A DNA stretch of 64,000 nt from an uncultured Marinobacter sp. (GTDB taxonomy: Bacteria; Pseudomonadota; Gammaproteobacteria; Pseudomonadales; Oleiphilaceae), in NCBI RefSeq assembly GCF_946886895.1, contig NZ_CAMPJO010000005.1, positions 282,674-346,673 of the forward strand. Reading direction: 5' to 3'. A program made the position numbers and the translations under genes. Below the pieces are notes generated by a model. That model made no database searches, was not told the DNA's origin, and saw only the letters and a list, made by a program, of their open reading frames with translations. This document shows positions 1 to 64,000 of the stretch, in pieces (the stretch's first letter is position 1; every line of letters starts with the position of its first letter).

Positions 1-47
1 GACCCCAACACCATCAACAACAATGAGACAGTCCGGGGAGTATCGGT

Positions 48-842
48 ATGGGACGGTTTGATCAACGGGTGGCCATTGTGACCGGCGCGGGCAGCGGCAT
101 AGGCCGGGCGACAGCGTTAAGGCTGGCCCGGGAAGGGGCGTCGGTGGTGATGGCCGATACCTCGGAAGCCGGCTTGCTGGAAACCGAAAACGGCTTGCCG
201 GAGGGGGCTGAGTGCCTCCGGCGGCTGGTGGACGTGGCGGACGAGGCCCAGGTGGCGGCCCTGGTGAGTGACACCCTGGGCGCCTTCGGCCGGATCGACA
301 TCCTGTGCAACATCGCGGGAATCGCCAGCACCGGCACCGGCCACCCGCCGGTGACCGGCAACGAACGTGCTGAATGGGACCAGGTACTGGCGGTGAACCT
401 GGTAGGCACCATGCTGCTGATCAAGCACGTGGCCCCGCACATGCAGGCGCGCAAGCTGGGTGCCATCGTCAACACCGCCTCGGTGGCGGGCATTCGGTCC
501 GGTGCCGGCGGCAATGCCTACAGTGCTTCCAAGGCGGGGGTGATCAACCTGACCATGACGGCTGCCTGTGACCTGGGCGGCGACAACGTGCGGGTGAACG
601 CCGTGTGCCCGGGCCTGGTGGAAACCGGCATGACCCGCGCGGTGTTCGACTACGCCCGGGCCAATGAGAAGGCCCATAAGCTCGGCGCCCGTTGTGAACT
701 GCGCCGGTATGGCGACCCGGAAGAGATCGCTGCCGCTATCCTGTTTCTTGCCAGTGATGATGCCAGTTACATCACCGGCCAGGCATTGCCCGTGGACGGC
801 GGCAACACCGCCTCCCTGAACCTGCCAGGAATGAAAGTGTAA
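48..842 (+). CDS. SDR family oxidoreductase
   Basis: A 264-residue short-chain dehydrogenase/reductase of the classical type, a soluble NAD(P)-dependent enzyme acting on a hydroxyl or keto group. The N-terminus carries the nucleotide-binding glycine motif TGAGSGIG, followed by a CNIAG segment and the catalytic YSASKAG (Tyr-x3-Lys). The C-terminal half has the usual PGLVETGM and TGQALPVDGG segments. The ATG is preceded by GGGGAG at 35-40. Its stop overlaps the start of the thioesterase gene by one base, so the two are translationally linked. Context (acyl-CoA dehydrogenase, CoA ligase and kinase downstream) suggests it interconverts a hydroxyacyl-CoA and a ketoacyl-CoA. The substrate cannot be read from the sequence. 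Confidence 0.9.
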   Translation: MGRFDQRVAIVTGAGSGIGRATALRLAREGASVVMADTSEAGLLETENGLPEGAECLRRLVDVADEAQVAALVSDTLGAFGRIDILCNIAGIASTGTGHPPVTGNERAEWDQVLAVNLVGTMLLIKHVAPHMQARKLGAIVNTASVAGIRSGAGGNAYSASKAGVINLTMTAACDLGGDNVRVNAVCPGLVETGMTRAVFDYARANEKAHKLGARCELRRYGDPEEIAAAILFLASDDASYITGQALPVDGGNTASLNLPGMKV

Positions 843-1282
843 TGAGTGAGCATGAATCCCTGTTTACCGATGGCAAAGACCTGCCGGGCTTTCACAGCCT
901 GCTGGGGTATCGCCAGGCCTCGTGGGAAGAGAACGAAGCCGTGATTGAGCTGGAACTGCAGCCCCGGCACCTGAATCTGGGCGGGGTGATCCACGGCGGT
1001 GTCCTCACCTCCCTGCTGGACATCGTGCTGGCCCAGGCCGGCACCTATTGCCCCTACCCCGGGCGGATGCGCAAGGCCATTACCCTGTCCCTGACCACCA
1101 CCTTCACCGGTCAGTGTTCCGGCGGCACTATCCGGGTCACCGGTCGTAAACGTGCCGGCGGCACCCGCATATTCAACAGTACCGGCGAGGTTCACGACGA
1201 CCAGGGCAACCTGCTGGCCATCGCCGAGGGTACCTTCCGGATCCGGTCCGGCAGTGACAAACCGGAGGGCGTCCCGGTCTGA
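842..1282 (+). CDS. PaaI-type hotdog thioesterase
   Basis: A 146-residue single-domain hotdog-fold protein of the PaaI/4HBT thioesterase family, which hydrolyses acyl-CoA thioesters in the cytoplasm. The helix motif [17 protein letters not shown] is the family signature HGG plus an acidic residue about seven positions on. The following strand ends in TTFTG. The length is normal for the family. The start overlaps the stop of the preceding SDR gene (TAATG arrangement). It probably releases CoA from dead-end acyl-CoA esters formed by the neighbouring ligase and dehydrogenases. The actual acyl group is unknown. Confidence 0.85.
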
Positions 1283-1329
1283 CGGAACGGCCCCCGACTC
1301 AATACCAACATCATCAAGAGGAAGCAGAC

Positions 1330-2532
1330 ATGTTTGAGCTGTCTGACAAGGCGAAAACACTGCAGGCGCAGTTACACGAATTCATGGATGCCTACATTTA
1401 TCCGAATGAACACAAGCACCATGAGCAGGTTGAGCAGGCAGAGAACCGCTGGGCGCCGGTGCCCATCGTGGAGGAACTGAAGGTGAAGGCGAAAACCGCC
1501 GGCCTGTGGAACCTGTTCCTGCCGGAAAGTGAATTCGGCGCCGGCCTGACCAACTACGAATACGCCCACCTGTGTGAGGTCATGGGCCGCTCTGCCATGG
1601 CGCCGGAAGTCTTCAACTGTTCCGCGCCGGACACCGGCAACATGGAAACCATTGCCCGCTACGGTAATAAAGAGCAGCAGGAGACCTGGCTGAAGCCGTT
1701 GCTGGCTGGCGAGATCCGCTCCTGCTTCTCCATGACCGAGCCGGACGTGGCGTCCTCCGATGCCACCAACATTGCCTGCGAGATTCGTCGTGACGGCGAT
1801 GAGTATGTGATCAACGGTCGCAAGTGGTGGTCGTCCGGGGCCATGACCACCACCGCCAAAATTGCCATTGTCATGGGCAAGACCGATCCGGACGCCGAGA
1901 AGCACAAGCAGCAGTCGATGATTCTGGTGCCGCTGGACACGCCGGGTGTGAAGATGATCCGCCCGCTGACCGTATTTGGCTATGACCATGCGCCCCACGG
2001 CCACGCCGAGATCCACTACGAGAATGTCCGGGTGCCGGTCAGCAACCTCCTGCTGGGCGAAGGCCGGGGCTTCGAAATTGCCCAGGGCCGCCTCGGGCCG
2101 GGCCGTATCCATCACTGCATGCGCACGATCGGTGTTGCCGAGCGGGCACTGGAGTTGATGTGCAAACGAGCCAGTGAGCGTCAGGCGTTTGGCCGCAAGT
2201 TGTCGGATTTTGACTCCATCCGCAAGGACATCGCCCGCAGCCGTATCGAGATTGAGCAGGCGCGGCTGTTGACGCTGAAGGCGGCGCATATGATGGATAC
2301 GGTTGGCAATAAGGTGGCGCGTCAGGAAATTGCGATGATCAAGGTGATTGCCCCGAGCATGGCGCTGAAGGTAATCGACCGTGCCATTCAGGTGCACGGC
2401 GGTGCCGGGGTGTCCCAGGATACCTTCCTGGCGGAAGCCTGGGCCAAGGTGCGCACCCTGCGGCTGGCGGATGGGCCGGATGAGGTGCATCTGGATTCTG
2501 TTGCCAAGATCGAACTTCGCCAATACCGATAA
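1330..2532 (+). CDS. ACAD10/ACAD11-type acyl-CoA dehydrogenase
   Basis: A 400-residue flavin acyl-CoA dehydrogenase. The middle domain has [16 protein letters not shown] and [11 protein letters not shown]. Further on come [13 protein letters not shown] and, near the C-terminus, ADGPDEVH. These segments match the dehydrogenase domain of mammalian ACAD10/ACAD11 and of bacterial LvaC-type enzymes rather than ordinary fatty acyl-CoA dehydrogenases. At the usual catalytic glutamate position (YEGT in MCAD) this protein has Asp in ADGP, as I recall for ACAD11. In that family the enzyme removes phosphate from a 4-phosphoacyl-CoA. The ribosome site GAGGAAG lies just upstream of the ATG. The matching APH-fold kinase is encoded at 3635-4699. 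The role in 4-hydroxyacyl-CoA catabolism is inferred from family and neighbours. Confidence 0.9.
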
Positions 2533-2558
2533 ACCAATAACCGCTGAATCTGGGGGAA

Positions 2559-2668
2559 GAGCGGCCGGGGTGGTGTCCTTCCGGGACACGCCGTGAATAC
2601 GTCCATGTAGGCTTGAGCAAAACATCCCTGTTTTGCACAGTCCCGGAATGACATCACCCCGGCCACTC
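2559..2668. repeat. long intergenic hairpin repeat, family B, copy 1
   Basis: Two imperfect inverted arms (2559-2587 and 2640-2668, about 29 bases each) enclose a 52-base centre containing AATACGTCCATGTAGGCT and CATCCCTG. The same arm-loop-arm layout with a very similar centre recurs at 36807-36915, although the arm sequences differ. This marks it as a dispersed repeat and not a simple terminator. It fills the gap between the acyl-CoA dehydrogenase and the next SDR gene. Confidence 0.8.
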
Positions 2669-2696
2669 CCGTACTTCAGTGCATGAGGATCGAATA

Positions 2697-3464
2697 ATGA
2701 CTAACCCACTGTTTGATATGACCGGCAAGGTTGCGTTAATTACCGGCTCCACCAAAGGCATCGGCCGTTCCATCGCCGAGGAAATGGCCCGCCTGGGTGC
2801 CAAGGTGGTGATCTCCAGCCGCAAGGCTGACGCCTGTGAACAGGTGGCCAATGAGCTGAAAGAACAGGGCTACGAGGCCATCGCCATCCCCTGCCACGTG
2901 GGCAAGAAAGACGAGCTGCAGAACCTGGTGGACAAAACCAACGAAGCCTGGGGCTCCATCGATGTGCTGGTGTGCAACGCCGCCACCAACCCGGTGTATG
3001 GCACCACGGCCGAAATGACCGATGACGCCTGGGACAAGATCATGGACACCAACGTCAAAGGCACCTTCTGGCTCACCAACATGGTGCTGCCACAGATGGC
3101 CGAGAAAGGCGAAGGCGCGGTGGTTCTTCTGTCCAGCATCGCCGGCATTCGTGGTAACACCACCATCGGCACTTATGGTGTTTCCAAGGCCGCTGAAGCC
3201 GCCCTCGCCCGGAACCTTGCCGTGGAATGGGGTCCGAAAGGCATCCGTATTAACAGCATCGCCCCCGGCCTGATCAAAACCGACTTCGCCAGAGCCCTGT
3301 GGGAAGACCCTGTGCGCGTTAAACGCGCTGAAGATAAAACCCCGCTGCGGAGAATTGGCGATCCGGTCGATATCGCCGGACTGGCGGTCTTTCTGTCGAC
3401 TAAGGCCAGCGCCTATATCACCGGGCAGGTCATCGTAGCCGACGGCGGTGAAACCATTTGTTAA
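2697..3464 (+). CDS. SDR family oxidoreductase
   Basis: A 255-residue classical short-chain dehydrogenase. It has the cofactor motif TGSTKGIG, the CNAATNPVYG segment, catalytic YGVSKAA, then PGLIKTDFA and TGQVIVADGG at the C-terminal end. The ATG at 2697 is preferred over an in-frame start 18 bases upstream because a GAGG sequence lies just ahead of it. It follows the family B hairpin. It is a second dehydrogenase of the cluster. In the levulinate pathway and related 4-hydroxy acid routes, an SDR-like enzyme interconverts 4-oxo- and 4-hydroxyacyl-CoA, so this is a plausible but unproven role. Confidence 0.9.
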   Translation: MTNPLFDMTGKVALITGSTKGIGRSIAEEMARLGAKVVISSRKADACEQVANELKEQGYEAIAIPCHVGKKDELQNLVDKTNEAWGSIDVLVCNAATNPVYGTTAEMTDDAWDKIMDTNVKGTFWLTNMVLPQMAEKGEGAVVLLSSIAGIRGNTTIGTYGVSKAAEAALARNLAVEWGPKGIRINSIAPGLIKTDFARALWEDPVRVKRAEDKTPLRRIGDPVDIAGLAVFLSTKASAYITGQVIVADGGETIC

Positions 3465-3489
3465 GAAAGCAACGCCGAGAGTACGCCGA

Positions 3490-3584
3490 GGCAGGTGGGT
3501 GGGGGTGTCTTTGTGCAGGGAACAAAGGTGTCTGAGCGCAGCGAGTTCTTTTTCCCGGAACAAAGACACCCCCACCTGCCTGCC
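3490..3584. repeat. intergenic hairpin repeat, family C
   Basis: Arms at 3490-3513 and 3561-3584 match as inverted repeats at about 22 of 24 bases and enclose a 47-base loop. The left arm begins GGCAGGTGGG and the right arm ends CCACCTGCCTGCC. The loop differs from that of family B. It separates the SDR gene from the kinase gene. It could also act as a transcription attenuator, but there is no T-run. Confidence 0.65.
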
Positions 3585-3634
3585 GCTGCCCCCAAGGCCG
3601 GGCCGCTACGCTATAAATAAAGGCAAGAGCGAAT

Positions 3635-4699
3635 ATGAGTATGACTCCAGAACTGGTAGACGTCCTGCCAGCCCACCAATTCGACGAAGCCAGCCTCCTG
3701 AGTTGGCTTCAAAACGCCATTTCAGGCTTCGGCACCAGGATGGACGTGAAGCAGTTCCAGGGCGGCCAATCCAACCCCACTTTCTTGTTGGACACCGATA
3801 GCGGCCAGTACGTGCTGCGCAAAAAGCCGCCCGGGAAGACGCTGCCCTCTGCCCATATGGTGGAACGGGAATATAAGGTCATGCGCGCTCTGTCCGAACA
3901 CACTGATGTTCCGGTCCCAACCACCCGGGCCTTGTGTGAAGACAGCAGTGTCATTGGCACTCCGTTCTATGTGATGGACTTTCTGGAAGGCCGGATCGTC
4001 AGCCATCCGGCGTTGCGGGCACTGGATCGTGAGGAACGGATGCCGGCGCATCTGGCCGCCATTGATACCCTCGCGGCCTTGCACTCGGTAGATGTGAATG
4101 CGGTCGGTCTTGGGGACTATGGTCGTCCGGAGGGCTATGTGGCGCGGCAGGTGTCGCGGTGGACCAAACAGTACCTGGCGTCGAAAACCGACGACTTGCC
4201 GGCCATGGACAAGCTGATGGCGTGGTTGCCGGAAAACCTGCCCGCCATCGACGAGTGCGCCATCGCCCATGGTGACTATCGCTTTGGCAACCTGATGCTG
4301 GCGCCGGGCAAGCCAGAAGTGATTGCCATTCTGGACTGGGAGCTTTCCACTCTGGGGCACCCGCTGGCGGATCTGGCGTATTACTGCCTGCCCTACCACC
4401 TGCCTTCAGAGATGGAAGGCATGCGCGGCCTTCAGGGTGAAGATCTGGAAGCGTTGGGGATTCCGGACGAGCAGGAAACCATTGCCCGCTATTGCCAGCA
4501 GACCGGCCGTGACGGCATTGCCGACTGGCACGTGTTCCTGGCGTTTTCCCTGTTCCGTCTGGCTGCCATTGTTCAGGGTGTCTACGCCCGTGCTTTGCAG
4601 GGTAACGCCGCCAATGCCGATGCACTTCAGGTGGGCAGGCGCGCCGGCCTGCTGGCGGATGTGGGCTGGAAAATTGCCCGTGAAGGAGGGCGTTCATGA
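3635..4699 (+). CDS. APH-fold acyl-CoA kinase, ACAD10/11 N-domain type
   Basis: A 354-residue phosphotransferase of the aminoglycoside phosphotransferase/choline kinase fold. N-lobe: GGQSNPTFLL and VLRKKPPGKTLPSAH. Catalytic loop: IAHGDYRFGNLML (HGDxxxxN). Metal-binding segment: VIAILDWELSTLGHPLAD. These match the N-terminal kinase domain of ACAD11 and the separate LvaA kinase of the Pseudomonas levulinate pathway. Those enzymes phosphorylate the 4-hydroxyl of 4-hydroxyacyl-CoA. The partner dehydrogenase is encoded at 1330-2532. The gene's last four bases overlap the surE start (ATGA), so translation is coupled. The ribosome site is weak, and an alternative ATG lies at 3641. Its activity is inferred. 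Confidence 0.9.
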   Translation: MSMTPELVDVLPAHQFDEASLLSWLQNAISGFGTRMDVKQFQGGQSNPTFLLDTDSGQYVLRKKPPGKTLPSAHMVEREYKVMRALSEHTDVPVPTTRALCEDSSVIGTPFYVMDFLEGRIVSHPALRALDREERMPAHLAAIDTLAALHSVDVNAVGLGDYGRPEGYVARQVSRWTKQYLASKTDDLPAMDKLMAWLPENLPAIDECAIAHGDYRFGNLMLAPGKPEVIAILDWELSTLGHPLADLAYYCLPYHLPSEMEGMRGLQGEDLEALGIPDEQETIARYCQQTGRDGIADWHVFLAFSLFRLAAIVQGVYARALQGNAANADALQVGRRAGLLADVGWKIAREGGRS

Positions 4700-5493
4700 C
4701 TGAATCCAAACCGATGGGTGATCCTATCGTCCGCCGCATTCTGATCACCAACGACGACGGCATCAACGCGCCGGGTCTGGCGGTTCTTGAGCGAATTGCC
4801 CGCAATCTGGCCGAGGAGGTCTGGGTGGTGGCGCCGGAGCATGATCGCAGTGGTGCTGGCCAGAGCATTTCCATCCATGATCCGTTACGGGTTTATGAGC
4901 AGGGCGACAGGCGCTATGCAGTCTCCGGCACACCGGCCGATTGCGTGCTGTACTCGCTGGCCCAGTGGTTTGGCGAAACGCCGCCGGATCTGGTGCTTTC
5001 CGGGGTCAACTGTGGCGCCAATATCAGTGATTCGGTGCAGTATTCCGGCACCGTGGGTGCGGTGCTCAGCGCCGTGCACATGGGCATTCCGGGCATTGCC
5101 CTGAGCCAGGCCTTTCTGAGCCGGGAAGGTATCCAGTGGGCACCGGTGGAGCAATGTGGTGAAGCGGTGATCCGCCGGCTCTGGCAACCCGGCGAGCCCT
5201 GTGCCTGGAACGTCAACTTTCCCGCCTGCGACGCCGGCGAGATTGCCTCCGCCCGCTGGTGCCGGCAGTCCACCGGCTCCATTCAGCGTACCCGCCTGCT
5301 CGCGGGGCGTGATGCCCGCAGCCTTCCGTACTGGTGGCTGGGTTTCGACCGGAGTTCCCGCCACATTGTGGCGCCGGATTCCGACGTCGCCGTTTTGCGT
5401 GACAAGGCGGTGGCGATCACACCATTGAGACACGAGGCACCCCTGCCAGGGGGTGTCGATGAATTTGTCCTGCCCGCGAACGCGGCAGACTGA
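4696..5493 (+). CDS. surE: SurE-family 5'/3'-nucleotidase (phosphatase)
   Basis: A 265-residue SurE-family metal-dependent phosphatase. The N-terminal ILITNDDGINAPGL carries the paired metal-binding aspartates, followed by VVAPEHDRSGAG and LSGVNCGANIS, both family landmarks. Classical surE lies with pcm, nlpD and rpoS, and none of those are here. This copy instead overlaps the APH-fold kinase by four bases and precedes a CoA ligase. It may therefore be a paralogue recruited to the pathway, removing phosphate from an intermediate or from nucleotides made by the ligase. That function is inference; the family assignment is firm. Confidence 0.88.
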   Translation: MTESKPMGDPIVRRILITNDDGINAPGLAVLERIARNLAEEVWVVAPEHDRSGAGQSISIHDPLRVYEQGDRRYAVSGTPADCVLYSLAQWFGETPPDLVLSGVNCGANISDSVQYSGTVGAVLSAVHMGIPGIALSQAFLSREGIQWAPVEQCGEAVIRRLWQPGEPCAWNVNFPACDAGEIASARWCRQSTGSIQRTRLLAGRDARSLPYWWLGFDRSSRHIVAPDSDVAVLRDKAVAITPLRHEAPLPGGVDEFVLPANAAD

Positions 5494-5515
5494 CTACTCA
5501 GGGGAGAACAATACG

Positions 5516-7180
5516 ATGTTCACACGCCATTACAACGTCTGGCCGAAAGAACTGCCAAAAACCATGACCCTGCCGCAGACCAGTGTGTTTACGAACCTGG
5601 AGATCACGGCCAAGCGCTATCCTGACCATACTGCGATCCTTTTTTACGACGCCCCGATGAGCTATCGCCGACTGCTGGCGGAGGTGGAATCCCTGGCTGG
5701 CTATCTGCAGGCCCAGGGCGTGAAGAAGGGCGACCGGGTACTGTTGTACATGCAGAATTCGCCCCAGTATGTGATTGCCTATTACGCCATCCTTCGGGCC
5801 GATGCGGTGGTGATTCCGATCAACCCGATGAACCGGGCCGCCGAACTGGAGCATTACATTGCCGATACCGGTGCGGCCCTGTGCCTGGCCGGCCAGGAGC
5901 TGGCGGGGTTTATCGCGCCGCTGTTGGAGCAAACCGACCTGCAACAGATAGTGGTGGCGTCCTACAGCGGTTACATCAAACCGGATACCGACCTTGCCCT
6001 GCCAGCGGAAGTGGCCGCGCCGGCCTGGTCAAAAGACGTGCCCGGCGTGGTGACCTGGGAGCAAGCCCTGGGCGAAGGCCACACACCCTCGGCCCATACC
6101 GCAACGCCGGAGGACCTGGCGGTGATCCCCTACAGTTCCGGCACCACCGGCGCACCCAAGGGCTGCATGCATACGCATCGGTCGGTGATGGCCACGGCCG
6201 TTCACCGGGCGTTCTGGAATCTGAGCACACCAGACACGGTACAGTTGTCGACGTTGCCGTTCTTCCACGTCACCGGCATGACCGGCTCCATGAACAGCCC
6301 CGTGTACAGTGGCTCCACCTCCGTGATCATGACCCGCTGGGACCGTACCACCGCGGCGCGGCTGATCGAGCGGTACAAGGTTACCGGCTGGACCAACATT
6401 GTCACCATGGCGGTGGACTTCCTCTCCAACCCCGACATCGGTCAGTACGATCTGACCAGCCTGAACACCATCGGTGGCGGTGGCGCGGCGATGCCGGAGG
6501 CCGTGGCGGCCAAGCTCAAAAAGATGACCGGGCTGGATTACATTGAAGGCTACGGTCTGTCGGAGACTATGGCGGCCACCCACATAAACCCCTCGAACCG
6601 CCCCAAGCCCCAGTGCCTGGGCATTCCGGTATTTGACGTGGACAGCCGGATCATTGATGTCGAAACGCTGCAGGAAAAAGGCCCCGGCGAGACCGGTGAG
6701 ATCGTCTCCAGCGGACCGCAGGTCACCATCGGTTACTGGAACCGCCCTGCGGAAACCGACGCCGCATTCGTGGAACTGGATGGCAAGCGGTTTTTCCGCA
6801 CCGGCGATCTGGGCTACTACGACGAAGAGGGCTATTTCTTCATGGTGGACCGGGTCAAGCGAATGATTAACGCGTCCGGCTTCAAGGTCTGGCCATCGGA
6901 AGTGGAGGGCCTGATGTATCGCCATCCCTCGATCCACGAAGTCTGCATCATTTCCTCGCCGGATCCCAAGCGCGGTGAGACCGTGAAGGCCTGCATCGTG
7001 CTGACCCCCGAGGCTGACGGAAAAACCTCGGCAGAGGACATCACCACCTGGTGCAAGGCGCAGATGGCGGCCTACAAGATTCCCACCATTGTCGAGTTTG
7101 TCGACGAGTTGCCGAAGTCGCCCACCGGCAAACTGATGTGGCGGGCACTGCAGGAAGAGGAGTGGAAGAGCAAGGCCTGA
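5516..7180 (+). CDS. AMP-forming acyl-CoA ligase
   Basis: A 554-residue adenylate-forming enzyme that activates a carboxylic acid to its CoA thioester with ATP. The phosphate-binding loop is YSSGTTGAPKGC, followed by GYGLSETMAATH, the hinge region RTGDLGYYDEEGYFFMVDR, and the C-terminal PKSPTGKLMWR with the catalytic lysine. The ATG at 5516 is chosen because GGGGAGA stands 12-6 bases upstream. A longer reading from 5453 would run back into surE and lacks a ribosome site. It is the likely entry step for the acid imported by the adjacent Liv-type transporter. Long-chain or branched substrates are both possible. Confidence 0.9.
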   Translation: MFTRHYNVWPKELPKTMTLPQTSVFTNLEITAKRYPDHTAILFYDAPMSYRRLLAEVESLAGYLQAQGVKKGDRVLLYMQNSPQYVIAYYAILRADAVVIPINPMNRAAELEHYIADTGAALCLAGQELAGFIAPLLEQTDLQQIVVASYSGYIKPDTDLALPAEVAAPAWSKDVPGVVTWEQALGEGHTPSAHTATPEDLAVIPYSSGTTGAPKGCMHTHRSVMATAVHRAFWNLSTPDTVQLSTLPFFHVTGMTGSMNSPVYSGSTSVIMTRWDRTTAARLIERYKVTGWTNIVTMAVDFLSNPDIGQYDLTSLNTIGGGGAAMPEAVAAKLKKMTGLDYIEGYGLSETMAATHINPSNRPKPQCLGIPVFDVDSRIIDVETLQEKGPGETGEIVSSGPQVTIGYWNRPAETDAAFVELDGKRFFRTGDLGYYDEEGYFFMVDRVKRMINASGFKVWPSEVEGLMYRHPSIHEVCIISSPDPKRGETVKACIVLTPEADGKTSAEDITTWCKAQMAAYKIPTIVEFVDELPKSPTGKLMWRALQEEEWKSKA

Positions 7181-7204
7181 AAAAGCCTGCAAAGCTAACT
7201 AAAA

Positions 7205-7249
7205 GTCCGCACAGCGAAACATGATTTTATTATGTTGACATGCGGAATG
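7205..7249. promoter_or_regulatory. candidate operator upstream of the Liv-type transporter
   Basis: The gap between the ligase and livH holds GTCCGCACAGCGAAACA at 7205-7221. On the opposite strand at 7234-7249 there is a half-site starting TTCCGCAT. Both match the motif found upstream of other catabolic genes here (consensus near TTCCGCANAGCGAAA). A TTGACA lies at 7235-7240 within the second site, as expected for a regulated promoter, but the -10 is weak. Confidence 0.55.
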
Positions 7250-7346
7250 ATCAGTGCAATTGTTTCAGTCAAGCCGGCGGAGTGGTCAGCTCCGCCAGTT
7301 TCAGCCTCAGAAACGTCCGATAAAAACAAACAACGGAGGGGCAGAT

Positions 7347-8210
7347 TTGAACCTTTTCTTTCAGCAAATCATTAATGGTTTGACACTGGGAAGCATCTAC
7401 GGCCTGGTCGCCCTGGGCCTGACCCTGGTGTACGGCATCCTGCATATTCCCAACTTCGCCCACGGCGCGCTCTATATGGTAGGGGCGTTCATGTCGTATT
7501 TCTTCATGGTCGATCTGGGGGTGCATTACTGGGTTGCCATGGCCGGCTCAGCGGCGGTTGTCGCGGTGCTTGGTATTGTCTGTGAGCGCCTGGTGTTCCA
7601 CCCCCTGCGCCACTCACCCCCTATCCACGACAAGATCGCCGCCATCGGTATCCTGCTGTTCCTGGAGGCGGTGGTGCAGATGTTCTGGGGGGCGGATTTC
7701 CGCCGGATGTCGTCGCCGTTCACCGGCATCCTGAACTTCGATGGCCTGATTATTCCGGAGCAGCGGCTGCTGATCATTGCCGGAGCCTTTGTGCTGGTGT
7801 TCGCCCTGCAGATGTTTCTGCGCAAGACCATGACCGGCGCCACCATCATTGCCATGGCCCAGAACCGGGAAGGCGCGTTTCTGGTCGGTATCGACGCCAA
7901 CCGGGTGGCGATGATGACCTTTGGCATTTCCGGGGCCCTGGCGGCCATCGCCGCCACCCTCTACGCCCCCATTAACCTGGTGTATCCGGCCATGGGGCAC
8001 CTGGTGATCATGAAAGCCTTCGTTATCATCATCCTGGGTGGCATGGGCAGTATCCCCGGCGCCATTGTGGGCGGCATGATCATCGGCTTCGCCGAGGCCT
8101 TTGGCGGTTTTTATCTGTCCACCGCCTACAAAGACATCATCGCCTTCGGGTTGCTGGTGCTGATTCTGTCCATCCGCCCGCAGGGGCTGTTTGCGAAGGG
8201 GGCGCACTGA
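7347..8210 (+). CDS. livH: branched-chain-type ABC transporter permease (LivH family)
   Basis: A 287-residue integral membrane permease of the LivH family. It starts with a reading like NLFFQQIINGLTLGSIYGL and has the typical GLTLVYGILHIPNFAHGA segment in the first helices. The C-terminal IILGGMGSIPGAIVGG is the cytoplasmic loop that contacts the ATPase. I place the start at TTG 7347 because GGAGG lies at 7336-7340. The longer in-frame reading from 7254 would add residues unlike any LivH. It is the first gene of a livH-M-G-F-binding-protein operon. The substrate is more likely the acid handled by the flanking acyl-CoA enzymes than leucine itself, but this is inference. Confidence 0.9.
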   Translation: MNLFFQQIINGLTLGSIYGLVALGLTLVYGILHIPNFAHGALYMVGAFMSYFFMVDLGVHYWVAMAGSAAVVAVLGIVCERLVFHPLRHSPPIHDKIAAIGILLFLEAVVQMFWGADFRRMSSPFTGILNFDGLIIPEQRLLIIAGAFVLVFALQMFLRKTMTGATIIAMAQNREGAFLVGIDANRVAMMTFGISGALAAIAATLYAPINLVYPAMGHLVIMKAFVIIILGGMGSIPGAIVGGMIIGFAEAFGGFYLSTAYKDIIAFGLLVLILSIRPQGLFAKGAH

Positions 8211-8212
8211 TC

Positions 8213-9247
8213 ATGCTGTTCAGACTCGGATCCATGCTGATGAAACCGGGCGCAAAGCTCGCGTTGCTGGCTTTTGCCATTGTCTTTCCCTTCCTGGCCA
8301 GTAACGAATATCAGGTTTACGTGATGGCCTCGGCATTCGTCTGGGCGATTGCGGTGTATGGCCTGAACATCATTACCGGTTACTGCGGCCAGTTGAACCT
8401 GGCCCATGGCGGCTTCTTTGCCATCGGTGCCTACACTCTGGGCCTGCTGACCTCCGACGCGGGCTGGAGCTTCTGGCCCGCGTTCCTGGCCGCGCTGGTG
8501 ATGGCCGCAGTGCTGGGCTTTTTCGTGGGCCTGGTGTCCCTGCGCCTCAAGGAACACTACTTCGCCATCTTCACCCTGTGTGTCGGCTTTATTATTTACC
8601 TGCTGCTGGACAAGTGGGTAGGGCTCACTCACGGGCCTATCGGGGTCCGGGACATCGCCGCGCCTACTGGCTTCGGGTTGGTGGACTTTACCGACACCAC
8701 ACCGTTCTATTATCTGGTATTGGCGTTCCTGGTGCTGGCCATCTGGTTCATGGGGCGGCTGTCCCGTTCCCTGCTGGGCCGTACCTTTCTTGCCATCCGT
8801 AACGGCGATGAGCTGGCCCAGTCCCTGGGCATCAACCTCATGCGCAACAAGGTGCTGGCGTTTGTGCTGTCCACCACCTACGCCGGCCTGGCGGGCGCAC
8901 TCTACGCCGGCATGGTGCGGTTCATCGGGCCGGAAGAGGCCAACATCGTGCACACCTTCGACATGATCACCTACCTGTTGGTGGGCGGTATTGGCACCAT
9001 TACCGGTCCCCTGCTGGGTACCGTGGGCATTGTCTGGATTACCCAGTCCCTGCAGTTCCTGGAGGAATACCGAATGATCCTCTTCGGGCCGTTGCTGGTG
9101 GTTCTGGTGATCTTTTTCCCACGGGGCATCACCGGCTCCTTCCTGACCTGGATGCACCGCAAGTCCCAGAGCTCAGCGCCGGAAAAGGCGCGCGCCGACA
9201 ACGCCATCGCCAGTACGCAGACCCGGGAGGCCGAGAACAATGCTTAA
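8213..9247 (+). CDS. livM: branched-chain-type ABC transporter permease (LivM family)
   Basis: A 344-residue LivM-type permease, the second membrane subunit of the importer. Multiple hydrophobic helices include GLNIITGYCGQLNLAHGGFFAIG, written here in abbreviated form as the GYCGQLNLAHGG signature. The C-terminal region has ALYAGMVRF and LVGGIGTITGPLLG, the ATPase-contact loop. The start lies two bases after the livH stop. The last eight bases overlap livG, so the operon is tightly coupled. The hydrophilic tail after about residue 310 is normal for the family. Confidence 0.92.
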   Translation: MLFRLGSMLMKPGAKLALLAFAIVFPFLASNEYQVYVMASAFVWAIAVYGLNIITGYCGQLNLAHGGFFAIGAYTLGLLTSDAGWSFWPAFLAALVMAAVLGFFVGLVSLRLKEHYFAIFTLCVGFIIYLLLDKWVGLTHGPIGVRDIAAPTGFGLVDFTDTTPFYYLVLAFLVLAIWFMGRLSRSLLGRTFLAIRNGDELAQSLGINLMRNKVLAFVLSTTYAGLAGALYAGMVRFIGPEEANIVHTFDMITYLLVGGIGTITGPLLGTVGIVWITQSLQFLEEYRMILFGPLLVVLVIFFPRGITGSFLTWMHRKSQSSAPEKARADNAIASTQTREAENNA

Positions 9248-10007
9248 GGTAGAGCACCTGACCAAAATGTTTGGCGGCCTGGCAGCGGTGAACGATGTCT
9301 CCGTTGAACTCGAGGCTGGCAAGATCAACGCCATTATCGGCCCCAACGGTGCCGGCAAGAGCACTTTCTTCAACCTGATTTCCGGGCTGCACCAGCCCAC
9401 CTCCGGACGGATCCTGTTCGACGGCGTGGATGTGACCCGACTGCGCTGCGACAAAGTGGCTCGTCTTGGGGTCGGTCGCACCTTCCAGACCACCAACCTG
9501 TTTGAACAGGCGACGGTGCTGGATAACCTGATTGTCGGCCACCGGCTGCGTACCCAATCCGGGCTGTGGGACGTGCTGATCAACAGCAAGCGTCTGCAAC
9601 GGGAAGAAAAAGCCGCCCGGGACAAGGCCATGGAGGCACTGGAATTCGTCGGGCTCGGGCACGTGGCCGGCAGGTTCATCGCTGACATCACCCAGGAAGA
9701 ACGCAAGCGGGTGGCCTTTGCCCTGGCCCTGGCCACCGACCCGAAGATGGTCCTGCTGGATGAGCCGGCGGCCGGGGTCAACCCGGAAGAGACCGTGGCC
9801 TTTGCCGGGCTGATGCGCAAGATGGTCGACAGCGGCCTGACGGTCTGCCTGATTGAACACAAGATGGACATGATCATGAGCCTGGCGGACAACATCATGG
9901 TCCTCGACCACGGCGAAAAGATTGCGGAGGGTACACCGGAGGCCGTTCGCAACAATCCGGCGGTGATCGAAGCCTACCTGGGAGGGGATGAAGATGCTGC
10001 AGCTTAA
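9240..10007 (+). CDS. livG: ABC transporter ATP-binding protein (LivG family)
   Basis: A 255-residue ATPase subunit. Walker A is GPNGAGKST, Walker B is MVLLDEPAAGVNP, and the switch histidine is in CLIEHKMDMIM. The signature motif is degenerate: TQEERKRVAFA occupies the place of the usual LSxGQ, with an aromatic-rich FQTTNLFEQATVLDNL before it. The C-terminus has the LivG-type GEKIAEGTP. It overlaps livM upstream and livF downstream. Together with LivF it powers the importer at the cytoplasmic face of the membrane. Confidence 0.92.
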   Translation: MLKVEHLTKMFGGLAAVNDVSVELEAGKINAIIGPNGAGKSTFFNLISGLHQPTSGRILFDGVDVTRLRCDKVARLGVGRTFQTTNLFEQATVLDNLIVGHRLRTQSGLWDVLINSKRLQREEKAARDKAMEALEFVGLGHVAGRFIADITQEERKRVAFALALATDPKMVLLDEPAAGVNPEETVAFAGLMRKMVDSGLTVCLIEHKMDMIMSLADNIMVLDHGEKIAEGTPEAVRNNPAVIEAYLGGDEDAAA

Positions 10008-10701
10008 CCACGTCGACGTCTGTTACGGCAGCTTTAAGGCGCTCACCGATGTCTCGATGACCGTGGACAGCGGTGAGCTGGTGGTTCTGCTGGGGGCCAA
10101 CGGCGCCGGCAAAACCACCCTGTTCAACGCCATCAGCGGGCTGATCCGGCCGGCAGCCGGTGACATCCGTTTTGAGGACACGCAGCTCAATGGCATGAAA
10201 GCGAGTGCGGTGGTGGCGCAAGGCGTGGTGCAGTGCGCCGAGGGCCGCAAGCTGTTCCCGCAGATGACCGTGATGCAGAACCTCATGATGGGCGCCTTCG
10301 TGCACCGGCGGGACCGCCAGGGTAACAAGCAGCGGCTGAACGAGGTGCTGGCTCTGTTCCCGATTCTCGAAGACAAGGCGCAGCAACCGGCGGGCTCGCT
10401 GTCTGGTGGTCAGCAGCAGATGGTGGCCATTGGCCGGGCCCTGATGAGCCGGCCACGGCTGCTGATGCTGGACGAGCCCTCCCTTGGGCTGGCGCCGCTG
10501 GTGGTCCGGCAGATGTTCGACACCATTAAAAAGATCAACAGCCTTGGCACCACGGTGCTGCTGGCTGAGCAGAATGCCTTTGCGGCCCTCAAAATCGCCC
10601 ACCGGGCCTATGTGATGGAAAACGGTCGCCTGGTGATGGAGGGTGATCGCGACGCCATGCTGGGTAACGAGCAGGTCCGCAAGGCATACATCGGAGCCTG
10701 A
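9994..10701 (+). CDS. livF: ABC transporter ATP-binding protein (LivF family)
   Basis: A 235-residue ATPase subunit with Walker A GANGAGKTTLF, signature LSGGQQQMVAIGRAL, Walker B LLMLDEPSLGLAP and switch LLAEQNA, all canonical for LivF. ATG 9994 is preferred over ATG 9988 because GGAGG at 9981-9985 would touch the earlier codon. Its first bases overlap the livG reading frame. It completes the HMGF set and is followed 49 bases later by the solute-binding protein gene. Confidence 0.92.
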   Translation: MLQLNHVDVCYGSFKALTDVSMTVDSGELVVLLGANGAGKTTLFNAISGLIRPAAGDIRFEDTQLNGMKASAVVAQGVVQCAEGRKLFPQMTVMQNLMMGAFVHRRDRQGNKQRLNEVLALFPILEDKAQQPAGSLSGGQQQMVAIGRALMSRPRLLMLDEPSLGLAPLVVRQMFDTIKKINSLGTTVLLAEQNAFAALKIAHRAYVMENGRLVMEGDRDAMLGNEQVRKAYIGA

Positions 10702-10750
10702 TCGCTCCGGACACGGATCCACGAAGAGCGCAACCAACCAGGAGACAACA

Positions 10751-11899
10751 ATGACAATAGTGAAAACACTGGCAAAGACCGTCGCGGCGGCCACCCTCGG
10801 AATGACCGTGAGCACCGGCGTGCTGGCGGGTGAGGTGAACGTTGGCTTTACCGGCCCGCTGAGTGGCGGGGCGGCCTCCTACGGCGAAAATGTTCTGTCT
10901 GGCCTGCGCATGGCGGTTGAGGAAATCAACGCCAGCGGCGGCTTCGACCTTAACGGCGAGAAAACCACCGTGAATCTGGTGGCCCTGGATGACCGCTACT
11001 CGCCAGCCCAGGCGGCCACCAACGCCAAACGGCTGACTCAGGAATCCAACGTTCCGGCCATTTTCGTGCCCCACTCGGGCGGCGTCTTTGCCCTGCAGGA
11101 ATTCAATGAAGAGGACGATTTCCTGATCATGGCCTACACCAGCGTGCCCTCCGTCACCCAGAAGGGTAACGGGCTGATCCTGAGAATTCCGCCCACCTTT
11201 GACGGTTACGTTCGCGCCTTTACCGATTATGCCCTCGACAACCTGGGTAACACCCTGGGTATGGCCGGCGCCACCCACGAATACGCCAAGATCTGGGCTT
11301 CGATGATCGAAAAAGAGTGGAAAGCCAAGGGTGGCAAAGTCGTGGCCAACAACCCCATGGACTACAACAAGTCCGCCGACTTCTTCACCGGCGTCAGCCG
11401 CATCATCGCCGAGGACCCCGATGTCATGTTCGTGGGCGGTGCCTCCGAACCCACAGGGCTGGTGGTGCAGCAGGCCCGTCAGATGGGCTTTGACGGTGGC
11501 TTTATTGTCATGGACCAGGCCAAGATCGACGAAGTGGCCCGGATTGCCGGCGGCATGGATATGGTGGAAGGCGCGGTGGGCGTTGTCCCCCTGAGCGTTT
11601 ATGACACCGAAGCGGCCCAGGACTTCCTCAAGCGCTACGAACAGAAGTACGGCAAGGCGGCAGGCTCCGAAGCGGCCTACAACTACCTCGCCATGCACGC
11701 CCTGGTGGCGGCCATGGATGCCACCGAATCCACCGATCCAACGGTGATCCGCGCGGCGATGGATGAGGCACTCAAGAACCTGCCGGCCAGCCAGAACCCC
11801 TACCAGGTAACCGAGATCACCGAGGACGGCGGCTTCGTTACCGAGACCACTCTGGCGGTGGTGAAGGATGGCAAGATTGTGCGGGAGAAGATCGAGTAA
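10751..11899 (+). CDS. ABC transporter periplasmic substrate-binding protein (LivK-like)
   Basis: A 382-residue periplasmic binding protein of type I fold (peripla_BP_6). The N-terminus has lysines, a hydrophobic stretch and a cleavage site near VLAGEVNVG, i.e. a Sec signal peptide. The mature protein begins with NVGFTGPLSGGAASYG, typical of amino-acid and aromatic-acid binders. The ATG at 10751 follows GGAGA. It is the last gene of the importer operon and is followed by a strong terminator at 11922-11955. Related proteins bind branched-chain amino acids, short-chain amides or aromatic acids. The ligand is not predictable by eye. Confidence 0.9.
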   Translation: MTIVKTLAKTVAAATLGMTVSTGVLAGEVNVGFTGPLSGGAASYGENVLSGLRMAVEEINASGGFDLNGEKTTVNLVALDDRYSPAQAATNAKRLTQESNVPAIFVPHSGGVFALQEFNEEDDFLIMAYTSVPSVTQKGNGLILRIPPTFDGYVRAFTDYALDNLGNTLGMAGATHEYAKIWASMIEKEWKAKGGKVVANNPMDYNKSADFFTGVSRIIAEDPDVMFVGGASEPTGLVVQQARQMGFDGGFIVMDQAKIDEVARIAGGMDMVEGAVGVVPLSVYDTEAAQDFLKRYEQKYGKAAGSEAAYNYLAMHALVAAMDATESTDPTVIRAAMDEALKNLPASQNPYQVTEITEDGGFVTETTLAVVKDGKIVREKIE

Positions 11900-11921
11900 C
11901 CCGGTGGTTGATACCCGCCAA

Positions 11922-11955
11922 CATCAAAAAAGGGGCTTCGGCCCCTTTTTTGATG
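11922..11955. terminator. rho-independent terminator
   Basis: An A-run, GGGGC, a TTCG loop, GCCCC and a T-run make a near-perfect palindrome extending into CATC/GATG. It can serve both the forward transporter operon ending at 11899 and, being symmetric, the reverse operon ending at 12006. Confidence 0.92.
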
Positions 11956-12005
11956 TGCGCATGGCGTGAAACTGAGACGTGCCGGTGTATCAGCCCGTTG
12001 TTGCC

Positions 12006-12464
12006 TCAGGCGCGCACGTACATCACCAGATTTTCCGCCACGCACGCCGGCTTGTTCTCACCCCGGATTTCCACCGTGGTGCGATAGGTGGCCATGGTGC
12101 GTTGATCGTCCACCCGGGCCACGTCCAGCAGTTCCATGGTGCTCCGAATGGCCGAGCCGGACGTCACGGCGGCGGGGAAACGCAGCTTGTTCAGCCCGTA
12201 ATTGATGCTGGCGCTCTTGCCCTGCACGTCAATGATCTGCTGATTCAGCAGTGGAATCAGCGATGCGGTCAAAAATCCGTGCGCCACCGTGCTTTTCCAG
12301 GGCGACTCACGCCTCGCCCGCTCCACATCCAGATGAATCCACTGGTGATCGCCAGTGGCGTCCGCGAAGGCCTGAATCATCTCCTGGGTGACCGTTTTCC
12401 AGGGACTGTGACCGATGATCTTGCCTTGAAGGCTTTCCAGGTTATTCAGGTCAATCGACAGCAT
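12006..12464 (-). CDS. MaoC-like (R)-hydratase
   Basis: A 152-residue hotdog-fold dehydratase of the MaoC family. The motif ADATGDHQWIHLD contains the catalytic Asp and His of R-specific enoyl-CoA hydratases. The following VAHGFLTASLI and LNKLRFPAAV are also standard. It hydrates an enoyl-CoA produced by the dehydrogenases of the same reverse operon (order: large and small acyl-CoA dehydrogenase, class II aldolase, MaoC). The protein is a single-domain form of normal length. Its partner substrate is unknown. Confidence 0.9.
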   Translation of the reverse strand: MLSIDLNNLESLQGKIIGHSPWKTVTQEMIQAFADATGDHQWIHLDVERARRESPWKSTVAHGFLTASLIPLLNQQIIDVQGKSASINYGLNKLRFPAAVTSGSAIRSTMELLDVARVDDQRTMATYRTTVEIRGENKPACVAENLVMYVRA

Positions 12465-12491
12465 GGCGCACCAAGTCCAAGTCCAAAGTGA

Positions 12492-13253
12492 TCACACCGC
12501 GTACCCGGGATTCTTGCTGTCCAGAAGCCGGATCAGCGCCGGCCAGGTCAGCTTCGCGGCCATGCCCAGTTGCTGCGATTGCTCGGCCGTGGTGCGAATG
12601 GCCTGTTCTGAAGGCATGCAGGTGGGCCCGCAGCTCTGGGCCTTCACCTGAATTTCACAGGCCTTCATCAGGAAGTACAGATAGGTGAAGGTCTCCGGTA
12701 CATCCTTGCCCGCCGTCAGCACGCCGTGGTTACGCAGCATCATCATGGACTTGTCACCCAGGTCCCGGATCAGCCGTTCGCGCTCGTCCAGATTCAGGGC
12801 CACGCCCTCGTAATCGTGGTAACTGAGGTGGTCGAGGCACAGCATGGCGGTCTGGCTGAGGGGCAGCAGGCCATCCCGGTGAGCGGATACCGCCACACCA
12901 TCGGGAGCGTGCAGGTGCATCACTGCGCCCGCGTCGTCACGGCCCATATGGATCGCACTGTGGATGGTGAAACCGGCGGGATTAACCCGGCCAAGGCCGG
13001 TGGCCTCCACCACCTGGCCCTCGCGGTCCACCTTCACCAGCGACGACGCGGTGATCTCATGGAACAACAAACCGTAAGGGTTGATCAGGAAATGGTGCTC
13101 CGGCCCGGGCACCCGGGCCGACAGGTGGGTAAACACCAGGTCATCCCAGCCGAACAGCGCCACCAGCCGGTAGGCGGCGGCGAGTTCGGTGCGCACGTGC
13201 CATTCCGCCCTGTTCCGGTCGTCCTGTTCAGGGATCGCGTTTTTGGTCGTCAT
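12492..13253 (-). CDS. class II aldolase/adducin family protein
   Basis: A 253-residue protein of the class II aldolase fold, a zinc-dependent family that cleaves or decarboxylates hydroxy-acids and sugar phosphates. Metal-ligand histidines appear in VMHLHAPDGVAVSAH, with a third His in MLRNHGVLTAG. The early segment VFTHLSARVPG is typical of the family. I prefer ATG 13253 because GGAG stands six bases ahead of it; an ATG twelve bases upstream is possible. Being between MaoC and two acyl-CoA dehydrogenases, it may perform a retro-aldol step on a hydroxyacyl-CoA. This is inference. Confidence 0.85.
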   Translation of the reverse strand: MTTKNAIPEQDDRNRAEWHVRTELAAAYRLVALFGWDDLVFTHLSARVPGPEHHFLINPYGLLFHEITASSLVKVDREGQVVEATGLGRVNPAGFTIHSAIHMGRDDAGAVMHLHAPDGVAVSAHRDGLLPLSQTAMLCLDHLSYHDYEGVALNLDERERLIRDLGDKSMMMLRNHGVLTAGKDVPETFTYLYFLMKACEIQVKAQSCGPTCMPSEQAIRTTAEQSQQLGMAAKLTWPALIRLLDSKNPGYAV

Positions 13254-13297
13254 GTCCGACTCCATGGGCAGACCAGGGGCCTGCCGGTTGCTCGACG

Positions 13298-14440
13298 TTA
13301 ACTGGCCTGCAGCAGGGCCGCGTAGCGTTCCAGGTGGACATCGTCATCGCCCAGCTGATGGTTGATCATGATCAGACGCTTGGCGTAGTGCGCGAAGTTG
13401 TACTCCCAGGTCATGCCGATGCCTCCATGGGACTGGATGCCGTTCTCGGAGATGAACTGGCCGCTGCGGCCAATCACGTTCTTGGCGGCGGCCAGGATGC
13501 GACGGCGTTCATCGCTCTGTTCCTGATCCGCCACGCTGGCAGCCAGAATGGCCATGGAGCGGGCCTGCTCCAGTTCCGACATCATGTCCACCATGCGGTG
13601 CTGGAGCACCTGGAACCGGCCAATGGGCACGCCAAACTGCTTGCGCTGTTTAAGGTAGTCCAGGGTCAGGTCGTTGGCCACTTCCATGACGCCCACGGCT
13701 TCCGCGCACAGGGCGGCGATGGCGCGGCCGGTCTGATATTCGATCGCCGTGGCGGCCTGGCCTTCGTCGCCGAGCAGGGCGTCGGCACCCACCTGGACGT
13801 CGGTCAGGGTGATGTCACAACCTTTCGAACCGTCGATGGTCGGGTAGGCGCGGCGCTCAACGCCGGCGGTGTCCGGGCTCAGGGCAAACAGGCTGATGCC
13901 GTTGGCCTCCCGGCTGTCACCAGACGTGCGGGCAGACACGATGATCAGGTCGGCGCAGTGGCCACCGATGACCACCGCCTTGCGGCCATTCAGTACATAA
14001 CCCTCATCGTTCTTGTCGGCGCGGGTTTCCACGTCATTCAGGTCATAGAAGCTCTGGGGCTCCTGCAGGCCCACGGCGGCTTTCAGTTCGCCGCTGGCGA
14101 TACCGGCCAGCCAGGTTTCTTTCTGCGTGTCATTGCCGGCCTGGCCGATCAGGCCGCCACCGAGAATGACGGACTGCAGGTACGGCTCCAGGCACAGGCC
14201 GCGGCCCAGTTCCGTCATCACTAACTGAACTTCCACGCCGCCACCGCCAAAGCCGCCCAGTTCCTCGGAGAAGGGCACGGCGGTCAGGCCCAGCTCGCTG
14301 AGCTGCTGCCAGAAACCGGCACTGAAGCCCAGTTCGGTCTCGCTGAACTCCAGGCGCTTTTCAAAACTGTATTCACCGCGCACCAGGCGGGCCACGGTGT
14401 CCTGCAGCATCTGCTGCTCTTCGTTGAGTCGGAAATCCAT
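13298..14440 (-). CDS. acyl-CoA dehydrogenase, small (PimD-like) subunit
   Basis: A 380-residue acyl-CoA dehydrogenase-fold protein starting MDFRLNEEQQMLQDTV. It has a VGLQEPQSFYDLNDV segment where active enzymes have the TEP motif, GRAIAALCAEAVG in the middle helix and NGIQSHGGIGMTWEY near the C-terminus. At the normal catalytic glutamate position it reads INHQLGDDDVHLERY, without Glu. This is the pattern of the smaller, non-catalytic subunit in heteromeric enzymes such as PimCD or the steroid FadE pairs. The larger partner is encoded immediately upstream with a 10-base gap. Heteromer formation is inferred. Confidence 0.85.
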   Translation of the reverse strand: MDFRLNEEQQMLQDTVARLVRGEYSFEKRLEFSETELGFSAGFWQQLSELGLTAVPFSEELGGFGGGGVEVQLVMTELGRGLCLEPYLQSVILGGGLIGQAGNDTQKETWLAGIASGELKAAVGLQEPQSFYDLNDVETRADKNDEGYVLNGRKAVVIGGHCADLIIVSARTSGDSREANGISLFALSPDTAGVERRAYPTIDGSKGCDITLTDVQVGADALLGDEGQAATAIEYQTGRAIAALCAEAVGVMEVANDLTLDYLKQRKQFGVPIGRFQVLQHRMVDMMSELEQARSMAILAASVADQEQSDERRRILAAAKNVIGRSGQFISENGIQSHGGIGMTWEYNFAHYAKRLIMINHQLGDDDVHLERYAALLQAS

Positions 14441-14450
14441 GGTCGCCTCC

Positions 14451-15647
14451 TTAAAGCCCGAGAATCATTTTCGACACGATGTTTTTCTGGATCTCGTTGG
14501 ATCCGCCGAAAATCGACAGCTTGCGGTTGTTGAAGTACTGGGCCGAAAGCGGCGCGGCGTTTTCATCGGACAGGAATTCACCGTCGTAATCCAGGTCCAG
14601 CTCTTCTTCCACGAAGGGCAGGGCGTAAGGCCCGATGGCCCGGCGGGCGAGGTCGTTAATGGTCTGCCGGATTTCAGTGCCACGCACTTTCAGCATGGAG
14701 CTTTCCGCGCCGGGCATACCACCGCCTTCCACCGAGGCGATAATCCGCAGGTTGCTGATGCCGGCGGCCATCAGGTCGATTTCCACCTGGGCGATGCGCT
14801 GGCTGAAGGAGGCATCCTCGATCAGCGGCCGGCCATTCTTGAGCCGGCGTGAGGCCAGCTCCTTCAAGTGGCTCAGTGCTGCCTTGGAAATGCCGATGCC
14901 GGCCAGGCCGGTGCGCTCGTAGGTCAGCAGGTACTTGGCGTAGGTCCAGCCCTTGTCTTCTTCCCCGACGAGGTTTTCCACCGGCACCTTCACGTCTTCG
15001 AAGAACACTTCGTTGACTTCGCGTTCGCCATCCAGGGTGATGATCGGGCGCACGGTGATGCCCGGGGTGTTCATGTCGATCAGCAGGAAGGAAATGCCTT
15101 CCTGGTTCTTGACCTCGGTGTTGGTGCGCACCAGGCAGAAAATCATGTTGGCGTGCTGGCCCAGGGTGGTCCAGGTTTTCTGGCCATTCACTATGTAGTG
15201 GTCGCCATCACGCACCGCGCGGGTTTTCAGCGAAGCAAGGTCCGAGCCGGCGCCGGGCTCGGAATACCCCTGGCACCACCAGTCCTCGCCGCTCAGGATA
15301 CGCGGCAGATACCGCTGCTTCTGCTCCTCGGTGCCGAACTTGATGATCACCGGCGCCACCATGTTCACACCAAAGGGGATCGAGCGGGGTACGCCGTACC
15401 GGCAGGACTCTTCGTCCCAGATGTGCTTCTGCACCGGTGTCCATTTCACCCCGCCGTATTCCTCCGGCCAGTGGGTGGCATACCAGCCCTGTTTGCAGAG
15501 GATCTTCTGCCAGCGCTGATGGTCTTCTTTGCTCAGGCGGCGGAAGCCCTTCACTTTGGCGGCAAGATCCGCCGGCAGCTTGTCATCAAGGAAGGCGCGC
15601 ACCTCGTCGCGGAAGGCGAGCTCCTCGGCGGTGTAGTTCATGTTCAT
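14451..15647 (-). CDS. acyl-CoA dehydrogenase, large (PimC-like) subunit
   Basis: A 398-residue flavin enzyme. It has the FAD/substrate segment GYSEPGAGSDLASLKT, NGQKTWTT, and a LLTYERTGLAG helix whose Glu is in the position used as base by isovaleryl-CoA dehydrogenase-like enzymes. The C-terminal FGGSNEIQKNI has Gly where MCAD has its catalytic Glu. It is the first gene of the reverse operon, directly behind a promoter region containing two candidate regulatory sites (15664-15697). It likely pairs with the 380-residue protein. PimC-type enzymes act on dicarboxylyl-CoA, while steroid-type ones act on short side chains. Confidence 0.88.
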   Translation of the reverse strand: MNMNYTAEELAFRDEVRAFLDDKLPADLAAKVKGFRRLSKEDHQRWQKILCKQGWYATHWPEEYGGVKWTPVQKHIWDEESCRYGVPRSIPFGVNMVAPVIIKFGTEEQKQRYLPRILSGEDWWCQGYSEPGAGSDLASLKTRAVRDGDHYIVNGQKTWTTLGQHANMIFCLVRTNTEVKNQEGISFLLIDMNTPGITVRPIITLDGEREVNEVFFEDVKVPVENLVGEEDKGWTYAKYLLTYERTGLAGIGISKAALSHLKELASRRLKNGRPLIEDASFSQRIAQVEIDLMAAGISNLRIIASVEGGGMPGAESSMLKVRGTEIRQTINDLARRAIGPYALPFVEEELDLDYDGEFLSDENAAPLSAQYFNNRKLSIFGGSNEIQKNIVSKMILGL

Positions 15648-15663
15648 GGCTTAACCTCTGTTT

Positions 15664-15697
15664 GCTTCACAGCGAAAATATATACCGCATAGCAGAA
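15664..15697. promoter_or_regulatory. candidate operator pair for the reverse dehydrogenase operon
   Basis: Two consecutive motif copies, CTTCACAGCGAAAA at 15665-15678 and TACCGCATAGCAGAA at 15683-15697, stand 17 to 50 bases upstream of the large-subunit start. They resemble sites at 7205, 15874, 33279, 35731 and 37022. The 340-base gap 15648-15987 is the divergent promoter region between this operon and the porin, and holds no gene. Confidence 0.55.
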
Positions 15698-15846
15698 TTA
15701 CTCAATGATCCTTGAAGATCTTGTGCCCTGTCAATGGCAGTGAAACAAGAAAACACAGAGTAATTACGACTTTCATCAAAATTTGGTTTCATGAACTTGT
15801 TGATCGAAAAGTCATCGTCTATATTCGTGATCACGGAAGCTGGTAC

Positions 15847-15890
15847 TGCTAGGCGGAATTTAAAATAACAACAATACCGCAGAGCGAAAC
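15847..15890. promoter_or_regulatory. candidate operator pair upstream of the DcaP-like porin
   Basis: TACCGCAGAGCGAAAC at 15875-15890 is one of the best matches to the shared motif. A second match lies on the opposite strand at 15847-15861 (its complement reads TTCCGCCTAGCAG). They lie about 100-140 bases before the porin ATG. Confidence 0.55.
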
Positions 15891-15987
15891 TAGACCGTTA
15901 ACCAGGTTAGTTTGGATTGGTACAGGCAGTGCCAGCCGCCGGAGAGGAACAACAAAGACACCAACCAACTCCGTTACGAGGACAGAC

Positions 15988-17313
15988 ATGACAACAACAA
16001 TACGCCCAAAAACGAGCCCCCTGGCTCGCGCCCTGACCCTGGCCAGCCTGACCATGGTCGTCCTGGGCCCGGTGAATGCCCAGGCTCAAAACCCGTCGGA
16101 ACTGGATCAGCTTCGCCAGCGAGTGGAGATGCTGGAAAGCAAACTTGAGAATGCGGTATCCACGGCGCCGGAACTCCAGGAAGACAATACCTACCTGCTG
16201 CGGGATGGTGATGGCATCAAGATTGGTGACACCACGATTTCGTTCGGTGGCTTCGTCAAGGCCGATGCCATTTTCGGTTCTAACGGCAATGGCAGCCTGA
16301 ACGGATACAGTGTGGGCCTGCCCAGAACGTTCGCCAAGGCGGCAAAGTCCGGGAAAAGTGACTGGAAGACCGGCTTTTCCGCCCGGGAATCCCGGATCAG
16401 CATTGGTACCCGCACCGATGATGTGGCCGGCCACACCCTGACGACCTACATCGAGATGGACTTCAATCAGGATCTCAACGACGGTTTCAGTGAGACCGGA
16501 AATGAAATTGTCTCCAACAGCTACGCCCCGCGCCTGCGCCAGGCCTATGGCTCCTGGAACAACTGGGACTTCGGCCAGACTTACACCACTTTCACTGATC
16601 TGGCCGCCATGCCCGAGATTCTGGACCAGGGCAAACACGCGGCCTTTATCTACGCAAGCCAGCCCCAGATCCGTTACAACCTGGCGGCGCCGGGCGGCAA
16701 GCTGATGGTGTCGCTGGAAAACCCGGAAGACGGCTACTACGGGAACTCCTACGACGACCAGACCTACCCCGATCTTGCGGTGCGTTATCAGTTGCGTAGC
16801 AAGCTGGGCCTGTACTCCATTGCCGGGCTGGTTCGGCATTTCGAGGACGATGCGGCGGATCAGACCGAAACCGACGGAGCAGTCTCCCTGAGTGCCCGCA
16901 TTCCCACCGTCGGGCGTGACGATCTGCGCCTGCAGTATAGCTATGGCGCGCTCGGGCGCTACATGGGGCTGCTGAGCTATCCCGATGTGGATCTGGCCGC
17001 TCTGGCCGGCGGTCAGGTGGAGCCGCTGAGAACCTTTGGTGCCACGGCAGCCTACCGGCACTTCTGGGCTCCGGCCTGGCGCAGCACCCTGTCGGTCTCC
17101 CATACCGAAATCGTGGATGATCTGAGCTCACCGCCAGGCGGCACGCTGAGCTACTTCGACACGTCCAGTTCGGTGCACGCCAACCTGCTGTGGTCGGCGC
17201 ACCCCAACCTGACCCTGGGCCTGGAATACGCCTACTGGGACTTTGGCGAAATCGCCACCGCCGGCAGCGAGCAGTATGAAGAGGTGATTGCCTCCGCCAA
17301 GCTGAGCTTCTGA
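15988..17313 (+). CDS. DcaP-like outer-membrane porin
   Basis: A 441-residue outer-membrane protein. A long Sec signal peptide ends near NAQAQ, followed by a short coiled coil LDQLRQRVEMLESKLENA. A beta-barrel follows with ISFGGFVKADAIF, many alternating aromatic strands and a terminal ASAKLSF ending in Phe, the barrel-assembly signal. The layout (coiled coil plus FGGFVK barrel) is that of DcaP, the trimeric dicarboxylate porin of Acinetobacter and relatives. ATG is preceded by ACGAGGACAG. Its promoter region is shared with the reverse dehydrogenase operon, so it probably admits the acid that these enzymes use. Confidence 0.88.
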   Translation: MTTTIRPKTSPLARALTLASLTMVVLGPVNAQAQNPSELDQLRQRVEMLESKLENAVSTAPELQEDNTYLLRDGDGIKIGDTTISFGGFVKADAIFGSNGNGSLNGYSVGLPRTFAKAAKSGKSDWKTGFSARESRISIGTRTDDVAGHTLTTYIEMDFNQDLNDGFSETGNEIVSNSYAPRLRQAYGSWNNWDFGQTYTTFTDLAAMPEILDQGKHAAFIYASQPQIRYNLAAPGGKLMVSLENPEDGYYGNSYDDQTYPDLAVRYQLRSKLGLYSIAGLVRHFEDDAADQTETDGAVSLSARIPTVGRDDLRLQYSYGALGRYMGLLSYPDVDLAALAGGQVEPLRTFGATAAYRHFWAPAWRSTLSVSHTEIVDDLSSPPGGTLSYFDTSSSVHANLLWSAHPNLTLGLEYAYWDFGEIATAGSEQYEEVIASAKLSF

Positions 17314-17421
17314 TCAGGCCCCGGTATGCCTTGATAATCATCAACATTCACCTTTGATGCACCCCCGGGTTGTGGTAGAAGTAGAGTCGAATGCTTAACG
17401 TAATGCCTTGAAGGCTGGTAC

Positions 17422-17748
17422 ATGACTCGAACGCCACCACTGCAAACCGCTAGCCGTCTGTGTCTGACGTTGCTGATGGCGTTGGCGTTTTTTACCTGGG
17501 GGGCGTCCGGGGTTTCGGCGCCGGCACTGGACCAGCAGTTTGATGAACCTGGCTCCTTCTCGGTGGCACTGGTTCACGGGTCTGGTGATTCCTCGTCGCC
17601 GGAACCGGGCGCATTTAACACCCATGTCCCGGGCTTTCCTCTGGACACCGCGCTGTCCACCTGTTCACCCAGCCTGTTTTTCGTTGAGCCCCCGGCCCGT
17701 TTCCTCAGCTATCCGGCTATGCCACAAGGCCCCCCTGTCCTCGTCTGA
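17422..17748 (+). CDS. small exported protein of unknown function
   Basis: A 108-residue protein without a recognised domain. The N-terminus has an Arg, then a hydrophobic stretch LCLTLLMALAFFTWGASG, and a possible signal-peptidase site near GVSAPALD. The remainder is rich in Pro and Ser, with FFVEPPARF near the end. An AAGG lies upstream of the ATG. Codon use looks like that of its neighbours. It lies between the porin and the CBS protein and may be in the same transcript as the latter, 84 bases downstream. It could be a spurious reading frame, but the signal-like start favours a gene. Confidence 0.5.
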   Translation: MTRTPPLQTASRLCLTLLMALAFFTWGASGVSAPALDQQFDEPGSFSVALVHGSGDSSSPEPGAFNTHVPGFPLDTALSTCSPSLFFVEPPARFLSYPAMPQGPPVLV

Positions 17749-17832
17749 ACGCCGTCCAGGTATATCGCATGCTGTCCGACCGTGAGTTATCACGAGGGCC
17801 ATGCAGGATTTTCGGAATCAACGAGGTTCATC

Positions 17833-18432
17833 ATGAACAGGCAATTTCACGCACTACCCGTGCGCAGTCTTGCGCGCACTTATTCTCTGGGCACGATCAA
17901 GCCCGCCTATAACATCGGCAGTGACGACTCCGCCGTGCACCTTCTCGCCGACTTCTGCCAGCACCGTCCCCCGGCGCTGGACTCTGATATGAGCGTTTCC
18001 GAAGCCCGGCTGTGGATGAAGATGGCGGACACAGCGTATAAACTGGTGGAAAACAGCATGGGTGAATGCATCGGGCTGATTACCATCGCTGCCATCAACG
18101 GCGAGCTGCCACTGAGTTTGGCCAGCCGCCGGGGTGTTGAGCCCGGGGATATCCGGGTCAAGGATGTCATGAGCAAGCTCAGCAGCCTGCCCGCCATTCA
18201 TTACCGTGACCTGTGCAAGGCGACGGTCGGTGACCTTGTCAGCACTTTCCGCACCGTGCATGAAGAGTATGTTCTAGTGGTTGACGATGACCGTTCCCGC
18301 CCGGGAGAGGAGTACCTTCGCGGTATTGTTTCTGCCGGCCAGTTGGTGGAGAAACTGCGTATCCCCATTGATCTGGAGCATCGGGCGACATCGTTTTCGG
18401 AAATTGTCAGCGTGGTCCAGGGCCACGTCTGA
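17833..18432 (+). CDS. CBS-domain protein
   Basis: A 199-residue cytoplasmic protein. The second half, from about residue 110, has the CBS pattern: IRVKDVMSKL, then TVGDLVSTFRTVHEEYVLVVDD and LRGIVSAGQLVEKL. The first half is less clear and may be a degenerate CBS partner, with MGECIGLITIAAINGELPL. CBS pairs bind adenine nucleotides and regulate partner proteins. The ATG at 17833 follows an ACGAGG sequence. It lies 91 bases before pycA, so an energy-sensing link to pyruvate carboxylation is possible but unsupported beyond position. Confidence 0.7.
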   Translation: MNRQFHALPVRSLARTYSLGTIKPAYNIGSDDSAVHLLADFCQHRPPALDSDMSVSEARLWMKMADTAYKLVENSMGECIGLITIAAINGELPLSLASRRGVEPGDIRVKDVMSKLSSLPAIHYRDLCKATVGDLVSTFRTVHEEYVLVVDDDRSRPGEEYLRGIVSAGQLVEKLRIPIDLEHRATSFSEIVSVVQGHV

Positions 18433-18461
18433 GGATACCGGTTAACGGTATCCCCGCTCGA

Positions 18462-18487
18462 GGGGCCGGTCAGGGAGGGCCGGCCCC
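18462..18487. terminator. GC-rich stem-loop between the CBS gene and pycA
   Basis: GGGGCCGG and CCGGCCCC form a perfect 8-base stem around a 10-base loop. A second palindrome, GATACCG/CGGTATC, lies at 18434-18452. No T-run follows, so this is at best a weak or rho-assisted terminator, or an attenuator ahead of pycA. Confidence 0.4.
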
Positions 18488-18523
18488 GTTGTACCAACCA
18501 ACGCCAAATATGGAGGTAAACCC

Positions 18524-19945
18524 ATGGCCATAAGGAAGCTGCTGATCGCCAACCGAGGTGAGATCGCGGTCAGAATTGCCCGGGCCTGTAACGAGTTGGG
18601 GATTCGCTCGGTGGCGATTTACTCGGAAGCCGACGAATACTCCCTGCACGTAAAAAAGGCCGACGAGGCCTATCAAATCAGCAAGGACCCCCTGTCGGGG
18701 TACCTGAACCCGCATCATATTGTGAATATGGCGGTGGAAACCGGCTGTGATGCCCTGCATCCCGGCTATGGGTTTTTATCGGAAAACGCCGAACTCGCCG
18801 CCATCTGCGAGCGGCGCGGCATAACCTTTGTGGGGCCGTCTGCTGACGCAATCGCGTCGATGGGTGACAAAACCCAGGCAAGGAAAACCGCGCTTGCGGC
18901 GGGTGTGCCGGTAACCCCGGGCTCCGAGGGCAACCTCAAGGATGTCGAGGATGCGGTGGCCCAGGCGGCCGACATCGGCTACCCGGTGATGCTGAAAGCC
19001 ACCTCCGGTGGTGGTGGCCGGGGTATCCGCCGTTGCGATAATGAAAAGGAACTGCGTCAGAACTACGACCGGGTGATTTCCGAGGCCACCAAGGCGTTTG
19101 GCAGCGCCGAAGTGTTTCTGGAGAAGTGCATCATCGAGCCGCGCCACATTGAGGTGCAGATTCTCGCCGACAGCCACGGCAACGTGGTGCATCTATACGA
19201 GCGTGACTGTTCGATTCAGCGCCGTAACCAGAAATTGATTGAGCTGGCGCCGTCGCCCCAGTTGGAAGAAAGCCAGCGCGAGTACATTGGCGACCTGGCC
19301 CGGCGGGTGGCCCGGCAGTGTGGTTATGAAAACGCCGGAACCGTGGAGTTCCTCCTCGACCACGACGGCAGCTTCTACTTCATGGAAATGAACACCCGGG
19401 TGCAGGTGGAGCACACCATCACCGAAGAAATCACCGGGGTCGACATCATCAAGGCCCAGATTCGCATTGCCGGCGGCGAGCCGCTGTGGCTGAAGCAGGA
19501 AGACATCAGCTACCGGGGCTTCGCGGCCCAGTTCCGGATCAACGCCGAAGACCCGAAGAACGGCTTCCTGCCCAGTTTCGGGCGGATCAGCCGCTATTAT
19601 TCAGCCGGTGGGCCGGGCGTACGTACCGATGCCAACATGTACACCGGCTATGAGATTCCGCCCTATTACGACTCCATGTGCGCCAAGCTGATTGTCTGGG
19701 CCATGGACTGGCCGGAACTGATTGACCGCTCTCGCCGGGCATTGAACGACATGGCGATTTACGGCGTTCAGACCACCATCCCCTATTACCAGCAGATCCT
19801 CAATCACCAGGATTTCCAGGCGGCCAATTTCAACACCGGCTTTGTGGAAAACAATCCGCAACTGCTTGAGTACAGCACCAAGACCCGCCCGGAATCCATT
19901 GCCACCGCCATCGCCGCCGCTATCGCGGCCCAGGCGGGGCTGTAA
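18524..19945 (+). CDS. pycA: biotin carboxylase subunit, pyruvate carboxylase type A
   Basis: A 473-residue biotin carboxylase. It begins KLLIANRGEIAVRIARAC, has the ATP-grasp glycine-rich loop KATSGGGGRGIR, then EVQILADSHGNVVHLYERDCS and EMNTRVQVEHTITE with the catalytic residues. It carboxylates the biotin carried by the next gene's product, using bicarbonate and ATP. The AccC subunit of acetyl-CoA carboxylase is close in sequence, but here the partner is an OadA-type carboxyltransferase with its own biotinyl domain and no accB is nearby. The two-subunit pyruvate carboxylase is therefore the best reading. Confidence 0.85.
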   Translation: MAIRKLLIANRGEIAVRIARACNELGIRSVAIYSEADEYSLHVKKADEAYQISKDPLSGYLNPHHIVNMAVETGCDALHPGYGFLSENAELAAICERRGITFVGPSADAIASMGDKTQARKTALAAGVPVTPGSEGNLKDVEDAVAQAADIGYPVMLKATSGGGGRGIRRCDNEKELRQNYDRVISEATKAFGSAEVFLEKCIIEPRHIEVQILADSHGNVVHLYERDCSIQRRNQKLIELAPSPQLEESQREYIGDLARRVARQCGYENAGTVEFLLDHDGSFYFMEMNTRVQVEHTITEEITGVDIIKAQIRIAGGEPLWLKQEDISYRGFAAQFRINAEDPKNGFLPSFGRISRYYSAGGPGVRTDANMYTGYEIPPYYDSMCAKLIVWAMDWPELIDRSRRALNDMAIYGVQTTIPYYQQILNHQDFQAANFNTGFVENNPQLLEYSTKTRPESIATAIAAAIAAQAGL

Positions 19946-19968
19946 AACGAATATCGGAGAGATCCACC

Positions 19969-21768
19969 ATGAGCAAACGCAAGATTCACATTACCGACGT
20001 TATCCTCAGGGACGCCCATCAGTCCCTGATCGCCACCCGCATGCGCACCGAAGACATGTTGCCGGCCTGCGAGTGGCTGGATCAGGCTGGTTACTGGTCC
20101 CTGGAGTGCTGGGGCGGCGCCACCTTCGATGCCTGTGTCCGGTTCCTCAAGGAAGATCCGTGGGAGCGCCTGCGCAGCCTGCGCAAGGCCCTGCCCAACA
20201 CCCGGCTGCAAATGCTACTGCGCGGCCAGAACCTGCTGGGCTATCGCCATTACGGCGACGATGTGGTGGAAGCCTTCGTGGCCAAGGCCGCGGAAGATGG
20301 CATCGACGTGTTCCGTATTTTTGATGCCCTGAACGACGTCAGAAACCTGGAAACCAGCATCAAGGCGGTGAAAAAGGCCGGCAAGCATGCCCAGGGTACC
20401 CTGTGTTACACCGTCAGCCCGGTTCATGGCACCGACGCCTATCTGGAACAGGCCAAAGCCATGGCGGACATGGGTGCTGACAGCATTGCCATCAAGGACA
20501 TGGCCGGGTTGCTGACCCCGGCGGTGACCGCGGACTTGGTGGGCAAGCTCAAGAAGGCCCTGAAACTGCCGGTATTCCTGCATTCCCACGCCACCTCCGG
20601 CATGGCGCCCATGTGCCAGTGGGCCGCCATGGAAGCGGGCGTGGATCATATTGATACCGCGTTGTCGGCCTTTGCTGGCGGTACCAGCCACCCGCCCACG
20701 GAGTCGCTGGTGGCAGCACTGCATGACGCCGGCTACGAGACCGGGCTCAATCTTGAATTACTGGATAAGGCTACGAAGCATTTCCGGGAAGTGCGGGCGA
20801 AGTATCACCAGTTTGAGAGCGCCTACAACGGTGTGGATACCTCGGTGCTGCTGTCTCAGGTGCCGGGGGGCATGATGTCCAACCTCGCCAATCAGTTGAA
20901 GGAACAGGGCGCCCTGGACCGGATCCAGGATGTGTTCGAGGAAATCCCCCGGGTGCGGAAGGATCTGGGCTACCCGCCGCTGGTGACACCGACCTCCCAG
21001 ATCGTCGGGACCCAGGCGGTGATCAACGTACTGGGTGGCAAGCGCTACGACACCATCACCAACGAAGTGAAAAAATACCTGCAGGGCTGGTATGGCAAGG
21101 CGCCGGCGCCGGTGGATTCTGCTCTTCAGCGTCGCGCCGTGGGCAAGGAGGAGCTGATCGAAGAGCGGCCGGCGAACCTGATTCCCCGGGAACTGAACGA
21201 ATTGCGCGAGCAGGTGGGCGATCTGGCCGAGAGCGACGAGGATGTCCTCACCTACGCCATGTTCCCGGACCAGGCCAAAGCGTATCTGGAGCAACGCCGT
21301 GACGGCACCCTGCAGCCGGAGCCACTGGAGCCCATTCCCACCGGCAAGTCCGGCGGTAGTGTGTCCACCCAGTTCAAGATCAAGGTGCACGGCGAGAGTT
21401 ACGATATCCATGTGACCGGTGCCAACCCGGTCAGCGATACCCAGCGCCGGTTCTACATGACCGTGGATGGCGTGCCGGAAGAGATTCAGCTGGAGTCCCA
21501 GGGTGACGGCAGTGAGGGTGGTCGCAAGAGCAGTGGCCGGGCTGGTGCTGCCAAGGAAGGGCACGTTACCACGAGCATGCCGGGTAACATTGTCGATGTG
21601 CTGGTCAAAGTGGGCGATAAGGTCGAGGCCGGCGATCCGGTGTTGATCATTGAAGCCATGAAAATGGAGACCGAGGTCAAGGCGACGATGTCCGGAGTGA
21701 TCAAGGAGGTCATGATTGCCAAGGGCGATCGGGTGACTCCCGGTGAGGCGCTTATCGAAATAGAGTAA
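19969..21768 (+). CDS. pycB: pyruvate carboxylase subunit B / OadA-type carboxyltransferase
   Basis: A 599-residue protein with three parts. The N-terminal HMGL-like carboxyltransferase barrel runs from DVILRDAHQSL to about residue 290, with a metal-binding HSHATSGM. A conserved PYC/OADA domain follows. The C-terminal biotinyl domain has EAMKMETEVKA, whose Lys is biotinylated. The hydrophilic linker before it is Gly/Ser/Lys rich. OadA of sodium-pumping decarboxylase has the same layout, but no oadB or oadG is present and the gene follows a biotin carboxylase. Conversion of pyruvate to oxaloacetate (anaplerosis) is therefore more likely than decarboxylation. Confidence 0.87.
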   Translation: MSKRKIHITDVILRDAHQSLIATRMRTEDMLPACEWLDQAGYWSLECWGGATFDACVRFLKEDPWERLRSLRKALPNTRLQMLLRGQNLLGYRHYGDDVVEAFVAKAAEDGIDVFRIFDALNDVRNLETSIKAVKKAGKHAQGTLCYTVSPVHGTDAYLEQAKAMADMGADSIAIKDMAGLLTPAVTADLVGKLKKALKLPVFLHSHATSGMAPMCQWAAMEAGVDHIDTALSAFAGGTSHPPTESLVAALHDAGYETGLNLELLDKATKHFREVRAKYHQFESAYNGVDTSVLLSQVPGGMMSNLANQLKEQGALDRIQDVFEEIPRVRKDLGYPPLVTPTSQIVGTQAVINVLGGKRYDTITNEVKKYLQGWYGKAPAPVDSALQRRAVGKEELIEERPANLIPRELNELREQVGDLAESDEDVLTYAMFPDQAKAYLEQRRDGTLQPEPLEPIPTGKSGGSVSTQFKIKVHGESYDIHVTGANPVSDTQRRFYMTVDGVPEEIQLESQGDGSEGGRKSSGRAGAAKEGHVTTSMPGNIVDVLVKVGDKVEAGDPVLIIEAMKMETEVKATMSGVIKEVMIAKGDRVTPGEALIEIE

Positions 21769-21772
21769 TGCG

Positions 21773-21795
21773 TTCGGGGGGTTGCGGCCCCCGGA
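21773..21795. terminator. stem-loop between convergent genes
   Basis: TTCGGGGG and CCCCCGGA form a short GC-rich stem with a small loop, between the pycB stop and the stop of the reverse TPR gene. There is no T-run, so function as a terminator is uncertain. Confidence 0.4.
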
Positions 21796-21807
21796 TGTCC
21801 CCTTCGT

Positions 21808-23121
21808 TTACAGGTGGGCCGAGACGCCCAGCGTAACGGTCTGTCGGTTGTACCGGTAGCGGGGAAGGTTGCTGTCGTTGCCCGCATGGCGCCAGGTTGC
21901 CAGCAGCGAGAAGGTGTTGTTGATGCGGTAGTCGCCATGGACGGACAGGGTAAGCCGCTGGTCCTCCCGGCGGATGATCAGGGTGCCTTCGGGGACACGC
22001 AGTTGGTGTGCGGTCCGATAGAAATTGTATCGGTACCGCACGGCTACCCCGAGTGACCAGGTCTCGGTGATCCGATAGTCACCGCGGACACCGAGAGTCT
22101 GGCCCAGGGGGGAGACACTGAAGTACTCATCTCCCGTGTTCAGGTTTTCCCGGTCATCGTAATCCACGCGATAGTGCACATGGCCCCGCCAACGCCCCAT
22201 TGCCGTCCGGTAGCCGGCGTCCAGCTGGTAGTGCTGGCCGTTGTAGGCCTGGTACCGCCGGCTGGCCTCGACCTGTTCGGCCCGGGCTGCCAGTGTGCAG
22301 CGGGCCTGCTCCCCGGCAATTGCACACGTCCTCGACGTTACCTCGGCAAACAGTCGGCCACGATGCTCCCGTGCCTTGCCACCCTGCCAGTACTGGTCGC
22401 CGCCCACCCCTGCGCTGATCCGGTAGGGCGGGCTTTTATGCACCCAGGCGGAGTCGAGCTGAACTATCTCGGAATCGAAGGCTTCCTCGGAAAGGTAATG
22501 GCGGGCATACAGCCGGGCACTGACCTTCAGCGCACCCTGGCCACGCTGGTAAGGATACCCGGTCACTGCATTTGCTGATTCCAGGAATCCTCCATCGAGT
22601 GTACTCGCCGCACCGTCGGGAAACAGGCCGATATTTTCTTCGTGTCCGGCGGACAGGGAGACCAGCGCCTGCCAGTATGTCCGGGCATCGTCGGGCGACA
22701 GTTCCCGTAATCGGGCGCGGGCCAGCCGAAGCAGTTTTTCGTCGCCGTTTGACTGTGCAACCTCCCGGAACCAGTTGGCGGCTTGCCCGGTTTCATTTTG
22801 CGCCAGTGCGACCAGACCCAGGTTGTACTGGGCCAGAACCCTCTGTCGGGTGTCGAGTAACTGACGAAACATTCGCTCGGCGTTGCGGTAGGCGCCAGTC
22901 TGGTAATACGCCACACCGAGGTTGTAGGTCAGTGCCCGTGACGTCATTCCTTTCGCTGCAGCAGCTTCGAGCAGGGTAACTGCTTTTTCGGGCTGATTGG
23001 CCTGGAATGCGGCGATGCCGGCCCGAAAGTGTCGTGTTGCGTCGGCCGTGTGTTCGCTGGCCATGACCGGCCGCATGAGGGTGACGGTCAGCAGGCACAA
23101 AGTGAAAAGACAACGGAGCAA
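21808..23121 (-). CDS. TPR-repeat outer-membrane beta-barrel protein
   Basis: A 437-residue exported protein: a signal peptide ending near MASEHTA, then about three tetratricopeptide-like repeats (AGIAAFQANQPEKAV, YNLGVAYYQTGAYRNAE, YNLGLVALAQNETGQA) to residue 130. From about residue 150 there is a beta-barrel with alternating aromatic strands, ending in the short strand TVTLGVSAHL. TPR-plus-barrel proteins scaffold export or assembly of surface material. It is read in the same direction as the ECF sigma/anti-sigma operon, 96 bases after its last gene, and may be part of the same transcript. The function is unknown. Confidence 0.75.
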   Translation of the reverse strand: MLRCLFTLCLLTVTLMRPVMASEHTADATRHFRAGIAAFQANQPEKAVTLLEAAAAKGMTSRALTYNLGVAYYQTGAYRNAERMFRQLLDTRQRVLAQYNLGLVALAQNETGQAANWFREVAQSNGDEKLLRLARARLRELSPDDARTYWQALVSLSAGHEENIGLFPDGAASTLDGGFLESANAVTGYPYQRGQGALKVSARLYARHYLSEEAFDSEIVQLDSAWVHKSPPYRISAGVGGDQYWQGGKAREHRGRLFAEVTSRTCAIAGEQARCTLAARAEQVEASRRYQAYNGQHYQLDAGYRTAMGRWRGHVHYRVDYDDRENLNTGDEYFSVSPLGQTLGVRGDYRITETWSLGVAVRYRYNFYRTAHQLRVPEGTLIIRREDQRLTLSVHGDYRINNTFSLLATWRHAGNDSNLPRYRYNRQTVTLGVSAHL

Positions 23122-23217
23122 GCATTCGTCCCTTGAGCTGTTGGGGTAGGTTCAAGGGTAGCTTAACCTGGAAGCCCGGGCGAGCGGCAATCGCCAGTCA
23201 CTGTCAGTCACCGCCAG

Positions 23218-23658
23218 TCACTGCGAGGTGATACCGTTCAGCGTGGAATCCGTGCCGTCCAGCAAATCCAGGTTGTCTCCGGGCAGCGCCGGGTCCAGGG
23301 GTTCGAGCGGCGGTGTGTCCAGCTCGGGTGACAGCGGCGTTGATTCGCCTGGTAACTCCAGTTCCAGCGCGTCACGGTTTTCACGAGCCTGCGCAGACAA
23401 GGATTCCTCCAGTGTGCGGGCCTCGCTGGATAGCTCACGCGCATCCAGGTCGCCGGTGCTTTCGCCATAGCCAAGCTCGTTCACCGATTTGGGTAACTCC
23501 AGTTCCTGCACAAAGGTGGAGTCCAGCGCTTCTTCGTCGACAACCATGCGCATGGTGATGCCGGAGTCGGAGTCCGCCAGGGCCATTACCGGGCTGAAAA
23601 GCGCAGCCATGGCCAGGGTCTGGAAACTTTTGATGGCAGAGTACCGAGATAAAATCAT
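23218..23658 (-). CDS. exported acidic protein of unknown function
   Basis: A 146-residue protein with an N-terminal signal peptide (hydrophobic stretch to about residue 28, site near ALADSDS). A mature, very acidic, Leu/Pro-rich low-complexity body follows, with PLSPELDTPPLEPLDP. No known domain was recognised. Its ATG overlaps the stop of the anti-sigma gene by four bases (ATGA), so it is the third member of a sigma/anti-sigma operon. It may be a periplasmic partner of the anti-sigma factor. That is based on position only. Confidence 0.7.
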   Translation of the reverse strand: MILSRYSAIKSFQTLAMAALFSPVMALADSDSGITMRMVVDEEALDSTFVQELELPKSVNELGYGESTGDLDARELSSEARTLEESLSAQARENRDALELELPGESTPLSPELDTPPLEPLDPALPGDNLDLLDGTDSTLNGITSQ

Positions 23659-24299
23659 GACGATGGCTCCAGTGTCTTGCCAATGTCGGCTTTGAAGGTC
23701 TGCCGCTTGTTGCCGTCATCCAGGTGGGCGACGAGTGTGCCCTGGCCCGGAAAAAGAACGTTGAGTGGCAGTGCCAGAATGTTGTCACCGGGTTTCAGGC
23801 TGACTTTCCAGCTTACCGTGTGGCGCCCCGGGAAAGGCACCAGCTCAACGTTGGGCGGTAGCTCCAGGGTCAGGGTGACATTCTGGACGGGTTCATCGGA
23901 ATTGAATGCCAGCCTGACGGTTTGCCGGGTTCCGGTATCGGCTTGCGTCGGCGCCTTCGCAGAAGGTGGTGTGGAGGCAAAAAATTCACTGCCAATAAAC
24001 ATTCCTGCTACCAGCGCTGCCGCCACGGCACTGCCCCAGGGTATCCAGTTGGATGATGGCCGTGATTTACGCGCGGCGGGGTGGCCGACAGCGCCCCGGA
24101 GAATCCGTGTTTCGAATCCGGCCTCCGGTTCCGGCGCCTTTTCCATTCTTACACCCTGTGTCACCGACTCCGCTGCCCGCAGGCTGGCCATGCATTGGCT
24201 GCAGCCGGCCGAATGCTGGCGCATGCGGGCCTCGACCGTGGCGTCGAGTTCGCCGGCCGCCATGGCATCCACATCGTGTAAAAACTGTTGGCAGTTCAT
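23655..24299 (-). CDS. transmembrane anti-sigma factor with zinc-finger (zf-HC2)
   Basis: A 214-residue protein. The N-terminal RMRQHSAGCSQCMASL carries the His-x3-Cys-x2-Cys zinc-binding pattern of ZAS anti-sigma factors, which bind the ECF sigma in the cytoplasm. One transmembrane helix (WGSAVAAALVAGMFIGSEFF) lies at about residues 95-115. A periplasmic beta-rich domain follows. I start at ATG 24299: the sigma stop codon lies one base upstream, and the long in-frame extension further upstream is only the antisense frame of the sigma gene. It is the probable membrane-bound regulator of the preceding sigma factor. Confidence 0.87.
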   Translation of the reverse strand: MNCQQFLHDVDAMAAGELDATVEARMRQHSAGCSQCMASLRAAESVTQGVRMEKAPEPEAGFETRILRGAVGHPAARKSRPSSNWIPWGSAVAAALVAGMFIGSEFFASTPPSAKAPTQADTGTRQTVRLAFNSDEPVQNVTLTLELPPNVELVPFPGRHTVSWKVSLKPGDNILALPLNVLFPGQGTLVAHLDDGNKRQTFKADIGKTLEPSS

Positions 24300-24300
24300 G

Positions 24301-24927
24301 TTATTCACCTCGTTCCAGTTCACGCAGTGGCGGCTCAAAAAGTTCCAGCTCTTCCTGTAATTTTGTGCGCAACAGGGCCCGGGTCCGGTGAAGCCTGGAT
24401 TTAACCGTGCCCAATGGTATATCCAGGATGTCGGCGATGTCTTCCAGGCGCCAGCCGTCCGCATCGTGTAGCAGCAGGATGGTTTTCTGATCCAGCGGCA
24501 ATTCATTGATCAGCCGTCGCAAGGCGGCGTTGTGGGAATGGCGCTCAAGAGCATCCAGCGGATCGGCACTGTTCCCTGGCACGGTTTCCAGGAACGGGGT
24601 CTGGTGCTCAGGATCGTCAAGGGAACTGGCTGTCAGTTCCCGGCCGGTTGGTCGCTTGCGAATGCTGTCTACAAACTGGCGATAGAGTACCCGGTTGAGC
24701 CAGGGCCGAAGGTCTCTCACCTGCTCAAGCTCATCCAGCCTTGTGAACAGTTTGGCCACAACATCCTGCACCAGATCCTCGGCATCGTGGGAACGGCCTG
24801 TCAGACGGAAGGCAAAGGTGAACATGGGCTTCAGGTGCGGCTGAACGAGTTGTTCAAAGCGCTTTGATCGGGACTGGCGGAATGTGAGCAAGGCCAAGCG
24901 GATACCCCTGAGTGTCATTCCATGCAC
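24301..24927 (-). CDS. ECF-family RNA polymerase sigma factor
   Basis: A 208-residue sigma-70 family extracytoplasmic-function factor. Region 2 has FAFRLTGRSHDAEDLVQDV; region 4 has LPLDQKTILLLHDADGW and LGTVKSRLHRTRALL, the helix-turn-helix reading the -35 element. The length is normal. A start nine bases downstream (MTLRG) is also possible. It is followed by the zinc-finger anti-sigma gene with a one-base gap, so the pair is translationally linked. It is divergent from the large lipase lipoprotein gene, a possible target. The inducing signal is unknown. Confidence 0.9.
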   Translation of the reverse strand: MHGMTLRGIRLALLTFRQSRSKRFEQLVQPHLKPMFTFAFRLTGRSHDAEDLVQDVVAKLFTRLDELEQVRDLRPWLNRVLYRQFVDSIRKRPTGRELTASSLDDPEHQTPFLETVPGNSADPLDALERHSHNAALRRLINELPLDQKTILLLHDADGWRLEDIADILDIPLGTVKSRLHRTRALLRTKLQEELELFEPPLRELERGE

Positions 24928-25093
24928 GGGCCGGGCCGTGGGAGGTGCGGGATTATTGTTCTTGGAGCCATGTTACCAGCCCGGGGGTCATCCGGGAATT
25001 TTCAATTGTTAAAAAATGAATATTAATTTCTATTTTCTTTCAATGCGTTGTGACCTTTTTTGTCATATTGCCAAAAAAACAGGATCAGGTGTC

Positions 25094-25120
25094 GGAACTT
25101 TTACCATTAGACATACGTGG
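25094..25120 (+). promoter_or_regulatory. candidate ECF-type promoter ahead of the lipase
   Basis: GGAACTT at 25094-25100 followed after 16 bases by GTGG is compatible with an ECF sigma promoter (GGAAC -35 and CGT-type -10). It lies about 55-80 bases before the lipase ATG and next to the divergent ECF sigma gene. Single motif match only. Confidence 0.3.
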
Positions 25121-25172
25121 GAGGCGATTGAGGCGCGGGAAGCGCAGAACGACAAAAACAGAGGTGCAGAAT

Positions 25173-28151
25173 ATGGTAATCCGCAACGCCTTACTGGCGG
25201 CCGTGTCTATGGTTTCACTGGGGCTGGCCGGTTGCCTGGAGAGCAGCCGCGAGACCCGGACAAACGCTGATCCGGAGTACACGATTGACAGTGGATTGAT
25301 TGAGCGTGGTGTCCATCCGCTCTTCGATCCGCTCAAGACCGAATTCCCGATTCCCAGTGATGCCCTGTTCTTTCTGAGTGAAACCGACGACGGAACCATG
25401 CTGGATGGCACGGATCCGGCGAATCCGGTGACCACCGGCATCGGTTTTCTGGATGGCAATTCCGTACTGGCCCCCATCGATATCAAAATCAGCGCCAGCC
25501 TTGATAGCCAGCAGGTTCTCGATGCCCGGGGTTTTGTGGAGGTGAATGGCGAGGTTGTCCCCAATCCGGCTCAGAATGCATTCCTGATTCCGGTGGAGTA
25601 TGCCGCCGGTGATCCGCTCAGGCCGTTGGCATCGGAAGTGGCGGGCCTGGTACCTGCCGCCCGCTATCGCCAGGCACTGCGGCTTGAGGCCCAAGGCGAT
25701 GCAGCGGGTGCTGATGCCATCTTCAGTGAGTTGCTTGAGGAAACGGTAAGGATCGAACTGCTGGACATCGATGGTGGCCAGAACAATCTTGTTCGCCTGT
25801 TGCCGACTCAGCCGCTGGCTGAGAAAACCCGGTATGTTCTCGCGCTGACCAATGGCATTGTTGACGCTCAGGGAACGCCTCTTGTGGGTTCACCGACCTA
25901 CCAAAGCGTGGCGGACCCTGACCGGACGCTGTCCAACGCCGCGTTCCAGCCGTTTCGGGAGGCGATGTTGCCGGCCCGCCGGCTTGCCGCAGATTACTTT
26001 GATTTCAAGCGGTCGTATCCGGCGGCTGAGGCCTTCCCGCCGGACTTTGACGATGTCGTCTACTCCACGACGATCACCACAACAGCGGTGGACGATGTAC
26101 TGTTGGCCAACGCCGCGCCGATCACCTATTTCCGGTCCATGCTGGAAATTGCGCAACGTCAGAACGAACTCCCCCGGTTGGTCGACGGTTTTTACAACCT
26201 GAGTAACCAGCCTCTGCCCGACGGGGCGACCGCTGAAGAACAGAGCCTGAATACGACCTTGTTCAACACGCTGACCGACCCGGCCTTCCGGTTGTATGAC
26301 GACAACCTGGCGACGATTCTGTCGGACGCGCAGGCGGCGAGTGCGATGGTGACGTATTCAGACATCGTGGTCGACGCCCGGGCGGACCGACGTATTGCCC
26401 ATGTCATTCAGGTGGCGGCTGCTCTGGCAACCGATGCCAGCATCGACGTCAGTGCCGATGCCCAGGCGCTGGCAACGGCGGCGGACCCCCTGATCGATAC
26501 CCCAAAGCCCCGCAACGTTCGCATCCTCAGCCAGAAAGATGGCGGCGATGTGAACCCGGCCCTGGCTCAGGAAGTGGGGGGTACACCCCTGAATATCCAC
26601 GTTTACGAAGGTGAAATCACCTTGCCCTATTTCCAGGCTTTGCCCCTGGACGGTGACGGTACCCCCATTACCTCGGAGAACTGGATGCCAGCCGACTTCT
26701 CGGCTGATGAAGCACTCGGAAACGCTCCGTCGGACAAGGTTACCTACCGTTTCCCGTTCATCGGCAAGAGGGCCGACACCACGGTCCCGATTGTGGTCGC
26801 CGCGCCGGATACCGATCAGACGCTGATTGCCTCGCAACAGCCTCTTAACGGGTATCCGGTAATCATTTACCAGCACGCGGTGACCACGGATCGCTCGGCC
26901 ATTCTGCCATTGGCCACGGCGGCCGGCCTGCTGTGCGCCGATCCGAACAACAGTCATGACTGCTTTGTCACTATCGGCATAGACCAGCCACTGCACGGTA
27001 TTTTTGACCAGGGCTTGGTAGGCCTGACGCCGATCACCAACCAGGCAGGGGCATCGGCCGACGCGACGGAACGGCACTTCGGTTTCGCGGCCAATGCAAA
27101 CCTGGCAGCCACGCCCGCCGCTGAACTGGAGTCTCCGGAGTCTGGCAGCCTGTTCCTGAATTTCGCCAACTATGCCAATACCCGGGACAACATGCGTCAG
27201 GGCGCACTCGATCTGTTAAACGTGAACGCCTCGTTACAGGCCATTGAGGATGCCATAAACGCCTGTACCGACTGCCCGCAGAATCTGAATCTGGACCCTG
27301 ATCGGGTTTACTTTGTCAGCCATTCCCTGAGCGGCATGGGTGGCGTTGCGGTTCCCCCGGTGACGAACGCGGCCGTAGCCGCTGGCAATAGCAACCTGCA
27401 TCCGATCCTCGCGTCGAACCTGTTCAACACGGGTGGTCAGTTCTCCCGTCTGGTGGAAAACTCCCAGTCCGTGGCGCCCCGGGTACTGCCGGGGCTGGAC
27501 GCCGCCTCCGACGGCCTGTTGGCGCAGGGGCGCACCGAACTGAACATCTATTTCAATGTGTTCCAGGCCCTGCTCGATTCCGCCGACCCGGTGGCGTTCG
27601 CCCCCTTTTATCGGGGAACGCCGACGTTGCTGACGGAAATTGCCGGAGTGCCCGATGACCCGGATCGCCCCACCGACAATACGGTGCCCAATGCGGCGGA
27701 CGCGGTGCTTTTCCCACTGCCACCGCTATCCACCACGATCCCGGAGACCGGGTTTGTCATCGAAGGCGAGAACATGCCGCTGGCCGGAACCGACCCGATG
27801 GCCGTGGTGATGGCTGCGGGGTCCACGCCGATTGACACCGATGGCCTGCCTTATATCACCCGTTATCTTGAAGGTTCCCACGGTAATCCGATCTCGGCAG
27901 GGCAGAAGAGTGCCGACCCGTTCTCGTCCCGGGCGGTGTTCGACGAAATGACCGCGCAAATGCTGCAGCTGTTTTCGGACGGCACGGTCTCCGTTGTTAA
28001 CCCCTGCGTGGTCAAGGACGCCGATACGTCTGGCACCGACTGTTCCGACGGTGGTGGCAATACCGACGCCGGCGACTCCTCAGATGGAGGTGACGGAAGC
28101 GGTGGCGGCGACGATGGCCCCATTGGTGGCGGTGATATCTTGCCGATCTGA
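25173..28151 (+). CDS. surface lipase/phospholipase lipoprotein (VolA/Pla-1 family)
   Basis: A 992-residue exported lipoprotein. The signal peptide MVIRNALLAAVSMVSLGL ends in lipobox LAGC, so the mature Cys is lipidated. The N-terminal domain with VHPLFDPLKTEFPIPSDALFF matches the bacterial lipase N-terminal family. A catalytic serine lies in VSHSLSGMGG (G/S-x-S-x-G type). The C-terminal tail is Gly/Asp/Ser-rich after DADTSGTDC. Vibrio VolA and Pla-1/cef lipases of this type sit on the cell surface and release fatty acids from phospholipids. ATG 25173 follows GAGGTG; the upstream in-frame extension lacks a signal. It precedes DUF1302 and DUF1329 genes. Confidence 0.85.
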   Translation: MVIRNALLAAVSMVSLGLAGCLESSRETRTNADPEYTIDSGLIERGVHPLFDPLKTEFPIPSDALFFLSETDDGTMLDGTDPANPVTTGIGFLDGNSVLAPIDIKISASLDSQQVLDARGFVEVNGEVVPNPAQNAFLIPVEYAAGDPLRPLASEVAGLVPAARYRQALRLEAQGDAAGADAIFSELLEETVRIELLDIDGGQNNLVRLLPTQPLAEKTRYVLALTNGIVDAQGTPLVGSPTYQSVADPDRTLSNAAFQPFREAMLPARRLAADYFDFKRSYPAAEAFPPDFDDVVYSTTITTTAVDDVLLANAAPITYFRSMLEIAQRQNELPRLVDGFYNLSNQPLPDGATAEEQSLNTTLFNTLTDPAFRLYDDNLATILSDAQAASAMVTYSDIVVDARADRRIAHVIQVAAALATDASIDVSADAQALATAADPLIDTPKPRNVRILSQKDGGDVNPALAQEVGGTPLNIHVYEGEITLPYFQALPLDGDGTPITSENWMPADFSADEALGNAPSDKVTYRFPFIGKRADTTVPIVVAAPDTDQTLIASQQPLNGYPVIIYQHAVTTDRSAILPLATAAGLLCADPNNSHDCFVTIGIDQPLHGIFDQGLVGLTPITNQAGASADATERHFGFAANANLAATPAAELESPESGSLFLNFANYANTRDNMRQGALDLLNVNASLQAIEDAINACTDCPQNLNLDPDRVYFVSHSLSGMGGVAVPPVTNAAVAAGNSNLHPILASNLFNTGGQFSRLVENSQSVAPRVLPGLDAASDGLLAQGRTELNIYFNVFQALLDSADPVAFAPFYRGTPTLLTEIAGVPDDPDRPTDNTVPNAADAVLFPLPPLSTTIPETGFVIEGENMPLAGTDPMAVVMAAGSTPIDTDGLPYITRYLEGSHGNPISAGQKSADPFSSRAVFDEMTAQMLQLFSDGTVSVVNPCVVKDADTSGTDCSDGGGNTDAGDSSDGGDGSGGGDDGPIGGGDILPI

Positions 28152-28271
28152 CCGACCCATGCGGTGCTCCGACTGGAGGGGCACCACGATTTCCAGGAAC
28201 ACCAAGTCAAATCATGGCGTTAGCCTCGCCACACGGGGAGGCTTTGCCTAAAACCTGCGGAGTAACTCGCA

Positions 28272-30164
28272 ATGACAACAACAAACTCCACATTGCCCAA
28301 GCTGGCGCGCCTGGCATTGGCGCTGAATATAGCCGGTCTTTCCGCGCCAGCCGCCGCCTTCGATTTCGAGATCTACGAGATCGATGCCTCATTCAGCACC
28401 ACGTTGACGGCGGGTATTGCCTACCGCCTGGAGGATCAGGACGAGGACCTGATTTCCCAGGGCAATCTGGGCCCGGAGTTCGCCTTCAGTAACACCGGCG
28501 CCTCATCCAACAACTTTGACGACGGCAACCTCAATTTCGAGAAAGGCACGCCTTATTCACAAATCCTGCGAGGTCGTAGCGAGCTGTTTCTCGACTATGC
28601 GCCGGACAGTGACACATTGACCCGGGTTGGTGCGCTGGTTCGCGGCACCTACTACTACGACCATGAACTGAAAGACAACCCACGGGCGGTAGACCCCGTG
28701 GGTCAGCGCCGCACGCTGAATGAGGAGGCGCTTGATAACGCCGCCGGCGCCGACCTTCTCGACGCGTATGTATTCACCGATTGGTACTTTGGCAATACGC
28801 CGGTGTCCATTCGCTATGGCCGGCAAGTGGTTAACTGGGGCGAAAGCACGTTTATCCTTGGTGGCATCAATGTCGTCAACCCGATCGATGTGCCGGCGTT
28901 CCGGGCACCCGGCGCGGAGCTCAAGGACGTTCTGCTGCCTGTTGAAATGCTGTACACCTCGGTTGGCATTACCCCGGAAGTCACGCTGGAAGCCTTTGTT
29001 CAGACCGACTGGGAATCGTTCCGTATTGATGACTGCGGCACCTTCTTTTCATCCGCCGACGTGGCTGCGGACGGATGCGGTCCGGTGCTTCTGGCCGGCC
29101 AGGTGCCGGACTCCCAGGCTTTCGAGGAAGGCTTCATTGCGCCGCGACTGGGCGACCGGGAGCCGGGTGACAAGGATCAGTTCGGGGTAGCGGCCCGCTG
29201 GTTCGTCACCGAACTGGACGCGGAACTTGGCTTCTTCTACACCCGTTACCACAGCCGGCTGCCATATATCAGTGGCGTTGTTAACAACCCGTCATCGCCG
29301 GAAGCCAACCAGATGCGGGATCCGAGCAAGCCCGACTCGCGCTTCCCGAGCTATTTCATCGAGTACCCCAAGGGCATCGACCTGTTTGGCCTGAGTATCA
29401 ACACGACTCTGCCGACGGGGACCTCATTGGGCGCGGAATACAGCTTCCGGCCCAACCTGCCGGTTCAGTGGAACACCTTCGAGTTGATCTATGGCGGCCT
29501 GCAGCAACGCGGACCGGACGGGCAGATCATCAGCAAACTGGAGCAGCGCGAACGGGCGAACGGTGGCAATTACGCCGGCGACGCCGTGGACGGCTACGAT
29601 CGCTTCAAGGTTTCCCAGGCCCAGGCCACGATGATCCACTTCATTGATCGTGTCATGGGGGCAGCCCGGTTCATTATCGTGGGCGAGGTGGGCGCCACCT
29701 ACATCCACGATTTGCCGCCGACGTCGGAAGCCCGTTATGGCCGCTCCGGTATCTACGGTGTGGGTCCGGTGCCACTGGATGGCCCCAGCTTCTCGGGTGA
29801 TTTCTGTAGTCAGGGAACCGACGAAGTCCCCCGTCTCAACATCAACGCAAGCAACTGTCGTGGCGATGGCTTTACCACGTCATTCTCCTGGGGCTACCGA
29901 ACCCTGTTTGTCTGGGACTACCCGGATGCCGTTGCCGGTGTAAACCTGCGCCCGAAGCTGTTCCTGTCCCATGACGTGAGTGGCTATGCGCCCGATCCGG
30001 GAGGCAACTTCCAGGAAGGCAATAAATCGGTGGGGCTGGGTGTCGACGCCACGTACCAGAATGCCTACAAGGCCTCAGTCAGTTACACGAATTATTTCGG
30101 CGGCGATTTCAACGTCACCAACGACCGGGACTTCGTTTCCGCCTCCATTTCCTATTCCTTCTAA
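28272..30164 (+). CDS. DUF1302-family outer-membrane protein
   Basis: A 630-residue protein. A signal peptide ends near APAAAFDFEIYEIDASF. The family signature then follows: GIAYRLEDQDEDL, DGNLNF, and the WGESTFILGGINVVNP region. The C-terminus SASISYSF ends in aromatic Phe, as in beta-barrels. DUF1302 proteins are predicted outer-membrane barrels usually encoded next to DUF1329 proteins, as here, 31 bases apart. Together with the upstream lipase this suggests handling of lipids or hydrophobic molecules at the cell surface. No experimental function is assumed. Confidence 0.87.
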   Translation: MTTTNSTLPKLARLALALNIAGLSAPAAAFDFEIYEIDASFSTTLTAGIAYRLEDQDEDLISQGNLGPEFAFSNTGASSNNFDDGNLNFEKGTPYSQILRGRSELFLDYAPDSDTLTRVGALVRGTYYYDHELKDNPRAVDPVGQRRTLNEEALDNAAGADLLDAYVFTDWYFGNTPVSIRYGRQVVNWGESTFILGGINVVNPIDVPAFRAPGAELKDVLLPVEMLYTSVGITPEVTLEAFVQTDWESFRIDDCGTFFSSADVAADGCGPVLLAGQVPDSQAFEEGFIAPRLGDREPGDKDQFGVAARWFVTELDAELGFFYTRYHSRLPYISGVVNNPSSPEANQMRDPSKPDSRFPSYFIEYPKGIDLFGLSINTTLPTGTSLGAEYSFRPNLPVQWNTFELIYGGLQQRGPDGQIISKLEQRERANGGNYAGDAVDGYDRFKVSQAQATMIHFIDRVMGAARFIIVGEVGATYIHDLPPTSEARYGRSGIYGVGPVPLDGPSFSGDFCSQGTDEVPRLNINASNCRGDGFTTSFSWGYRTLFVWDYPDAVAGVNLRPKLFLSHDVSGYAPDPGGNFQEGNKSVGLGVDATYQNAYKASVSYTNYFGGDFNVTNDRDFVSASISYSF

Positions 30165-30195
30165 CCAACCGTCAACGTGAAAGGAGTGTTCTCCC

Positions 30196-31557
30196 ATGAA
30201 CATGATGCAAACCCTTCTATGTGGTGCCGTTGCAGGGGCCCTGTTTGCCGCTGTACCGGCAGCCGCTGCCGTATCCCAGGCCGAAGCCGCCAAACTGGGT
30301 GATAGCCTGACGCCCGTTGGGGCCGAGAAGGCCGGCAACGGCGATGAGATCCCGGCCTGGACCGGCGGACTGACTGAAGCGCCTGCCGGCTATAAAGGCG
30401 ATGGCCGCTACGTGAATCCGTTCCCGGATGACAAAGAGCTGTTCCGGATTGGTCAGAGTAATGTCGACCAGTACGCCGACAACCTGACGCCGGGGCAGAT
30501 CGCCATGATCCGCACCTACGACGACTACTTCCTTCCGGTGTACCAGACCCGCCGGTCAGGAACCTACCCGGAAGCGGTGCAGCAGAAAACCATCGAAAAC
30601 GCCACAAAAGTTGACCTGGTGGAGAGTGGCAATGGTCTGAAGAACTACCAGACAGCCATTCCCTTTCCGATTCCGAACAATGGTCTTGAGGCCATTTTCA
30701 ATCACATTACCCGCTATCGCGGTGGTTCATTCACTCGCAACGTTGCCCAGGTGACGCCCCAGCCAAACGGGGATTTCAGCCCGGTCAAATTTACCGAGTC
30801 GTTCACCGAGCGGGTGGCCCTGGAGGATTACGATCCCGCCGAGGACCCGAATGTGATGTTTTATTTCAAGCAGGCCATTACCGCGCCATCGCGGCTGGCG
30901 GGTAACGTGCTTCTTGTTCACGAGACCATCAACCAGGTCAAGGAGCCCCGGCGCGCGTGGCTGTACAATTCCGGCCAGCGTCGTGTACGTCGTGCGCCGA
31001 ACGTGGCCTATGACGGCCCTGGCACGGCGGCGGACGGGCAGCGCACCTCCGATAATCTGGACCTCTACAACGGCTCTCCGGACAAATACAACTGGAAGCT
31101 CAAGGGCAAAAAAGAGTTATACATTCCCTACAACTCCTACCGCCTGGCCAGTGCTGATCTGAGTTATGAGGACATTATCAAGCCTGGCCACATTGACCAG
31201 AGTCTCGCCCGCTATGAGTTGCACCGGGTATGGCATGTGACTGCGACCCTGAAGGATGAGGAACGTCACGTTTACGAAGTGCGGGATTTTTACATTGATG
31301 AAGACACCTGGCAGATCGCCGTGGTCGACCATTATGACGGTCGCGGGAACCTCTGGCGGGTAGCTGAGGCGCATGCCATGCAGATCTACGACGCGGACAT
31401 TCCGGCTTACGCGTTTGAAACCCTTTACGACCTGCTGTCTGGCCGTTACCTGGTGATGGGGCTGACCAACGAGGAGGATATCCCCTACGAGTACGGTACG
31501 GAGCGAAGCTCCCGGGAATACACCCCGGCTGCGCTTCGTCGCGCGGGTGTTCGCTGA
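30196..31557 (+). CDS. DUF1329-family periplasmic protein
   Basis: A 453-residue exported protein. The signal peptide ends near PAAAAVSQAEA, then comes LTPVGAEKAGNGDEIPAWTGG, a near-invariant DUF1329 start. YLYDS-like segments such as RAWLYNSGQRRVRRAP and the conserved HRVWHVTATLKDEERHVY follow. Structures of this family are known to resemble LolA/LolB-type lipid carriers. The gene follows DUF1302 with a GGAGTG ribosome site. It may ferry a hydrophobic substrate between the membranes, in step with the barrel and lipase. This is inference. Confidence 0.88.
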   Translation: MNMMQTLLCGAVAGALFAAVPAAAAVSQAEAAKLGDSLTPVGAEKAGNGDEIPAWTGGLTEAPAGYKGDGRYVNPFPDDKELFRIGQSNVDQYADNLTPGQIAMIRTYDDYFLPVYQTRRSGTYPEAVQQKTIENATKVDLVESGNGLKNYQTAIPFPIPNNGLEAIFNHITRYRGGSFTRNVAQVTPQPNGDFSPVKFTESFTERVALEDYDPAEDPNVMFYFKQAITAPSRLAGNVLLVHETINQVKEPRRAWLYNSGQRRVRRAPNVAYDGPGTAADGQRTSDNLDLYNGSPDKYNWKLKGKKELYIPYNSYRLASADLSYEDIIKPGHIDQSLARYELHRVWHVTATLKDEERHVYEVRDFYIDEDTWQIAVVDHYDGRGNLWRVAEAHAMQIYDADIPAYAFETLYDLLSGRYLVMGLTNEEDIPYEYGTERSSREYTPAALRRAGVR

Positions 31558-31630
31558 ATCAGGCTTTTTTCAGAGAGACAGACCACTGGCACAGGTCATC
31601 GTGCCGGTGGTTTCAGTCGGGAGGTTTCAG

Positions 31631-31929
31631 ATGCTGGATATATTGGCGCAGGTTCGTTTGCTTGATATTGAAGACCGGCTGGTTTACCGCAAAGGACAGT
31701 GGTTTATCCGGACGCGGGAAATTCAGGAAGGCGGGCCCTTCGACAGCCGGCTTGAGGCGGTCGAAGGGCTGTTCCGGCATGTGGCTGTGTGTACGGGGCG
31801 GTTGAACCACTGCGACCACAAATCGGCGCTTGCCTTTATCAGGCACTCCGTGAGGACGTGCACAGAACCCTCCTGTGAGCTCTGTGCCGACCTGATGGCT
31901 GTGTTGCCATTTGAGCCGGCGGTTCAGTC

Positions 31930-31945
<16 letters not shown>
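31631..31945 (+). CDS. conserved small protein of unknown function
   Basis: A 104-residue protein, probably cytoplasmic. It has no signal peptide and no recognised domain. Several Cys and His residues lie in the second half: [26 protein letters not shown], which could bind metal. A GGGAGG lies ahead of ATG 31631. Its last 16 bases overlap the stop of the convergent gcdH gene. Base composition is as in its neighbours. A real gene is likely because of the ribosome site and codon pattern. Confidence 0.55.
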
Positions 31946-33099
<1,154 letters not shown>

Positions 33100-33278
33100 G
33101 GTTGTTCTCCTCGATAGACTCAGTGGTTACCTTTCAGTAACGCGTTCAATAACCCGTAACTTGCTCAATAACAGCAGCCATGCCCTGGCCGGCGCCAGAC
33201 CTCTATTCTGATCCTCATGGTGCCAGTAGGAAAGGCGGCGGACTTGTTTTGCTGCATGTGCTACTATTGTTCCATATG

Positions 33279-33295
33279 GTTTCATACAGCGAAAC
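33279..33295. promoter_or_regulatory. candidate operator between gcdH and the membrane-protein gene
   Basis: GTTTCATACAGCGAAAC is a match to the shared motif and is itself an inverted repeat (GTTTC/GAAAC). It lies 180 bases before gcdH and 86 bases before the membrane-protein start. Confidence 0.5.
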
Positions 33296-33380
33296 ACAGT
33301 TTTGTAATTGAATGATTCAAGACTAATCCGGGCGTGGGGGAAATGCAAGCAGTGTCAAACCCAATCAGGTGGATCGCGAT

Positions 33381-34742
33381 ATGAAAAATCCCGGGCGGGT
33401 GCTGTTGCCGCTGGCGGTTTTGCTGGAGCTCGTCGCCATTACGCTGGTGGACAGACGGCTCAGTGCCGTTGCCGGCGGGTTGTTTATCGTCTGTTTCCTG
33501 TCCGGGCTGGGCCGGCTTCAGCCCTATGCCCGGTCACTGTTCCTGGTGTCTCTGGCGGTGCTGGGCTGGCTCGGTATCGATGGCACCCTGAGCCAGCAGC
33601 AGCTGCTGAAAGCCGCGTCGGATGCGGCCTTTTACGCCGCCTTCCTCGGCAGCCTGGGCATGATGCAATGCCTGGTGTCGAGGTTTGAGGTGCTGCGCCG
33701 GATTCACGATGTGCTGCTGGGTGGCCGGGCCTTGTGGCTGTATCCAAAATACGCGGTGGTGAGCTGCGGGATCGCCTCGGTGCTCAGCTTCGGCATGATG
33801 AATCTGCTGTGCGGCACATTGTCTGACACCCTGCGTGAACGGGGTATCACCGGCCATTCCCGGCTGCAATGGTTGCGCAGTGTGCTGATCAGTGCCTTAC
33901 GGGGGTTTGCCCTGGTACCCCTGGTGGCGCCGACCAGTGTTGCGGTGGCGATCCTGACCCGGGAGCTGCCGCAATTGAGTTGGGTGGCGTTGCTGCCGTT
34001 CGGGGCCGCCGCCGCGGTGCTGCTGATCGGGGTGGGCTGGGTGCTGGAGCAGCGCCGGTTCCGGGCAATCAGCACCGAACGGGTCGTGCTGGAGCGCTGG
34101 CCGGCCGGCACCCCGGTGCTGCTCGGCCTGGTGCTGGTGGTGTTCAGCGTGATGGCGGCCCTGGTGGCGGTGACCGAGCTGAAGGTCTCGGTGGCCGCCA
34201 TGCTGACCGTGCCCGCCGTCACCCTGCTTTATATAGGCTGGCAAGAGGGCTCGCTGAAAACCGTTGCCGCCGAGAGCTCGGCACAGATATCGGGCATGAA
34301 CAACGAAATGGCGATTTTTTCGGCCTCGGCCATCCTGGGCGTGGCACTGTCCGGCCTTATTCCTCCGGACGCCCTCAGCGGCCTGGTTGCCTCCGCCGGT
34401 GGCACGCTGGTACTGGCTGCCATGGGGCTGTTGCTGATGCCGCTGCTCTCCGCGATGGGCATCATCCCGATCACCGTTCTCAGTATCCAGGCCGGCCTGC
34501 TACCCCAGTTAGTGGCCGAGGGCATGGACCCCATGCTGATTTCGGTGGCACTGGTGATCGGCTTTTCCCTGGCGATGATGCTGTCGCCGTTCGGCCCGTC
34601 CGTGATGCTGCTGTCCCGGTTCGGGCAGGTATCGAAATGGGTGGTGGCGTTCCGCTGGAATGGTGTGTTTGTGCTGGTGGTGGTGCCTTTGTTGCTGGCA
34701 TTGCTGGGGTTATGGTCCGTGCTGCTACCGGCCTCCGGGTAG
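33381..34742 (+). CDS. multi-pass membrane protein, transporter-like
   Basis: A 453-residue integral membrane protein with about 11-12 hydrophobic helices. No family was recognised with certainty. Features: NLLCGTLSDTLRERG loop, APTSVAVAILTRELP and a late MLSPFGPSVMLLSR re-entrant-like segment, as in ion- or carboxylate-transporter superfamilies. ATG 33381 is chosen with AGGTGG upstream; a GTG codon 12 bases earlier is possible. It is divergent from gcdH and shares the candidate operator at 33279, so it may carry a substrate for this pathway. That is inference. Confidence 0.7.
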   Translation: MKNPGRVLLPLAVLLELVAITLVDRRLSAVAGGLFIVCFLSGLGRLQPYARSLFLVSLAVLGWLGIDGTLSQQQLLKAASDAAFYAAFLGSLGMMQCLVSRFEVLRRIHDVLLGGRALWLYPKYAVVSCGIASVLSFGMMNLLCGTLSDTLRERGITGHSRLQWLRSVLISALRGFALVPLVAPTSVAVAILTRELPQLSWVALLPFGAAAAVLLIGVGWVLEQRRFRAISTERVVLERWPAGTPVLLGLVLVVFSVMAALVAVTELKVSVAAMLTVPAVTLLYIGWQEGSLKTVAAESSAQISGMNNEMAIFSASAILGVALSGLIPPDALSGLVASAGGTLVLAAMGLLLMPLLSAMGIIPITVLSIQAGLLPQLVAEGMDPMLISVALVIGFSLAMMLSPFGPSVMLLSRFGQVSKWVVAFRWNGVFVLVVVPLLLALLGLWSVLLPASG

Positions 34743-34756
34743 CAGCACGGGGCAGG

Positions 34757-35686
34757 TCAGTAGCCGCGGTTGGTATCGACAACCCCGGAGATGGGCTTGC
34801 CGTGGGCGTGGTCCCGGATTTTGTCGGTAATCTGCGCCAGAGTGGCATCCCGAAGGGTGCGGGCTGAAATGTGCGGGGTGATGGTGATTTCCGGACGCTG
34901 CCAGAACGGGTGGCCAGCCGGCAGAGGCTCGGTGCGGAATACATCCAGTGCCGCCCGGGCAACCTGGCCGTCATCCATGGCTTTGAGCAGATCTTCCTCC
35001 ACCAGGTGCTCGCCCCGGCCGACGTTGATAACCACGGCACCGGGCTGTAACTGGCTGAACACGTCGTAGTCCAGGATGTTCCGGGTTTCGTCCGTCAGGG
35101 GCAGGGTGTTGACCAGAACCCGGGTGGCGCTGAGGAACTCGCCCAGGTTGTCCTGTCCGGCCCAGGTGGTGACGCCTTCAACGGTATGTTCGCTCCGGGC
35201 CCAGCCGTTTACCTGGTAGTCCAGGTCCGCCAGGGTGCGGGCAACCCGTTTGCCAATGTGGCCCAGCCCCATGACCCCGACCGGCCATTCGCTGCGCTTG
35301 ATGGGGCGGTGGATTTTCCAGACCCCCTGGCGCTGCTGCTCACGGTACTTTTCCATTTCCCGGCTGGCTTCCAGCAACTGGTGCAGCACGTATTCGGCCA
35401 TCTGCACCGACATGCCGGCATCCTCCAGGCGAACCACCGGCAGGTCCGCCGGCAGATTCGGCACCGCCAGCAGCCCGTCAATGCCCGCGCCGAGATTAAA
35501 CACTGCCTTCAGTTGGCGCTCGCGCTGGAACAGCTCGGCCGGTGGTTGCCAGACAATCGCGTAGTCGGCGTCCACGGCCGGGCCATCCGGATTCCAGACG
35601 TGAACATCGGCTTCTGGCAACAACGCCTTGATGGGAACCGTCCAGCGCTCTGGCTTCGGGTCTCCGGCAACAAACAGAACTTTCAT
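34757..35686 (-). CDS. ghrA: glyoxylate/hydroxypyruvate reductase A-like dehydrogenase
   Basis: A 309-residue D-2-hydroxyacid dehydrogenase resembling Escherichia coli GhrA along its length. The nucleotide-binding fold has GVMGLGHIGKRVA. The catalytic set is Arg in NVGRGEHLVEEDLL, Glu in FRTEPLPAGHPFW and His in TPHISA. The C-terminal end is VVDTNRGY, as in GhrA. It reduces glyoxylate or hydroxypyruvate with NADPH. Its promoter region is shared with iclR and contains a motif match at 35731. Its relation to the catabolic block is unclear. Confidence 0.87.
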   Translation of the reverse strand: MKVLFVAGDPKPERWTVPIKALLPEADVHVWNPDGPAVDADYAIVWQPPAELFQRERQLKAVFNLGAGIDGLLAVPNLPADLPVVRLEDAGMSVQMAEYVLHQLLEASREMEKYREQQRQGVWKIHRPIKRSEWPVGVMGLGHIGKRVARTLADLDYQVNGWARSEHTVEGVTTWAGQDNLGEFLSATRVLVNTLPLTDETRNILDYDVFSQLQPGAVVINVGRGEHLVEEDLLKAMDDGQVARAALDVFRTEPLPAGHPFWQRPEITITPHISARTLRDATLAQITDKIRDHAHGKPISGVVDTNRGY

Positions 35687-35730
35687 GGGGCCTCCCGGGA
35701 TCGAAAAGTGGAAGTGGACACGTTATCATA

Positions 35731-35746
35731 TTTCGCTTTGCAGAAC
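35731..35746. promoter_or_regulatory. candidate operator upstream of ghrA
   Basis: TTTCGCTTTGCAGAAC is the shared motif in reverse orientation, 45 bases before the ghrA start. A related, one-base-shorter sequence, TTCCGCAGCGATTAA, lies at 35870-35884 nearer iclR. Together they would allow control of both divergent genes. Confidence 0.5.
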
Positions 35747-35962
35747 ATGGTACCGAAAAATGCCTTCAGATAAGCTAAACTTGTTCAGATGGGAAATGAA
35801 ATTTTGAAACGTTAGGGAAGAGTGTTTCATATTTGGCACGAGTTTTGAAAAGACTTTGTGGTACTTGAATTCCGCAGCGATTAAAATACTGCATCTTTGG
35901 TTATTCACCAGACTAATATCCCGGACACCGGAACAGGCGACGATGTTGGAGGGCGCCACCTT

Positions 35963-36790
35963 ATGACAAAAGCAGAAACCACGTCCCCGGAACTGATGGT
36001 TGCCTCTGGTGACGGCGAGCCCGTGAAGCCGGAGAAAGACCGCAAGTTTGTTGAAGCGCTGTCCCGTGGCCTGGATGTGCTGCGCGCCTTCAGCCAGGGA
36101 TCCGTGATCCTGGGTAACCAGGATATCGCCCGCATTACCGGGTTGCCAAAACCCACGGTATCGCGGATGACGTACACCCTGACCAAGCTGGGTTACCTGA
36201 GCTACAACACCCAGCTTGAGAAGTACCAGCTCAATTCCGGGGTGCTGGCGCTGGGCTACGCCTATGTTTCCAACCTCAAGGTGCGCCAGCTGGCCAAGCC
36301 CTACATGGATGAGTTTGCCCGCCAGACCAACATGTCGGTGGGGCTCACCTGCCGGGACCGCCTGCATATGATTTACGTGGAGAACCGGCTGCCGCCGGAA
36401 GCCTCCCTGTTGCGCATGGACATTGGCCTGAAACTGCCCATGGCGTCCACCTCCGCTGGCCGCGCCTATTACTGCGCGATCACCAGCAAGGAGCGTAAGG
36501 TGATCGACGATGCCATGCAGGTGAAATACGGCCCCGAGGTCTGGCCTGAGAAGAAGGAAGGCCTTGAACGCGCCATGGAGGACTTTCAGAAGTATGGCTT
36601 CTGCCTGTCGCTGGGTGAATGGGATCGCAACATCAACTCCGCTGGTGTTCCCATCAAACTGCAGGACGGCACCATCATGGCGCTGACCTGTGCCGCGCCG
36701 TCCTACCTGATTCCCGGCGAGAAACTGCGGGAGTCTATCGCCCACCAACTGGCGATGCTGGCCAGTGATATAGAGTCGCTTGGCGTGTAA
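35963..36790 (+). CDS. IclR-family transcriptional regulator
   Basis: A 275-residue IclR-type regulator. The winged helix-turn-helix is at about residues 30-85: ALSRGLDVLRAFSQG, IARITGLPKPTVSRMTYTL. The effector-binding C-terminal domain has KLPMASTSAGRAYY and SAGVPIKLQDGT. ATG 35963 has GGAGGG at 35948-35953; the in-frame extension upstream has no support. IclR regulators often act as repressors or activators of aromatic or fatty-acid catabolic operons by binding palindromes. It is the only IclR-family gene in the window and lies between the motif-bearing promoters, so it is the best candidate to bind them. Confidence 0.9.
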   Translation: MTKAETTSPELMVASGDGEPVKPEKDRKFVEALSRGLDVLRAFSQGSVILGNQDIARITGLPKPTVSRMTYTLTKLGYLSYNTQLEKYQLNSGVLALGYAYVSNLKVRQLAKPYMDEFARQTNMSVGLTCRDRLHMIYVENRLPPEASLLRMDIGLKLPMASTSAGRAYYCAITSKERKVIDDAMQVKYGPEVWPEKKEGLERAMEDFQKYGFCLSLGEWDRNINSAGVPIKLQDGTIMALTCAAPSYLIPGEKLRESIAHQLAMLASDIESLGV

Positions 36791-36806
36791 TCAGACTGGG
36801 GCGTAA

Positions 36807-36915
36807 GGAGCCGGCGGGCAGGGCGTTCCGAAACACGCTGTAAATACATCCCTGTACGCTCGGCTCCACCATCCCTGGCTCCGCACGGTTTCAGAACGCC
36901 CTGCCCGCCAGCTCC
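36807..36915. repeat. long intergenic hairpin repeat, family B, copy 2
   Basis: Arms at 36807-36834 and 36888-36915 (28 bases, imperfect) enclose a centre with AAATACATCCCTGTACGCT and CATCCCTG, closely like the centre of the copy at 2559-2668. The arms differ from those of the first copy, so the conserved part is the loop while pairing is kept. Confidence 0.8.
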
Positions 36916-36931
36916 CCCGAACTTCTGCCAG

Positions 36932-36962
36932 AAACCCTGAGACTAGTCCCAGGGTTTTTTTG
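36932..36962 (+). terminator. rho-independent terminator after iclR
   Basis: AAACCCTG, a 10-base loop, CAGGGTTT and a T-run. It is a convincing terminator for iclR, and being symmetric may act in both directions. Confidence 0.88.
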
Positions 36963-37021
36963 TGCCTGTCATTTAATTGATGGTTGAAACCTGCCGAAAA
37001 CTTCTATTAAATCGTACTTAT

Positions 37022-37038
37022 GTTTCGCTTGTTAAAAC
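37022..37038. promoter_or_regulatory. candidate operator upstream of the beta-oxidation genes
   Basis: GTTTCGCTTGTTAAAAC, reverse orientation of the shared motif, 29-45 bases ahead of the hydratase/dehydrogenase start. Confidence 0.5.
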
Positions 37039-37066
37039 TACATTCCATAGAAAGCGAGGAGGAATT

Positions 37067-39160
37067 ATGTCCGAGGTCGTAACTTACAACCGGGAAGGCG
37101 CCATTGGCGTGATTACCGTGAACTATCCGCCGGTGAACGCCCTCGGCCACGCGGTTCGCTCCGGCCTGGTGGCCGCGCTTGAGCAGGGTCAGAAAGACGC
37201 AGACGCCAAGGTGCTGTTGCTGGTGTGCGAAGGCCGCACCTTTATTGCCGGTGCCGATATCCGCGAATTTGGCAAACCCATGCAGGAGCCAAGTCTGCCT
37301 TCCGTTATTAATCAGTACGAGAACAGTGACAAGCCGGTTGTCGCTGCTATCCATGGTACCGCCCTCGGTGGCGGTCTGGAAACCGCCCTGGGCTGCCATT
37401 ACCGGGTGGCCCTGAGCAGTGCCAAGGTGGGTCTGCCGGAAGTGAAGCTGGGCCTGCTGCCCGGTGCCGGCGGTACCCAGCGCCTGCCGCGACTGGCCGG
37501 CGCCCGGAAAGCCCTGGAGATGATCACGTCCGGTGAATTCGTTGGCGCCAAAGAGGCCCTGGCCCTGGGCATTGTGGATGCCGTTGACGACGGCAGTGAT
37601 ATCAGGGCTGTCGGTCTAGCATACGCCCGGAAAGTGGCCGAGGAAGGCCGGCCGGTGCGCCGGGTGCGCGATCTCACCGACAAGCTGGAGGCCGACAGGA
37701 GCAGTGATGTGTTCGCGCAGTTCCGCGCCGGTCTGGAAAAGAAAGCCCGTGGCCTGTTCTCACCGTTCAAGTGTGTGGATGCGGTGGAAGCAGCCTTCAG
37801 CCTGCCGTTCGAGGAAGGCATGAAGCGTGAGCGGGAACTGTTCATGGAGTGCATGGAATCCCCGCAGCGTGGCGGCCTGGTTCACTCTTTCTTTGCTGAG
37901 CGGGAAGCGTCCAAGGTCAAGGGGCTGTCAAAAGACACACCGGTGCGCGATGTGAACAGCGTGGGCATTATTGGCGCGGGCACCATGGGTGGTGGTATCG
38001 CCATGAACTTCGCCAATGTCGGCATCCCCGTGACGATTGTGGAAGTGAAGCAGGAAGCCCTGGACAAGGGGCTGGGTATTATCCGCAAAAACTACGAAAA
38101 CTCTGCGAAGAAAGGCCGCATCAGCCAGCAGCAGGTGGAAGAGCGTATGGCGCTGATCACCGGCAGTCTGACGTATGACGACTTCCGGGATGTGGACCTG
38201 GTGATTGAAGCTGTGTTCGAGAATATGGCCATCAAGAAAGAGATCTTTGGCAAGCTGGATGCGGTCTGCAAGCCGGGGGCGATCCTGGCCTCCAACACCT
38301 CCACGCTGGATATCGACGAAATTGCCTCCGCCACAAAACGTCCGGAAGACGTGGTCGGAATGCACTTTTTCAGCCCGGCGAACGTGATGAAGCTGCTGGA
38401 GAACGTGCGCGGCAGCAAGACCTCCGATGAGGTGAAGGCCACCGTGATGGCCGTTGCCAAGAGGATTAAAAAGGTGGGCGTTATGGTGGGCAACTGCCAT
38501 GGCTTTGTGGGCAACCGCATGCTGCACAAGCGGGGTGGCGAAGCCATGTCGCTGGTGAACGAGGGGGCCACGCCGCAACAGGTGGACAAGGTACTGACGG
38601 ACCTCGGTTACCCCATGGGGCAGTTCGCCATGTCGGACCTGGCCGGTATTGATGTCGGGTACCGCATCCGGGAAGAGCGCCGTAACGCCGGCGAGGCCGT
38701 GGAGCCGAGCTGGATGGACAAGCTGGCGGAGCAGAACCGCCTGGGCCAGAAGACCATGGCGGGGGTGTACCGTTATGAGGAAGGCAGCCGCGCGCCGATT
38801 CCGGACCCGGAGGTGGATCAGATCATCGCGGATTTCCGGAAAGAGCAGGGCATCACGCCCCGGGAGATTACCGACCAGGAAATCCTCGAGCGCTGCATGT
38901 ACGTGATGATCAACGAAGGCGCCAAGATTCTGGAAGAAGGCATTGCCGACCGTGCCCTGGATATTGATGTGGTCTGGATTTATGGCTATGGCTTCCCGGC
39001 CTACCGGGGTGGTCCCATGTTCTGGGCGGATCAGATCGGCCTGGAGAACATCCTCGGCACCGTGGAGCAGTTTTACGATGACCTTGGTGGCGAGCAGTGG
39101 AAGCCGTCTGCGCTGCTGCAAAAGCTGGTGAGCGAAGGGCGCACATTCGGTGATCTTTAA
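37067..39160 (+). CDS. bifunctional enoyl-CoA hydratase / 3-hydroxyacyl-CoA dehydrogenase
   Basis: A 697-residue multifunctional beta-oxidation protein. The N-terminal crotonase domain (to about residue 190) has [14 protein letters not shown] and [15 protein letters not shown] with [16 protein letters not shown], including both catalytic Glu positions. The dehydrogenase domain from about 300 has [16 protein letters not shown], then [13 protein letters not shown] and [13 protein letters not shown]. It resembles FadJ/peroxisomal-type enzymes more than FadB. ATG 37067 has GGAGGA upstream. It is followed 11 bases later by thiolase, so the two catalyse consecutive steps. The operon seems to continue with an acyl-CoA dehydrogenase after a repeat. 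Confidence 0.93.
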
Positions 39161-39171
39161 GGAGTTTCTTT

Positions 39172-40356
39172 ATGTCTGATGCTGTTATTGTTTCAACCGC
39201 CCGCACCGGCCTGGGTAAATCCTACCGGGGCGCACTGAACAACACCCATTCGGTGGATCTCGCCGGCCACGTTATCCAGCACGCAGTGCAGCGCGCGGGG
39301 ATTGATCCGGCCATTGTCGAAGACGTGATCCTGGGCGCCACCTTCCATGAAGGCGCCCAGGGCAAGAACATGGCTCGCCTGGCAGCGATTCGTGCCGGTC
39401 TGCCGGTGACCACTGCAGGCCTGTCGATCAATCGTTTCTGCAGCTCAGGCCTGCAGTCCATCGCCATCGCCGCCCAGCGGGTGGTTTCCGAGAAGGTGCC
39501 TGCCATGGTCGCCGGCGGTGTGGAGTCCATTTCCCTGGTGCAGAACGACAAGCTCAACAGCTTTCACGCCACCAACGAGTGGCTGATGAAGCACAAGCCC
39601 GAGCTGTACCTGGCGATGATTGAAACCGCCGACATTGTGGCCCAGCGCTATGGTGTCAGCCGGGAATCCCAGGATGAGTACGCACTGATCTCCCAGCAGC
39701 GTACCGCTGCCGCCCAGGAAGCCGGCAAGTTCGACGATGAAATCGTGCCCTTCGACACCACCATGATGGTGAAGGACAAAGAGACCGGCGAGGTCAGCTA
39801 CAAGGACGTTACCCTCACAAAGGACGAGTGCAATCGCCCCAATACCACTCTGGAAGGCCTGCAGGGCCTGAATCCGGTGCGCGGGGATGACCAGTTCGTC
39901 ACCGCCGGTAACGCGTCTCAGCTGTCGGACGGCGCGTCCGTGTGCACGGTGATGAACGCCACCTACGCGGAGAAGCACAACATTGAGCCCATGGGGATCT
40001 TCCGGGGCTTTGCCGTGGCCGGCTGCGAGCCGGATGAGATGGGTATTGGCCCGGTGTTCGCCATTCCGCGCCTGCTGGAACGGGCCGGCCTCAAAATGGA
40101 CGACATTGACCTGTGGGAACTGAATGAGGCCTTCGCCTCCCAGGTAGTCTACTGCCGCGATCATCTGGGTATTCCCATGGAGAAGCTGAACGTCAACGGC
40201 GGTTCCATCGCCGTGGGTCACCCGTACGGTGTCACCGGCTCCCGTCTGACTGGTCATGCGTTGATTGAAGGCAAGCGCCGGGGCGCGAAGTATGTGGTGG
40301 TGACCATGTGCATTGGCGGCGGGCAGGGTGCTGCTGGCCTGTTTGAAGTCGTCTGA
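39172..40356 (+). CDS. acetyl-CoA C-acyltransferase (thiolase)
   Basis: A 394-residue thiolase, cleaving 3-ketoacyl-CoA with CoA to give acetyl-CoA. The nucleophilic Cys is in [13 protein letters not shown], the catalytic His in [14 protein letters not shown], and the second Cys in [16 protein letters not shown]. The length is typical. A GGAG lies before the ATG. It directly follows the hydratase/dehydrogenase gene, so the two act in the same beta-oxidation spiral. Chain-length preference cannot be predicted. Confidence 0.95.
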
Positions 40357-40368
40357 GGCTTTGTGCTT

Positions 40369-40447
40369 GTCGGATTACGGCTGCGCCTAATCCGACCTAC
40401 ATGGAAAACCGCAACCGTAGGTCGGATTAGCGACGCGTAATCCGACA
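40369..40447. repeat. palindromic intergenic repeat (REP-like), copy 1, paired
   Basis: An inverted pair: TGTCGGATTACGG...CTAATCCGACCTAC and then GTAGGTCGGATTAG...GTAATCCGACA. The same sequence recurs at 42296, 45000 and, as one half, 49406. It fills the gap between thiolase and the acyl-CoA dehydrogenase. Confidence 0.9.
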
Positions 40448-40479
40448 AACCCGCTGACAGGTACCAAGAGTGTGCGGCC

Positions 40480-42282
40480 ATGCAGCAAAAGATCATTAAC
40501 ACCCAGGACCTTGCGTTCCAGCTGTTCGAGCTCCATGAAGTCGAGCAGGTATTGGGTTACGCACGTTATACCGAACACAATCGGGAAACGTTTCAGGCGG
40601 CTCTGGATCTGGCCCTGAAGGTGGCCGCTGAAGAGTTTGCCCCCCACGCCCGCCTGGTGGATGAGGAAGAACCCCGGTTCGAGAACGGCCGGGTGGTCAT
40701 GCGCCCGGAAGTTAAAAAAGCCCTGGATGTGCTGCGGGACACCGGCCTGATGGCCGCCGGCCAGGACTTTGAGCGTGGTGGCATGCAGTTGCCCGCTGCC
40801 GTCGCTCAGATGTGCGTGGGTATGCTTAAAGGCGCCAACGTGGGCACTCAGGGGTACGCCGGGCTGACCATTGCCGCGGCCAACCTGATCATGGCCCAGG
40901 GCAGTGAGCATCAGCAGACAACGTACGCCGAGCCGATGATGGCGGGCCGGTTTTTCGGCACCATGTGCCTGACCGAGCCCCACGCCGGCTCCTCCCTCGG
41001 GGACCTGCGTACCCGCGCGGAGCCGCAGCAGGACGGCAGCTATCGCCTGTTTGGCAACAAGATTTTCATATCCGCCGGCGACCATGAGTTGAGCGATAAC
41101 ATCATCCACATGGTGCTCGCCCGCTTGCCGGACGCGCCGCCGGGGGTGAAAGGCATTTCGCTGTTTATCGTCCCCAAGGTCCTGGTCAACGAGGACGGCA
41201 GTCTGGGTGATCGCAATGACGTTGCGCTGGCAGGCCTGATCCACAAGATGGGCTACCGGGGTACCACCTCGACCATGCTCAACTTTGGTGAGCAGGAAGG
41301 CGCCGTGGGTTACCTGGTGGGGGAGCCCAATAACGGCCTGGCGGCGATGTTCCACATGATGAACGAAGCCCGCATTGGCGTGGGCCTGGGCTCGGTGATG
41401 TTGGGTTACACCGGCTACCTCCACGCCCTGGACTACGCCCGTGACCGCAAACAGGGTCGACCCGTTGGCGAGAAAGACCCCAATACGCCACAAGTCCCGC
41501 TGATCCGCCACGCCGACATCCGCCGTATGCTGCTGACCCAGAAAGCCTACGTGGAAGGGGGCCTGGCCCTGTGCCTGCAGGGTGCCATGCTGGTGGACGA
41601 GAAAAAACACGGGGCGACTGAAGATCAGCGCAAACTGGCCGCCGGCTTGCTCGACCTGCTGACGCCGGTCATCAAGTCCTGGCCGTCCCAGTTCTGCCTG
41701 GAGGCCAACAGCCTGGCGATCCAGGTACACGGCGGTTACGGCTACACACGGGAATACCCGGTGGAACAGTTCTACCGCGACAACCGACTGAACCCTATCC
41801 ATGAAGGCACCCACGGCATCCAGGGCACCGACTTGCTGGGCCGCAAAGTCTCCATGGCCGGCGGTACGTTCTATCAGGCGCTGATGAGCCGAATCCAGGC
41901 CACCATCGGCGAAGCTCGTGGCAATGAACGCCTGGCGACCTGCGCCGACCAACTGGATCGGGCAGTGAAAGCCCTGTCTGTGGCAACGGATACCCTCAAC
42001 GCTGAAAAAGCCAACGGCAACACGGAAAAAGCACTGGCCAACGCTTCGCTCTATCTGGAAGCCTTCGGCCAGACCGTCGTCGGCTGGCTCTGGATGCGAC
42101 AGGCCATCAGGGCCATTGCCGGGTTGCAGGGTAACGGTGAGCAGACAGCGGCATTTTACGAGGGTAAGGTGAAGGCCTGTGACTATTTTGCCCGGTATGA
42201 ATTGCCGAAGGTCGTTGGCCTGGCTGAGTTGTTGAATGCCGTGGATACCACGGCGTTGGGTATGCAGGATTCGGAGTTTTAG
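40480..42282 (+). CDS. acyl-CoA dehydrogenase with C-terminal extension (DmdC/AcdB-like)
   Basis: A 600-residue acyl-CoA dehydrogenase, longer than the usual 380-400 because of a C-terminal helical domain (after about residue 470, AGGTFYQALMSRIQATIGEARG). Active-site features are TMCLTEPHAGSSLGDLRT, NKIFISAGDHE, and HEGTHGIQGTDLLGRK with the catalytic Glu. This two-part form occurs in DmdC (3-methylmercaptopropionyl-CoA dehydrogenase) and in phenylacyl/long-chain enzymes, so the substrate is open. It starts after a palindromic repeat. It probably supplies enoyl-CoA to the hydratase encoded upstream. Confidence 0.9.
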   Translation: MQQKIINTQDLAFQLFELHEVEQVLGYARYTEHNRETFQAALDLALKVAAEEFAPHARLVDEEEPRFENGRVVMRPEVKKALDVLRDTGLMAAGQDFERGGMQLPAAVAQMCVGMLKGANVGTQGYAGLTIAAANLIMAQGSEHQQTTYAEPMMAGRFFGTMCLTEPHAGSSLGDLRTRAEPQQDGSYRLFGNKIFISAGDHELSDNIIHMVLARLPDAPPGVKGISLFIVPKVLVNEDGSLGDRNDVALAGLIHKMGYRGTTSTMLNFGEQEGAVGYLVGEPNNGLAAMFHMMNEARIGVGLGSVMLGYTGYLHALDYARDRKQGRPVGEKDPNTPQVPLIRHADIRRMLLTQKAYVEGGLALCLQGAMLVDEKKHGATEDQRKLAAGLLDLLTPVIKSWPSQFCLEANSLAIQVHGGYGYTREYPVEQFYRDNRLNPIHEGTHGIQGTDLLGRKVSMAGGTFYQALMSRIQATIGEARGNERLATCADQLDRAVKALSVATDTLNAEKANGNTEKALANASLYLEAFGQTVVGWLWMRQAIRAIAGLQGNGEQTAAFYEGKVKACDYFARYELPKVVGLAELLNAVDTTALGMQDSEF

Positions 42283-42295
42283 CGGAGACCATGTT

Positions 42296-42387
42296 TGTCG
42301 GATTACGCCTTCGGCTAATCCGACCTACGGTGGCGGCGTCGGCCATGTATCCATGTAGGTCGGATTAGGCGCAGCCGTAATCCGACA
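42296..42387. repeat. palindromic intergenic repeat (REP-like), copy 2, paired
   Basis: The same inverted pair as at 40369: TGTCGGATTACG...CTAATCCGACCTAC (42296-42328) and GTAGGTCGGATTAG...GTAATCCGACA (about 42355-42387), with a 26-base spacer. Confidence 0.9.
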
Positions 42388-42413
42388 GATACAAATTAAA
42401 GGAGCCAACAACA

Positions 42414-43520
42414 ATGGACAGAAAGGCAAAGGCCGTTGTCTGCCGCGAATGGGGCCAACCCGTTCAGGTGGAAACCATCACCGTGGAAGGCCCAAAGCGG
42501 GACGAAATCACCATCAAGGTCGGCGCCTGCGGCGTCTGCCACAGTGACCACTCCGCCACCACCGGCAAAATCCCCTACCCGGCGCCCCTGGTCCTCGGCC
42601 ACGAAGCCGCCGGCGTGGTGATTGAAGTCGGCGAGGGCGTTACCGCTTTCAAAGAAGGCGATCACGTGGTCAGTTCCTTTATCTCCATGTGCGGCAAATG
42701 CCGCCAGTGCGTTCGTGGCCGCCCGGTACTCTGCGAAAACGCCCGCAAAGCCATGTTCACCCTGCCCGATGGCAGCGTGCGCACCAAAGGCGCGGACGGC
42801 GAAGATCTCAACGTATTTGGTGCCTGCGGCGTGATGGCCGAATACGCCACCATGCACGTGGACAACTGCGTCAAGGTTGACGAGAGCATCCCCATGCAGA
42901 ACGCCGCTCTGGTCGGCTGCGCGGTAATGACCGGCGTCGGTGCCGTGTTCAACACCGCGAAAGTCGAACCCGGCTCCCGCACCGCCGTGTTCGGCATTGG
43001 CGGCGTCGGCCTGAACGCCATTCAGGGGTGTGTCACCGCTGGCGCGGAAATGATCGTCGCCGTGGACAACAACGAGAAAAAACTCCAGATGGCCCGGGAT
43101 TTTGGCGCTACCCACACCGTCAACCTCAGTGAAGTGGAAGACGCCGCCAGGGCCGTCAAAAAACTTACCGGCGGCGTGGATTACGCCTTCGAATGCGTTG
43201 GTGCCGGCGCCGTGGTGGAGCAGGCCTATAAATGCCTGGGCCGAGGCGGTACCGCCGTTGTGGTGGGCGTCTCCGACCCGAAAGACAAAACCTCCATCAC
43301 CACCCTGACCCTGCCGGCGGACGAGCGCGTGCTCAAGGGCAGTTGGCTGGGCTCTGCCCGCCCGCAGCATGATTTCCCCCGTATACTTGGCCTGTACAAG
43401 GCCGGCAAACTCAAACTCGATGAACTGGTCACCCGCACCTACGCCATTGATGACGCCGCCCAGGCGTTTGAAGACATGCTGGCGGGCAAGAACGCCCGAG
43501 GCGTGATCGTTTTCGAATAA
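42414..43520 (+). CDS. zinc-dependent alcohol dehydrogenase
   Basis: A 368-residue medium-chain dehydrogenase. Catalytic-zinc ligands are in GACGVCHSDHS and LGHEAAG. The structural-zinc cluster is CGKCRQCVRGRPVLC (four Cys). The cofactor domain has VFGIGGVGLNAIQG. It oxidises an alcohol to an aldehyde with NAD. An AGGAG sequence precedes the ATG. It is followed by aldehyde dehydrogenase after 41 bases. Together they convert a primary alcohol to the acid that the CoA-dependent enzymes degrade. Confidence 0.92.
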   Translation: MDRKAKAVVCREWGQPVQVETITVEGPKRDEITIKVGACGVCHSDHSATTGKIPYPAPLVLGHEAAGVVIEVGEGVTAFKEGDHVVSSFISMCGKCRQCVRGRPVLCENARKAMFTLPDGSVRTKGADGEDLNVFGACGVMAEYATMHVDNCVKVDESIPMQNAALVGCAVMTGVGAVFNTAKVEPGSRTAVFGIGGVGLNAIQGCVTAGAEMIVAVDNNEKKLQMARDFGATHTVNLSEVEDAARAVKKLTGGVDYAFECVGAGAVVEQAYKCLGRGGTAVVVGVSDPKDKTSITTLTLPADERVLKGSWLGSARPQHDFPRILGLYKAGKLKLDELVTRTYAIDDAAQAFEDMLAGKNARGVIVFE

Positions 43521-43561
43521 AGGGCGACTTGATCGTTCGAGACAGACCAAGGAGTGACGCA

Positions 43562-44977
43562 ATGAACAACCTGAGCAAGAACTACATCAACGGCCAGTGG
43601 GTTACCTGGGCCGGCGACACCATCGATGTGCACGAAGCCGGCACCGGCGACGTGATCGCCAGGGTGCCCGCCTCCGATCGCGAGCAAATGGAACAGGCCA
43701 TTGCAGCGGCGGATGCGGCGTTCGGGATTTGGTCTGAAAGCACCCTCGATCAGCGCATCAAGGTGCTGGAGCAGTTGCACGCCGGCCTGAAAGAGCGCGC
43801 CGGTGAGATCGCCGAAACCGTGTGCCGCGAAGTGGGTATGCCCATCAAGCTGGCCACCGGCATCCAGGCCGGGCTGCCGGCCACCGTCACCAAAAGTTAT
43901 CTGACCATGCTGCCGGACTTCCCCTTTGCCGAGCAGTCGGGCAACTCGGAAGTGCAAAAGGCGCCGGTTGGCGTGGTGGGCTGCATCACCCCGTGGAACT
44001 ACCCGCTGCACCAGGTGATTCTGAAAATCGTCCCGGCCATCGCCGCAGGTTGCACGGTGGTACTGAAGCCTTCGGAAATCGCGCCTCAGAGTGCCTACAT
44101 TCTGGCAGATATCCTCGACGGCACCGATCTGCCCAAGGGTGTGTTCAACCTGGTGTGTGGCGAAGGCCAGACCGTGGGTGACACTCTGATCAAGCATTCG
44201 GACGTGCGCATGGTGTCTTTCACCGGCTCGCCCCGCACCGGCCACCTGATTGCCCACGCCGCCGCCGACGACTTCAAGCGCATTGCCCTGGAAATGGGCG
44301 GCAAATCCGCCTCGGTGATCCTGCCGGATGCCGACCTGGGCGCGGCGGTGAAAGGCACTGTCAACAACTGCCTGCTCAACTCCGGCCAGACCTGCACCGC
44401 CCTGACCCGCATGCTGGTGCCAGCGGACCGCCACGACGAGGCCTGCGAACTGGCCGCCGCCGCCGTCGCCAAAATGACCCCGGGCAACCCGCTGGAAGAA
44501 ACCACCCGCCTCGGCCCGCTGGCCTCCGCGCAGCAGCGTGACAAGGTGATCGACTACATCAGGCTCGGCATTGAGGAAGGTCACACCCTGGTGGCTGGCG
44601 GCCCGGAAGCGCCGGAAGGCTGTGACAAAGGCTACTTCGTCAAAGCCACCGTGTTCGGTAATGTCAAACCCGACAGCCGCCTGGCCCAGGAAGAAATCTT
44701 CGGCCCGGTCCTGTGCGTGATTCCCTACAACGATGAGGCGGAAGCCATTCGCATCGCCAACGGCACTCCGTATGGCTTATCTGGCGCGGTCTGGTCCGGC
44801 GATGCCGACAAGGCGAAGAAGGTCGCCAGCAAACTGCGCACTGGCCAGGTCTTCGTCAACGGCGGCGCGTTCAACCCCGCCGCCCCGTTTGGCGGCTTCG
44901 GCCACTCCGGCATCGGCCGGGAGTTTGGCAAGTGGGGGCTGGAGGAATTTCTGGAGGTTCGGTCGTTGCAGTTGTAA
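43562..44977 (+). CDS. NAD(P)-dependent aldehyde dehydrogenase
   Basis: A 471-residue aldehyde dehydrogenase. It has GCITPWNYPLHQ, cofactor segment VSFTGSPRTG, general-base Glu in ALEMGGKSASVIL, and nucleophilic Cys in NSGQTCTALTR. The C-terminal AAPFGGFGHSGIGREFGKWGLEEF is abbreviated here to GGFGHSGIGREFG. ATG 43562 has AAGGAG upstream; the in-frame extension to 43529 is less likely. It follows the alcohol dehydrogenase, so it finishes oxidation to a carboxylic acid. The substrate is unknown. Confidence 0.93.
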   Translation: MNNLSKNYINGQWVTWAGDTIDVHEAGTGDVIARVPASDREQMEQAIAAADAAFGIWSESTLDQRIKVLEQLHAGLKERAGEIAETVCREVGMPIKLATGIQAGLPATVTKSYLTMLPDFPFAEQSGNSEVQKAPVGVVGCITPWNYPLHQVILKIVPAIAAGCTVVLKPSEIAPQSAYILADILDGTDLPKGVFNLVCGEGQTVGDTLIKHSDVRMVSFTGSPRTGHLIAHAAADDFKRIALEMGGKSASVILPDADLGAAVKGTVNNCLLNSGQTCTALTRMLVPADRHDEACELAAAAVAKMTPGNPLEETTRLGPLASAQQRDKVIDYIRLGIEEGHTLVAGGPEAPEGCDKGYFVKATVFGNVKPDSRLAQEEIFGPVLCVIPYNDEAEAIRIANGTPYGLSGAVWSGDADKAKKVASKLRTGQVFVNGGAFNPAAPFGGFGHSGIGREFGKWGLEEFLEVRSLQL

Positions 44978-44999
44978 GGGCGGATTGTCGGTAGCCGGG

Positions 45000-45088
45000 T
45001 GTCGGATTACGGCTTGTGCCTAATCCGACCTACAGTACTGCTGTACCACCTCATCGTAGGTCGGATTAGCCAACGGCGTAATCCGACA
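45000..45088. repeat. palindromic intergenic repeat (REP-like), copy 3, paired
   Basis: The same inverted pair as at 40369 and 42296, here between the aldehyde dehydrogenase and the convergent TetR-type gene. Confidence 0.9.
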
Positions 45089-45162
45089 AAAAGCCCTCAG
45101 TTCAGATCGGTCACGGGGCGGGAGCATCCCCGCCTCGGGACCAGCCCCGAGAGAGGCCAGCC

Positions 45163-45744
45163 TCAAACCTTCCCACCAAGCAGAATCCGCACCGCCGTAC
45201 AGGCATCTTCCAGCTCCTCATCCCGAGGCTCGCGCCCACCAAGAATGTCGCTGTACAGGCAGGCCTCGGCCAGGCGCACCATGAAGTAAGACAGACTCTC
45301 GATGTTCATGGGCGGCGTAATATGGCCCTGGGCCACCTGGTCCCGCAGCATGCGGGTATTGGCCTCCACCGTGCGGCTGCGAAGGGTGGACTGCGAAGAG
45401 GTGAGGATTTTCAGCGCATACTCGGGGTCCTGATGGATAAACCGCCGCAGGGGGCCGAAATGCAACACCGTTGAGTTGATGTGCCGGTACACACCAACCA
45501 CGTAATCGACCCCCACTCCCGGAGTCATCGCAAGGGCCTCCTGGCGCAGCGGATCATACAGCGACCAGAGTACCTCGCCGATCAGCAGATCCTTGTTGCC
45601 GACCCAGCGAAACAGCGTGGCCCGGCCGATGTTGAGCTCGTCCGACAGGGACGCCAGGTGGATGCGCTCACCCTTGAGCCATAGCCGCCTGGCCCGCTTG
45701 AAGGCATCCGCAGGCGTTGCCCTTATGGTTATTTTTTCCGCCAC
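45163..45744 (-). CDS. TetR/QsdR-like transcriptional regulator
   Basis: A 193-residue regulator. The N-terminal helix-turn-helix has LASLSDELNIGRATLFRWVGNKDLL, cited here as ELNIGRATLFRWVGNKD. The remaining helical domain binds an effector and resembles the QsdR subgroup (FGPLRRFIHQDPEYALKIL). It is convergent with the alcohol/aldehyde dehydrogenase pair and separated from it by a palindromic repeat, so control of those genes is not implied by position. Ligand unknown. Confidence 0.82.
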   Translation of the reverse strand: MAEKITIRATPADAFKRARRLWLKGERIHLASLSDELNIGRATLFRWVGNKDLLIGEVLWSLYDPLRQEALAMTPGVGVDYVVGVYRHINSTVLHFGPLRRFIHQDPEYALKILTSSQSTLRSRTVEANTRMLRDQVAQGHITPPMNIESLSYFMVRLAEACLYSDILGGREPRDEELEDACTAVRILLGGKV

Positions 45745-45956
45745 TGAAACCTCTTGCCGGTGTTTGAACTCATTCTAACGGCTAAACACCCACGCGGCTA
45801 TGCAGCAGGGTCTGTGATGGTTTTGTGAACATTCCGGCATACACTCATTAACGAGCCGTGATGAGAGTGGCATGAAGGTCAAGACATGATATGGAAAAGG
45901 ACGAAGGTTTGAAGCACGATGATGGAGTAGCGGCGCCCGCCCGGAGTCCGGAAGCC

Positions 45957-46658
45957 ATGACAAGAACGGTACTGATCATTGAGGATAACCCCGGCATCGG
46001 CGAGCTGGTGCGCATGCAGGTGTCCGACCTGGGCATGCAGGCGGTCCTGGTGGACCGGGGCGATACCGGCCTCGAGCGCTTCCGCGAGGGAGGCGTTGAC
46101 CTGGTGATCCTGGACCTGATGCTGCCCGGGCTGGATGGCCTGGCGGTGTGCCGGGAGATTCGGGCCGGCGCCGGTTACGTGCCGGTGCTGATGTTGACCG
46201 CCAAGAGCGCCGAGCTGGACCGGGTGCTGGGGCTCGAGATGGGGGCGGACGACTACCTCACCAAACCCTTCAGCGTGGCTGAGCTGGCTGCCCGGATCAA
46301 GGCCCTGTTCCGGCGTGTTGATGCGCTGTCCCGCCGCCGCTCGGTGGAAGAGGATGCCCCGGAAGTCGAGGTTGACGGGTTGCGGATCGACCCCGTCCGG
46401 CGCCGGGTGTTTGTGCAGGAGGCGGAAGTGGAACTCACGGCCCGGGAATTCGAACTGTTGTGGCACTTTGCCAGCCACCGGGGCCGGGTGTTCAGCCGGG
46501 CGCAGTTGCTGGATGCGGTCTGGGGCTACAATCATGAGGGTTACGAGCACACCGTGAACACGCACATTAACCGCCTGCGCAACAAGATTGAAGCCGACCC
46601 CGCCGCCCCTCGCTACGTGCAGACCGTCTGGGGCGTCGGCTACCGGTTCATGGATTAA
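45957..46658 (+). CDS. OmpR-family response regulator
   Basis: A 233-residue two-component regulator. The receiver domain starts TVLIIEDNPGIGELV and has phosphoacceptor Asp in LVILDLMLPG and a conserved MLTAKSA, with Lys in DYLTKPFSVAEL. The DNA-binding winged helix has ELTAREFELLWHFASHRGRVFSR and ends in VQTVWGVGYRFMD. A GGAG and CGGAAG lie before ATG 45957; an in-frame ATG at 45891 would add 22 residues that look unlike the family. It is followed two bases later by its kinase. Confidence 0.9.
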   Translation: MTRTVLIIEDNPGIGELVRMQVSDLGMQAVLVDRGDTGLERFREGGVDLVILDLMLPGLDGLAVCREIRAGAGYVPVLMLTAKSAELDRVLGLEMGADDYLTKPFSVAELAARIKALFRRVDALSRRRSVEEDAPEVEVDGLRIDPVRRRVFVQEAEVELTAREFELLWHFASHRGRVFSRAQLLDAVWGYNHEGYEHTVNTHINRLRNKIEADPAAPRYVQTVWGVGYRFMD

Positions 46659-46660
46659 CC

Positions 46661-48160
46661 ATGGCGCTGTCGGTATTCCGGACCCTCTATGCCCGGCTGG
46701 CGCTGGGCCTGTTCCTGCTGTTACTGGTGGTGGGTGGTCTGTTCACCTTCCTGAGCCTGGCGTCTGTGCGGGAGTACTCCGCGGCGGTGAGCCATCAGCT
46801 CAACCGGGATCTGGCCCGTCACCTGGTGTCGGACCGCAACCTGGTCACCGATGGCAAGCTCAACCGCGATGCCCTCAAGGCGTTGTTCGAACTGTACATG
46901 ACCATTAACCCCAGCATTGAAATCTATCTGCTGGATCAGGAAGGCCGCATACTTTCCTATTCCGCTGACCCGAACAAGATCAAGCGCAACCGGGTCTCAC
47001 TGGCGCCGATCAGAACCCTGCTGAACAACCCCGACGCCTACCCACTGCCGGGCGATGACCCCCGTAGCCACGACCGTCGCAAGGTCTTTTCCGTGACCCC
47101 GGTGCCCTCCGTCGACAACCCCAACGGTTACCTGTATGTGGTGTTGCGCGGAGAGGAATACGATCTGGCCGAAAGCATGGTGCACAGCGACCGGTTGTTG
47201 CGGCTGGGGGCGGGTGCCCTGGCGGTGAGCCTGCTGGTTGGCCTGCTGGCGGGCCTGGTGTTTTTCCGGCTGCTGACCCGCCGGTTGTCCAGGCTGACTG
47301 AGCGGGTGGAGGCCTTTGAGAGCGGCATGTCTGCTGAGCGCACACCTGCGGTGGATGGCAAGGGCGACGATATTGACTACCTCACGGCCCGGTTTGACCA
47401 GATGGCAAAGCGCATTGCCGCCCAGTTGGACCTGCTGAAAGACAAGGACGCCCAGCGTCGCCAGTTGGTCGCCCAGGTGTCCCACGACCTGCGCACGCCC
47501 CTGGCGTCGATCCAGGGCTATATTGAGGCGGTTCGCATGAAGCAGGGCGCCCTCAGCGCCGAGGAACGCGACCGCTTCCTGGCCGTGGCGCTGTCGGAAT
47601 CCCACCGGCTCGGGCACCTGGTGGATGAGCTGTTCGAACTGGCGGCTCTGGATGCCCGGGAAAAGCAGCCGGCCCCCGAGCCGTTCGTGATTGCCGAACT
47701 GTTACACGACGTGGTGCAGAAGCACCGCCCCGAAGCTGAGCGGGCGGGTGTTTTCCTGGCCATACGCGAGCTGGCCCCGGTGCGGGTGCTGGCTGATATC
47801 GCCATGACCGAACGGGTGCTGGACAATCTGATCAGTAATGCCATCGACCACTCGCCCGAGGCCAGTGCGGTCACCCTGAGTGTGATCCTCCGGGATGGCG
47901 GCGCGGAGGTCACCATAGCGGATGCCGGCCCTGGCATTGATGCAGCCGATATGGAGCACCTGTTCGAGCCCTTCTATCAGGCTCCCGGTGCTTCGCGCAC
48001 CGGCCATGTCGGGCTTGGTCTGGCCATTGCCCAGCGGATGGTGTTTCTGCAGCAGGGGCGGCTAACAGTCCACAACGACGCCGGCGCCGTATTCTCTGTC
48101 TGGCTACCGGTGGTTAATGAGCTGGATGGTGCATCCGGACAATCATCCACAGCGTTATAG
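46661..48160 (+). CDS. membrane sensor histidine kinase
   Basis: A 499-residue kinase. Two transmembrane helices (about residues 10-30 and 182-205) frame a 150-residue periplasmic sensor that contains LDQEGRILSYSADPN. HAMP then follows, next the dimerisation helix QVSHDLRTPLASIQGYIEAV with the phosphorylated His. The ATPase domain has NLISNAIDHSPEA, ADAGPGIDAADMEHLFEPFYQ and GHVGLGLAIA. It probably senses an envelope signal and phosphorylates the adjacent regulator. The gene next to it encodes an exported methionine sulfoxide reductase, hinting at an oxidative-stress signal. That link is inference. Confidence 0.9.
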   Translation: MALSVFRTLYARLALGLFLLLLVVGGLFTFLSLASVREYSAAVSHQLNRDLARHLVSDRNLVTDGKLNRDALKALFELYMTINPSIEIYLLDQEGRILSYSADPNKIKRNRVSLAPIRTLLNNPDAYPLPGDDPRSHDRRKVFSVTPVPSVDNPNGYLYVVLRGEEYDLAESMVHSDRLLRLGAGALAVSLLVGLLAGLVFFRLLTRRLSRLTERVEAFESGMSAERTPAVDGKGDDIDYLTARFDQMAKRIAAQLDLLKDKDAQRRQLVAQVSHDLRTPLASIQGYIEAVRMKQGALSAEERDRFLAVALSESHRLGHLVDELFELAALDAREKQPAPEPFVIAELLHDVVQKHRPEAERAGVFLAIRELAPVRVLADIAMTERVLDNLISNAIDHSPEASAVTLSVILRDGGAEVTIADAGPGIDAADMEHLFEPFYQAPGASRTGHVGLGLAIAQRMVFLQQGRLTVHNDAGAVFSVWLPVVNELDGASGQSSTAL

Positions 48161-48192
48161 ATTCGTAAGAATCACTGAACGTTTTCGTGAAT
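48161..48192 (+). promoter_or_regulatory. direct repeats upstream of msrAB
   Basis: ATTCGTAAGAATC at 48161-48173 (with its own GATTC/GAATC symmetry) and TTCGTGAATCC at 48184-48194 are repeats starting 22 bases apart, two helical turns. A related TTTTGTGAACATTCC lies ahead of the regulator gene at 45821-45835. They are candidate response-regulator sites. Confidence 0.35.
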
Positions 48193-48239
48193 CCGGGACG
48201 GTACGCTGTCAGCATGGAATCACGTAGAGGAGACTCCTT

Positions 48240-49409
48240 ATGAAACGCAAGATAACAGGCATGCTTAGCGCGCTGACGCTCATCGTCGTGGGTGGTTTTT
48301 ACACGGCTTACGCCACCGCCGACAAGCACGAAACGAACGATACGGAATTTGCGCCCGACGATCCCGGGCTGGCTGTGGCCACCTTTGCAGGCGGTTGCTT
48401 CTGGTGTGTGGAGGCCGGCTACGAAAAGATTCCCGGTGTGGTTGAAGCGGTCTCCGGTTACGCCGGTGGCGATGAGCCGGACCCCACCTATCAGCAGGTG
48501 TCGTCTGGCCGTACCGGCCATACCGAAGCGGTGCAGGTATACTACGATCCCGACAAGATGACCTATGAAGGGCTGCTGGCTGGCTTGTGGCGGATGATGA
48601 ACCCGACTGACATCAAGGGCCAGTTCGTGGACCGGGGCCAGCAGTATCGCCCGGCGATCTTCTACCACAATGCCGAGCAGAAGCGCCTGGCGGAGGCGGC
48701 CAAGCAGGCGCTTGAGGCCTCCGGTGTCTACGACCACCCGGTACTGATCGAAATCGTGCCGCTGAAAAATTTCTATCCGGCGGAGCAGTACCACCAGGAC
48801 TATTACAAGAAAAACCCGGTTCGCTACAACGTGTACACCTTCAATTCCGGCCGTTACCAGTTCATCGAGAAGGTGTATGGCGAGGACTACGAACTGGACT
48901 TTTCCCGGTTCAGGCCGGCGGCGATGAACACCGGTGAAACCGACCGGGGCTTCGATCCCCAGGCGTTCGTCAAGCCGGACCCGCAGGCCCTGAAACAGCA
49001 ACTGACGGACATGCAGTATGAGGTGACCCAGGAAGACGGCACCGAGCCTGCGTATGACAACCGCTACTGGGACAACAAGCGCCCGGGCCTGTACGTGGAT
49101 ATTGTCTCCGGTGAGCCCCTGTTCTCCTCCCGGGACAAATACAAATCCGGCACCGGCTGGCCCAGCTTTACCCGCCCGATCACGCCGGATGCGGTGGTTG
49201 AGCGGGAAGACAACTCGTTCTTCATGAGCCGCACGGAGATTCGCAGCCGCTACGCGGACTCCCATCTGGGCCACGTATTCAACGACGGCCCGGCGCCCAC
49301 GGGGCTGCGCTACTGCATGAACTCCGCCGCCATGAAGTTCATCCCCCTGGAGGAGATGAAAGCGGCGGGCTATGGCGAGTGGATAGACGAGGTCCAAGCC
49401 TCCAAGTAG
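48240..49409 (+). CDS. msrAB: exported bifunctional methionine sulfoxide reductase MsrA-MsrB
   Basis: A 389-residue fusion. A signal peptide or anchor (to about residue 26) is followed by an MsrA domain with active-site Cys in [15 protein letters not shown] and [15 protein letters not shown]. The MsrB domain from about residue 255 has [12 protein letters not shown] and its active Cys in [11 protein letters not shown]. The zinc-binding Cys pairs of some MsrB are absent: SGEPLFSS replaces CxxC. It repairs oxidised methionine in envelope proteins, both R and S forms. It follows the two-component system and has GAGGAGA before the ATG. Its stop codon lies inside a repeat copy. Confidence 0.92.
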
Positions 49410-49436
49410 GTCGGATTGGCAAAGCGTGATCCGACA
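49406..49436. repeat. palindromic intergenic repeat (REP-like), copy 4, single half
   Basis: One unit GTAGGTCGGATTGG...GTGATCCGACA, matching the right half of the paired copies with a few changes. The msrAB stop codon (TAG at 49407-49409) lies within it. Confidence 0.8.
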
Positions 49437-49442
49437 CCAAAG

Positions 49443-50174
49443 CTACAACCACAAATCCCCAATCGGTGTCTGTGGGTTGAAGTGATGCAACACCTGAGCC
49501 TGCAGTAACTCCGCCGTGGCCATGGCATCGATCAGCGCGTTATGGGCGGCGTAGTGAGGCAACCCATAACGCGCCCGGCTATCGGCCAATCGAATGGAGA
49601 CCGGTGTTTTCCCCGTCAGCTTTTGCCAGCGGGACGGTTGGCGGTTCGGGTGCAGGTGGGCTTCAATGGCCATGGTGTCCAGCACCGGAAACCGGATGCC
49701 CTCGCCCAGCCGCCATTTCAGGGCGACATCCAGAAACGGGCGCTCAATGGCCCGGTAATGCACCACCGTAACCCGCCCGTTCAACTCCGCAAACAGATCC
49801 CCCAACACCTCTTGCAGATCCGGTGCCTTGTCGATATCGCTGTGGGTAATACCGTGGATTTCAATTGATGTCTGATGCAGGGGCAGTTGTGGCCGGACAA
49901 TCCAGTGTCTGGCCCGGCCCAGTTGGATGCCATCCAGCGTAAAGGGCACCAGACCGATGCTGACAATGGAGTGCTGGTTGGGATCCAGCCCCGTGGTCTC
50001 GAAATCCAGCGCGACCATGGGGATCTCCGACATCGGCGTTTCCGGCGCCGGGCAACCGGCCCGGTAAAAGGCCACCAGTAATGGGTTGGTGGCAGCGTCT
50101 GCCAGGGCCTGGTACTGCTCGGGCCAGGGCTGCTCGGGCACGGATGGCGCTGGCCCGGACCGGTCACGGGACAT
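49443..50174 (-). CDS. 3'-5' exonuclease, DnaQ-like
   Basis: A 243-residue DEDDh exonuclease. Exo I VALDFETTGLDPNQHSIVSIG (cited in part: DFETTGLDP), IHGIT region, and Exo III HNALIDAMATAEL with the His-Asp pair. Resembles the epsilon-type proofreading domain. ATG 50174 overlaps the upstream DUF294 gene's stop by 11 bases, so the reading is coupled. The long N-terminal extension in the same frame is only the antisense frame of the overlapping gene. It may be an auxiliary nuclease paired with the cNMP/CBS protein. Confidence 0.87.
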   Translation of the reverse strand: MSRDRSGPAPSVPEQPWPEQYQALADAATNPLLVAFYRAGCPAPETPMSEIPMVALDFETTGLDPNQHSIVSIGLVPFTLDGIQLGRARHWIVRPQLPLHQTSIEIHGITHSDIDKAPDLQEVLGDLFAELNGRVTVVHYRAIERPFLDVALKWRLGEGIRFPVLDTMAIEAHLHPNRQPSRWQKLTGKTPVSIRLADSRARYGLPHYAAHNALIDAMATAELLQAQVLHHFNPQTPIGDLWL

Positions 50175-52041
50175 GGCGGGCCGCCTGTGGTTGGTAACGG
50201 AAACGGAGGAATTTCTGGGCATTACTGACCACCTGGAAGGCATCCTTGAGGTGGCTGCGCTCGAACGGAGAGAGGTCTTCGGGGCGCACGTTGTTGTCCG
50301 GTTCACGGCCCGCTTCAATGGCCAGGGCCTGGTGCCGGATGCGGACGATGGAAATAAACTCCAGGGCATCTCTCAGGTTGCCGAGGTCGTCGTCCAATAG
50401 CAGTTTGGTCTGGCCGATGGCTTTCAGTCGCTCAAACGAATTCTGGGCCCGGGAGCCGCAAGCCAGCGCATGCACCCGGATCAGGTCAGACAGCGGCCCG
50501 GTGCCGCGGCGCTTGAGGTTGAACGTTTTCTGTTGCTTGCCGCCTTCCTCAAGGACAAAGGAGCGGAAAAACCCGATGGGTGGTGTCCGGTTCAGGGCGT
50601 TGCGGGCAAGGAACGCCAGAAACCGCTTGTTGTTGGCGGCTTTTTCCGCCACCAGGGTCTTGAGTTGTTCGGTAAACTCCGTCTGGCCGTAGATGCCGTC
50701 CAGATCAAAGAAAATGTTGCTGTTGAGCAGGGCTTCGGCCTTCGGATTATCAATCCAGTCGGTGAAGTACGCCTTCCAGGCCCGCAGCGGCTGCCGCCAC
50801 TTCGGGTTGGTGGCCATGATGTCGCCGGTGCAGTAGGTGTAGCCGCACTCGGCCAGGCCATCGCTGACAAATTTCGCCAGTGCCAGGAAATACGCATCAT
50901 GCTCTTCGGGGACAAAACTGTCATCCAGAATCATGGCGTTGTCCTGGTCGGTCACCACCAGTTGCTCGTCCCGGGCCATGGAGCCCAGCGCCATAAAACA
51001 GTACGGTACCGGAGGCGGTCCCAGTTTTTCCTCGCCCAGCTCCAGCAGCCGCTGGGTAAAGCTGCGCCCGATACCGGCCATGGCGCTACCGATCATGTGT
51101 GAGTTGGCGTCTTCATTGACCATTCGCACGAAGCTGTCGCGCACATCCCGGCTGACCTTCTTCAGCCCCCGCACATGCTGCTGGTGGTAAATGTTGCTGA
51201 CCAGGTACAGACTGCTCTGGCTTTCGTACTTGACGATGTCGGACAGGGCAATCACTCCACGCACCTCTTCGCCCTCCATCACCGGCAGGTGATGCACATT
51301 GTTGTGCAGCATGGTGAGCATGGCCTCGAAAATGAAGACACTGGAACGGATGGTGATCGGATCTTCGGACATGATCTCGCTGATCGGTGTCTCCGAGGGC
51401 AGGGCTTCGCACAGGGCGCGAGTACGCAGGTCACGGTCGGTGATGATGCCCTGCAGCCGGGGGCGCTCGCCCGTCTCGTCCATCAGCAGGAGGGCCGAGA
51501 CACCCTGGTCGGTCATGATTCTGGCGGCTTCCTGCAACCTGACGGTGCTGGGGGCCGAGACCGGTTTGCGCGAGATCAGGCGGGTGACCCGCGAGGTCAT
51601 CAGCTCGTTCGACTTTTCCCGCCGCGACAGCGCCGAACGCAGGCGGCTGCGATCCTCGATTTCCACGAAATCGGCGAAGTTCTCATCATGCTCCCACAGG
51701 TACTGGAAGGTGCTGCCGGGAATTTTGTAGACCAGCGTGTCTTCCAGCGCCTTGGCCGGAAACCGCACCCGCTTGTTCATCAACAGGCCGAACTGGCCGA
51801 ACACTTCGCCTTCGCCGACCCGGTTGTAGAGTTCGCCTGATCGCCGGTAAATCTCAACGGCCCCGCTGCGGATGTAATACAGCCAGTCATTCTGCTCACC
51901 GAGTTCCAGAATGGGCGAGCCCGCGCGAAAGTAAACCACCTCGATACCGCCGACCACCCGGTCGAGCAGTTCCTCGGCCAATTCATCGAAGGGCGGGTAC
52001 TGGGCCATGTGGTTGCGGATGTCGATGAGCTCGGCCTGCAT
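50164..52041 (-). CDS. cNMP-binding/CBS/DUF294 nucleotidyltransferase-like protein
   Basis: A 625-residue multidomain signal protein. Residues about 20-130: cyclic-nucleotide-binding fold, with GEGEVFGQFGLLMN. About 150-280: CBS pair, with RLQGIITDRDLRTRAL and EVRGVIALSDIVKYE. About 310-450: DUF294 nucleotidyltransferase-like domain with GSMARDEQLVVTDQDNAMI, i.e. the Gly-Ser and Asp motif of GlnD-type enzymes. The last 150 residues are the DUF294 C-terminal substrate-binding domain. Start ATG 52041 has GGGAG upstream; longer readings run through the riboswitch region. Function unknown; likely ligand-dependent modification or sensing. The last 11 bases overlap the exonuclease gene. Confidence 0.87.
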   Translation of the reverse strand: MQAELIDIRNHMAQYPPFDELAEELLDRVVGGIEVVYFRAGSPILELGEQNDWLYYIRSGAVEIYRRSGELYNRVGEGEVFGQFGLLMNKRVRFPAKALEDTLVYKIPGSTFQYLWEHDENFADFVEIEDRSRLRSALSRREKSNELMTSRVTRLISRKPVSAPSTVRLQEAARIMTDQGVSALLLMDETGERPRLQGIITDRDLRTRALCEALPSETPISEIMSEDPITIRSSVFIFEAMLTMLHNNVHHLPVMEGEEVRGVIALSDIVKYESQSSLYLVSNIYHQQHVRGLKKVSRDVRDSFVRMVNEDANSHMIGSAMAGIGRSFTQRLLELGEEKLGPPPVPYCFMALGSMARDEQLVVTDQDNAMILDDSFVPEEHDAYFLALAKFVSDGLAECGYTYCTGDIMATNPKWRQPLRAWKAYFTDWIDNPKAEALLNSNIFFDLDGIYGQTEFTEQLKTLVAEKAANNKRFLAFLARNALNRTPPIGFFRSFVLEEGGKQQKTFNLKRRGTGPLSDLIRVHALACGSRAQNSFERLKAIGQTKLLLDDDLGNLRDALEFISIVRIRHQALAIEAGREPDNNVRPEDLSPFERSHLKDAFQVVSNAQKFLRFRYQPQAARHVP

Positions 52042-52175
52042 AAAACTCCCTGTGTGGTAAAGGAAAGCCATTGTCCCGTAAGGAATATAGCAGTGGCCGG
52101 CACCGGTAGTCACGACGGGTTCGTGACGGATCTCATTGACCACCCTGCGGACTGTTGCTAGCCTTGCCCGACTTT

Positions 52176-52395
52176 TCCAGGTGTCCGTCGCAAAGCGCGA
52201 CGGGTGAAACGGGAAGTCGGTGAGCCTGGTTCCGCCAGAGCAAGCCCGACGCTGCCCCCGCAACGGTAAGCAGGTTAACGACAATCGGATGCGCCACTGT
52301 GCCCCGGCATGGGAAGGTGATTGTCGCCAGACGGATGGGTCCGGAAACTGGACGCCCGACGTTTGCCCTGTGAGCCCGGAGACCGGCCTGGAAAA
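52176..52395 (+). ncRNA. cobalamin riboswitch (AdoCbl aptamer)
   Basis: Hallmarks of the B12 aptamer appear in order: GGTGTCC near the 5' end, GACGGGTGAAACGGGAAG, CGGTGAGCC, and the B12 box, whose conserved core GCTGCCCCCGCAACGGTAA is at 52251-52269. It closes with GAGCCCGGAGACCGGCCTG near 52375-52390. It precedes btuB. The 503-base gap 52042-52544 is thus occupied by this RNA and its expression platform and holds no other gene. B12 would lower expression of the uptake genes. Confidence 0.95.
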
Positions 52396-52483
52396 ACACC
52401 CGATGTTGCGGTGGGCGACCTGGGTGGGCGAATGTCCGGCTCTGATCCCTTCGATGCCCGCCTGCCGCCTGCCCCCTGTTCGC

Positions 52484-52535
52484 GCTCCGCAATTCAATCA
52501 GAAACTCCCGTGCGGGTGCGCACGGTGTGCGGAGC
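52484..52535 (+). promoter_or_regulatory. likely Shine-Dalgarno-sequestering hairpin of the riboswitch
   Basis: GCTCCGCA at 52484-52491 is perfectly complementary to TGCGGAGC at 52528-52535, which contains the btuB ribosome site GGAG. Formation of this stem would block translation initiation, and the aptamer may decide whether it forms. No clear terminator with T-run is seen. Confidence 0.55.
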
Positions 52536-52544
52536 AAGATAGCG

Positions 52545-54392
52545 ATGTCCAGATACCCATTTTCCGTCATGTTGGCCGGCGTGTCTTTGGCGGCCCTGCC
52601 GCTGGCCGTGTCGGCGCAGTCTGATAGCCAGGCCCAGGCCGATAGCCAGACAGAAGCCCTTGACCCGATTGTCGTCACGGCGACCCTTGGCCCGAAAACC
52701 GTGGGTGAAAGCCTGTCCTCCGTGACGGTGATCGAAAAAGACGACATACGCCGCCAGCAACCGGCCGAGTTCCGGGACCTGCTGCAGGCGCAGCCTGGCG
52801 TCAATGTGGTTTCCGATGGCAGCTATGGTAAAACCACCAGTGTCTTCCTGCGCGGTGCCGGCAGCTCCGGCACGGTGCTGCTGCTGGACGGCATCCGCCT
52901 GCGCTCGGCCACCGCCGGTATTCCACCCTGGCAATTCCTGCCGCCGGAGCTGATGGAGCGGGTGGAGCTGGTGCGCGGCGCGAAAAGCTCGCTTTACGGG
53001 GCAGACGCCGTGGGCGGCGTGATCCAGGCGTTTACCCTGGACCCGGAAGCGGGCCGTCAGGGCTGGGTGGAGCTGGCGGGCGGCTCCCATGAAACCCTCG
53101 AAACCACCGCCGGCGTGGCCGGGCGGGAAGGCCGGTCGGCGTTCCTGGCCGGCGGGGTCTATTCCGATACCGAGGGCACGAACCTGCGGGCCGGGGGTGA
53201 GGACAAAGGACTTCGTAACGCCGGCGGCCTGGCCAAAGTGAGCCACCAGTTCGACCAGGGCGGCGGTGCCGGTATAACGGTGTTCCAGTCTGAGGGCAAC
53301 ACCGAATTCGAAGGTGGTGATACCGATTTCCTGATCCGGGCCATGGGGCTCTATGTTGAGGCCGTCGCCAGCGACTACTGGCGCACCCGCATCCAGTTCT
53401 CCGAATCCCGGGACGAGCAGGAAACCTTCGGTTCCTTCCCCAGCGTATTCAATACCCTGCACCGGTCAGCCCGATGGGAAAACACCCTGACCGCCGGGGT
53501 GCATGAGTTTGTCATCGGCTCGGAAGTGTCGGTGGACGAGGTGGAGGGCACCAGCCAGTTCACCGAGGACAGCCGCACCAACAGCGCGGTGTTTGGCCAG
53601 GCCCGCCTTAATTTCGACGCCACTGACCTGATGGTCAGCGCCCGCCTGGACGACAACGAGGCCTACGGCAAGGAAGAAACCGGTGGCATTGCCCTGGGGC
53701 ACCAGTTCGACCGCGCCCATCGTGTGCGCCTGAGTTACGCGACGTCTTTCCGGGCGCCGACCTTCAACGACCTGTATCTGACCGTGCCTTTCTATACTGG
53801 CAACCCGAACCTCGAACCGGAAGAAGGCCAGATGGTGGAAGCCGGCGTGTCTGGCCGCTACGATCGATGGTTCTGGGATGTTGCGGTCTACCAGAACGAC
53901 GTGGAGGATCTGATCACCTTCGTGTCTGACCCGATGACCTTCGAGGGCACGGTGGAGAACGTCGAATCCGCCCGGATTCGCGGCATCGAGCTGTCATCCG
54001 GTTTCGAAGCCGGCAACTGGGATGTGAACGCCGCGCTGACCTGGGCCGACAGTGAGAACCGCGACACCGGCAAGCGCCTGCCGCGCCGGGCCGAGAAGAA
54101 TCTGCGCCTGGACGTTGATCGCCTGTTTGACCAGTGGTCCGTCGGGGCCAGCTTCATCGCCGAGAGCGATCGCTATAACGACGCCGCCAACAACAGCCTG
54201 TTGCCCGGCTACGGGACCGTGGATCTGCGGGCGGCGTGGAATTTCCTGCCGGGGTGGTCCGCCAGCTTCAAGGTGGATAATGTGCTGGATCGTCGTTATA
54301 CCACGAGCCAGGGTTTCGGCACTGAACCGTTTGACTACCTGGCGGCTGGCCGTACCTACATGGCGTCGGTACGCTATGATTTCCGCCAGTAG
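52545..54392 (+). CDS. btuB: TonB-dependent vitamin B12 outer-membrane receptor
   Basis: A 615-residue receptor: signal peptide ending near VSAQSDSQ, TonB-box-like DPIVVTATL, plug domain with LLLDGIRLRSAT and GAKSSLYGADAVGGVI, then a beta-barrel ending in SVRYDFRQ. It imports cobalamin across the outer membrane using TonB energy. ATG 52545 has GGAG at 52531-52534; a GTG at 52527 is upstream in frame but less likely. The cobalamin riboswitch ahead and BtuF/C/D genes behind make the substrate clear. The signal peptide carries a run of Asp/Gln/Ser/Ala after cleavage, a low-complexity stretch. Confidence 0.95.
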   Translation: MSRYPFSVMLAGVSLAALPLAVSAQSDSQAQADSQTEALDPIVVTATLGPKTVGESLSSVTVIEKDDIRRQQPAEFRDLLQAQPGVNVVSDGSYGKTTSVFLRGAGSSGTVLLLDGIRLRSATAGIPPWQFLPPELMERVELVRGAKSSLYGADAVGGVIQAFTLDPEAGRQGWVELAGGSHETLETTAGVAGREGRSAFLAGGVYSDTEGTNLRAGGEDKGLRNAGGLAKVSHQFDQGGGAGITVFQSEGNTEFEGGDTDFLIRAMGLYVEAVASDYWRTRIQFSESRDEQETFGSFPSVFNTLHRSARWENTLTAGVHEFVIGSEVSVDEVEGTSQFTEDSRTNSAVFGQARLNFDATDLMVSARLDDNEAYGKEETGGIALGHQFDRAHRVRLSYATSFRAPTFNDLYLTVPFYTGNPNLEPEEGQMVEAGVSGRYDRWFWDVAVYQNDVEDLITFVSDPMTFEGTVENVESARIRGIELSSGFEAGNWDVNAALTWADSENRDTGKRLPRRAEKNLRLDVDRLFDQWSVGASFIAESDRYNDAANNSLLPGYGTVDLRAAWNFLPGWSASFKVDNVLDRRYTTSQGFGTEPFDYLAAGRTYMASVRYDFRQ

Positions 54393-54421
54393 TCCCACTT
54401 ACCAACCGGTGTTCTGAGCCT

Positions 54422-55306
54422 ATGATCCACCGAGGGCTGGCCCTTTTTCTGGCGTTTTGTGCCCTGATGCCAATCCCGGCTTCGGCCCAGCCGCTGTGCG
54501 CCCGGGATGCCCTGGAGCGTGAAGTGTGCCTGGATGGGGCAGCCCGGCGGATCGTCTCGCTCTCCCCGGGCGCCACCGAACTGCTGTTTTCCGCCAGCGC
54601 CGGGAACCGCGTGGTTGCGGTAAGCGCCTGGAGCGATTTTCCGCCGGAAGCGACGGAGTTGCCTCAGGTGGGGGACGCCAACCGGCTGGATCTGGAGGCC
54701 ATCGTCTCGCTGGCGCCGGACCTGGTGGTGGCTTGGGTGGATGGCAACTCACGCAGCCAGCTGGAACGGCTTTCGGATCTTGGCATCCCGGTGTTCTGGC
54801 TGGCCCCGCGCACGTTCGGGGATATCGCCCGGGCGGTGGAGAACCTGGCACTGTTAACAGGCCAGTCCGCGGTGGGGAAGGCAAGGGCGGAATCGTTCCG
54901 TGAGGGTGTCGCCCGTTTGGAGGCCCGTTACGCCGGTGCGCCGCCGGTGCGGGTGTTTTATCAGATCTGGGACCGGCCACTGATGACCGTGAACCGTGAG
55001 GAACTGATCAGCAAGGCGATCGCCCTGTGCGGTGGCATCAACGTATTTGGAGAGCTACCAAGGCTGGTACCCCGTATCAGCACCGAGGCGGTGCTGGCGG
55101 CCAATCCGGAGGCAATCATTACGGCCGGACAATCCGGGAATAGCCAGTGGCTGGAAGGCTGGAAGCAATTTCCCGAGCTGACCGCGGTGGCCGCCGGGAA
55201 CCTGTTCCTGGAACCCCCCGACCTGCTGGCGCGGCCAACCTTGCGCATGCTGGACGGAACCAGGCACCTGTGCCAGACCCTGGAGCAGGCCCGTGCCAAT
55301 CTCTAG
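54422..55306 (+). CDS. btuF: periplasmic cobalamin-binding protein
   Basis: A 294-residue type III periplasmic binding protein. A signal peptide (LALFLAFCALMPIPASA) is followed by RIVSLSPGATELLFSASAG and LEAIVSLAPDLVVAW. These are typical of BtuF/FecB-like proteins. It delivers cobalamin to the membrane permease. Its 3' end overlaps the start of btuC by 14 bases, so the genes are co-translated. Riboswitch-controlled btuB lies 29 bases upstream. Confidence 0.9.
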   Translation: MIHRGLALFLAFCALMPIPASAQPLCARDALEREVCLDGAARRIVSLSPGATELLFSASAGNRVVAVSAWSDFPPEATELPQVGDANRLDLEAIVSLAPDLVVAWVDGNSRSQLERLSDLGIPVFWLAPRTFGDIARAVENLALLTGQSAVGKARAESFREGVARLEARYAGAPPVRVFYQIWDRPLMTVNREELISKAIALCGGINVFGELPRLVPRISTEAVLAANPEAIITAGQSGNSQWLEGWKQFPELTAVAAGNLFLEPPDLLARPTLRMLDGTRHLCQTLEQARANL

Positions 55307-56267
55307 CCCGGTAAAGCCCCTGCTGCTCCTGTTGTTGGCCAGCCTGACGGCAGCGGTACTGTCGGTCAGCATCGGCAGCAGTGCCATGGGCCTTGAAGAG
55401 ACCTTGCGGGTGCTCACCGGCAGTGGCAGCGAGTTGCAGCAAACCCTTATCCTCGACCTGCGATTGCCCCGCACCCTGAGCGCGTTCGCCACGGGCGGCT
55501 TGCTGGCAGTGGCCGGCGCCTTGATGCAGGTACTACTGCGCAACCCACTGGCCGACCCCTATGTGCTGGGTCTGTCCGGTGGTGCCGCCGTTGGTGCCTT
55601 ACTGGCCATGCTGGGCGGAGCCGCCGGTTTTCTGGTGTCTGGTTCGGCCTTTGCCGGCGCCATGCTGGCGACCCTGATGGTGTTCGGCCTCGCCCATGGC
55701 AGTGGCAGCTGGACGCCTTCCCGCCTGCTGCTCACCGGCGTGGTGGTGGCTGCCGGGTGGGGTGCCGTCATCACCCTGATTCTGTCGATGACCCCGGCTC
55801 GCCAGTTACCCGGCATGCTGTACTGGCTGATGGGTGACCTTTCCCACGCCGCCACCCCCTGGCCGGGCCTGATCGTTCTGGTTCTTGTCTGCCTGCTGGT
55901 GTTCCCCCTGGGCCGGGCGCTGAATGTACTGGCCCGGGGCTCATTGCAGGCGGCTGCGCTGGGTGTATCGGTTCGGCCCCTGGAATGGTCTATCTACCTG
56001 ATGGCCAGCCTGCTCACCGCGACCGCCGTCACCATGGCCGGTTCCGTCGGGTTTGTGGGCCTGGTGGTGCCGCACATGCTGCGGCTGGTGCTGGGCAATG
56101 ACCAGCGGCTGATCCTGCCGGCCTGTGCGCTGGCTGGTGGCACCCTGCTGGTGCTGGCAGACACGCTGGCGCGGGTGGTGATCGCGCCGGAACAGTTGCC
56201 GGTGGGCGTGATCACCGCGCTGATCGGCGTTCCGACGTTCCTGTACCTGCTCTACAGGAGCCGATGA
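55293..56267 (+). CDS. btuC: cobalamin ABC transporter permease
   Basis: A 324-residue permease of the FecCD/BtuC family with about ten helices. Key segments are LRLPRTLSAFATGGLLAVAGALMQ, LADPYVLGLSGGAAVGAL and GSVGFVGLVVPHMLRL, the last contacting the ATPase. The start is GTG 55293, with GGAG nearby, and overlaps the btuF stop. The end overlaps the btuD start by ATGA. It forms the membrane channel. Confidence 0.9.
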   Translation: MPISSPVKPLLLLLLASLTAAVLSVSIGSSAMGLEETLRVLTGSGSELQQTLILDLRLPRTLSAFATGGLLAVAGALMQVLLRNPLADPYVLGLSGGAAVGALLAMLGGAAGFLVSGSAFAGAMLATLMVFGLAHGSGSWTPSRLLLTGVVVAAGWGAVITLILSMTPARQLPGMLYWLMGDLSHAATPWPGLIVLVLVCLLVFPLGRALNVLARGSLQAAALGVSVRPLEWSIYLMASLLTATAVTMAGSVGFVGLVVPHMLRLVLGNDQRLILPACALAGGTLLVLADTLARVVIAPEQLPVGVITALIGVPTFLYLLYRSR

Positions 56268-57031
56268 TGACCTCACTGACCACCGAACAGCTCATCATCG
56301 ATATTCCCGGGCGCGCCCCGGGCGCGCCCTTGAATTTGTCCCTGCAGCCGGGCCAGGTCTGGGGCGTGCTTGGCCCCAACGGCGTGGGTAAAACCACACT
56401 GCTGCATACCCTGGCGGGCCTGCGAGAGCCCCGCAACGGCCGACTCCTGCTGGATGGCCGGCCACTCTTGGAAATCCGGCGTAAACGCATCTCGCAACAA
56501 ATGGGCCTGGTGTTCCAGGACCGACAGGACGGCTTCCCGGCCACCGCGCTGGAAACCGCCCTCATCGGTCGCCATCCCTGGTTGTCGCCCTGGCAGATGG
56601 AGACTGGCGAAGACCTGGCCATTGCCGAGCAGGCGCTGGACGCGCTGGATGTGATGCATCTTCGGGATCGACTGGTCAGCACCCTCTCCGGGGGCGAGCG
56701 GCAGCGGGTGGCCATCGCCACCCTGATGACCCAGGCACCAAAAATCTGGCTGCTGGACGAGCCCACCAACCACCTGGATTTGCGACATCAGACGGCCGTC
56801 ATGAAGCTGTTACGGAGCCAGGCCGCATCCAACCGGGCCGTTTTCATGTGCCTGCACGACCTGAACCTGGCCGCCCGCTGGTGCGACCAGATCCTGCTCA
56901 TGTTCCCCGATGGCCAGGCCTGCTGGGGCCCGGCCAGCGACATGCTTGTTATTACTGCCCTCGAAAAGCTGTTCGGCCAGCGCCTGCTGTCTACCGAGCT
57001 GGATGGCTTTCCGGTGTTTGTGCCGGGTTAG
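56264..57031 (+). CDS. btuD: cobalamin ABC transporter ATP-binding protein
   Basis: A 255-residue ATPase. Walker A GPNGVGKTTL, signature LSGGERQRVAIATLM, Walker B IWLLDEPTNHLD and switch FMCLHDLNLAARW. It drives vitamin B12 uptake with BtuC/BtuF. It starts inside the btuC stop. Its 3' end marks the border between core sequence and the integron region: the truncated integrase frame on the other strand reads across its last 40 bases. Confidence 0.92.
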   Translation: MMTSLTTEQLIIDIPGRAPGAPLNLSLQPGQVWGVLGPNGVGKTTLLHTLAGLREPRNGRLLLDGRPLLEIRRKRISQQMGLVFQDRQDGFPATALETALIGRHPWLSPWQMETGEDLAIAEQALDALDVMHLRDRLVSTLSGGERQRVAIATLMTQAPKIWLLDEPTNHLDLRHQTAVMKLLRSQAASNRAVFMCLHDLNLAARWCDQILLMFPDGQACWGPASDMLVITALEKLFGQRLLSTELDGFPVFVPG

Positions 57032-57296
57032 TGGCGAGCTCAAATATCCAGGGGGCTGCTGATGCCCCGCTGGCAAAATTGTCCGCCAGATGGCTTAGCC
57101 ACGCATTCACTTCCTCTGCCCCCATCGACTCCGGATGACGCTTGTTGTGGAACCGGATGAATTCGCGGACCCAGTTGCAGTAGGTTTTTTTCGTGCGGTA
57201 AGCCAGGTGGCGAGCTCGAATGAATGCCCGGAAGCGATCCATAAAACGTACAGGAACGGCAGGTAACGGGACTGGGATAGTAGTCTTTATGATCAT
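56991..57296 (-). pseudogene. intI: truncated integron integrase
   Basis: From ATG 57296 this reads 101 codons. After a short leader it shows MDRFRAFIRARHLAYRTKKT, then CNWVREFIRFHNKRHPESMG and EVNAWLSHLADN, which is the N-terminal core-binding (SAM-like) domain of integron integrases (IntI). The FIRFHxxRHPxxMG pattern separates it from XerC/XerD. Homology ends near codon 75, at about 57070. The reading then drifts into sequence next to btuD, and the entire catalytic domain (Arg and Tyr) is missing. Its orientation, opposite to the cassettes, is that of an intact integron. It cannot be active. Confidence 0.87.
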
Positions 57297-57453
57297 TCTT
57301 GTTTGAATGGCCAGAAAGGGGAGTGACGGGAAGTTGTTGACCTTATGGGATTTTTTGCCTAGTTTTTGAGTATTATTGGATTGAGATATGGGTCGTTGGA
57401 AAAGTGGTCGCGGGGACTCATATACAACTGTTATAAATCGAGAGGAGACAGAT
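57297..57453. other. putative intI/cassette border (attI region)
   Basis: The 157 bases between the integrase start and the first cassette gene should contain the original attI site and integrase promoter. I could not define an attI core with confidence. TGCCTAGTTTTTGAG at 57357-57371 is the nearest resemblance to a G-TT junction. Confidence 0.3.
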
Positions 57454-58133
57454 GTGGAATTTCTAGCCATTTTATTCGGTGTAGGCTCTATTTTGTTCCT
57501 GGTTGCCGCAATAATTGGTGCAATCAAACCGAAAATCGTGAAGCAGGAGAGCCGGGGAAAGGCTTTTGGCATTAATGCAATTACTGCGTGCATTCTGTTT
57601 TTTCTATTGATTTTGGTTTTGCCGCCAGCATTCGATTATGAAAAGAGCCTTTCTGAAATAAAAGAACTTAACGAGGAAGATAGAAAAGAAATTCTTGCCG
57701 AATATTTGGAGTCAAATGAAATTGGCGAAAAGCATGCAAGTGAATTTTATAATTGTATGTCTGACATGGTTTACAATAAGTCGGGTACATTATCCTTAGG
57801 TGAAGTTTTGGGTTGGTGTAAAGACGAGTTTTTACGTAACGGTAACTCGTCGAAAATGTATATGTAAACTACGAAAGTCTTGAAAATCAGTTCAGTCAAT
57901 GGAATGGCGCACACAATGAATTAGAGAGAATTATTCTTGAATCTATGAATGACCCGGATTCATATGAGCATATTGAAACACGATACAGAGTAATTAAAGA
58001 TGGTGAAAAATCCCATTTACTTTTGATAACTGAGTTCAGAGGTAAAAACTCTTTTGGGGGAGTTGTAAAGCAGAAAGTTGTTGCAAAAGCAAATCTCGAA
58101 AATGGGTCAATTATAGAAATTTTAGAGCAGTAA
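57454..58133 (+). pseudogene. frameshifted cassette gene: two-helix membrane protein
   Basis: The first segment (57454-57867, GTG start with GAGGAG upstream, 137 codons) has two transmembrane helices (FLAILFGVGSILFLVAAIIG and NAITACILFFLLILVL) and a cytoplasmic helical part. It stops shortly after NGNSSKMYM. The frame one base back is open from 57846 and reads NQFSQWNGAHNELERII, NDPDSYEHIETRYRV and GKNSFGGVVKQKVVAKA to 58133. That tail is a recurrent C-terminal domain of small membrane proteins, so the two pieces look like one gene broken by a one-base indel near 57850. It is AT-rich compared with the core. Function unknown. Confidence 0.65.
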
Positions 58134-58200
58134 CTTTTCGGAACTTATTGGCATAGGCTTGTTGCTTTTTTGCTCAAGCCTAAATCATCCAGTTTCGAGT

Positions 58201-58292
58201 TTATAACAAGTCGCATCAGTGCGCGGCCGATGGCCGCCGGACGCCCTTTACGTGGCTCCTTCGTCGCCACTCCAAGGGCTCGGCGTTAGAGT
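58201..58292 (+). other. attC recombination site 1
   Basis: Begins TTATAACAAG and ends GGGCTCGGCGTTAGA. In between are nested inverted repeats (GCGGCC/GGCCGC and GCCCTT...GTGGC/GCCAC...AAGGGC). AAC and GTT ends about 80-90 bases apart and internal dyads are the features of integron attC sites. It closes the first cassette and opens the next, whose gene starts seven bases on. Confidence 0.75.
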
Positions 58293-58298
58293 AAAAGT

Positions 58299-58727
58299 AT
58301 GAACTACGAATTTCACGAAATTATGGAATGGTCAGCTTGGGCTAACCTCGATGCAAAAAAGGACATTGAGCTTATCTTGCTTAAAGGTCATTTGATTCTT
58401 GAAAATCTAATTGATGTTGCTCTAGTAACTAACGGTTTTGAAAACAAACTTAGCTCTTCTTTTCATGGAAAGGCTAAAATTTTAAAGAAAATAGAGAAAA
58501 GCAGTTCAAGTGAACTCGGAAAGCTCTCTGAGCTTTTACTTGAGTTAAATGGAATCAGAAACAAAATTGCCCATGAATTTTTATACGATATAAATGACGG
58601 TGAAGTTGAAGCGTGGTCTTTGAGTGTATTAAGTTCGTTCGAAGGGATTAAGTTTTCAAAATTCACATATAGAACAAAAATCGTCCATGCTTTTTCTGCT
58701 TTAGCGAGTGCATTAGCTAAAATTTAG
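58299..58727 (+). CDS. HEPN-domain cassette protein
   Basis: A 142-residue helical protein, AT-rich gene. The C-terminal part of the first two thirds has LNGIRNKIAHEFLYD, with R-x4-H, the active-site motif of HEPN ribonucleases. The N-terminal half has LKGHLILENLIDVAL and SSFHGKAKILKKI, as in MAE_28990/abortive-infection-like HEPN proteins. HEPN proteins act as toxins, RNases or defence factors. There is no partner gene (nucleotidyltransferase/MNT antitoxin) in the cassette, so its control is unclear. It is the second cassette gene, and a left half of a possible attC starts at 58737. Confidence 0.7.
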   Translation: MNYEFHEIMEWSAWANLDAKKDIELILLKGHLILENLIDVALVTNGFENKLSSSFHGKAKILKKIEKSSSSELGKLSELLLELNGIRNKIAHEFLYDINDGEVEAWSLSVLSSFEGIKFSKFTYRTKIVHAFSALASALAKI

Positions 58728-59107
58728 ATTTAAGTTCTAACACATATGAGCCTTCTCGGAATCAATAGGCAATAGTCATTTTTTTTGGCCGCGCCAGCGG
58801 CCAATCTAAACCCATGAGCAAGAACGCCTGCTTCGTCAGTCTCGCAGAGCTGTCAGGCACTTACAGCAAACACATATAGGGGCTCTCTTACGTGGCTTTA
58901 GACCACCGCCTGACCCGTTGTTCCTTCGGTCGGTCAGGGGCACCAGACATTCATCGGTTAACCGGTCACTGGCACTATTCAAAGATCTGGCTGCATAGCT
59001 CCAGTTAGGGTCAGGCTCAGGACCGGTGTAAGCGCACTGGCTCATGGTATTAAGGCCCGCCCACGGGGTGGCTAATCAAAGCGACTGGCTTCCCCCTCTG
59101 TCAGCCT
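58728..59107. other. 380 bases without a recognised gene between the HEPN cassette and the IS element
   Basis: A possible attC left end TTCTAACACATATGAGCC is at 58734-58751. TTGGCCGC-GCCA-GCGGCCAA, a perfect 8-base stem, is near 58785-58804. GGCTCATGGTATTA at 59039-59052 is nearly the reverse complement of the attC-like left end, 300 bases away. A 69-codon reverse reading (58836-59045) exists, but has no ribosome site I can support and no known domain. The segment is more GC-rich than the adjacent cassette and may be debris of another element. Confidence 0.4.
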
Positions 59108-59155
59108 AGTTGTCCAGTAGGCGATTTCGCCTGAATTTCACTAGTCGGGGGCGGC

Positions 59156-59677
59156 ATGGGAGCATTCATGCCACGCTATTCCGAAGAACGTAAAGCTGCA
59201 GTGCTGAAGAAGCTGTTACCTCCGCAGAATCGAAGTGTCGTGTCGGTGGCGGCAGAGGAAGGCATATCCGATGTGACTCTGTATAGTTGGTTAAAACAGT
59301 GTCGAGAACAAGGAATGCCCGTGCCAGGTAATCGTAATACCGGGGAAGACTGGTCCCCTGAAGCCAAGCTGGCCGTTGTCGTGGAAACGGCCTCTATGTC
59401 CGAAGCCGAACTCAGTGCCTACTGTCGCGAGAAAGGCCTGTATCCGGAGCAAGTGCAGCGCTGGAAGGAAGCCTGCCTTCAGGGCGCTGGCATGCAGGAA
59501 GACCGGGATAAAGCGGCTCAGAAGCAGAAACGAGAGTCCCAGAAAACCATCAAAAAGCTGAAGGCGGAAGTTCGCCGCAAAGACCAGGCCCTGGCTGAGA
59601 CCACCTCGCTGCTGGTGCTGTCAAAAAAGCTCGAAGCCTTGTACGGCGAGGATCCGGACAGCAGCGAGGACGACTGA
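59156..59677 (+). CDS. IS3-type transposase OrfA
   Basis: A 173-residue protein with two helix-turn-helix-like segments: MPRYSEERKAAVLKKLL with SVAAEEGISDVTLYSWLK, and EAELSAYCREKGLYPEQVQRW. A Lys/Gln-rich helical (leucine-zipper-like) part follows and ends LVLSKKLEALYGEDPDSSEDD. A second ATG at 59168 has GGGAG before it. It binds the IS ends. The slippery run A_AAA_AAG at 59623-59629, in the reading frame, would let ribosomes continue into orfB to make the fused transposase. Confidence 0.85.
   Translation: MGAFMPRYSEERKAAVLKKLLPPQNRSVVSVAAEEGISDVTLYSWLKQCREQGMPVPGNRNTGEDWSPEAKLAVVVETASMSEAELSAYCREKGLYPEQVQRWKEACLQGAGMQEDRDKAAQKQKRESQKTIKKLKAEVRRKDQALAETTSLLVLSKKLEALYGEDPDSSEDD
59623..59629 (+). 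promoter_or_regulatory. -1 programmed frameshift signal A_AAA_AAG
   Basis: Codons AAA AAG at 59624-59629 in the orfA frame are preceded by A at 59623, making the canonical A_AAA_AAG heptamer. The frame one base back is open from here to 60738. The orfA stop is 48 bases downstream. This is the standard IS3 mechanism for OrfAB. Confidence 0.8.
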
Positions 59678-60738
59678 CGCCGCTGGACGAACGTGCAAGG
59701 CTCCTAGAGCTGTTTGATGAAGCGATTGCCGGTGGTGCCGCCCGATACAAAGCGGCGGAGCTAATCGACATCAGCGAACGCACATTGAAGCGCTGGCAAG
59801 GCTCTGATGGCCAAATTGGCCAAGACCAGCGCCCTGAGGCAGAGCCGGTCGAACAGCCTCATAAACTCACACAGGCCGAGGAGTTGGCCATTCTGAGCGC
59901 ATGTAATCAACCTCAGTACCGGAGTTCGCCACCGTCACAGATCGTGCCTTCACTGGCTGATAAAGGCGTTTATCTGGCCTCGGAATCCTCGTTCTACCGG
60001 GTTCTGAAAAAGCACCAACAACAGAACTATCGGGGTCGCATGAAGCCGCCCCGCAAGGTGCCGGAGCCGACCAGCTTCACCGCGACAGGCCCGAACCAGG
60101 TGTGGAGCTGGGACATTAGTTTCTGCCCGTCAGCGGTGCGTGGTCAACATTGGTATCTGTATCTGATCATGGACATCTACAGCCGCAAGATCGTTGCCTG
60201 GGAAATCCATGAGGCCGAATCCGGGGAACTGGCCAGGAGGCTGGTTGAGCGTGCATTGCTGCGCGAGGGCTGCTGGCACAATCCGCCGGTACTGCACTCC
60301 GACAATGGCGCGCCGATGACCTCCTACACGCTCAGGGCCCGGTTGGCAGACCTGGGTATGCTGATGTCTCACAGCCGCCCAAGAGTCAGCAACGACAACC
60401 CTTATTCGGAGTCGTTGTTCCGGACCGTTAAATACTGCCCGGAGTGGCCCTCAAAAGGCTTTGCATCACTCACGGCGGTCCGCGACTGGATGCTGGCGTT
60501 CGAGTATGCCTACAACGAGCGACACTTGCACAGCGGCATCCGGTTCGTGACACCGGCAGACCGGCATCGTGGTGTTGATCACGAACGCCTGGCGCATCGG
60601 AAAACGGTTTATGAAAGAGCAAAGCGCCGGAATCCACGGCGCTGGTCTGGTAATACCCGAAACTGGGAAGTGACCGGACCGGTATCGCTCAACCCTGGCA
60701 AGTTGCAGGAAGTTGAGCACAATAAACTGGCCGCTTAA
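59629..60738 (+). CDS. IS3-type transposase OrfB (DDE integrase core), reached by frameshift
   Basis: About 369 codons in the -1 frame after the slip. N-terminal: LDERARLLELFDEAIAGG, HTH_21-like SFYRVLKKH. Integrase core: Asp in NQVWSWDISFCPS, Asp in LHSDNGAPM and Glu in NDNPYSESLFRT, the DDE triad with proper spacing. C-terminal: SGIRFVTPADRHRG. An independent start is not obvious: the only options are CTG 59674 and TTG 59785. It therefore probably needs the A_AAA_AAG slip. It is intact and might be active. Confidence 0.85.
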   Translation, partial: ARSLVRRGSGQQRGRLTPLDERARLLELFDEAIAGGAARYKAAELIDISERTLKRWQGSDGQIGQDQRPEAEPVEQPHKLTQAEELAILSACNQPQYRSSPPSQIVPSLADKGVYLASESSFYRVLKKHQQQNYRGRMKPPRKVPEPTSFTATGPNQVWSWDISFCPSAVRGQHWYLYLIMDIYSRKIVAWEIHEAESGELARRLVERALLREGCWHNPPVLHSDNGAPMTSYTLRARLADLGMLMSHSRPRVSNDNPYSESLFRTVKYCPEWPSKGFASLTAVRDWMLAFEYAYNERHLHSGIRFVTPADRHRGVDHERLAHRKTVYERAKRRNPRRWSGNTRNWEVTGPVSLNPGKLQEVEHNKLAA

Positions 60739-60774
60739 ACGCGGTCATTTGGACAACTGGGTTGAAAATCGCCG

Positions 60775-61572
60775 GTGGACAGGAAACACCAGATCATCAT
60801 CGACGCCCTGGCCTTCGGCGAAGGCCAGGAACACCACACCCTGCAACCGGTGCTGGAGAGCGTGGAAGCCCGACTCAGGAAACTGGGCATTGCCGAGAGC
60901 ATCTACCAACAAGGCACCATCATCACGGCTGATACCGGCTTCGCCAATGAGGCCAACATGAAATACCTGCACGAACGGCAGATCAATGGCTACGTACCAG
61001 ACAATAAATTCCGCAGCCGGGATCCGAAGTTCCAGAACCAGAAAGACAAATACGGCAAGCGCCATCAGAACCAGCCAACCACGGGTTGGAAAGACATCAT
61101 TCCGGCCAGTGAGTTTCAGTTTGATCCGGTCAATCTCACTTGTGTCTGTCCGGCAGGTAAAGAGCTTCATTATGAGGCGACTCGTACGGATGGGAATGGT
61201 GTATCCAGAGCACACTTCAAGGGCCGCCTGCTTCAGTGCCGACACTGCCCCAAGAAACACCAATGCATGCAAAACCCGGCCTCGGCTGATCACCGTAAAG
61301 GCAGTGGTAGGCAGGTGACTTTTGCATTAGAGCGGAATCGTGGGCCCAGCTACACCGACTGGATGAAACATCGAGTGGACAGCCCTCAGGGCAAAGAGAT
61401 CTACAGTCACCGCATGTCGGTTGTGGAACCGGTGTTCGGTAACATCGGCACCAACAAACGGCTGAACCGGTTCAGTCTGCGAGGCAAGAAAAAGGTCCAG
61501 GGCCAATGGCAGCTATACTGCCTGGTGCATAACATTGAGAAGCTGGCGAATTACGGACAGATGGCGGCGTGA
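60775..61572 (+). pseudogene. IS1182-type transposase, C-terminal remnant
   Basis: 265 codons that match only the C-terminal half of IS1182-family transposases: DRKHQIIIDALAFGEGQEH, TADTGFANEANMKYLHE, LQCRHCPKKHQCMQ, and VVEPVFGNIGTNKRLNRF. The N-terminal half, with the first DDE residue, is absent. The IS3-type right end lies 17 bases upstream, at the break. The GTG start is accidental. It is a relic that shows an older IS was cut when the younger one arrived or by later deletion. Confidence 0.8.
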
Positions 61573-61789
61573 TCCGGGGGAGGAAGTGCCCCGGAATACC
61601 CCTTGGGCCGCGGGCCATCGGTGTCTGAACACGGAAATACTGGGATTGGCGGCTATTAAAGGCCAACCAACCCGAAAACTGGACAATGCCGGCAGAATTG
61701 GCCGGCTGACAAAATGAGATCGAGGGTCGTGAAATGGTGGCTCATTTTTGGGTTTTTCTACACCCTCGTTAGACCAACGAGGTAGAACC
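61573..61789. other. 3' end of the IS1182-type relic and cassette border
   Basis: Contains dyads AAAATGAG/CTCATTTT and GAGGGT/ACCCTC near 61716-61766, probably the old IS right end. CCTCGTTAGACCAACGAGG follows, with GTTAGAC at 61768-61774 matching the attC core GTTRRRY, plus a 7-base stem. It marks the start of the next cassette. Confidence 0.45.
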
Positions 61790-62212
61790 GTGGCGAAAGG
61801 ATCTAGAACTGATTCGGCTCTTCTGCCTGAGGCTCGCATGGACCGCATGCGCATGGAAATGTATCGGTTGCGCCGGACTGTGCTTTCACTTGTGTCCGAG
61901 CAGTATCGCGAGCTGATAGACCCACCGTACGATTTCACCCAAGCAGAGGGAAACCGGTGGGACTATGATGTTGTCAGGAGGATCATTGAGCTTGTGGAGC
62001 CGGATACTGAGGGGCGTAGCGCGTGCCCGCTTTGCGGAGATACAACACAAAGTTATGGTCTTGGCTTCAGCGTACCCACTGGGCTCGAACGCCACCTCCT
62101 TGGCTCCCACGGATCCCGCGAATGCAACGTTATGTACGCTGCGAAGGGTCTGCTAAGAGTTCGTCACAGAGAGCTTTATCCCGGTGATTATGGTCCCTAC
62201 GGTTGTGACTGA
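61790..62212 (+). CDS. cassette protein with zinc-finger-like motif
   Basis: A 140-residue protein. GTG 61790 has a GAGGT ribosome-like site; an upstream ATG at 61748 would cross the attC core. It has SACPLCGDTTQS (CxxC) and later GLERHLLGSHGSRECNV (His-x4-His with a Cys), a candidate zinc-binding C2H2 module of about 35 residues. The first half is charged and helical (RLRRTVLSLVSEQYRELID). No family was recognised. It is the sole gene of its cassette. Confidence 0.6.
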   Translation: MAKGSRTDSALLPEARMDRMRMEMYRLRRTVLSLVSEQYRELIDPPYDFTQAEGNRWDYDVVRRIIELVEPDTEGRSACPLCGDTTQSYGLGFSVPTGLERHLLGSHGSRECNVMYAAKGLLRVRHRELYPGDYGPYGCD

Positions 62213-62225
62213 TGCACTTGGCAGG

Positions 62226-62308
62226 TCTAACAATGCCATTAAGTTTGTTCCGGACCGATGGTCCTCCACCGGACGGCTTTCAGCCGCCGCTTATGGCTGG
62301 CGTCATAC
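62226..62308 (+). other. attC recombination site 2, with altered right core
   Basis: Starts TCTAACAATGCCATTAAG and ends CTTATGGCTGGCGTCATAC. The ends pair imperfectly (GCCATTAAG with CTTATGGC), as attC arms do, and a CGGACC/GGTCC and CGGCTTTCAGCCG dyad lies between. The right core reads GTCA in place of GTTA. Recombination there may be weak. Confidence 0.7.
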
Positions 62309-62388
62309 TGTCTATGGCGGTGGTTGCTGGACTGCAAGCCACTGGGTAATATCCGCTTTTGGAAAAACCATGGAAAGGAGAAAACACA

Positions 62389-62724
62389 ATGGACTGTCCC
62401 ACAATTTCGGGCTTGAAGCTGGACTCTGAAGATCAGGACGCACTGGAGTCAATAAGGAAGGCTCAGCGCAATGGAAACATGCTCGAGATTCTTTTGCCCG
62501 CTGGCGTTTTAACAACGATATTTCTTGGCAACAACTCTGCTCAAGTAACTTTCAATGTTCATTCCACCGACTGGGTTCTGTTCGCGCGGTCAATGAGCAA
62601 GATTCAGCCTGTTGTTAGAAAAACAATATCCAATATTGCCCAAATGCAAAGACTCAGAGCAGGGTTGTCATACGAGCAACGGCAGTTCTGGGAAGCCGTG
62701 GATAATGGTTGCGGGGGCTATTAA
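62389..62724 (+). CDS. cassette protein of unknown function
   Basis: A 111-residue protein, ATG 62389 chosen for AAGGAG at 62375-62380. No domain was recognised. It has a short hydrophobic segment (LEILLPAGVLTTIFLG) and a helical C-terminal half (KIQPVVRKTISNIAQMQRL) ending NGCGGY. It is cytoplasmic or weakly membrane-associated. The next gene starts one base after its stop, so the two are co-translated and may act together. Confidence 0.55.
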   Translation: MDCPTISGLKLDSEDQDALESIRKAQRNGNMLEILLPAGVLTTIFLGNNSAQVTFNVHSTDWVLFARSMSKIQPVVRKTISNIAQMQRLRAGLSYEQRQFWEAVDNGCGGY

Positions 62725-62725
62725 T

Positions 62726-63238
62726 ATGAAAACTAATTTCAAACTCGCATGCCCTTTTCTGCTCGCCGCCACTTCTGTTTTTGCTGGTGGTAACAACGAA
62801 TCTACTGCGCATCGCTACATTTCTGAGAAAATTGCAGAATATGGAGAAGCCGTAGAGCGGTGTGAAAAAATAGCGGCCAGCCGTCCCTTACCCGATGAGT
62901 CAGTGATCGAACATTTGCGGGGTTATAGTATCGAGGATGTTAGAGCTTTTCTCATCACGCGAGGTTCGCATGTCTCGGAAGTTTGCGAAAAGCCAGAGTT
63001 GACTGAATTGGCTTATGCAATTGGTGTTTTGGAGGGTGCTGATATTTCCGGGACACCAAAAGAGATTGTACAGAACATAAAATTGCTCGTTTTTGGCGGA
63101 GCAACTTGGGGATTGAAAAAGAAATATCTTGAGCTACCAATAAGTGTCAAAAGTATTTTGGAGCAAACCGATTATTTTGATAAGCCGTTCGATGACATTG
63201 CTATTCTAGACGCTATTGAAAATGCCAAAAAGCCATAA
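62726..63238 (+). CDS. exported cassette protein of unknown function
   Basis: A 170-residue protein with a clear signal peptide (KTNFKLACPFLLAATSVFAGG) and a mature helical part that has two cysteines (AVERCEKIA and SEVCEKPEL) which might pair. No known domain. ATG 62726 is preceded by the stop of the previous gene; the in-frame extension to 62612 overlaps it and lacks a signal. The stop codon TAA is part of the attC left end, a usual cassette arrangement. Confidence 0.6.
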   Translation: MKTNFKLACPFLLAATSVFAGGNNESTAHRYISEKIAEYGEAVERCEKIAASRPLPDESVIEHLRGYSIEDVRAFLITRGSHVSEVCEKPELTELAYAIGVLEGADISGTPKEIVQNIKLLVFGGATWGLKKKYLELPISVKSILEQTDYFDKPFDDIAILDAIENAKKP

Positions 63239-63313
63239 CAATCGGCTACACAGCGACCGGTTTTCCGCCGCTTCGCGGTTCCAAGCCGCCGGCGCATGAG
63301 CCGGGCGTTAGCA
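63233..63313 (+). other. attC recombination site 3
   Basis: Left: CCATAACAATCGGCTACAC; right: GCATGAGCCGGGCGTTAGC. TCGGCT pairs with AGCCGG, and the core dyad CCGCCG...CTTCGCGG follows. The size (about 80 bases) and layout are typical. It is the clearest attC of the window, and separates the exported-protein cassette from brnTA. Confidence 0.88.
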
Positions 63314-63337
63314 AGATGCCAATAGGCACACACTCTG

Positions 63338-63350
63338 CTAGACTCCTCCC
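63338..63350 (+). promoter_or_regulatory. extended -10 promoter of brnT, likely leaderless
   Basis: TGCTAGACT at 63336-63344 is an extended -10 (TGN + TAGACT) ending six bases before the ATG. No ribosome site is present, so transcription would begin at or near the start codon. The following cassette shows TGCTACACT at the same distance from its ATG. Confidence 0.5.
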
Positions 63351-63623
63351 ATGAAGCAAATTAACTGGAATGCTGAAAAGAACCAGCAGTTGATGAGCGA
63401 GCGCGGAGTTTCCTTCGAAGATGTCCTATTTGCTCTTCAGTCTGGTGGTTTACTTGATGATGGACCTCACCCCAACAGGGACAAGTACCCGAATCAACGC
63501 CTGCTTGTGGTTCGGATTGACGATTACGCCTGGCTGGTGCCTTACGTCGAGAATGATCGAGAGATCTTTCTCAAAACGGTCATCCCCAGTCGAAAGGCCA
63601 CCAAGACATTTCTAGGGGGGTAG
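63351..63623 (+). CDS. brnT: BrnT-family toxin
   Basis: A 90-residue RelE/BrnT-type ribonuclease toxin. It begins with INWNAEKNQQLMSERGVSFEDV, the BrnT signature (W-x5-N at the start), has DKYPNQRLLVVRID and ends in REIFLKTVIPSRKATK, with basic residues for RNA binding. The antitoxin gene is next, one base after the stop, the usual toxin-first order. It stabilises the cassette or stops growth under stress. Its cassette ends with a short attC. Confidence 0.9.
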   Translation: MKQINWNAEKNQQLMSERGVSFEDVLFALQSGGLLDDGPHPNRDKYPNQRLLVVRIDDYAWLVPYVENDREIFLKTVIPSRKATKTFLGG

Positions 63624-63624
63624 C

Positions 63625-63927
63625 ATGGCCAAGACTAAATTAGATCCCGAAGAGCAAGAGCTGCTGGAGGCTTACGAATCCGGAGAGTTCGAGTCAGATC
63701 TGGATGCCGATCGTCGGGAATACCTGACGAAGGCAGCGGAAGAAACGTTCAAAAAGGATAAGCGGATTAATATCCGTATCTCCAGTCGCGACCTGGAGGC
63801 ACTTCAGCGCCGGGCACTGGAAGAGGGGCTTCCGTACCAGTCCCTGGTTTCCAGTGTCTTGCACAAGTATGTCTCCGGCGGCCTCAAGGACATCTCTGCT
63901 AACAAGTCAGGCCAGCGGACGCGCTAA
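63625..63927 (+). CDS. brnA: BrnA-type / CopG-like antitoxin
   Basis: A 100-residue protein. The N-terminal region is acidic (PEEQELLEAYESGEFESDLD), and the C-terminal half has DKRINIRISSRDLEALQRRALEEG, a ribbon-helix-helix DNA-binding pattern, with YQSLVSSVLHKY. It neutralises BrnT and represses the operon. It follows brnT with one base between. Its stop TAA lies in the inverted repeat CTAACGC...GCGTTAG. Confidence 0.87.
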   Translation: MAKTKLDPEEQELLEAYESGEFESDLDADRREYLTKAAEETFKKDKRINIRISSRDLEALQRRALEEGLPYQSLVSSVLHKYVSGGLKDISANKSGQRTR

Positions 63928-63954
63928 CGCGCGCCGCTGCCTTTTGCGTTAGCT
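63922..63954 (+). other. short attC-like site 4
   Basis: GCTAACGC and GCGTTAGC form a perfect 8-base inverted repeat with a 15-base centre. The ends resemble attC cores (TAAC and GTTA), but the whole is only 33 bases, much shorter than normal. It closes the brnTA cassette. Confidence 0.5.
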
Positions 63955-63994
63955 GCTGAGTACATAAAGCACACAATGTGCTACACTCTGGCTT

Positions 63995-64000
63995 ATGAAA
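63995..64000 (+). CDS. start of the next cassette gene (cut by the window)
   Basis: ATGAAA follows TGCTACACT (63979-63987) at the spacing seen for brnT, so a gene probably starts here. Its identity cannot be read. Confidence 0.35.

Follow-up and report, generated by a model that had tools for sequence, protein, structure and literature searches.

A decaying sedentary integron downstream of btuD in Marinobacter, and an IS1182-family lineage that probably inserts at attC sites

Decayed integrons are common. In the stretch of Marinobacter DNA analysed here (the window, 64,000 nucleotides), part of an integron integrase gene, intI, precedes a row of small genes, and the locus raises the question of whether this is a chromosomal integron in decay, as the original prediction held, and what has been eroding it. 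The anatomy of intI and attI, the attC matches and the related loci all support that interpretation: a decaying sedentary chromosomal integron with an intI relic opposite the array, an attI remnant and at least five cassettes (Table 1). Our full reading, to which we give a probability of about 0.88, is that a sedentary integron lay downstream of btuD in a Marinobacter ancestor and is now eroding, and that two of its three insertion sequences (ISs) were drawn there by attC.

Table 1. Features of the btuD-proximal integron, with positions in the window
Feature	Position	Strand	Remarks
btuD	56264..57031	+	chromosomal neighbour of the integron
intI 3' remnant	57040..57069	-	final ~9 codons with stop codon; 8 bp away from btuD stop
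intI 5' remnant	57078..57278	-	codons 4 to ~72; start codon gone, no catalytic domain
attI remnant	57279..57430		ends at crossover G57430^T57431
Cassette 1	57431..58285	+	frameshifted gene; pieces 57454-57867 and 57945-58133
attC1	58203..58289	+	damaged, L' arm largely deleted; R3 E 0.09
Cassette 2 gene	58299..58727	+	HEPN-like with RNxxAH, from alignment
attC2 R'' (TCTAACA)	58736..58742	+	start point of IS110-family element
IS110-family, IS1111-attC-like IS	58738..59091		noncoding end; transposase lost here
IS3-family IS	59092..60774	+	plasmid copies begin at 59092 and extend to 60736-60774
IS1182-family IS, 3' part	60775..61767	+	ends in terminal repeat TTTTTCTACACCCTC
attC2 R' core (GTTAGAC)	61768..61774	+	directly after IS1182 end
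Cassette 3	61769..62302	+	gene 61790-62212, small protein
attC3	62227..62306	+	damaged, R' core GTC instead of GTT; R3 E 0.01; compare attC of L126
Cassette 4	62303..63307	+	two unknown ORFs, 62359-62724 and 62726-63238
attC4	63235..63311	+	looks intact; R3 47.4 bits, E 4e-10
Cassette 5	63308..63948	+	BrnT-like 63351-63623, CopG/BrnA-like 63625-63927; common to other Marinobacter
attC5	63899..63952	+	looks intact; R3 52.0 bits, E 2e-11
Cassette 6	63949..64000	+	start only, rest cut by window end; resembles BrnT/BrnA cassette start in M. maroccanus L003

The eight closest BtuD proteins, among the best 80 of 110 relatives, are all from Marinobacter (84-89% identity). Next to btuD is a Marinobacter-type intI relic (57040-57278), its minus-strand orientation opposing the plus-strand attC sites as predicted. 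The 5' remnant shares 92.5% amino acid identity over 67 residues with M. lipolyticus IntI, and the 3' remnant is about 92% identical over 24-26 nt to the intI 3' ends of three relatives (L095, L094 and L116). Measured against four undeleted relatives, an internal deletion has removed about 736 bp; a second deletion at the 5' end, about 174 bp when measured against five relatives, has taken the start codon and the promoter region with its LexA (SOS) box. Full-length IntI is thus absent from the btuD locus, with only codons 4 to ~72 and the last ~9 retained. The expected truncation at about residue 75 was right as to the N-terminal part, its strand and the missing catalytic domain, but this is not a simple C-terminal cut, as there are internal and 5' deletions and the 3' end is kept. 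The fragment at 57078-57278 matches integron integrase models (PRK15417, 4e-16; TIGR02249, 2e-14) and the SAM_4 domain (2.7e-19). Its sole Xer-type match in NCBIfam is XerA_Arch (3.5e-4), and no XerC or XerD model is listed at E<=10, a search in which HMMER filters drop most matches above 0.1. Integron integrase models thus fit the fragment better than Xer models do, and the NCBIfam comparison rules out a XerC/D identity. A 200-aa open reading frame starting at 57593 lies mostly beyond the intI match. Immediately past the relic, six of six sequences align through attI up to ACAA.TG^TTA and each diverges beyond that point, an alignment that rules out the attI remnant being a misread cassette. 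An attI beside intI is thus retained in part, with about 152 bp kept up to the crossover and the ~174 bp next to it lost.

For attC sites, a simple scanner overlooked known examples, a first covariance model (R1, from a MAFFT alignment of 25 attC) was without base pairs, and a second (R2, 12 of 31 sites), with a stated structure imposed, worked. The model used here, R3, also worked and was built from 104 R2 matches to Marinobacter attC at E<=1, five of them counted twice (L037 and L122 overlap). The window was excluded from training; R3 later found sites in ten loci, and all of these but L028 had supplied training matches. With default filters and a limit of E<=10, R3 returned four matches in a search of both strands of the full 64 kb, all on the plus strand and all in the array, indicating an array of same-direction attC sites; turning the filters off for 57000-64000 added two weak matches (E 2.9 and 9.6). 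An Rfam search of 50000-64000 gave no attC match. The original prediction had placed attC-like sites at 58201, 62226, 63233 and 63922. The first three are correct (R3 matches start at 58203, 62227 and 63235), and there is an attC at the fourth, but 63922 falls inside it. That stop codons merge with attC left ends is true of attC4, which overlaps a stop, and attC5, which contains one, but not of the other three. At attC1, the best matches in other arrays end at 58277, and its two-arm profile score of 28.2 barely exceeds the 27.9 of the best chance match in 112 kb, which, with its R3 E of 0.09, tells against this site. A further site, attC2, is split by three ISs; R'' at 58736 and R' at 61768 appear to be the halves of one site whose middle is absent from the window. 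An R' at 61733 was replaced by that at 61768, and GGCTCAT at 61739 was ruled out as an L' arm, being part of the IS1182 end.

All cassette genes run in the same direction, as anticipated. Compared with 60.8% GC for the chromosomal part, cassettes 1 and 2 are AT-rich as claimed (39.4% and 33.4% GC), but cassettes 3, 4 and 5 are not (55.4%, 46.5% and 52.9%). Both gene pieces of cassette 1 match a single 226-aa homologue (P0044). The proposed HEPN gene in cassette 2 has an RNxxAH motif that is invariant in 31 of 31 aligned sequences, its own among them, but its protein has no Pfam match. Cassette 3 possibly encodes a zinc-finger-like motif, read by eye. As to the toxin-antitoxin genes expected in the array, the CopG/BrnA-like protein of cassette 5 scores above its Pfam cut-off (PF12441, 33.1 bits against 28), but the BrnT-like protein falls below its own (PF04365, 24.2 against 34.5). 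Among the DNA matches listed in 50 Marinobacter genomes, nothing corresponds to the coding regions of cassettes 1, 3 and 4; their attC ends are matched, IS1182 ends match where the cassette 3 query begins, and cassette 4 has weak partial matches (65-84%) in four genomes. Cassette 5 occurs as a whole unit in five of the 50 at 92-96% identity. The M. pelagius copy is 96% identical over 648 bp, and the identity starts and stops at G^TTA points, showing exchange of a cassette as a unit ending at G^TT, for cassette 5 only.

Comparison with relatives, which the original prediction had proposed, showed that this locus at btuD has decayed in parallel in them. A full-length IntI is found beside btuD in L066 and after btuD-cob-bluB in L037, L038 and L048, whereas the locus is reduced to relics or lone cassettes in L006, L003 and L004. 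We propose that the integron sat downstream of btuD in an ancestor of the source Marinobacter. Its intI has been stripped of the start codon and of the promoter region with the SOS box, along with most of its coding sequence, including the catalytic domain. The cassettes may have been gained through IntI while it was functional, or through IntI acting in trans, and erosion of the array appears to be under way. There are hints that the array may not be fully locked, because cassette 5, 96% identical to another species' copy, lies in an array with a dead integrase. Another IntI, encoded at a different place in the genome, might still move these cassettes, making the array a CALIN store fed in trans. 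Five of the eight closest relatives by BtuD have a full-length IntI outside the btuD stretch that was read, 34 of 50 genomes have an IntI match that runs for at least about 300 residues with no stop, attC4 and attC5 look intact, and BtuD is only 78-79% identical to that of M. pelagius. Against this, attC1, attC2 and attC3 are damaged and cassette 5 may have arrived before intI died, and we regard continued supply in trans as possible but the less likely course.

Elements of the IS1111-attC group are known to insert at attC R''. The first of the three ISs in attC2 resembles them. Taken alone, 58738-59091 might be read as a structured RNA, as a cassette in inverted orientation or as an attC of unusual form, but relatives identify it as one end of an IS110-family element. 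These relatives have a DEDD transposase, a noncoding region downstream of it and a subterminal inverted repeat (TGAGCCTTCTC/GAGAAGGCTCA); the transposase of L088, which is absent from the window, carries the domains DEDD_Tnp_IS110 and Transposase_20. They enter at one attC end. In L089 and L090, R3 matches the remaining attC past the far end, with no such match in L088; in L081 the remainder was read by eye, and in the window the reading covers the left side only. The IS110-family element would thus enter attC at R''. Two of the three ISs in attC2 are, we propose, present because attC is their target. The broken fifth attC (attC2) and two ISs that appear to target attC, like the internal-deletion structure of intI and the loss of its promoter region and LexA box, are absent from the original prediction.

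The other candidate is the IS1182-family element. The transposase of its relative L163 scores 280.3 bits against the family model (cut-off 270), and the window piece scores 135.4 bits over model positions 274-487; as it represents part of the protein, it falls short of the whole-protein cut-off. Relatives carry the complete transposase gene between terminal inverted repeats. A DNA search found no copy in plasmids, and plasmid protein relatives of the transposase are at most 43% identical in the rows shown, save one record at 60-80%. The window lacks the left half of the element, so only the right side shows the insertion site there. We surveyed IS1182 ends in 50 Marinobacter genomes with a pattern that excludes the flank, the backwards control of which gave none. 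Ends were found at 72 places in 21 genomes, and 71 have a GTT or attC-like edge: 68 have GTTR or AAC with full flank, and one each has a truncated AACGC, GTTC and an attC-like AAAGCC; the exception is in L191. Within Marinobacter, most copies by this flank-free count thus occupy the same attC point. All 15 complete elements contained within a single locus (14 from Marinobacter and one other, one end of which was found by a GTTR-containing pattern) sit between GTT/GTT or AAC/AAC. An R3 match adjoins 28 of the 35 attC-side ends, and the other seven have none at E<=1. Three relatives outside the genus (L221-L223; Pseudoalteromonas and Catenovulum) also have GTT edges, L222 being read at one end only. 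R3 matches none of the sites abutting these three copies and finds other attC in L221 and L222; the stretch abutting the L221 copy has an attC-like fold with TAAC pairing GTTG. A TTCTACAGSCTCGTTR class scan, positive in 33 of 369 genomes, includes the flank in its pattern and hence is not evidence for targeting.

From the positions of these copies, the IS1182-family element would enter at the GTT of the R' recombination core, so that a GTT flanks it on either side and it comes to rest precisely where an attC meets the following cassette, and we infer that the transposase itself picks the site. Cassette insertion likewise leaves GTT on both sides, and IntI could instead have carried the element as a gene cassette, the G^TT edges being ordinary cassette ends. 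Orientation is indeed mostly fixed, with left-type ends on the attC side in 28 cases and right-type ends on the cassette side in 25, versus four left-type ends on the cassette side and 15 unclear. However, an R3 attC match ends at the element's right end in none of 36 cassette-side ends, the element has terminal inverted repeats and a transposase of full length, 167-bp short forms sharing those repeats reach the same place, and the cassette starts and attC edges that adjoin it are of 36 and 31 different kinds, respectively. Carriage by IntI is therefore unlikely. It is probable that this IS1182 lineage and its short non-autonomous forms are specialised on integrons, with a transposase that inserts at attC G^TT, whereby the element comes to lie between cassettes and leaves neighbouring genes unbroken. 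The lineage would span Marinobacter, Pseudoalteromonas and Catenovulum and make up a second attC-targeting IS family, unrelated to the IS110-family solution; the window would hold a relic, in an attC already entered at its other end by the IS1111-attC-like element. Our literature search found no description of attC targeting by IS1182.

The evidence for the intI lesions is a single assembly, but that they are assembly errors is highly improbable, given that two separate clean-flanked deletions, a frameshifted cassette 1 and damaged attC sites agree together and that other Marinobacter intI copies have differing internal deletions.

By itself the array is a further example, from Marinobacter, of a decayed integron, accompanied by a series of relatives that decayed in parallel at btuD; the IS1182 lineage would be of greater import. 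ISs that seek attC interrupt and rearrange cassette arrays and so bear on both array death and cassette annotation. IS1111 elements are RNA-guided, and, if our reading is true, a DDE transposase able to locate the point of recombination in attC is a parallel answer to theirs, attC is distinctive enough to have been recognised repeatedly, and the IS1182 lineage is both a tool and a test for how a cell sees attC.

In the portion of the Xanthomonas study drawn on here (PMC12444791), inactivated sedentary integrons are ancestral and hold a fixed chromosomal place, intI is deleted or truncated by lineage, and the arrays are relics or CALIN. The btuD locus shares the fixed place, broken intI and relic array, and differs from that account in its place at btuD in Marinobacter, the lost LexA box and its two apparently attC-targeting ISs. 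The relatives of the IS110-family element have the DEDD transposase, downstream noncoding region, subterminal inverted repeat and insertion at one attC end of the IS1111-attC group, reportedly described by Tetu and Holmes in 2008 and by Post and Hall in 2009; unlike that group, the window retains the noncoding end alone, whose exact group is putative. The second element resembles the IS1182 family (NCBIfam NF033551) in its terminal inverted repeats and, in relative L163, a transposase above the curated cut-off, but differs in that its copies insert almost strictly at the attC R' core, between GTT repeats. Group IIC-attC introns, none of which came to light in this array in searches directed at other features, are another class of mobile element that has attC as its target; they are retroelements, whereas the IS1182 element is a DDE transposon.

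The window is evidently Marinobacter chromosome, because its BtuD is 84-89% identical to the eight closest proteins, all from Marinobacter (loci L001-L008, among the best 80 of 110 relatives); a cobalamin riboswitch lies upstream of the btu genes. Genome-wide statements here are all drawn from relatives and not from the genome of the window itself. From 31 attC sites gathered in five other Marinobacter arrays we built two-arm profile and covariance models, the final one of which (R3) was trained on 104 matches, none from the window and five of them doubled. Across the whole 64 kb at E<=10, R3 found four places, all on the plus strand and within the array, two of them strong, in agreement with the attC sites of the original prediction; with filters off and the array only, two extra places appeared (E 2.9 and 9.6). 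Recombination of attC is restricted to L'-R', with AAC and GTT as its conserved bases (PMC2727003). The core of attC3 reads GTC and not GTT, and attC1 has mostly lost its L' arm: the most similar sites of other arrays align with it only as far as 58277, and loci L066 and L127 have additional bases at the gap.

Applied to 49 of the 80 btuD loci, R3 placed 27 sites (E<=0.1) in 10 loci, every one on the plus strand and downstream of btuD, although nine of these loci had themselves contributed to the model (L028 is the exception). The btuD spot is thus a long-standing integron location in this genus. In L037, L038 and L048 a full-length IntI follows btuD-cob-bluB, in L036 a deleted one; L066 has it full-length directly after btuD, L006 retains an IntI tail downstream of btuD, and L003 and L004 hold lone cassettes there. 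The leader ahead of these lone cassettes (L003 10918-10957 and the same region of L004) ends in 30-41 bp that match, at 94-100%, the attI side of another Marinobacter integron lineage with its intI elsewhere. Locus L033 (Marinobacter sp. CHS3-4) has eight attC sites downstream of btuD at 16312-20559, with no intI match at E<=1e-15 inside the locus.

Over 67 residues the longer intI piece of the window shares 92.5% identity with IntI of Marinobacter lipolyticus SM19, a protein of 327 aa, and it fits integron-integrase models with no XerC or XerD model match, as the original prediction of an integron integrase held. The predicted cut at about residue 75 needs amending: the N-terminal part is present, but the gene evidently carries an internal deletion, because its terminal codons and stop survive in another frame. 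In aligned coordinates 8 bp separate the two pieces, compared with 744-745 bp in all four relatives whose gene is undeleted. The other deletion spans 174-175 bp by comparison with five of five relatives; it fused the attI side to intI codon 4, so that the start codon is gone, as is the LexA-type box (CTGTN8ACAG) that all five possess. Elsewhere in Marinobacter, internal deletions with different breakpoints occur in L036, G012 contig 10 and G032 contig 4. The G012 deletion (G012:C10:1039677-1040360, in L132) is in frame and leaves one predicted 268-aa open frame, IntI residues 13-156 fused to 245-325.

Features of the array and its surroundings (window coordinates)
Feature	Position	Strand	Remark
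Cobalamin riboswitch	52162-52405		
Last IntI codons and stop	57040-57069	-	other frame than the 57078-57278 piece
intI 5' remnant, IntI residues 4 to ~72	57078-57278	-	
Cassette 2	58299-58727		
354-bp stretch	from 58738		
IS3-family element	59092-60774		next after the 354-bp stretch
IS1182-family transposase, 3' part	60775-61572		after the IS3 element
Right end of IS1182 element	61753-61767		one base of repeat altered

An attI-side alignment of six loci is conserved to ACAA.TG^TTA, beyond which each locus diverges, which sets 57431 as the first base of cassette 1. Cassette 1 is a single gene with a frameshift, both pieces matching one 226-aa homologue. Cassette 2 encodes a HEPN-like protein with no Pfam match. 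A search gave 42 proteins of this family, Vibrio cholerae among their sources, and in an alignment of 31 of them RNxxAH never varies, with a ELILLKGHLILE motif strongly conserved as well; both figures count the window protein. Cassette 5 encodes a BrnT-like and CopG/BrnA-like pair, and five of 50 Marinobacter genomes carry the whole of it (at least 635 of 649 bp) at 92-96% identity, with partial matches in further ones. In M. pelagius the identity is bounded by the G^TTA points and the bases outside differ, a signature of cassette mobility. Given this bounded identity despite BtuD proteins only 78-79% identical, the comparison suggests that cassette 5, at least, moved after the species parted.

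In attC2, the R'' box TCTAACA 3' of the HEPN gene is followed by a 354-bp stretch that a search of nine Marinobacter genomes found again in four, and that also occurs in Alteromonas; in M. confluentis it directly adjoins another cassette gene. Apart from L091, which is short, the four Marinobacter copies, like the Alteromonas one, run on into an IS110-family transposase on the opposite strand (Pfam check for L088 only), and the three longer Marinobacter copies have an 11-bp subterminal repeat. Past the far end of the element R3 matched the remainder of an attC in L089 and L090, with no such match in L088. We take the stretch for part of an IS1111-type attC-targeting element, of which the window retains just the noncoding end. 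A close copy of the adjoining IS3 element (NZ_CP021334.1, 145654-149160) has a group II intron reverse transcriptase gene annotated inside it.

The IS1182 element has lost its left half in the window, and its right end is followed by GTTAGACC. A copy in another Marinobacter, 96.7% identical over the 211 bp compared, ends at the same point with TTTTTCTACACCCTC, where a different cassette abruptly begins. In the intact copies L163 and L131 the left end, GAGGCTGTAGAAAAA, directly follows an attC ending GCGTT, and the right end, TTTTTCTACAGCCTC, is directly followed by GTTA and a cassette. Used as a flank-free pattern on 50 Marinobacter genomes, TTTTTCTACAGCCTC occurred at 72 places in 21 genomes, and its backwards control at none. 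Among 72 distinct ends read, GTTR follows 35 and AAC, the attC edge read outward, follows 33; of the other four, one borders a truncated AACGC, one GTTC and one an attC-like AAAGCC, whereas that of L191 has neither edge. An R3 attC abuts 28 of 35 attC-side ends, and at none of 36 cassette-side ends does one end at the element's right end. GTT stands on each side of all 15 complete elements contained within a single locus: 14 come from Marinobacter, and the fifteenth, 216 bp long, comes from a different genome of the class and had one end located by a pattern itself containing GTTR. Three of the 14 (L202, L218, L220) measure only 167 bp and have the IS1182 terminal repeats. In Marinobacter, these positions show that IS1182-type elements have an extreme preference for the attC R' core. 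GTT or AAC also borders three relatives from other genera, whose transposases are 40-43% identical: at both ends in P. piscicida and Catenovulum (repeats in the latter read allowing up to 3 mismatches), and at the one end read in Pseudoalteromonas NC201. R3 matched none of the sites adjoining these three copies; that of P. piscicida folds like attC.

A less likely rival reading is that the IS1182 element was carried by IntI as a cassette. We favor placement at attC R' by the IS1182 transposase itself, judging from the terminal repeats of the elements, their short forms and the lack of an attC at their right end; the transposase may recognize attC either as a folded single strand or as double-stranded sequence.

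Searches of full texts that paired IS1182 with attC or integron, or that looked for attC-targeting insertion sequences (few subscription journals, without ISfinder), found no attC targeting by IS1182; in two publications the passages on IS1182 name it just as a listed family. A literature search combining Marinobacter, chromosomal integron and attC found no publication, and a wider one of titles and abstract starts nothing on Marinobacter integrons. Targeting of attC is known for group IIC introns. Inactivated integrons and CALIN have already been described (PMC12444791), as has attC targeting by IS1111-type elements (PMC11187229). In the latter, noncoding sequence lies downstream of the transposase, and two of them target one end of attC (PMC11187229); the IS110-family relatives of the window's 354-bp stretch likewise combine a noncoding region with insertion at an attC end.
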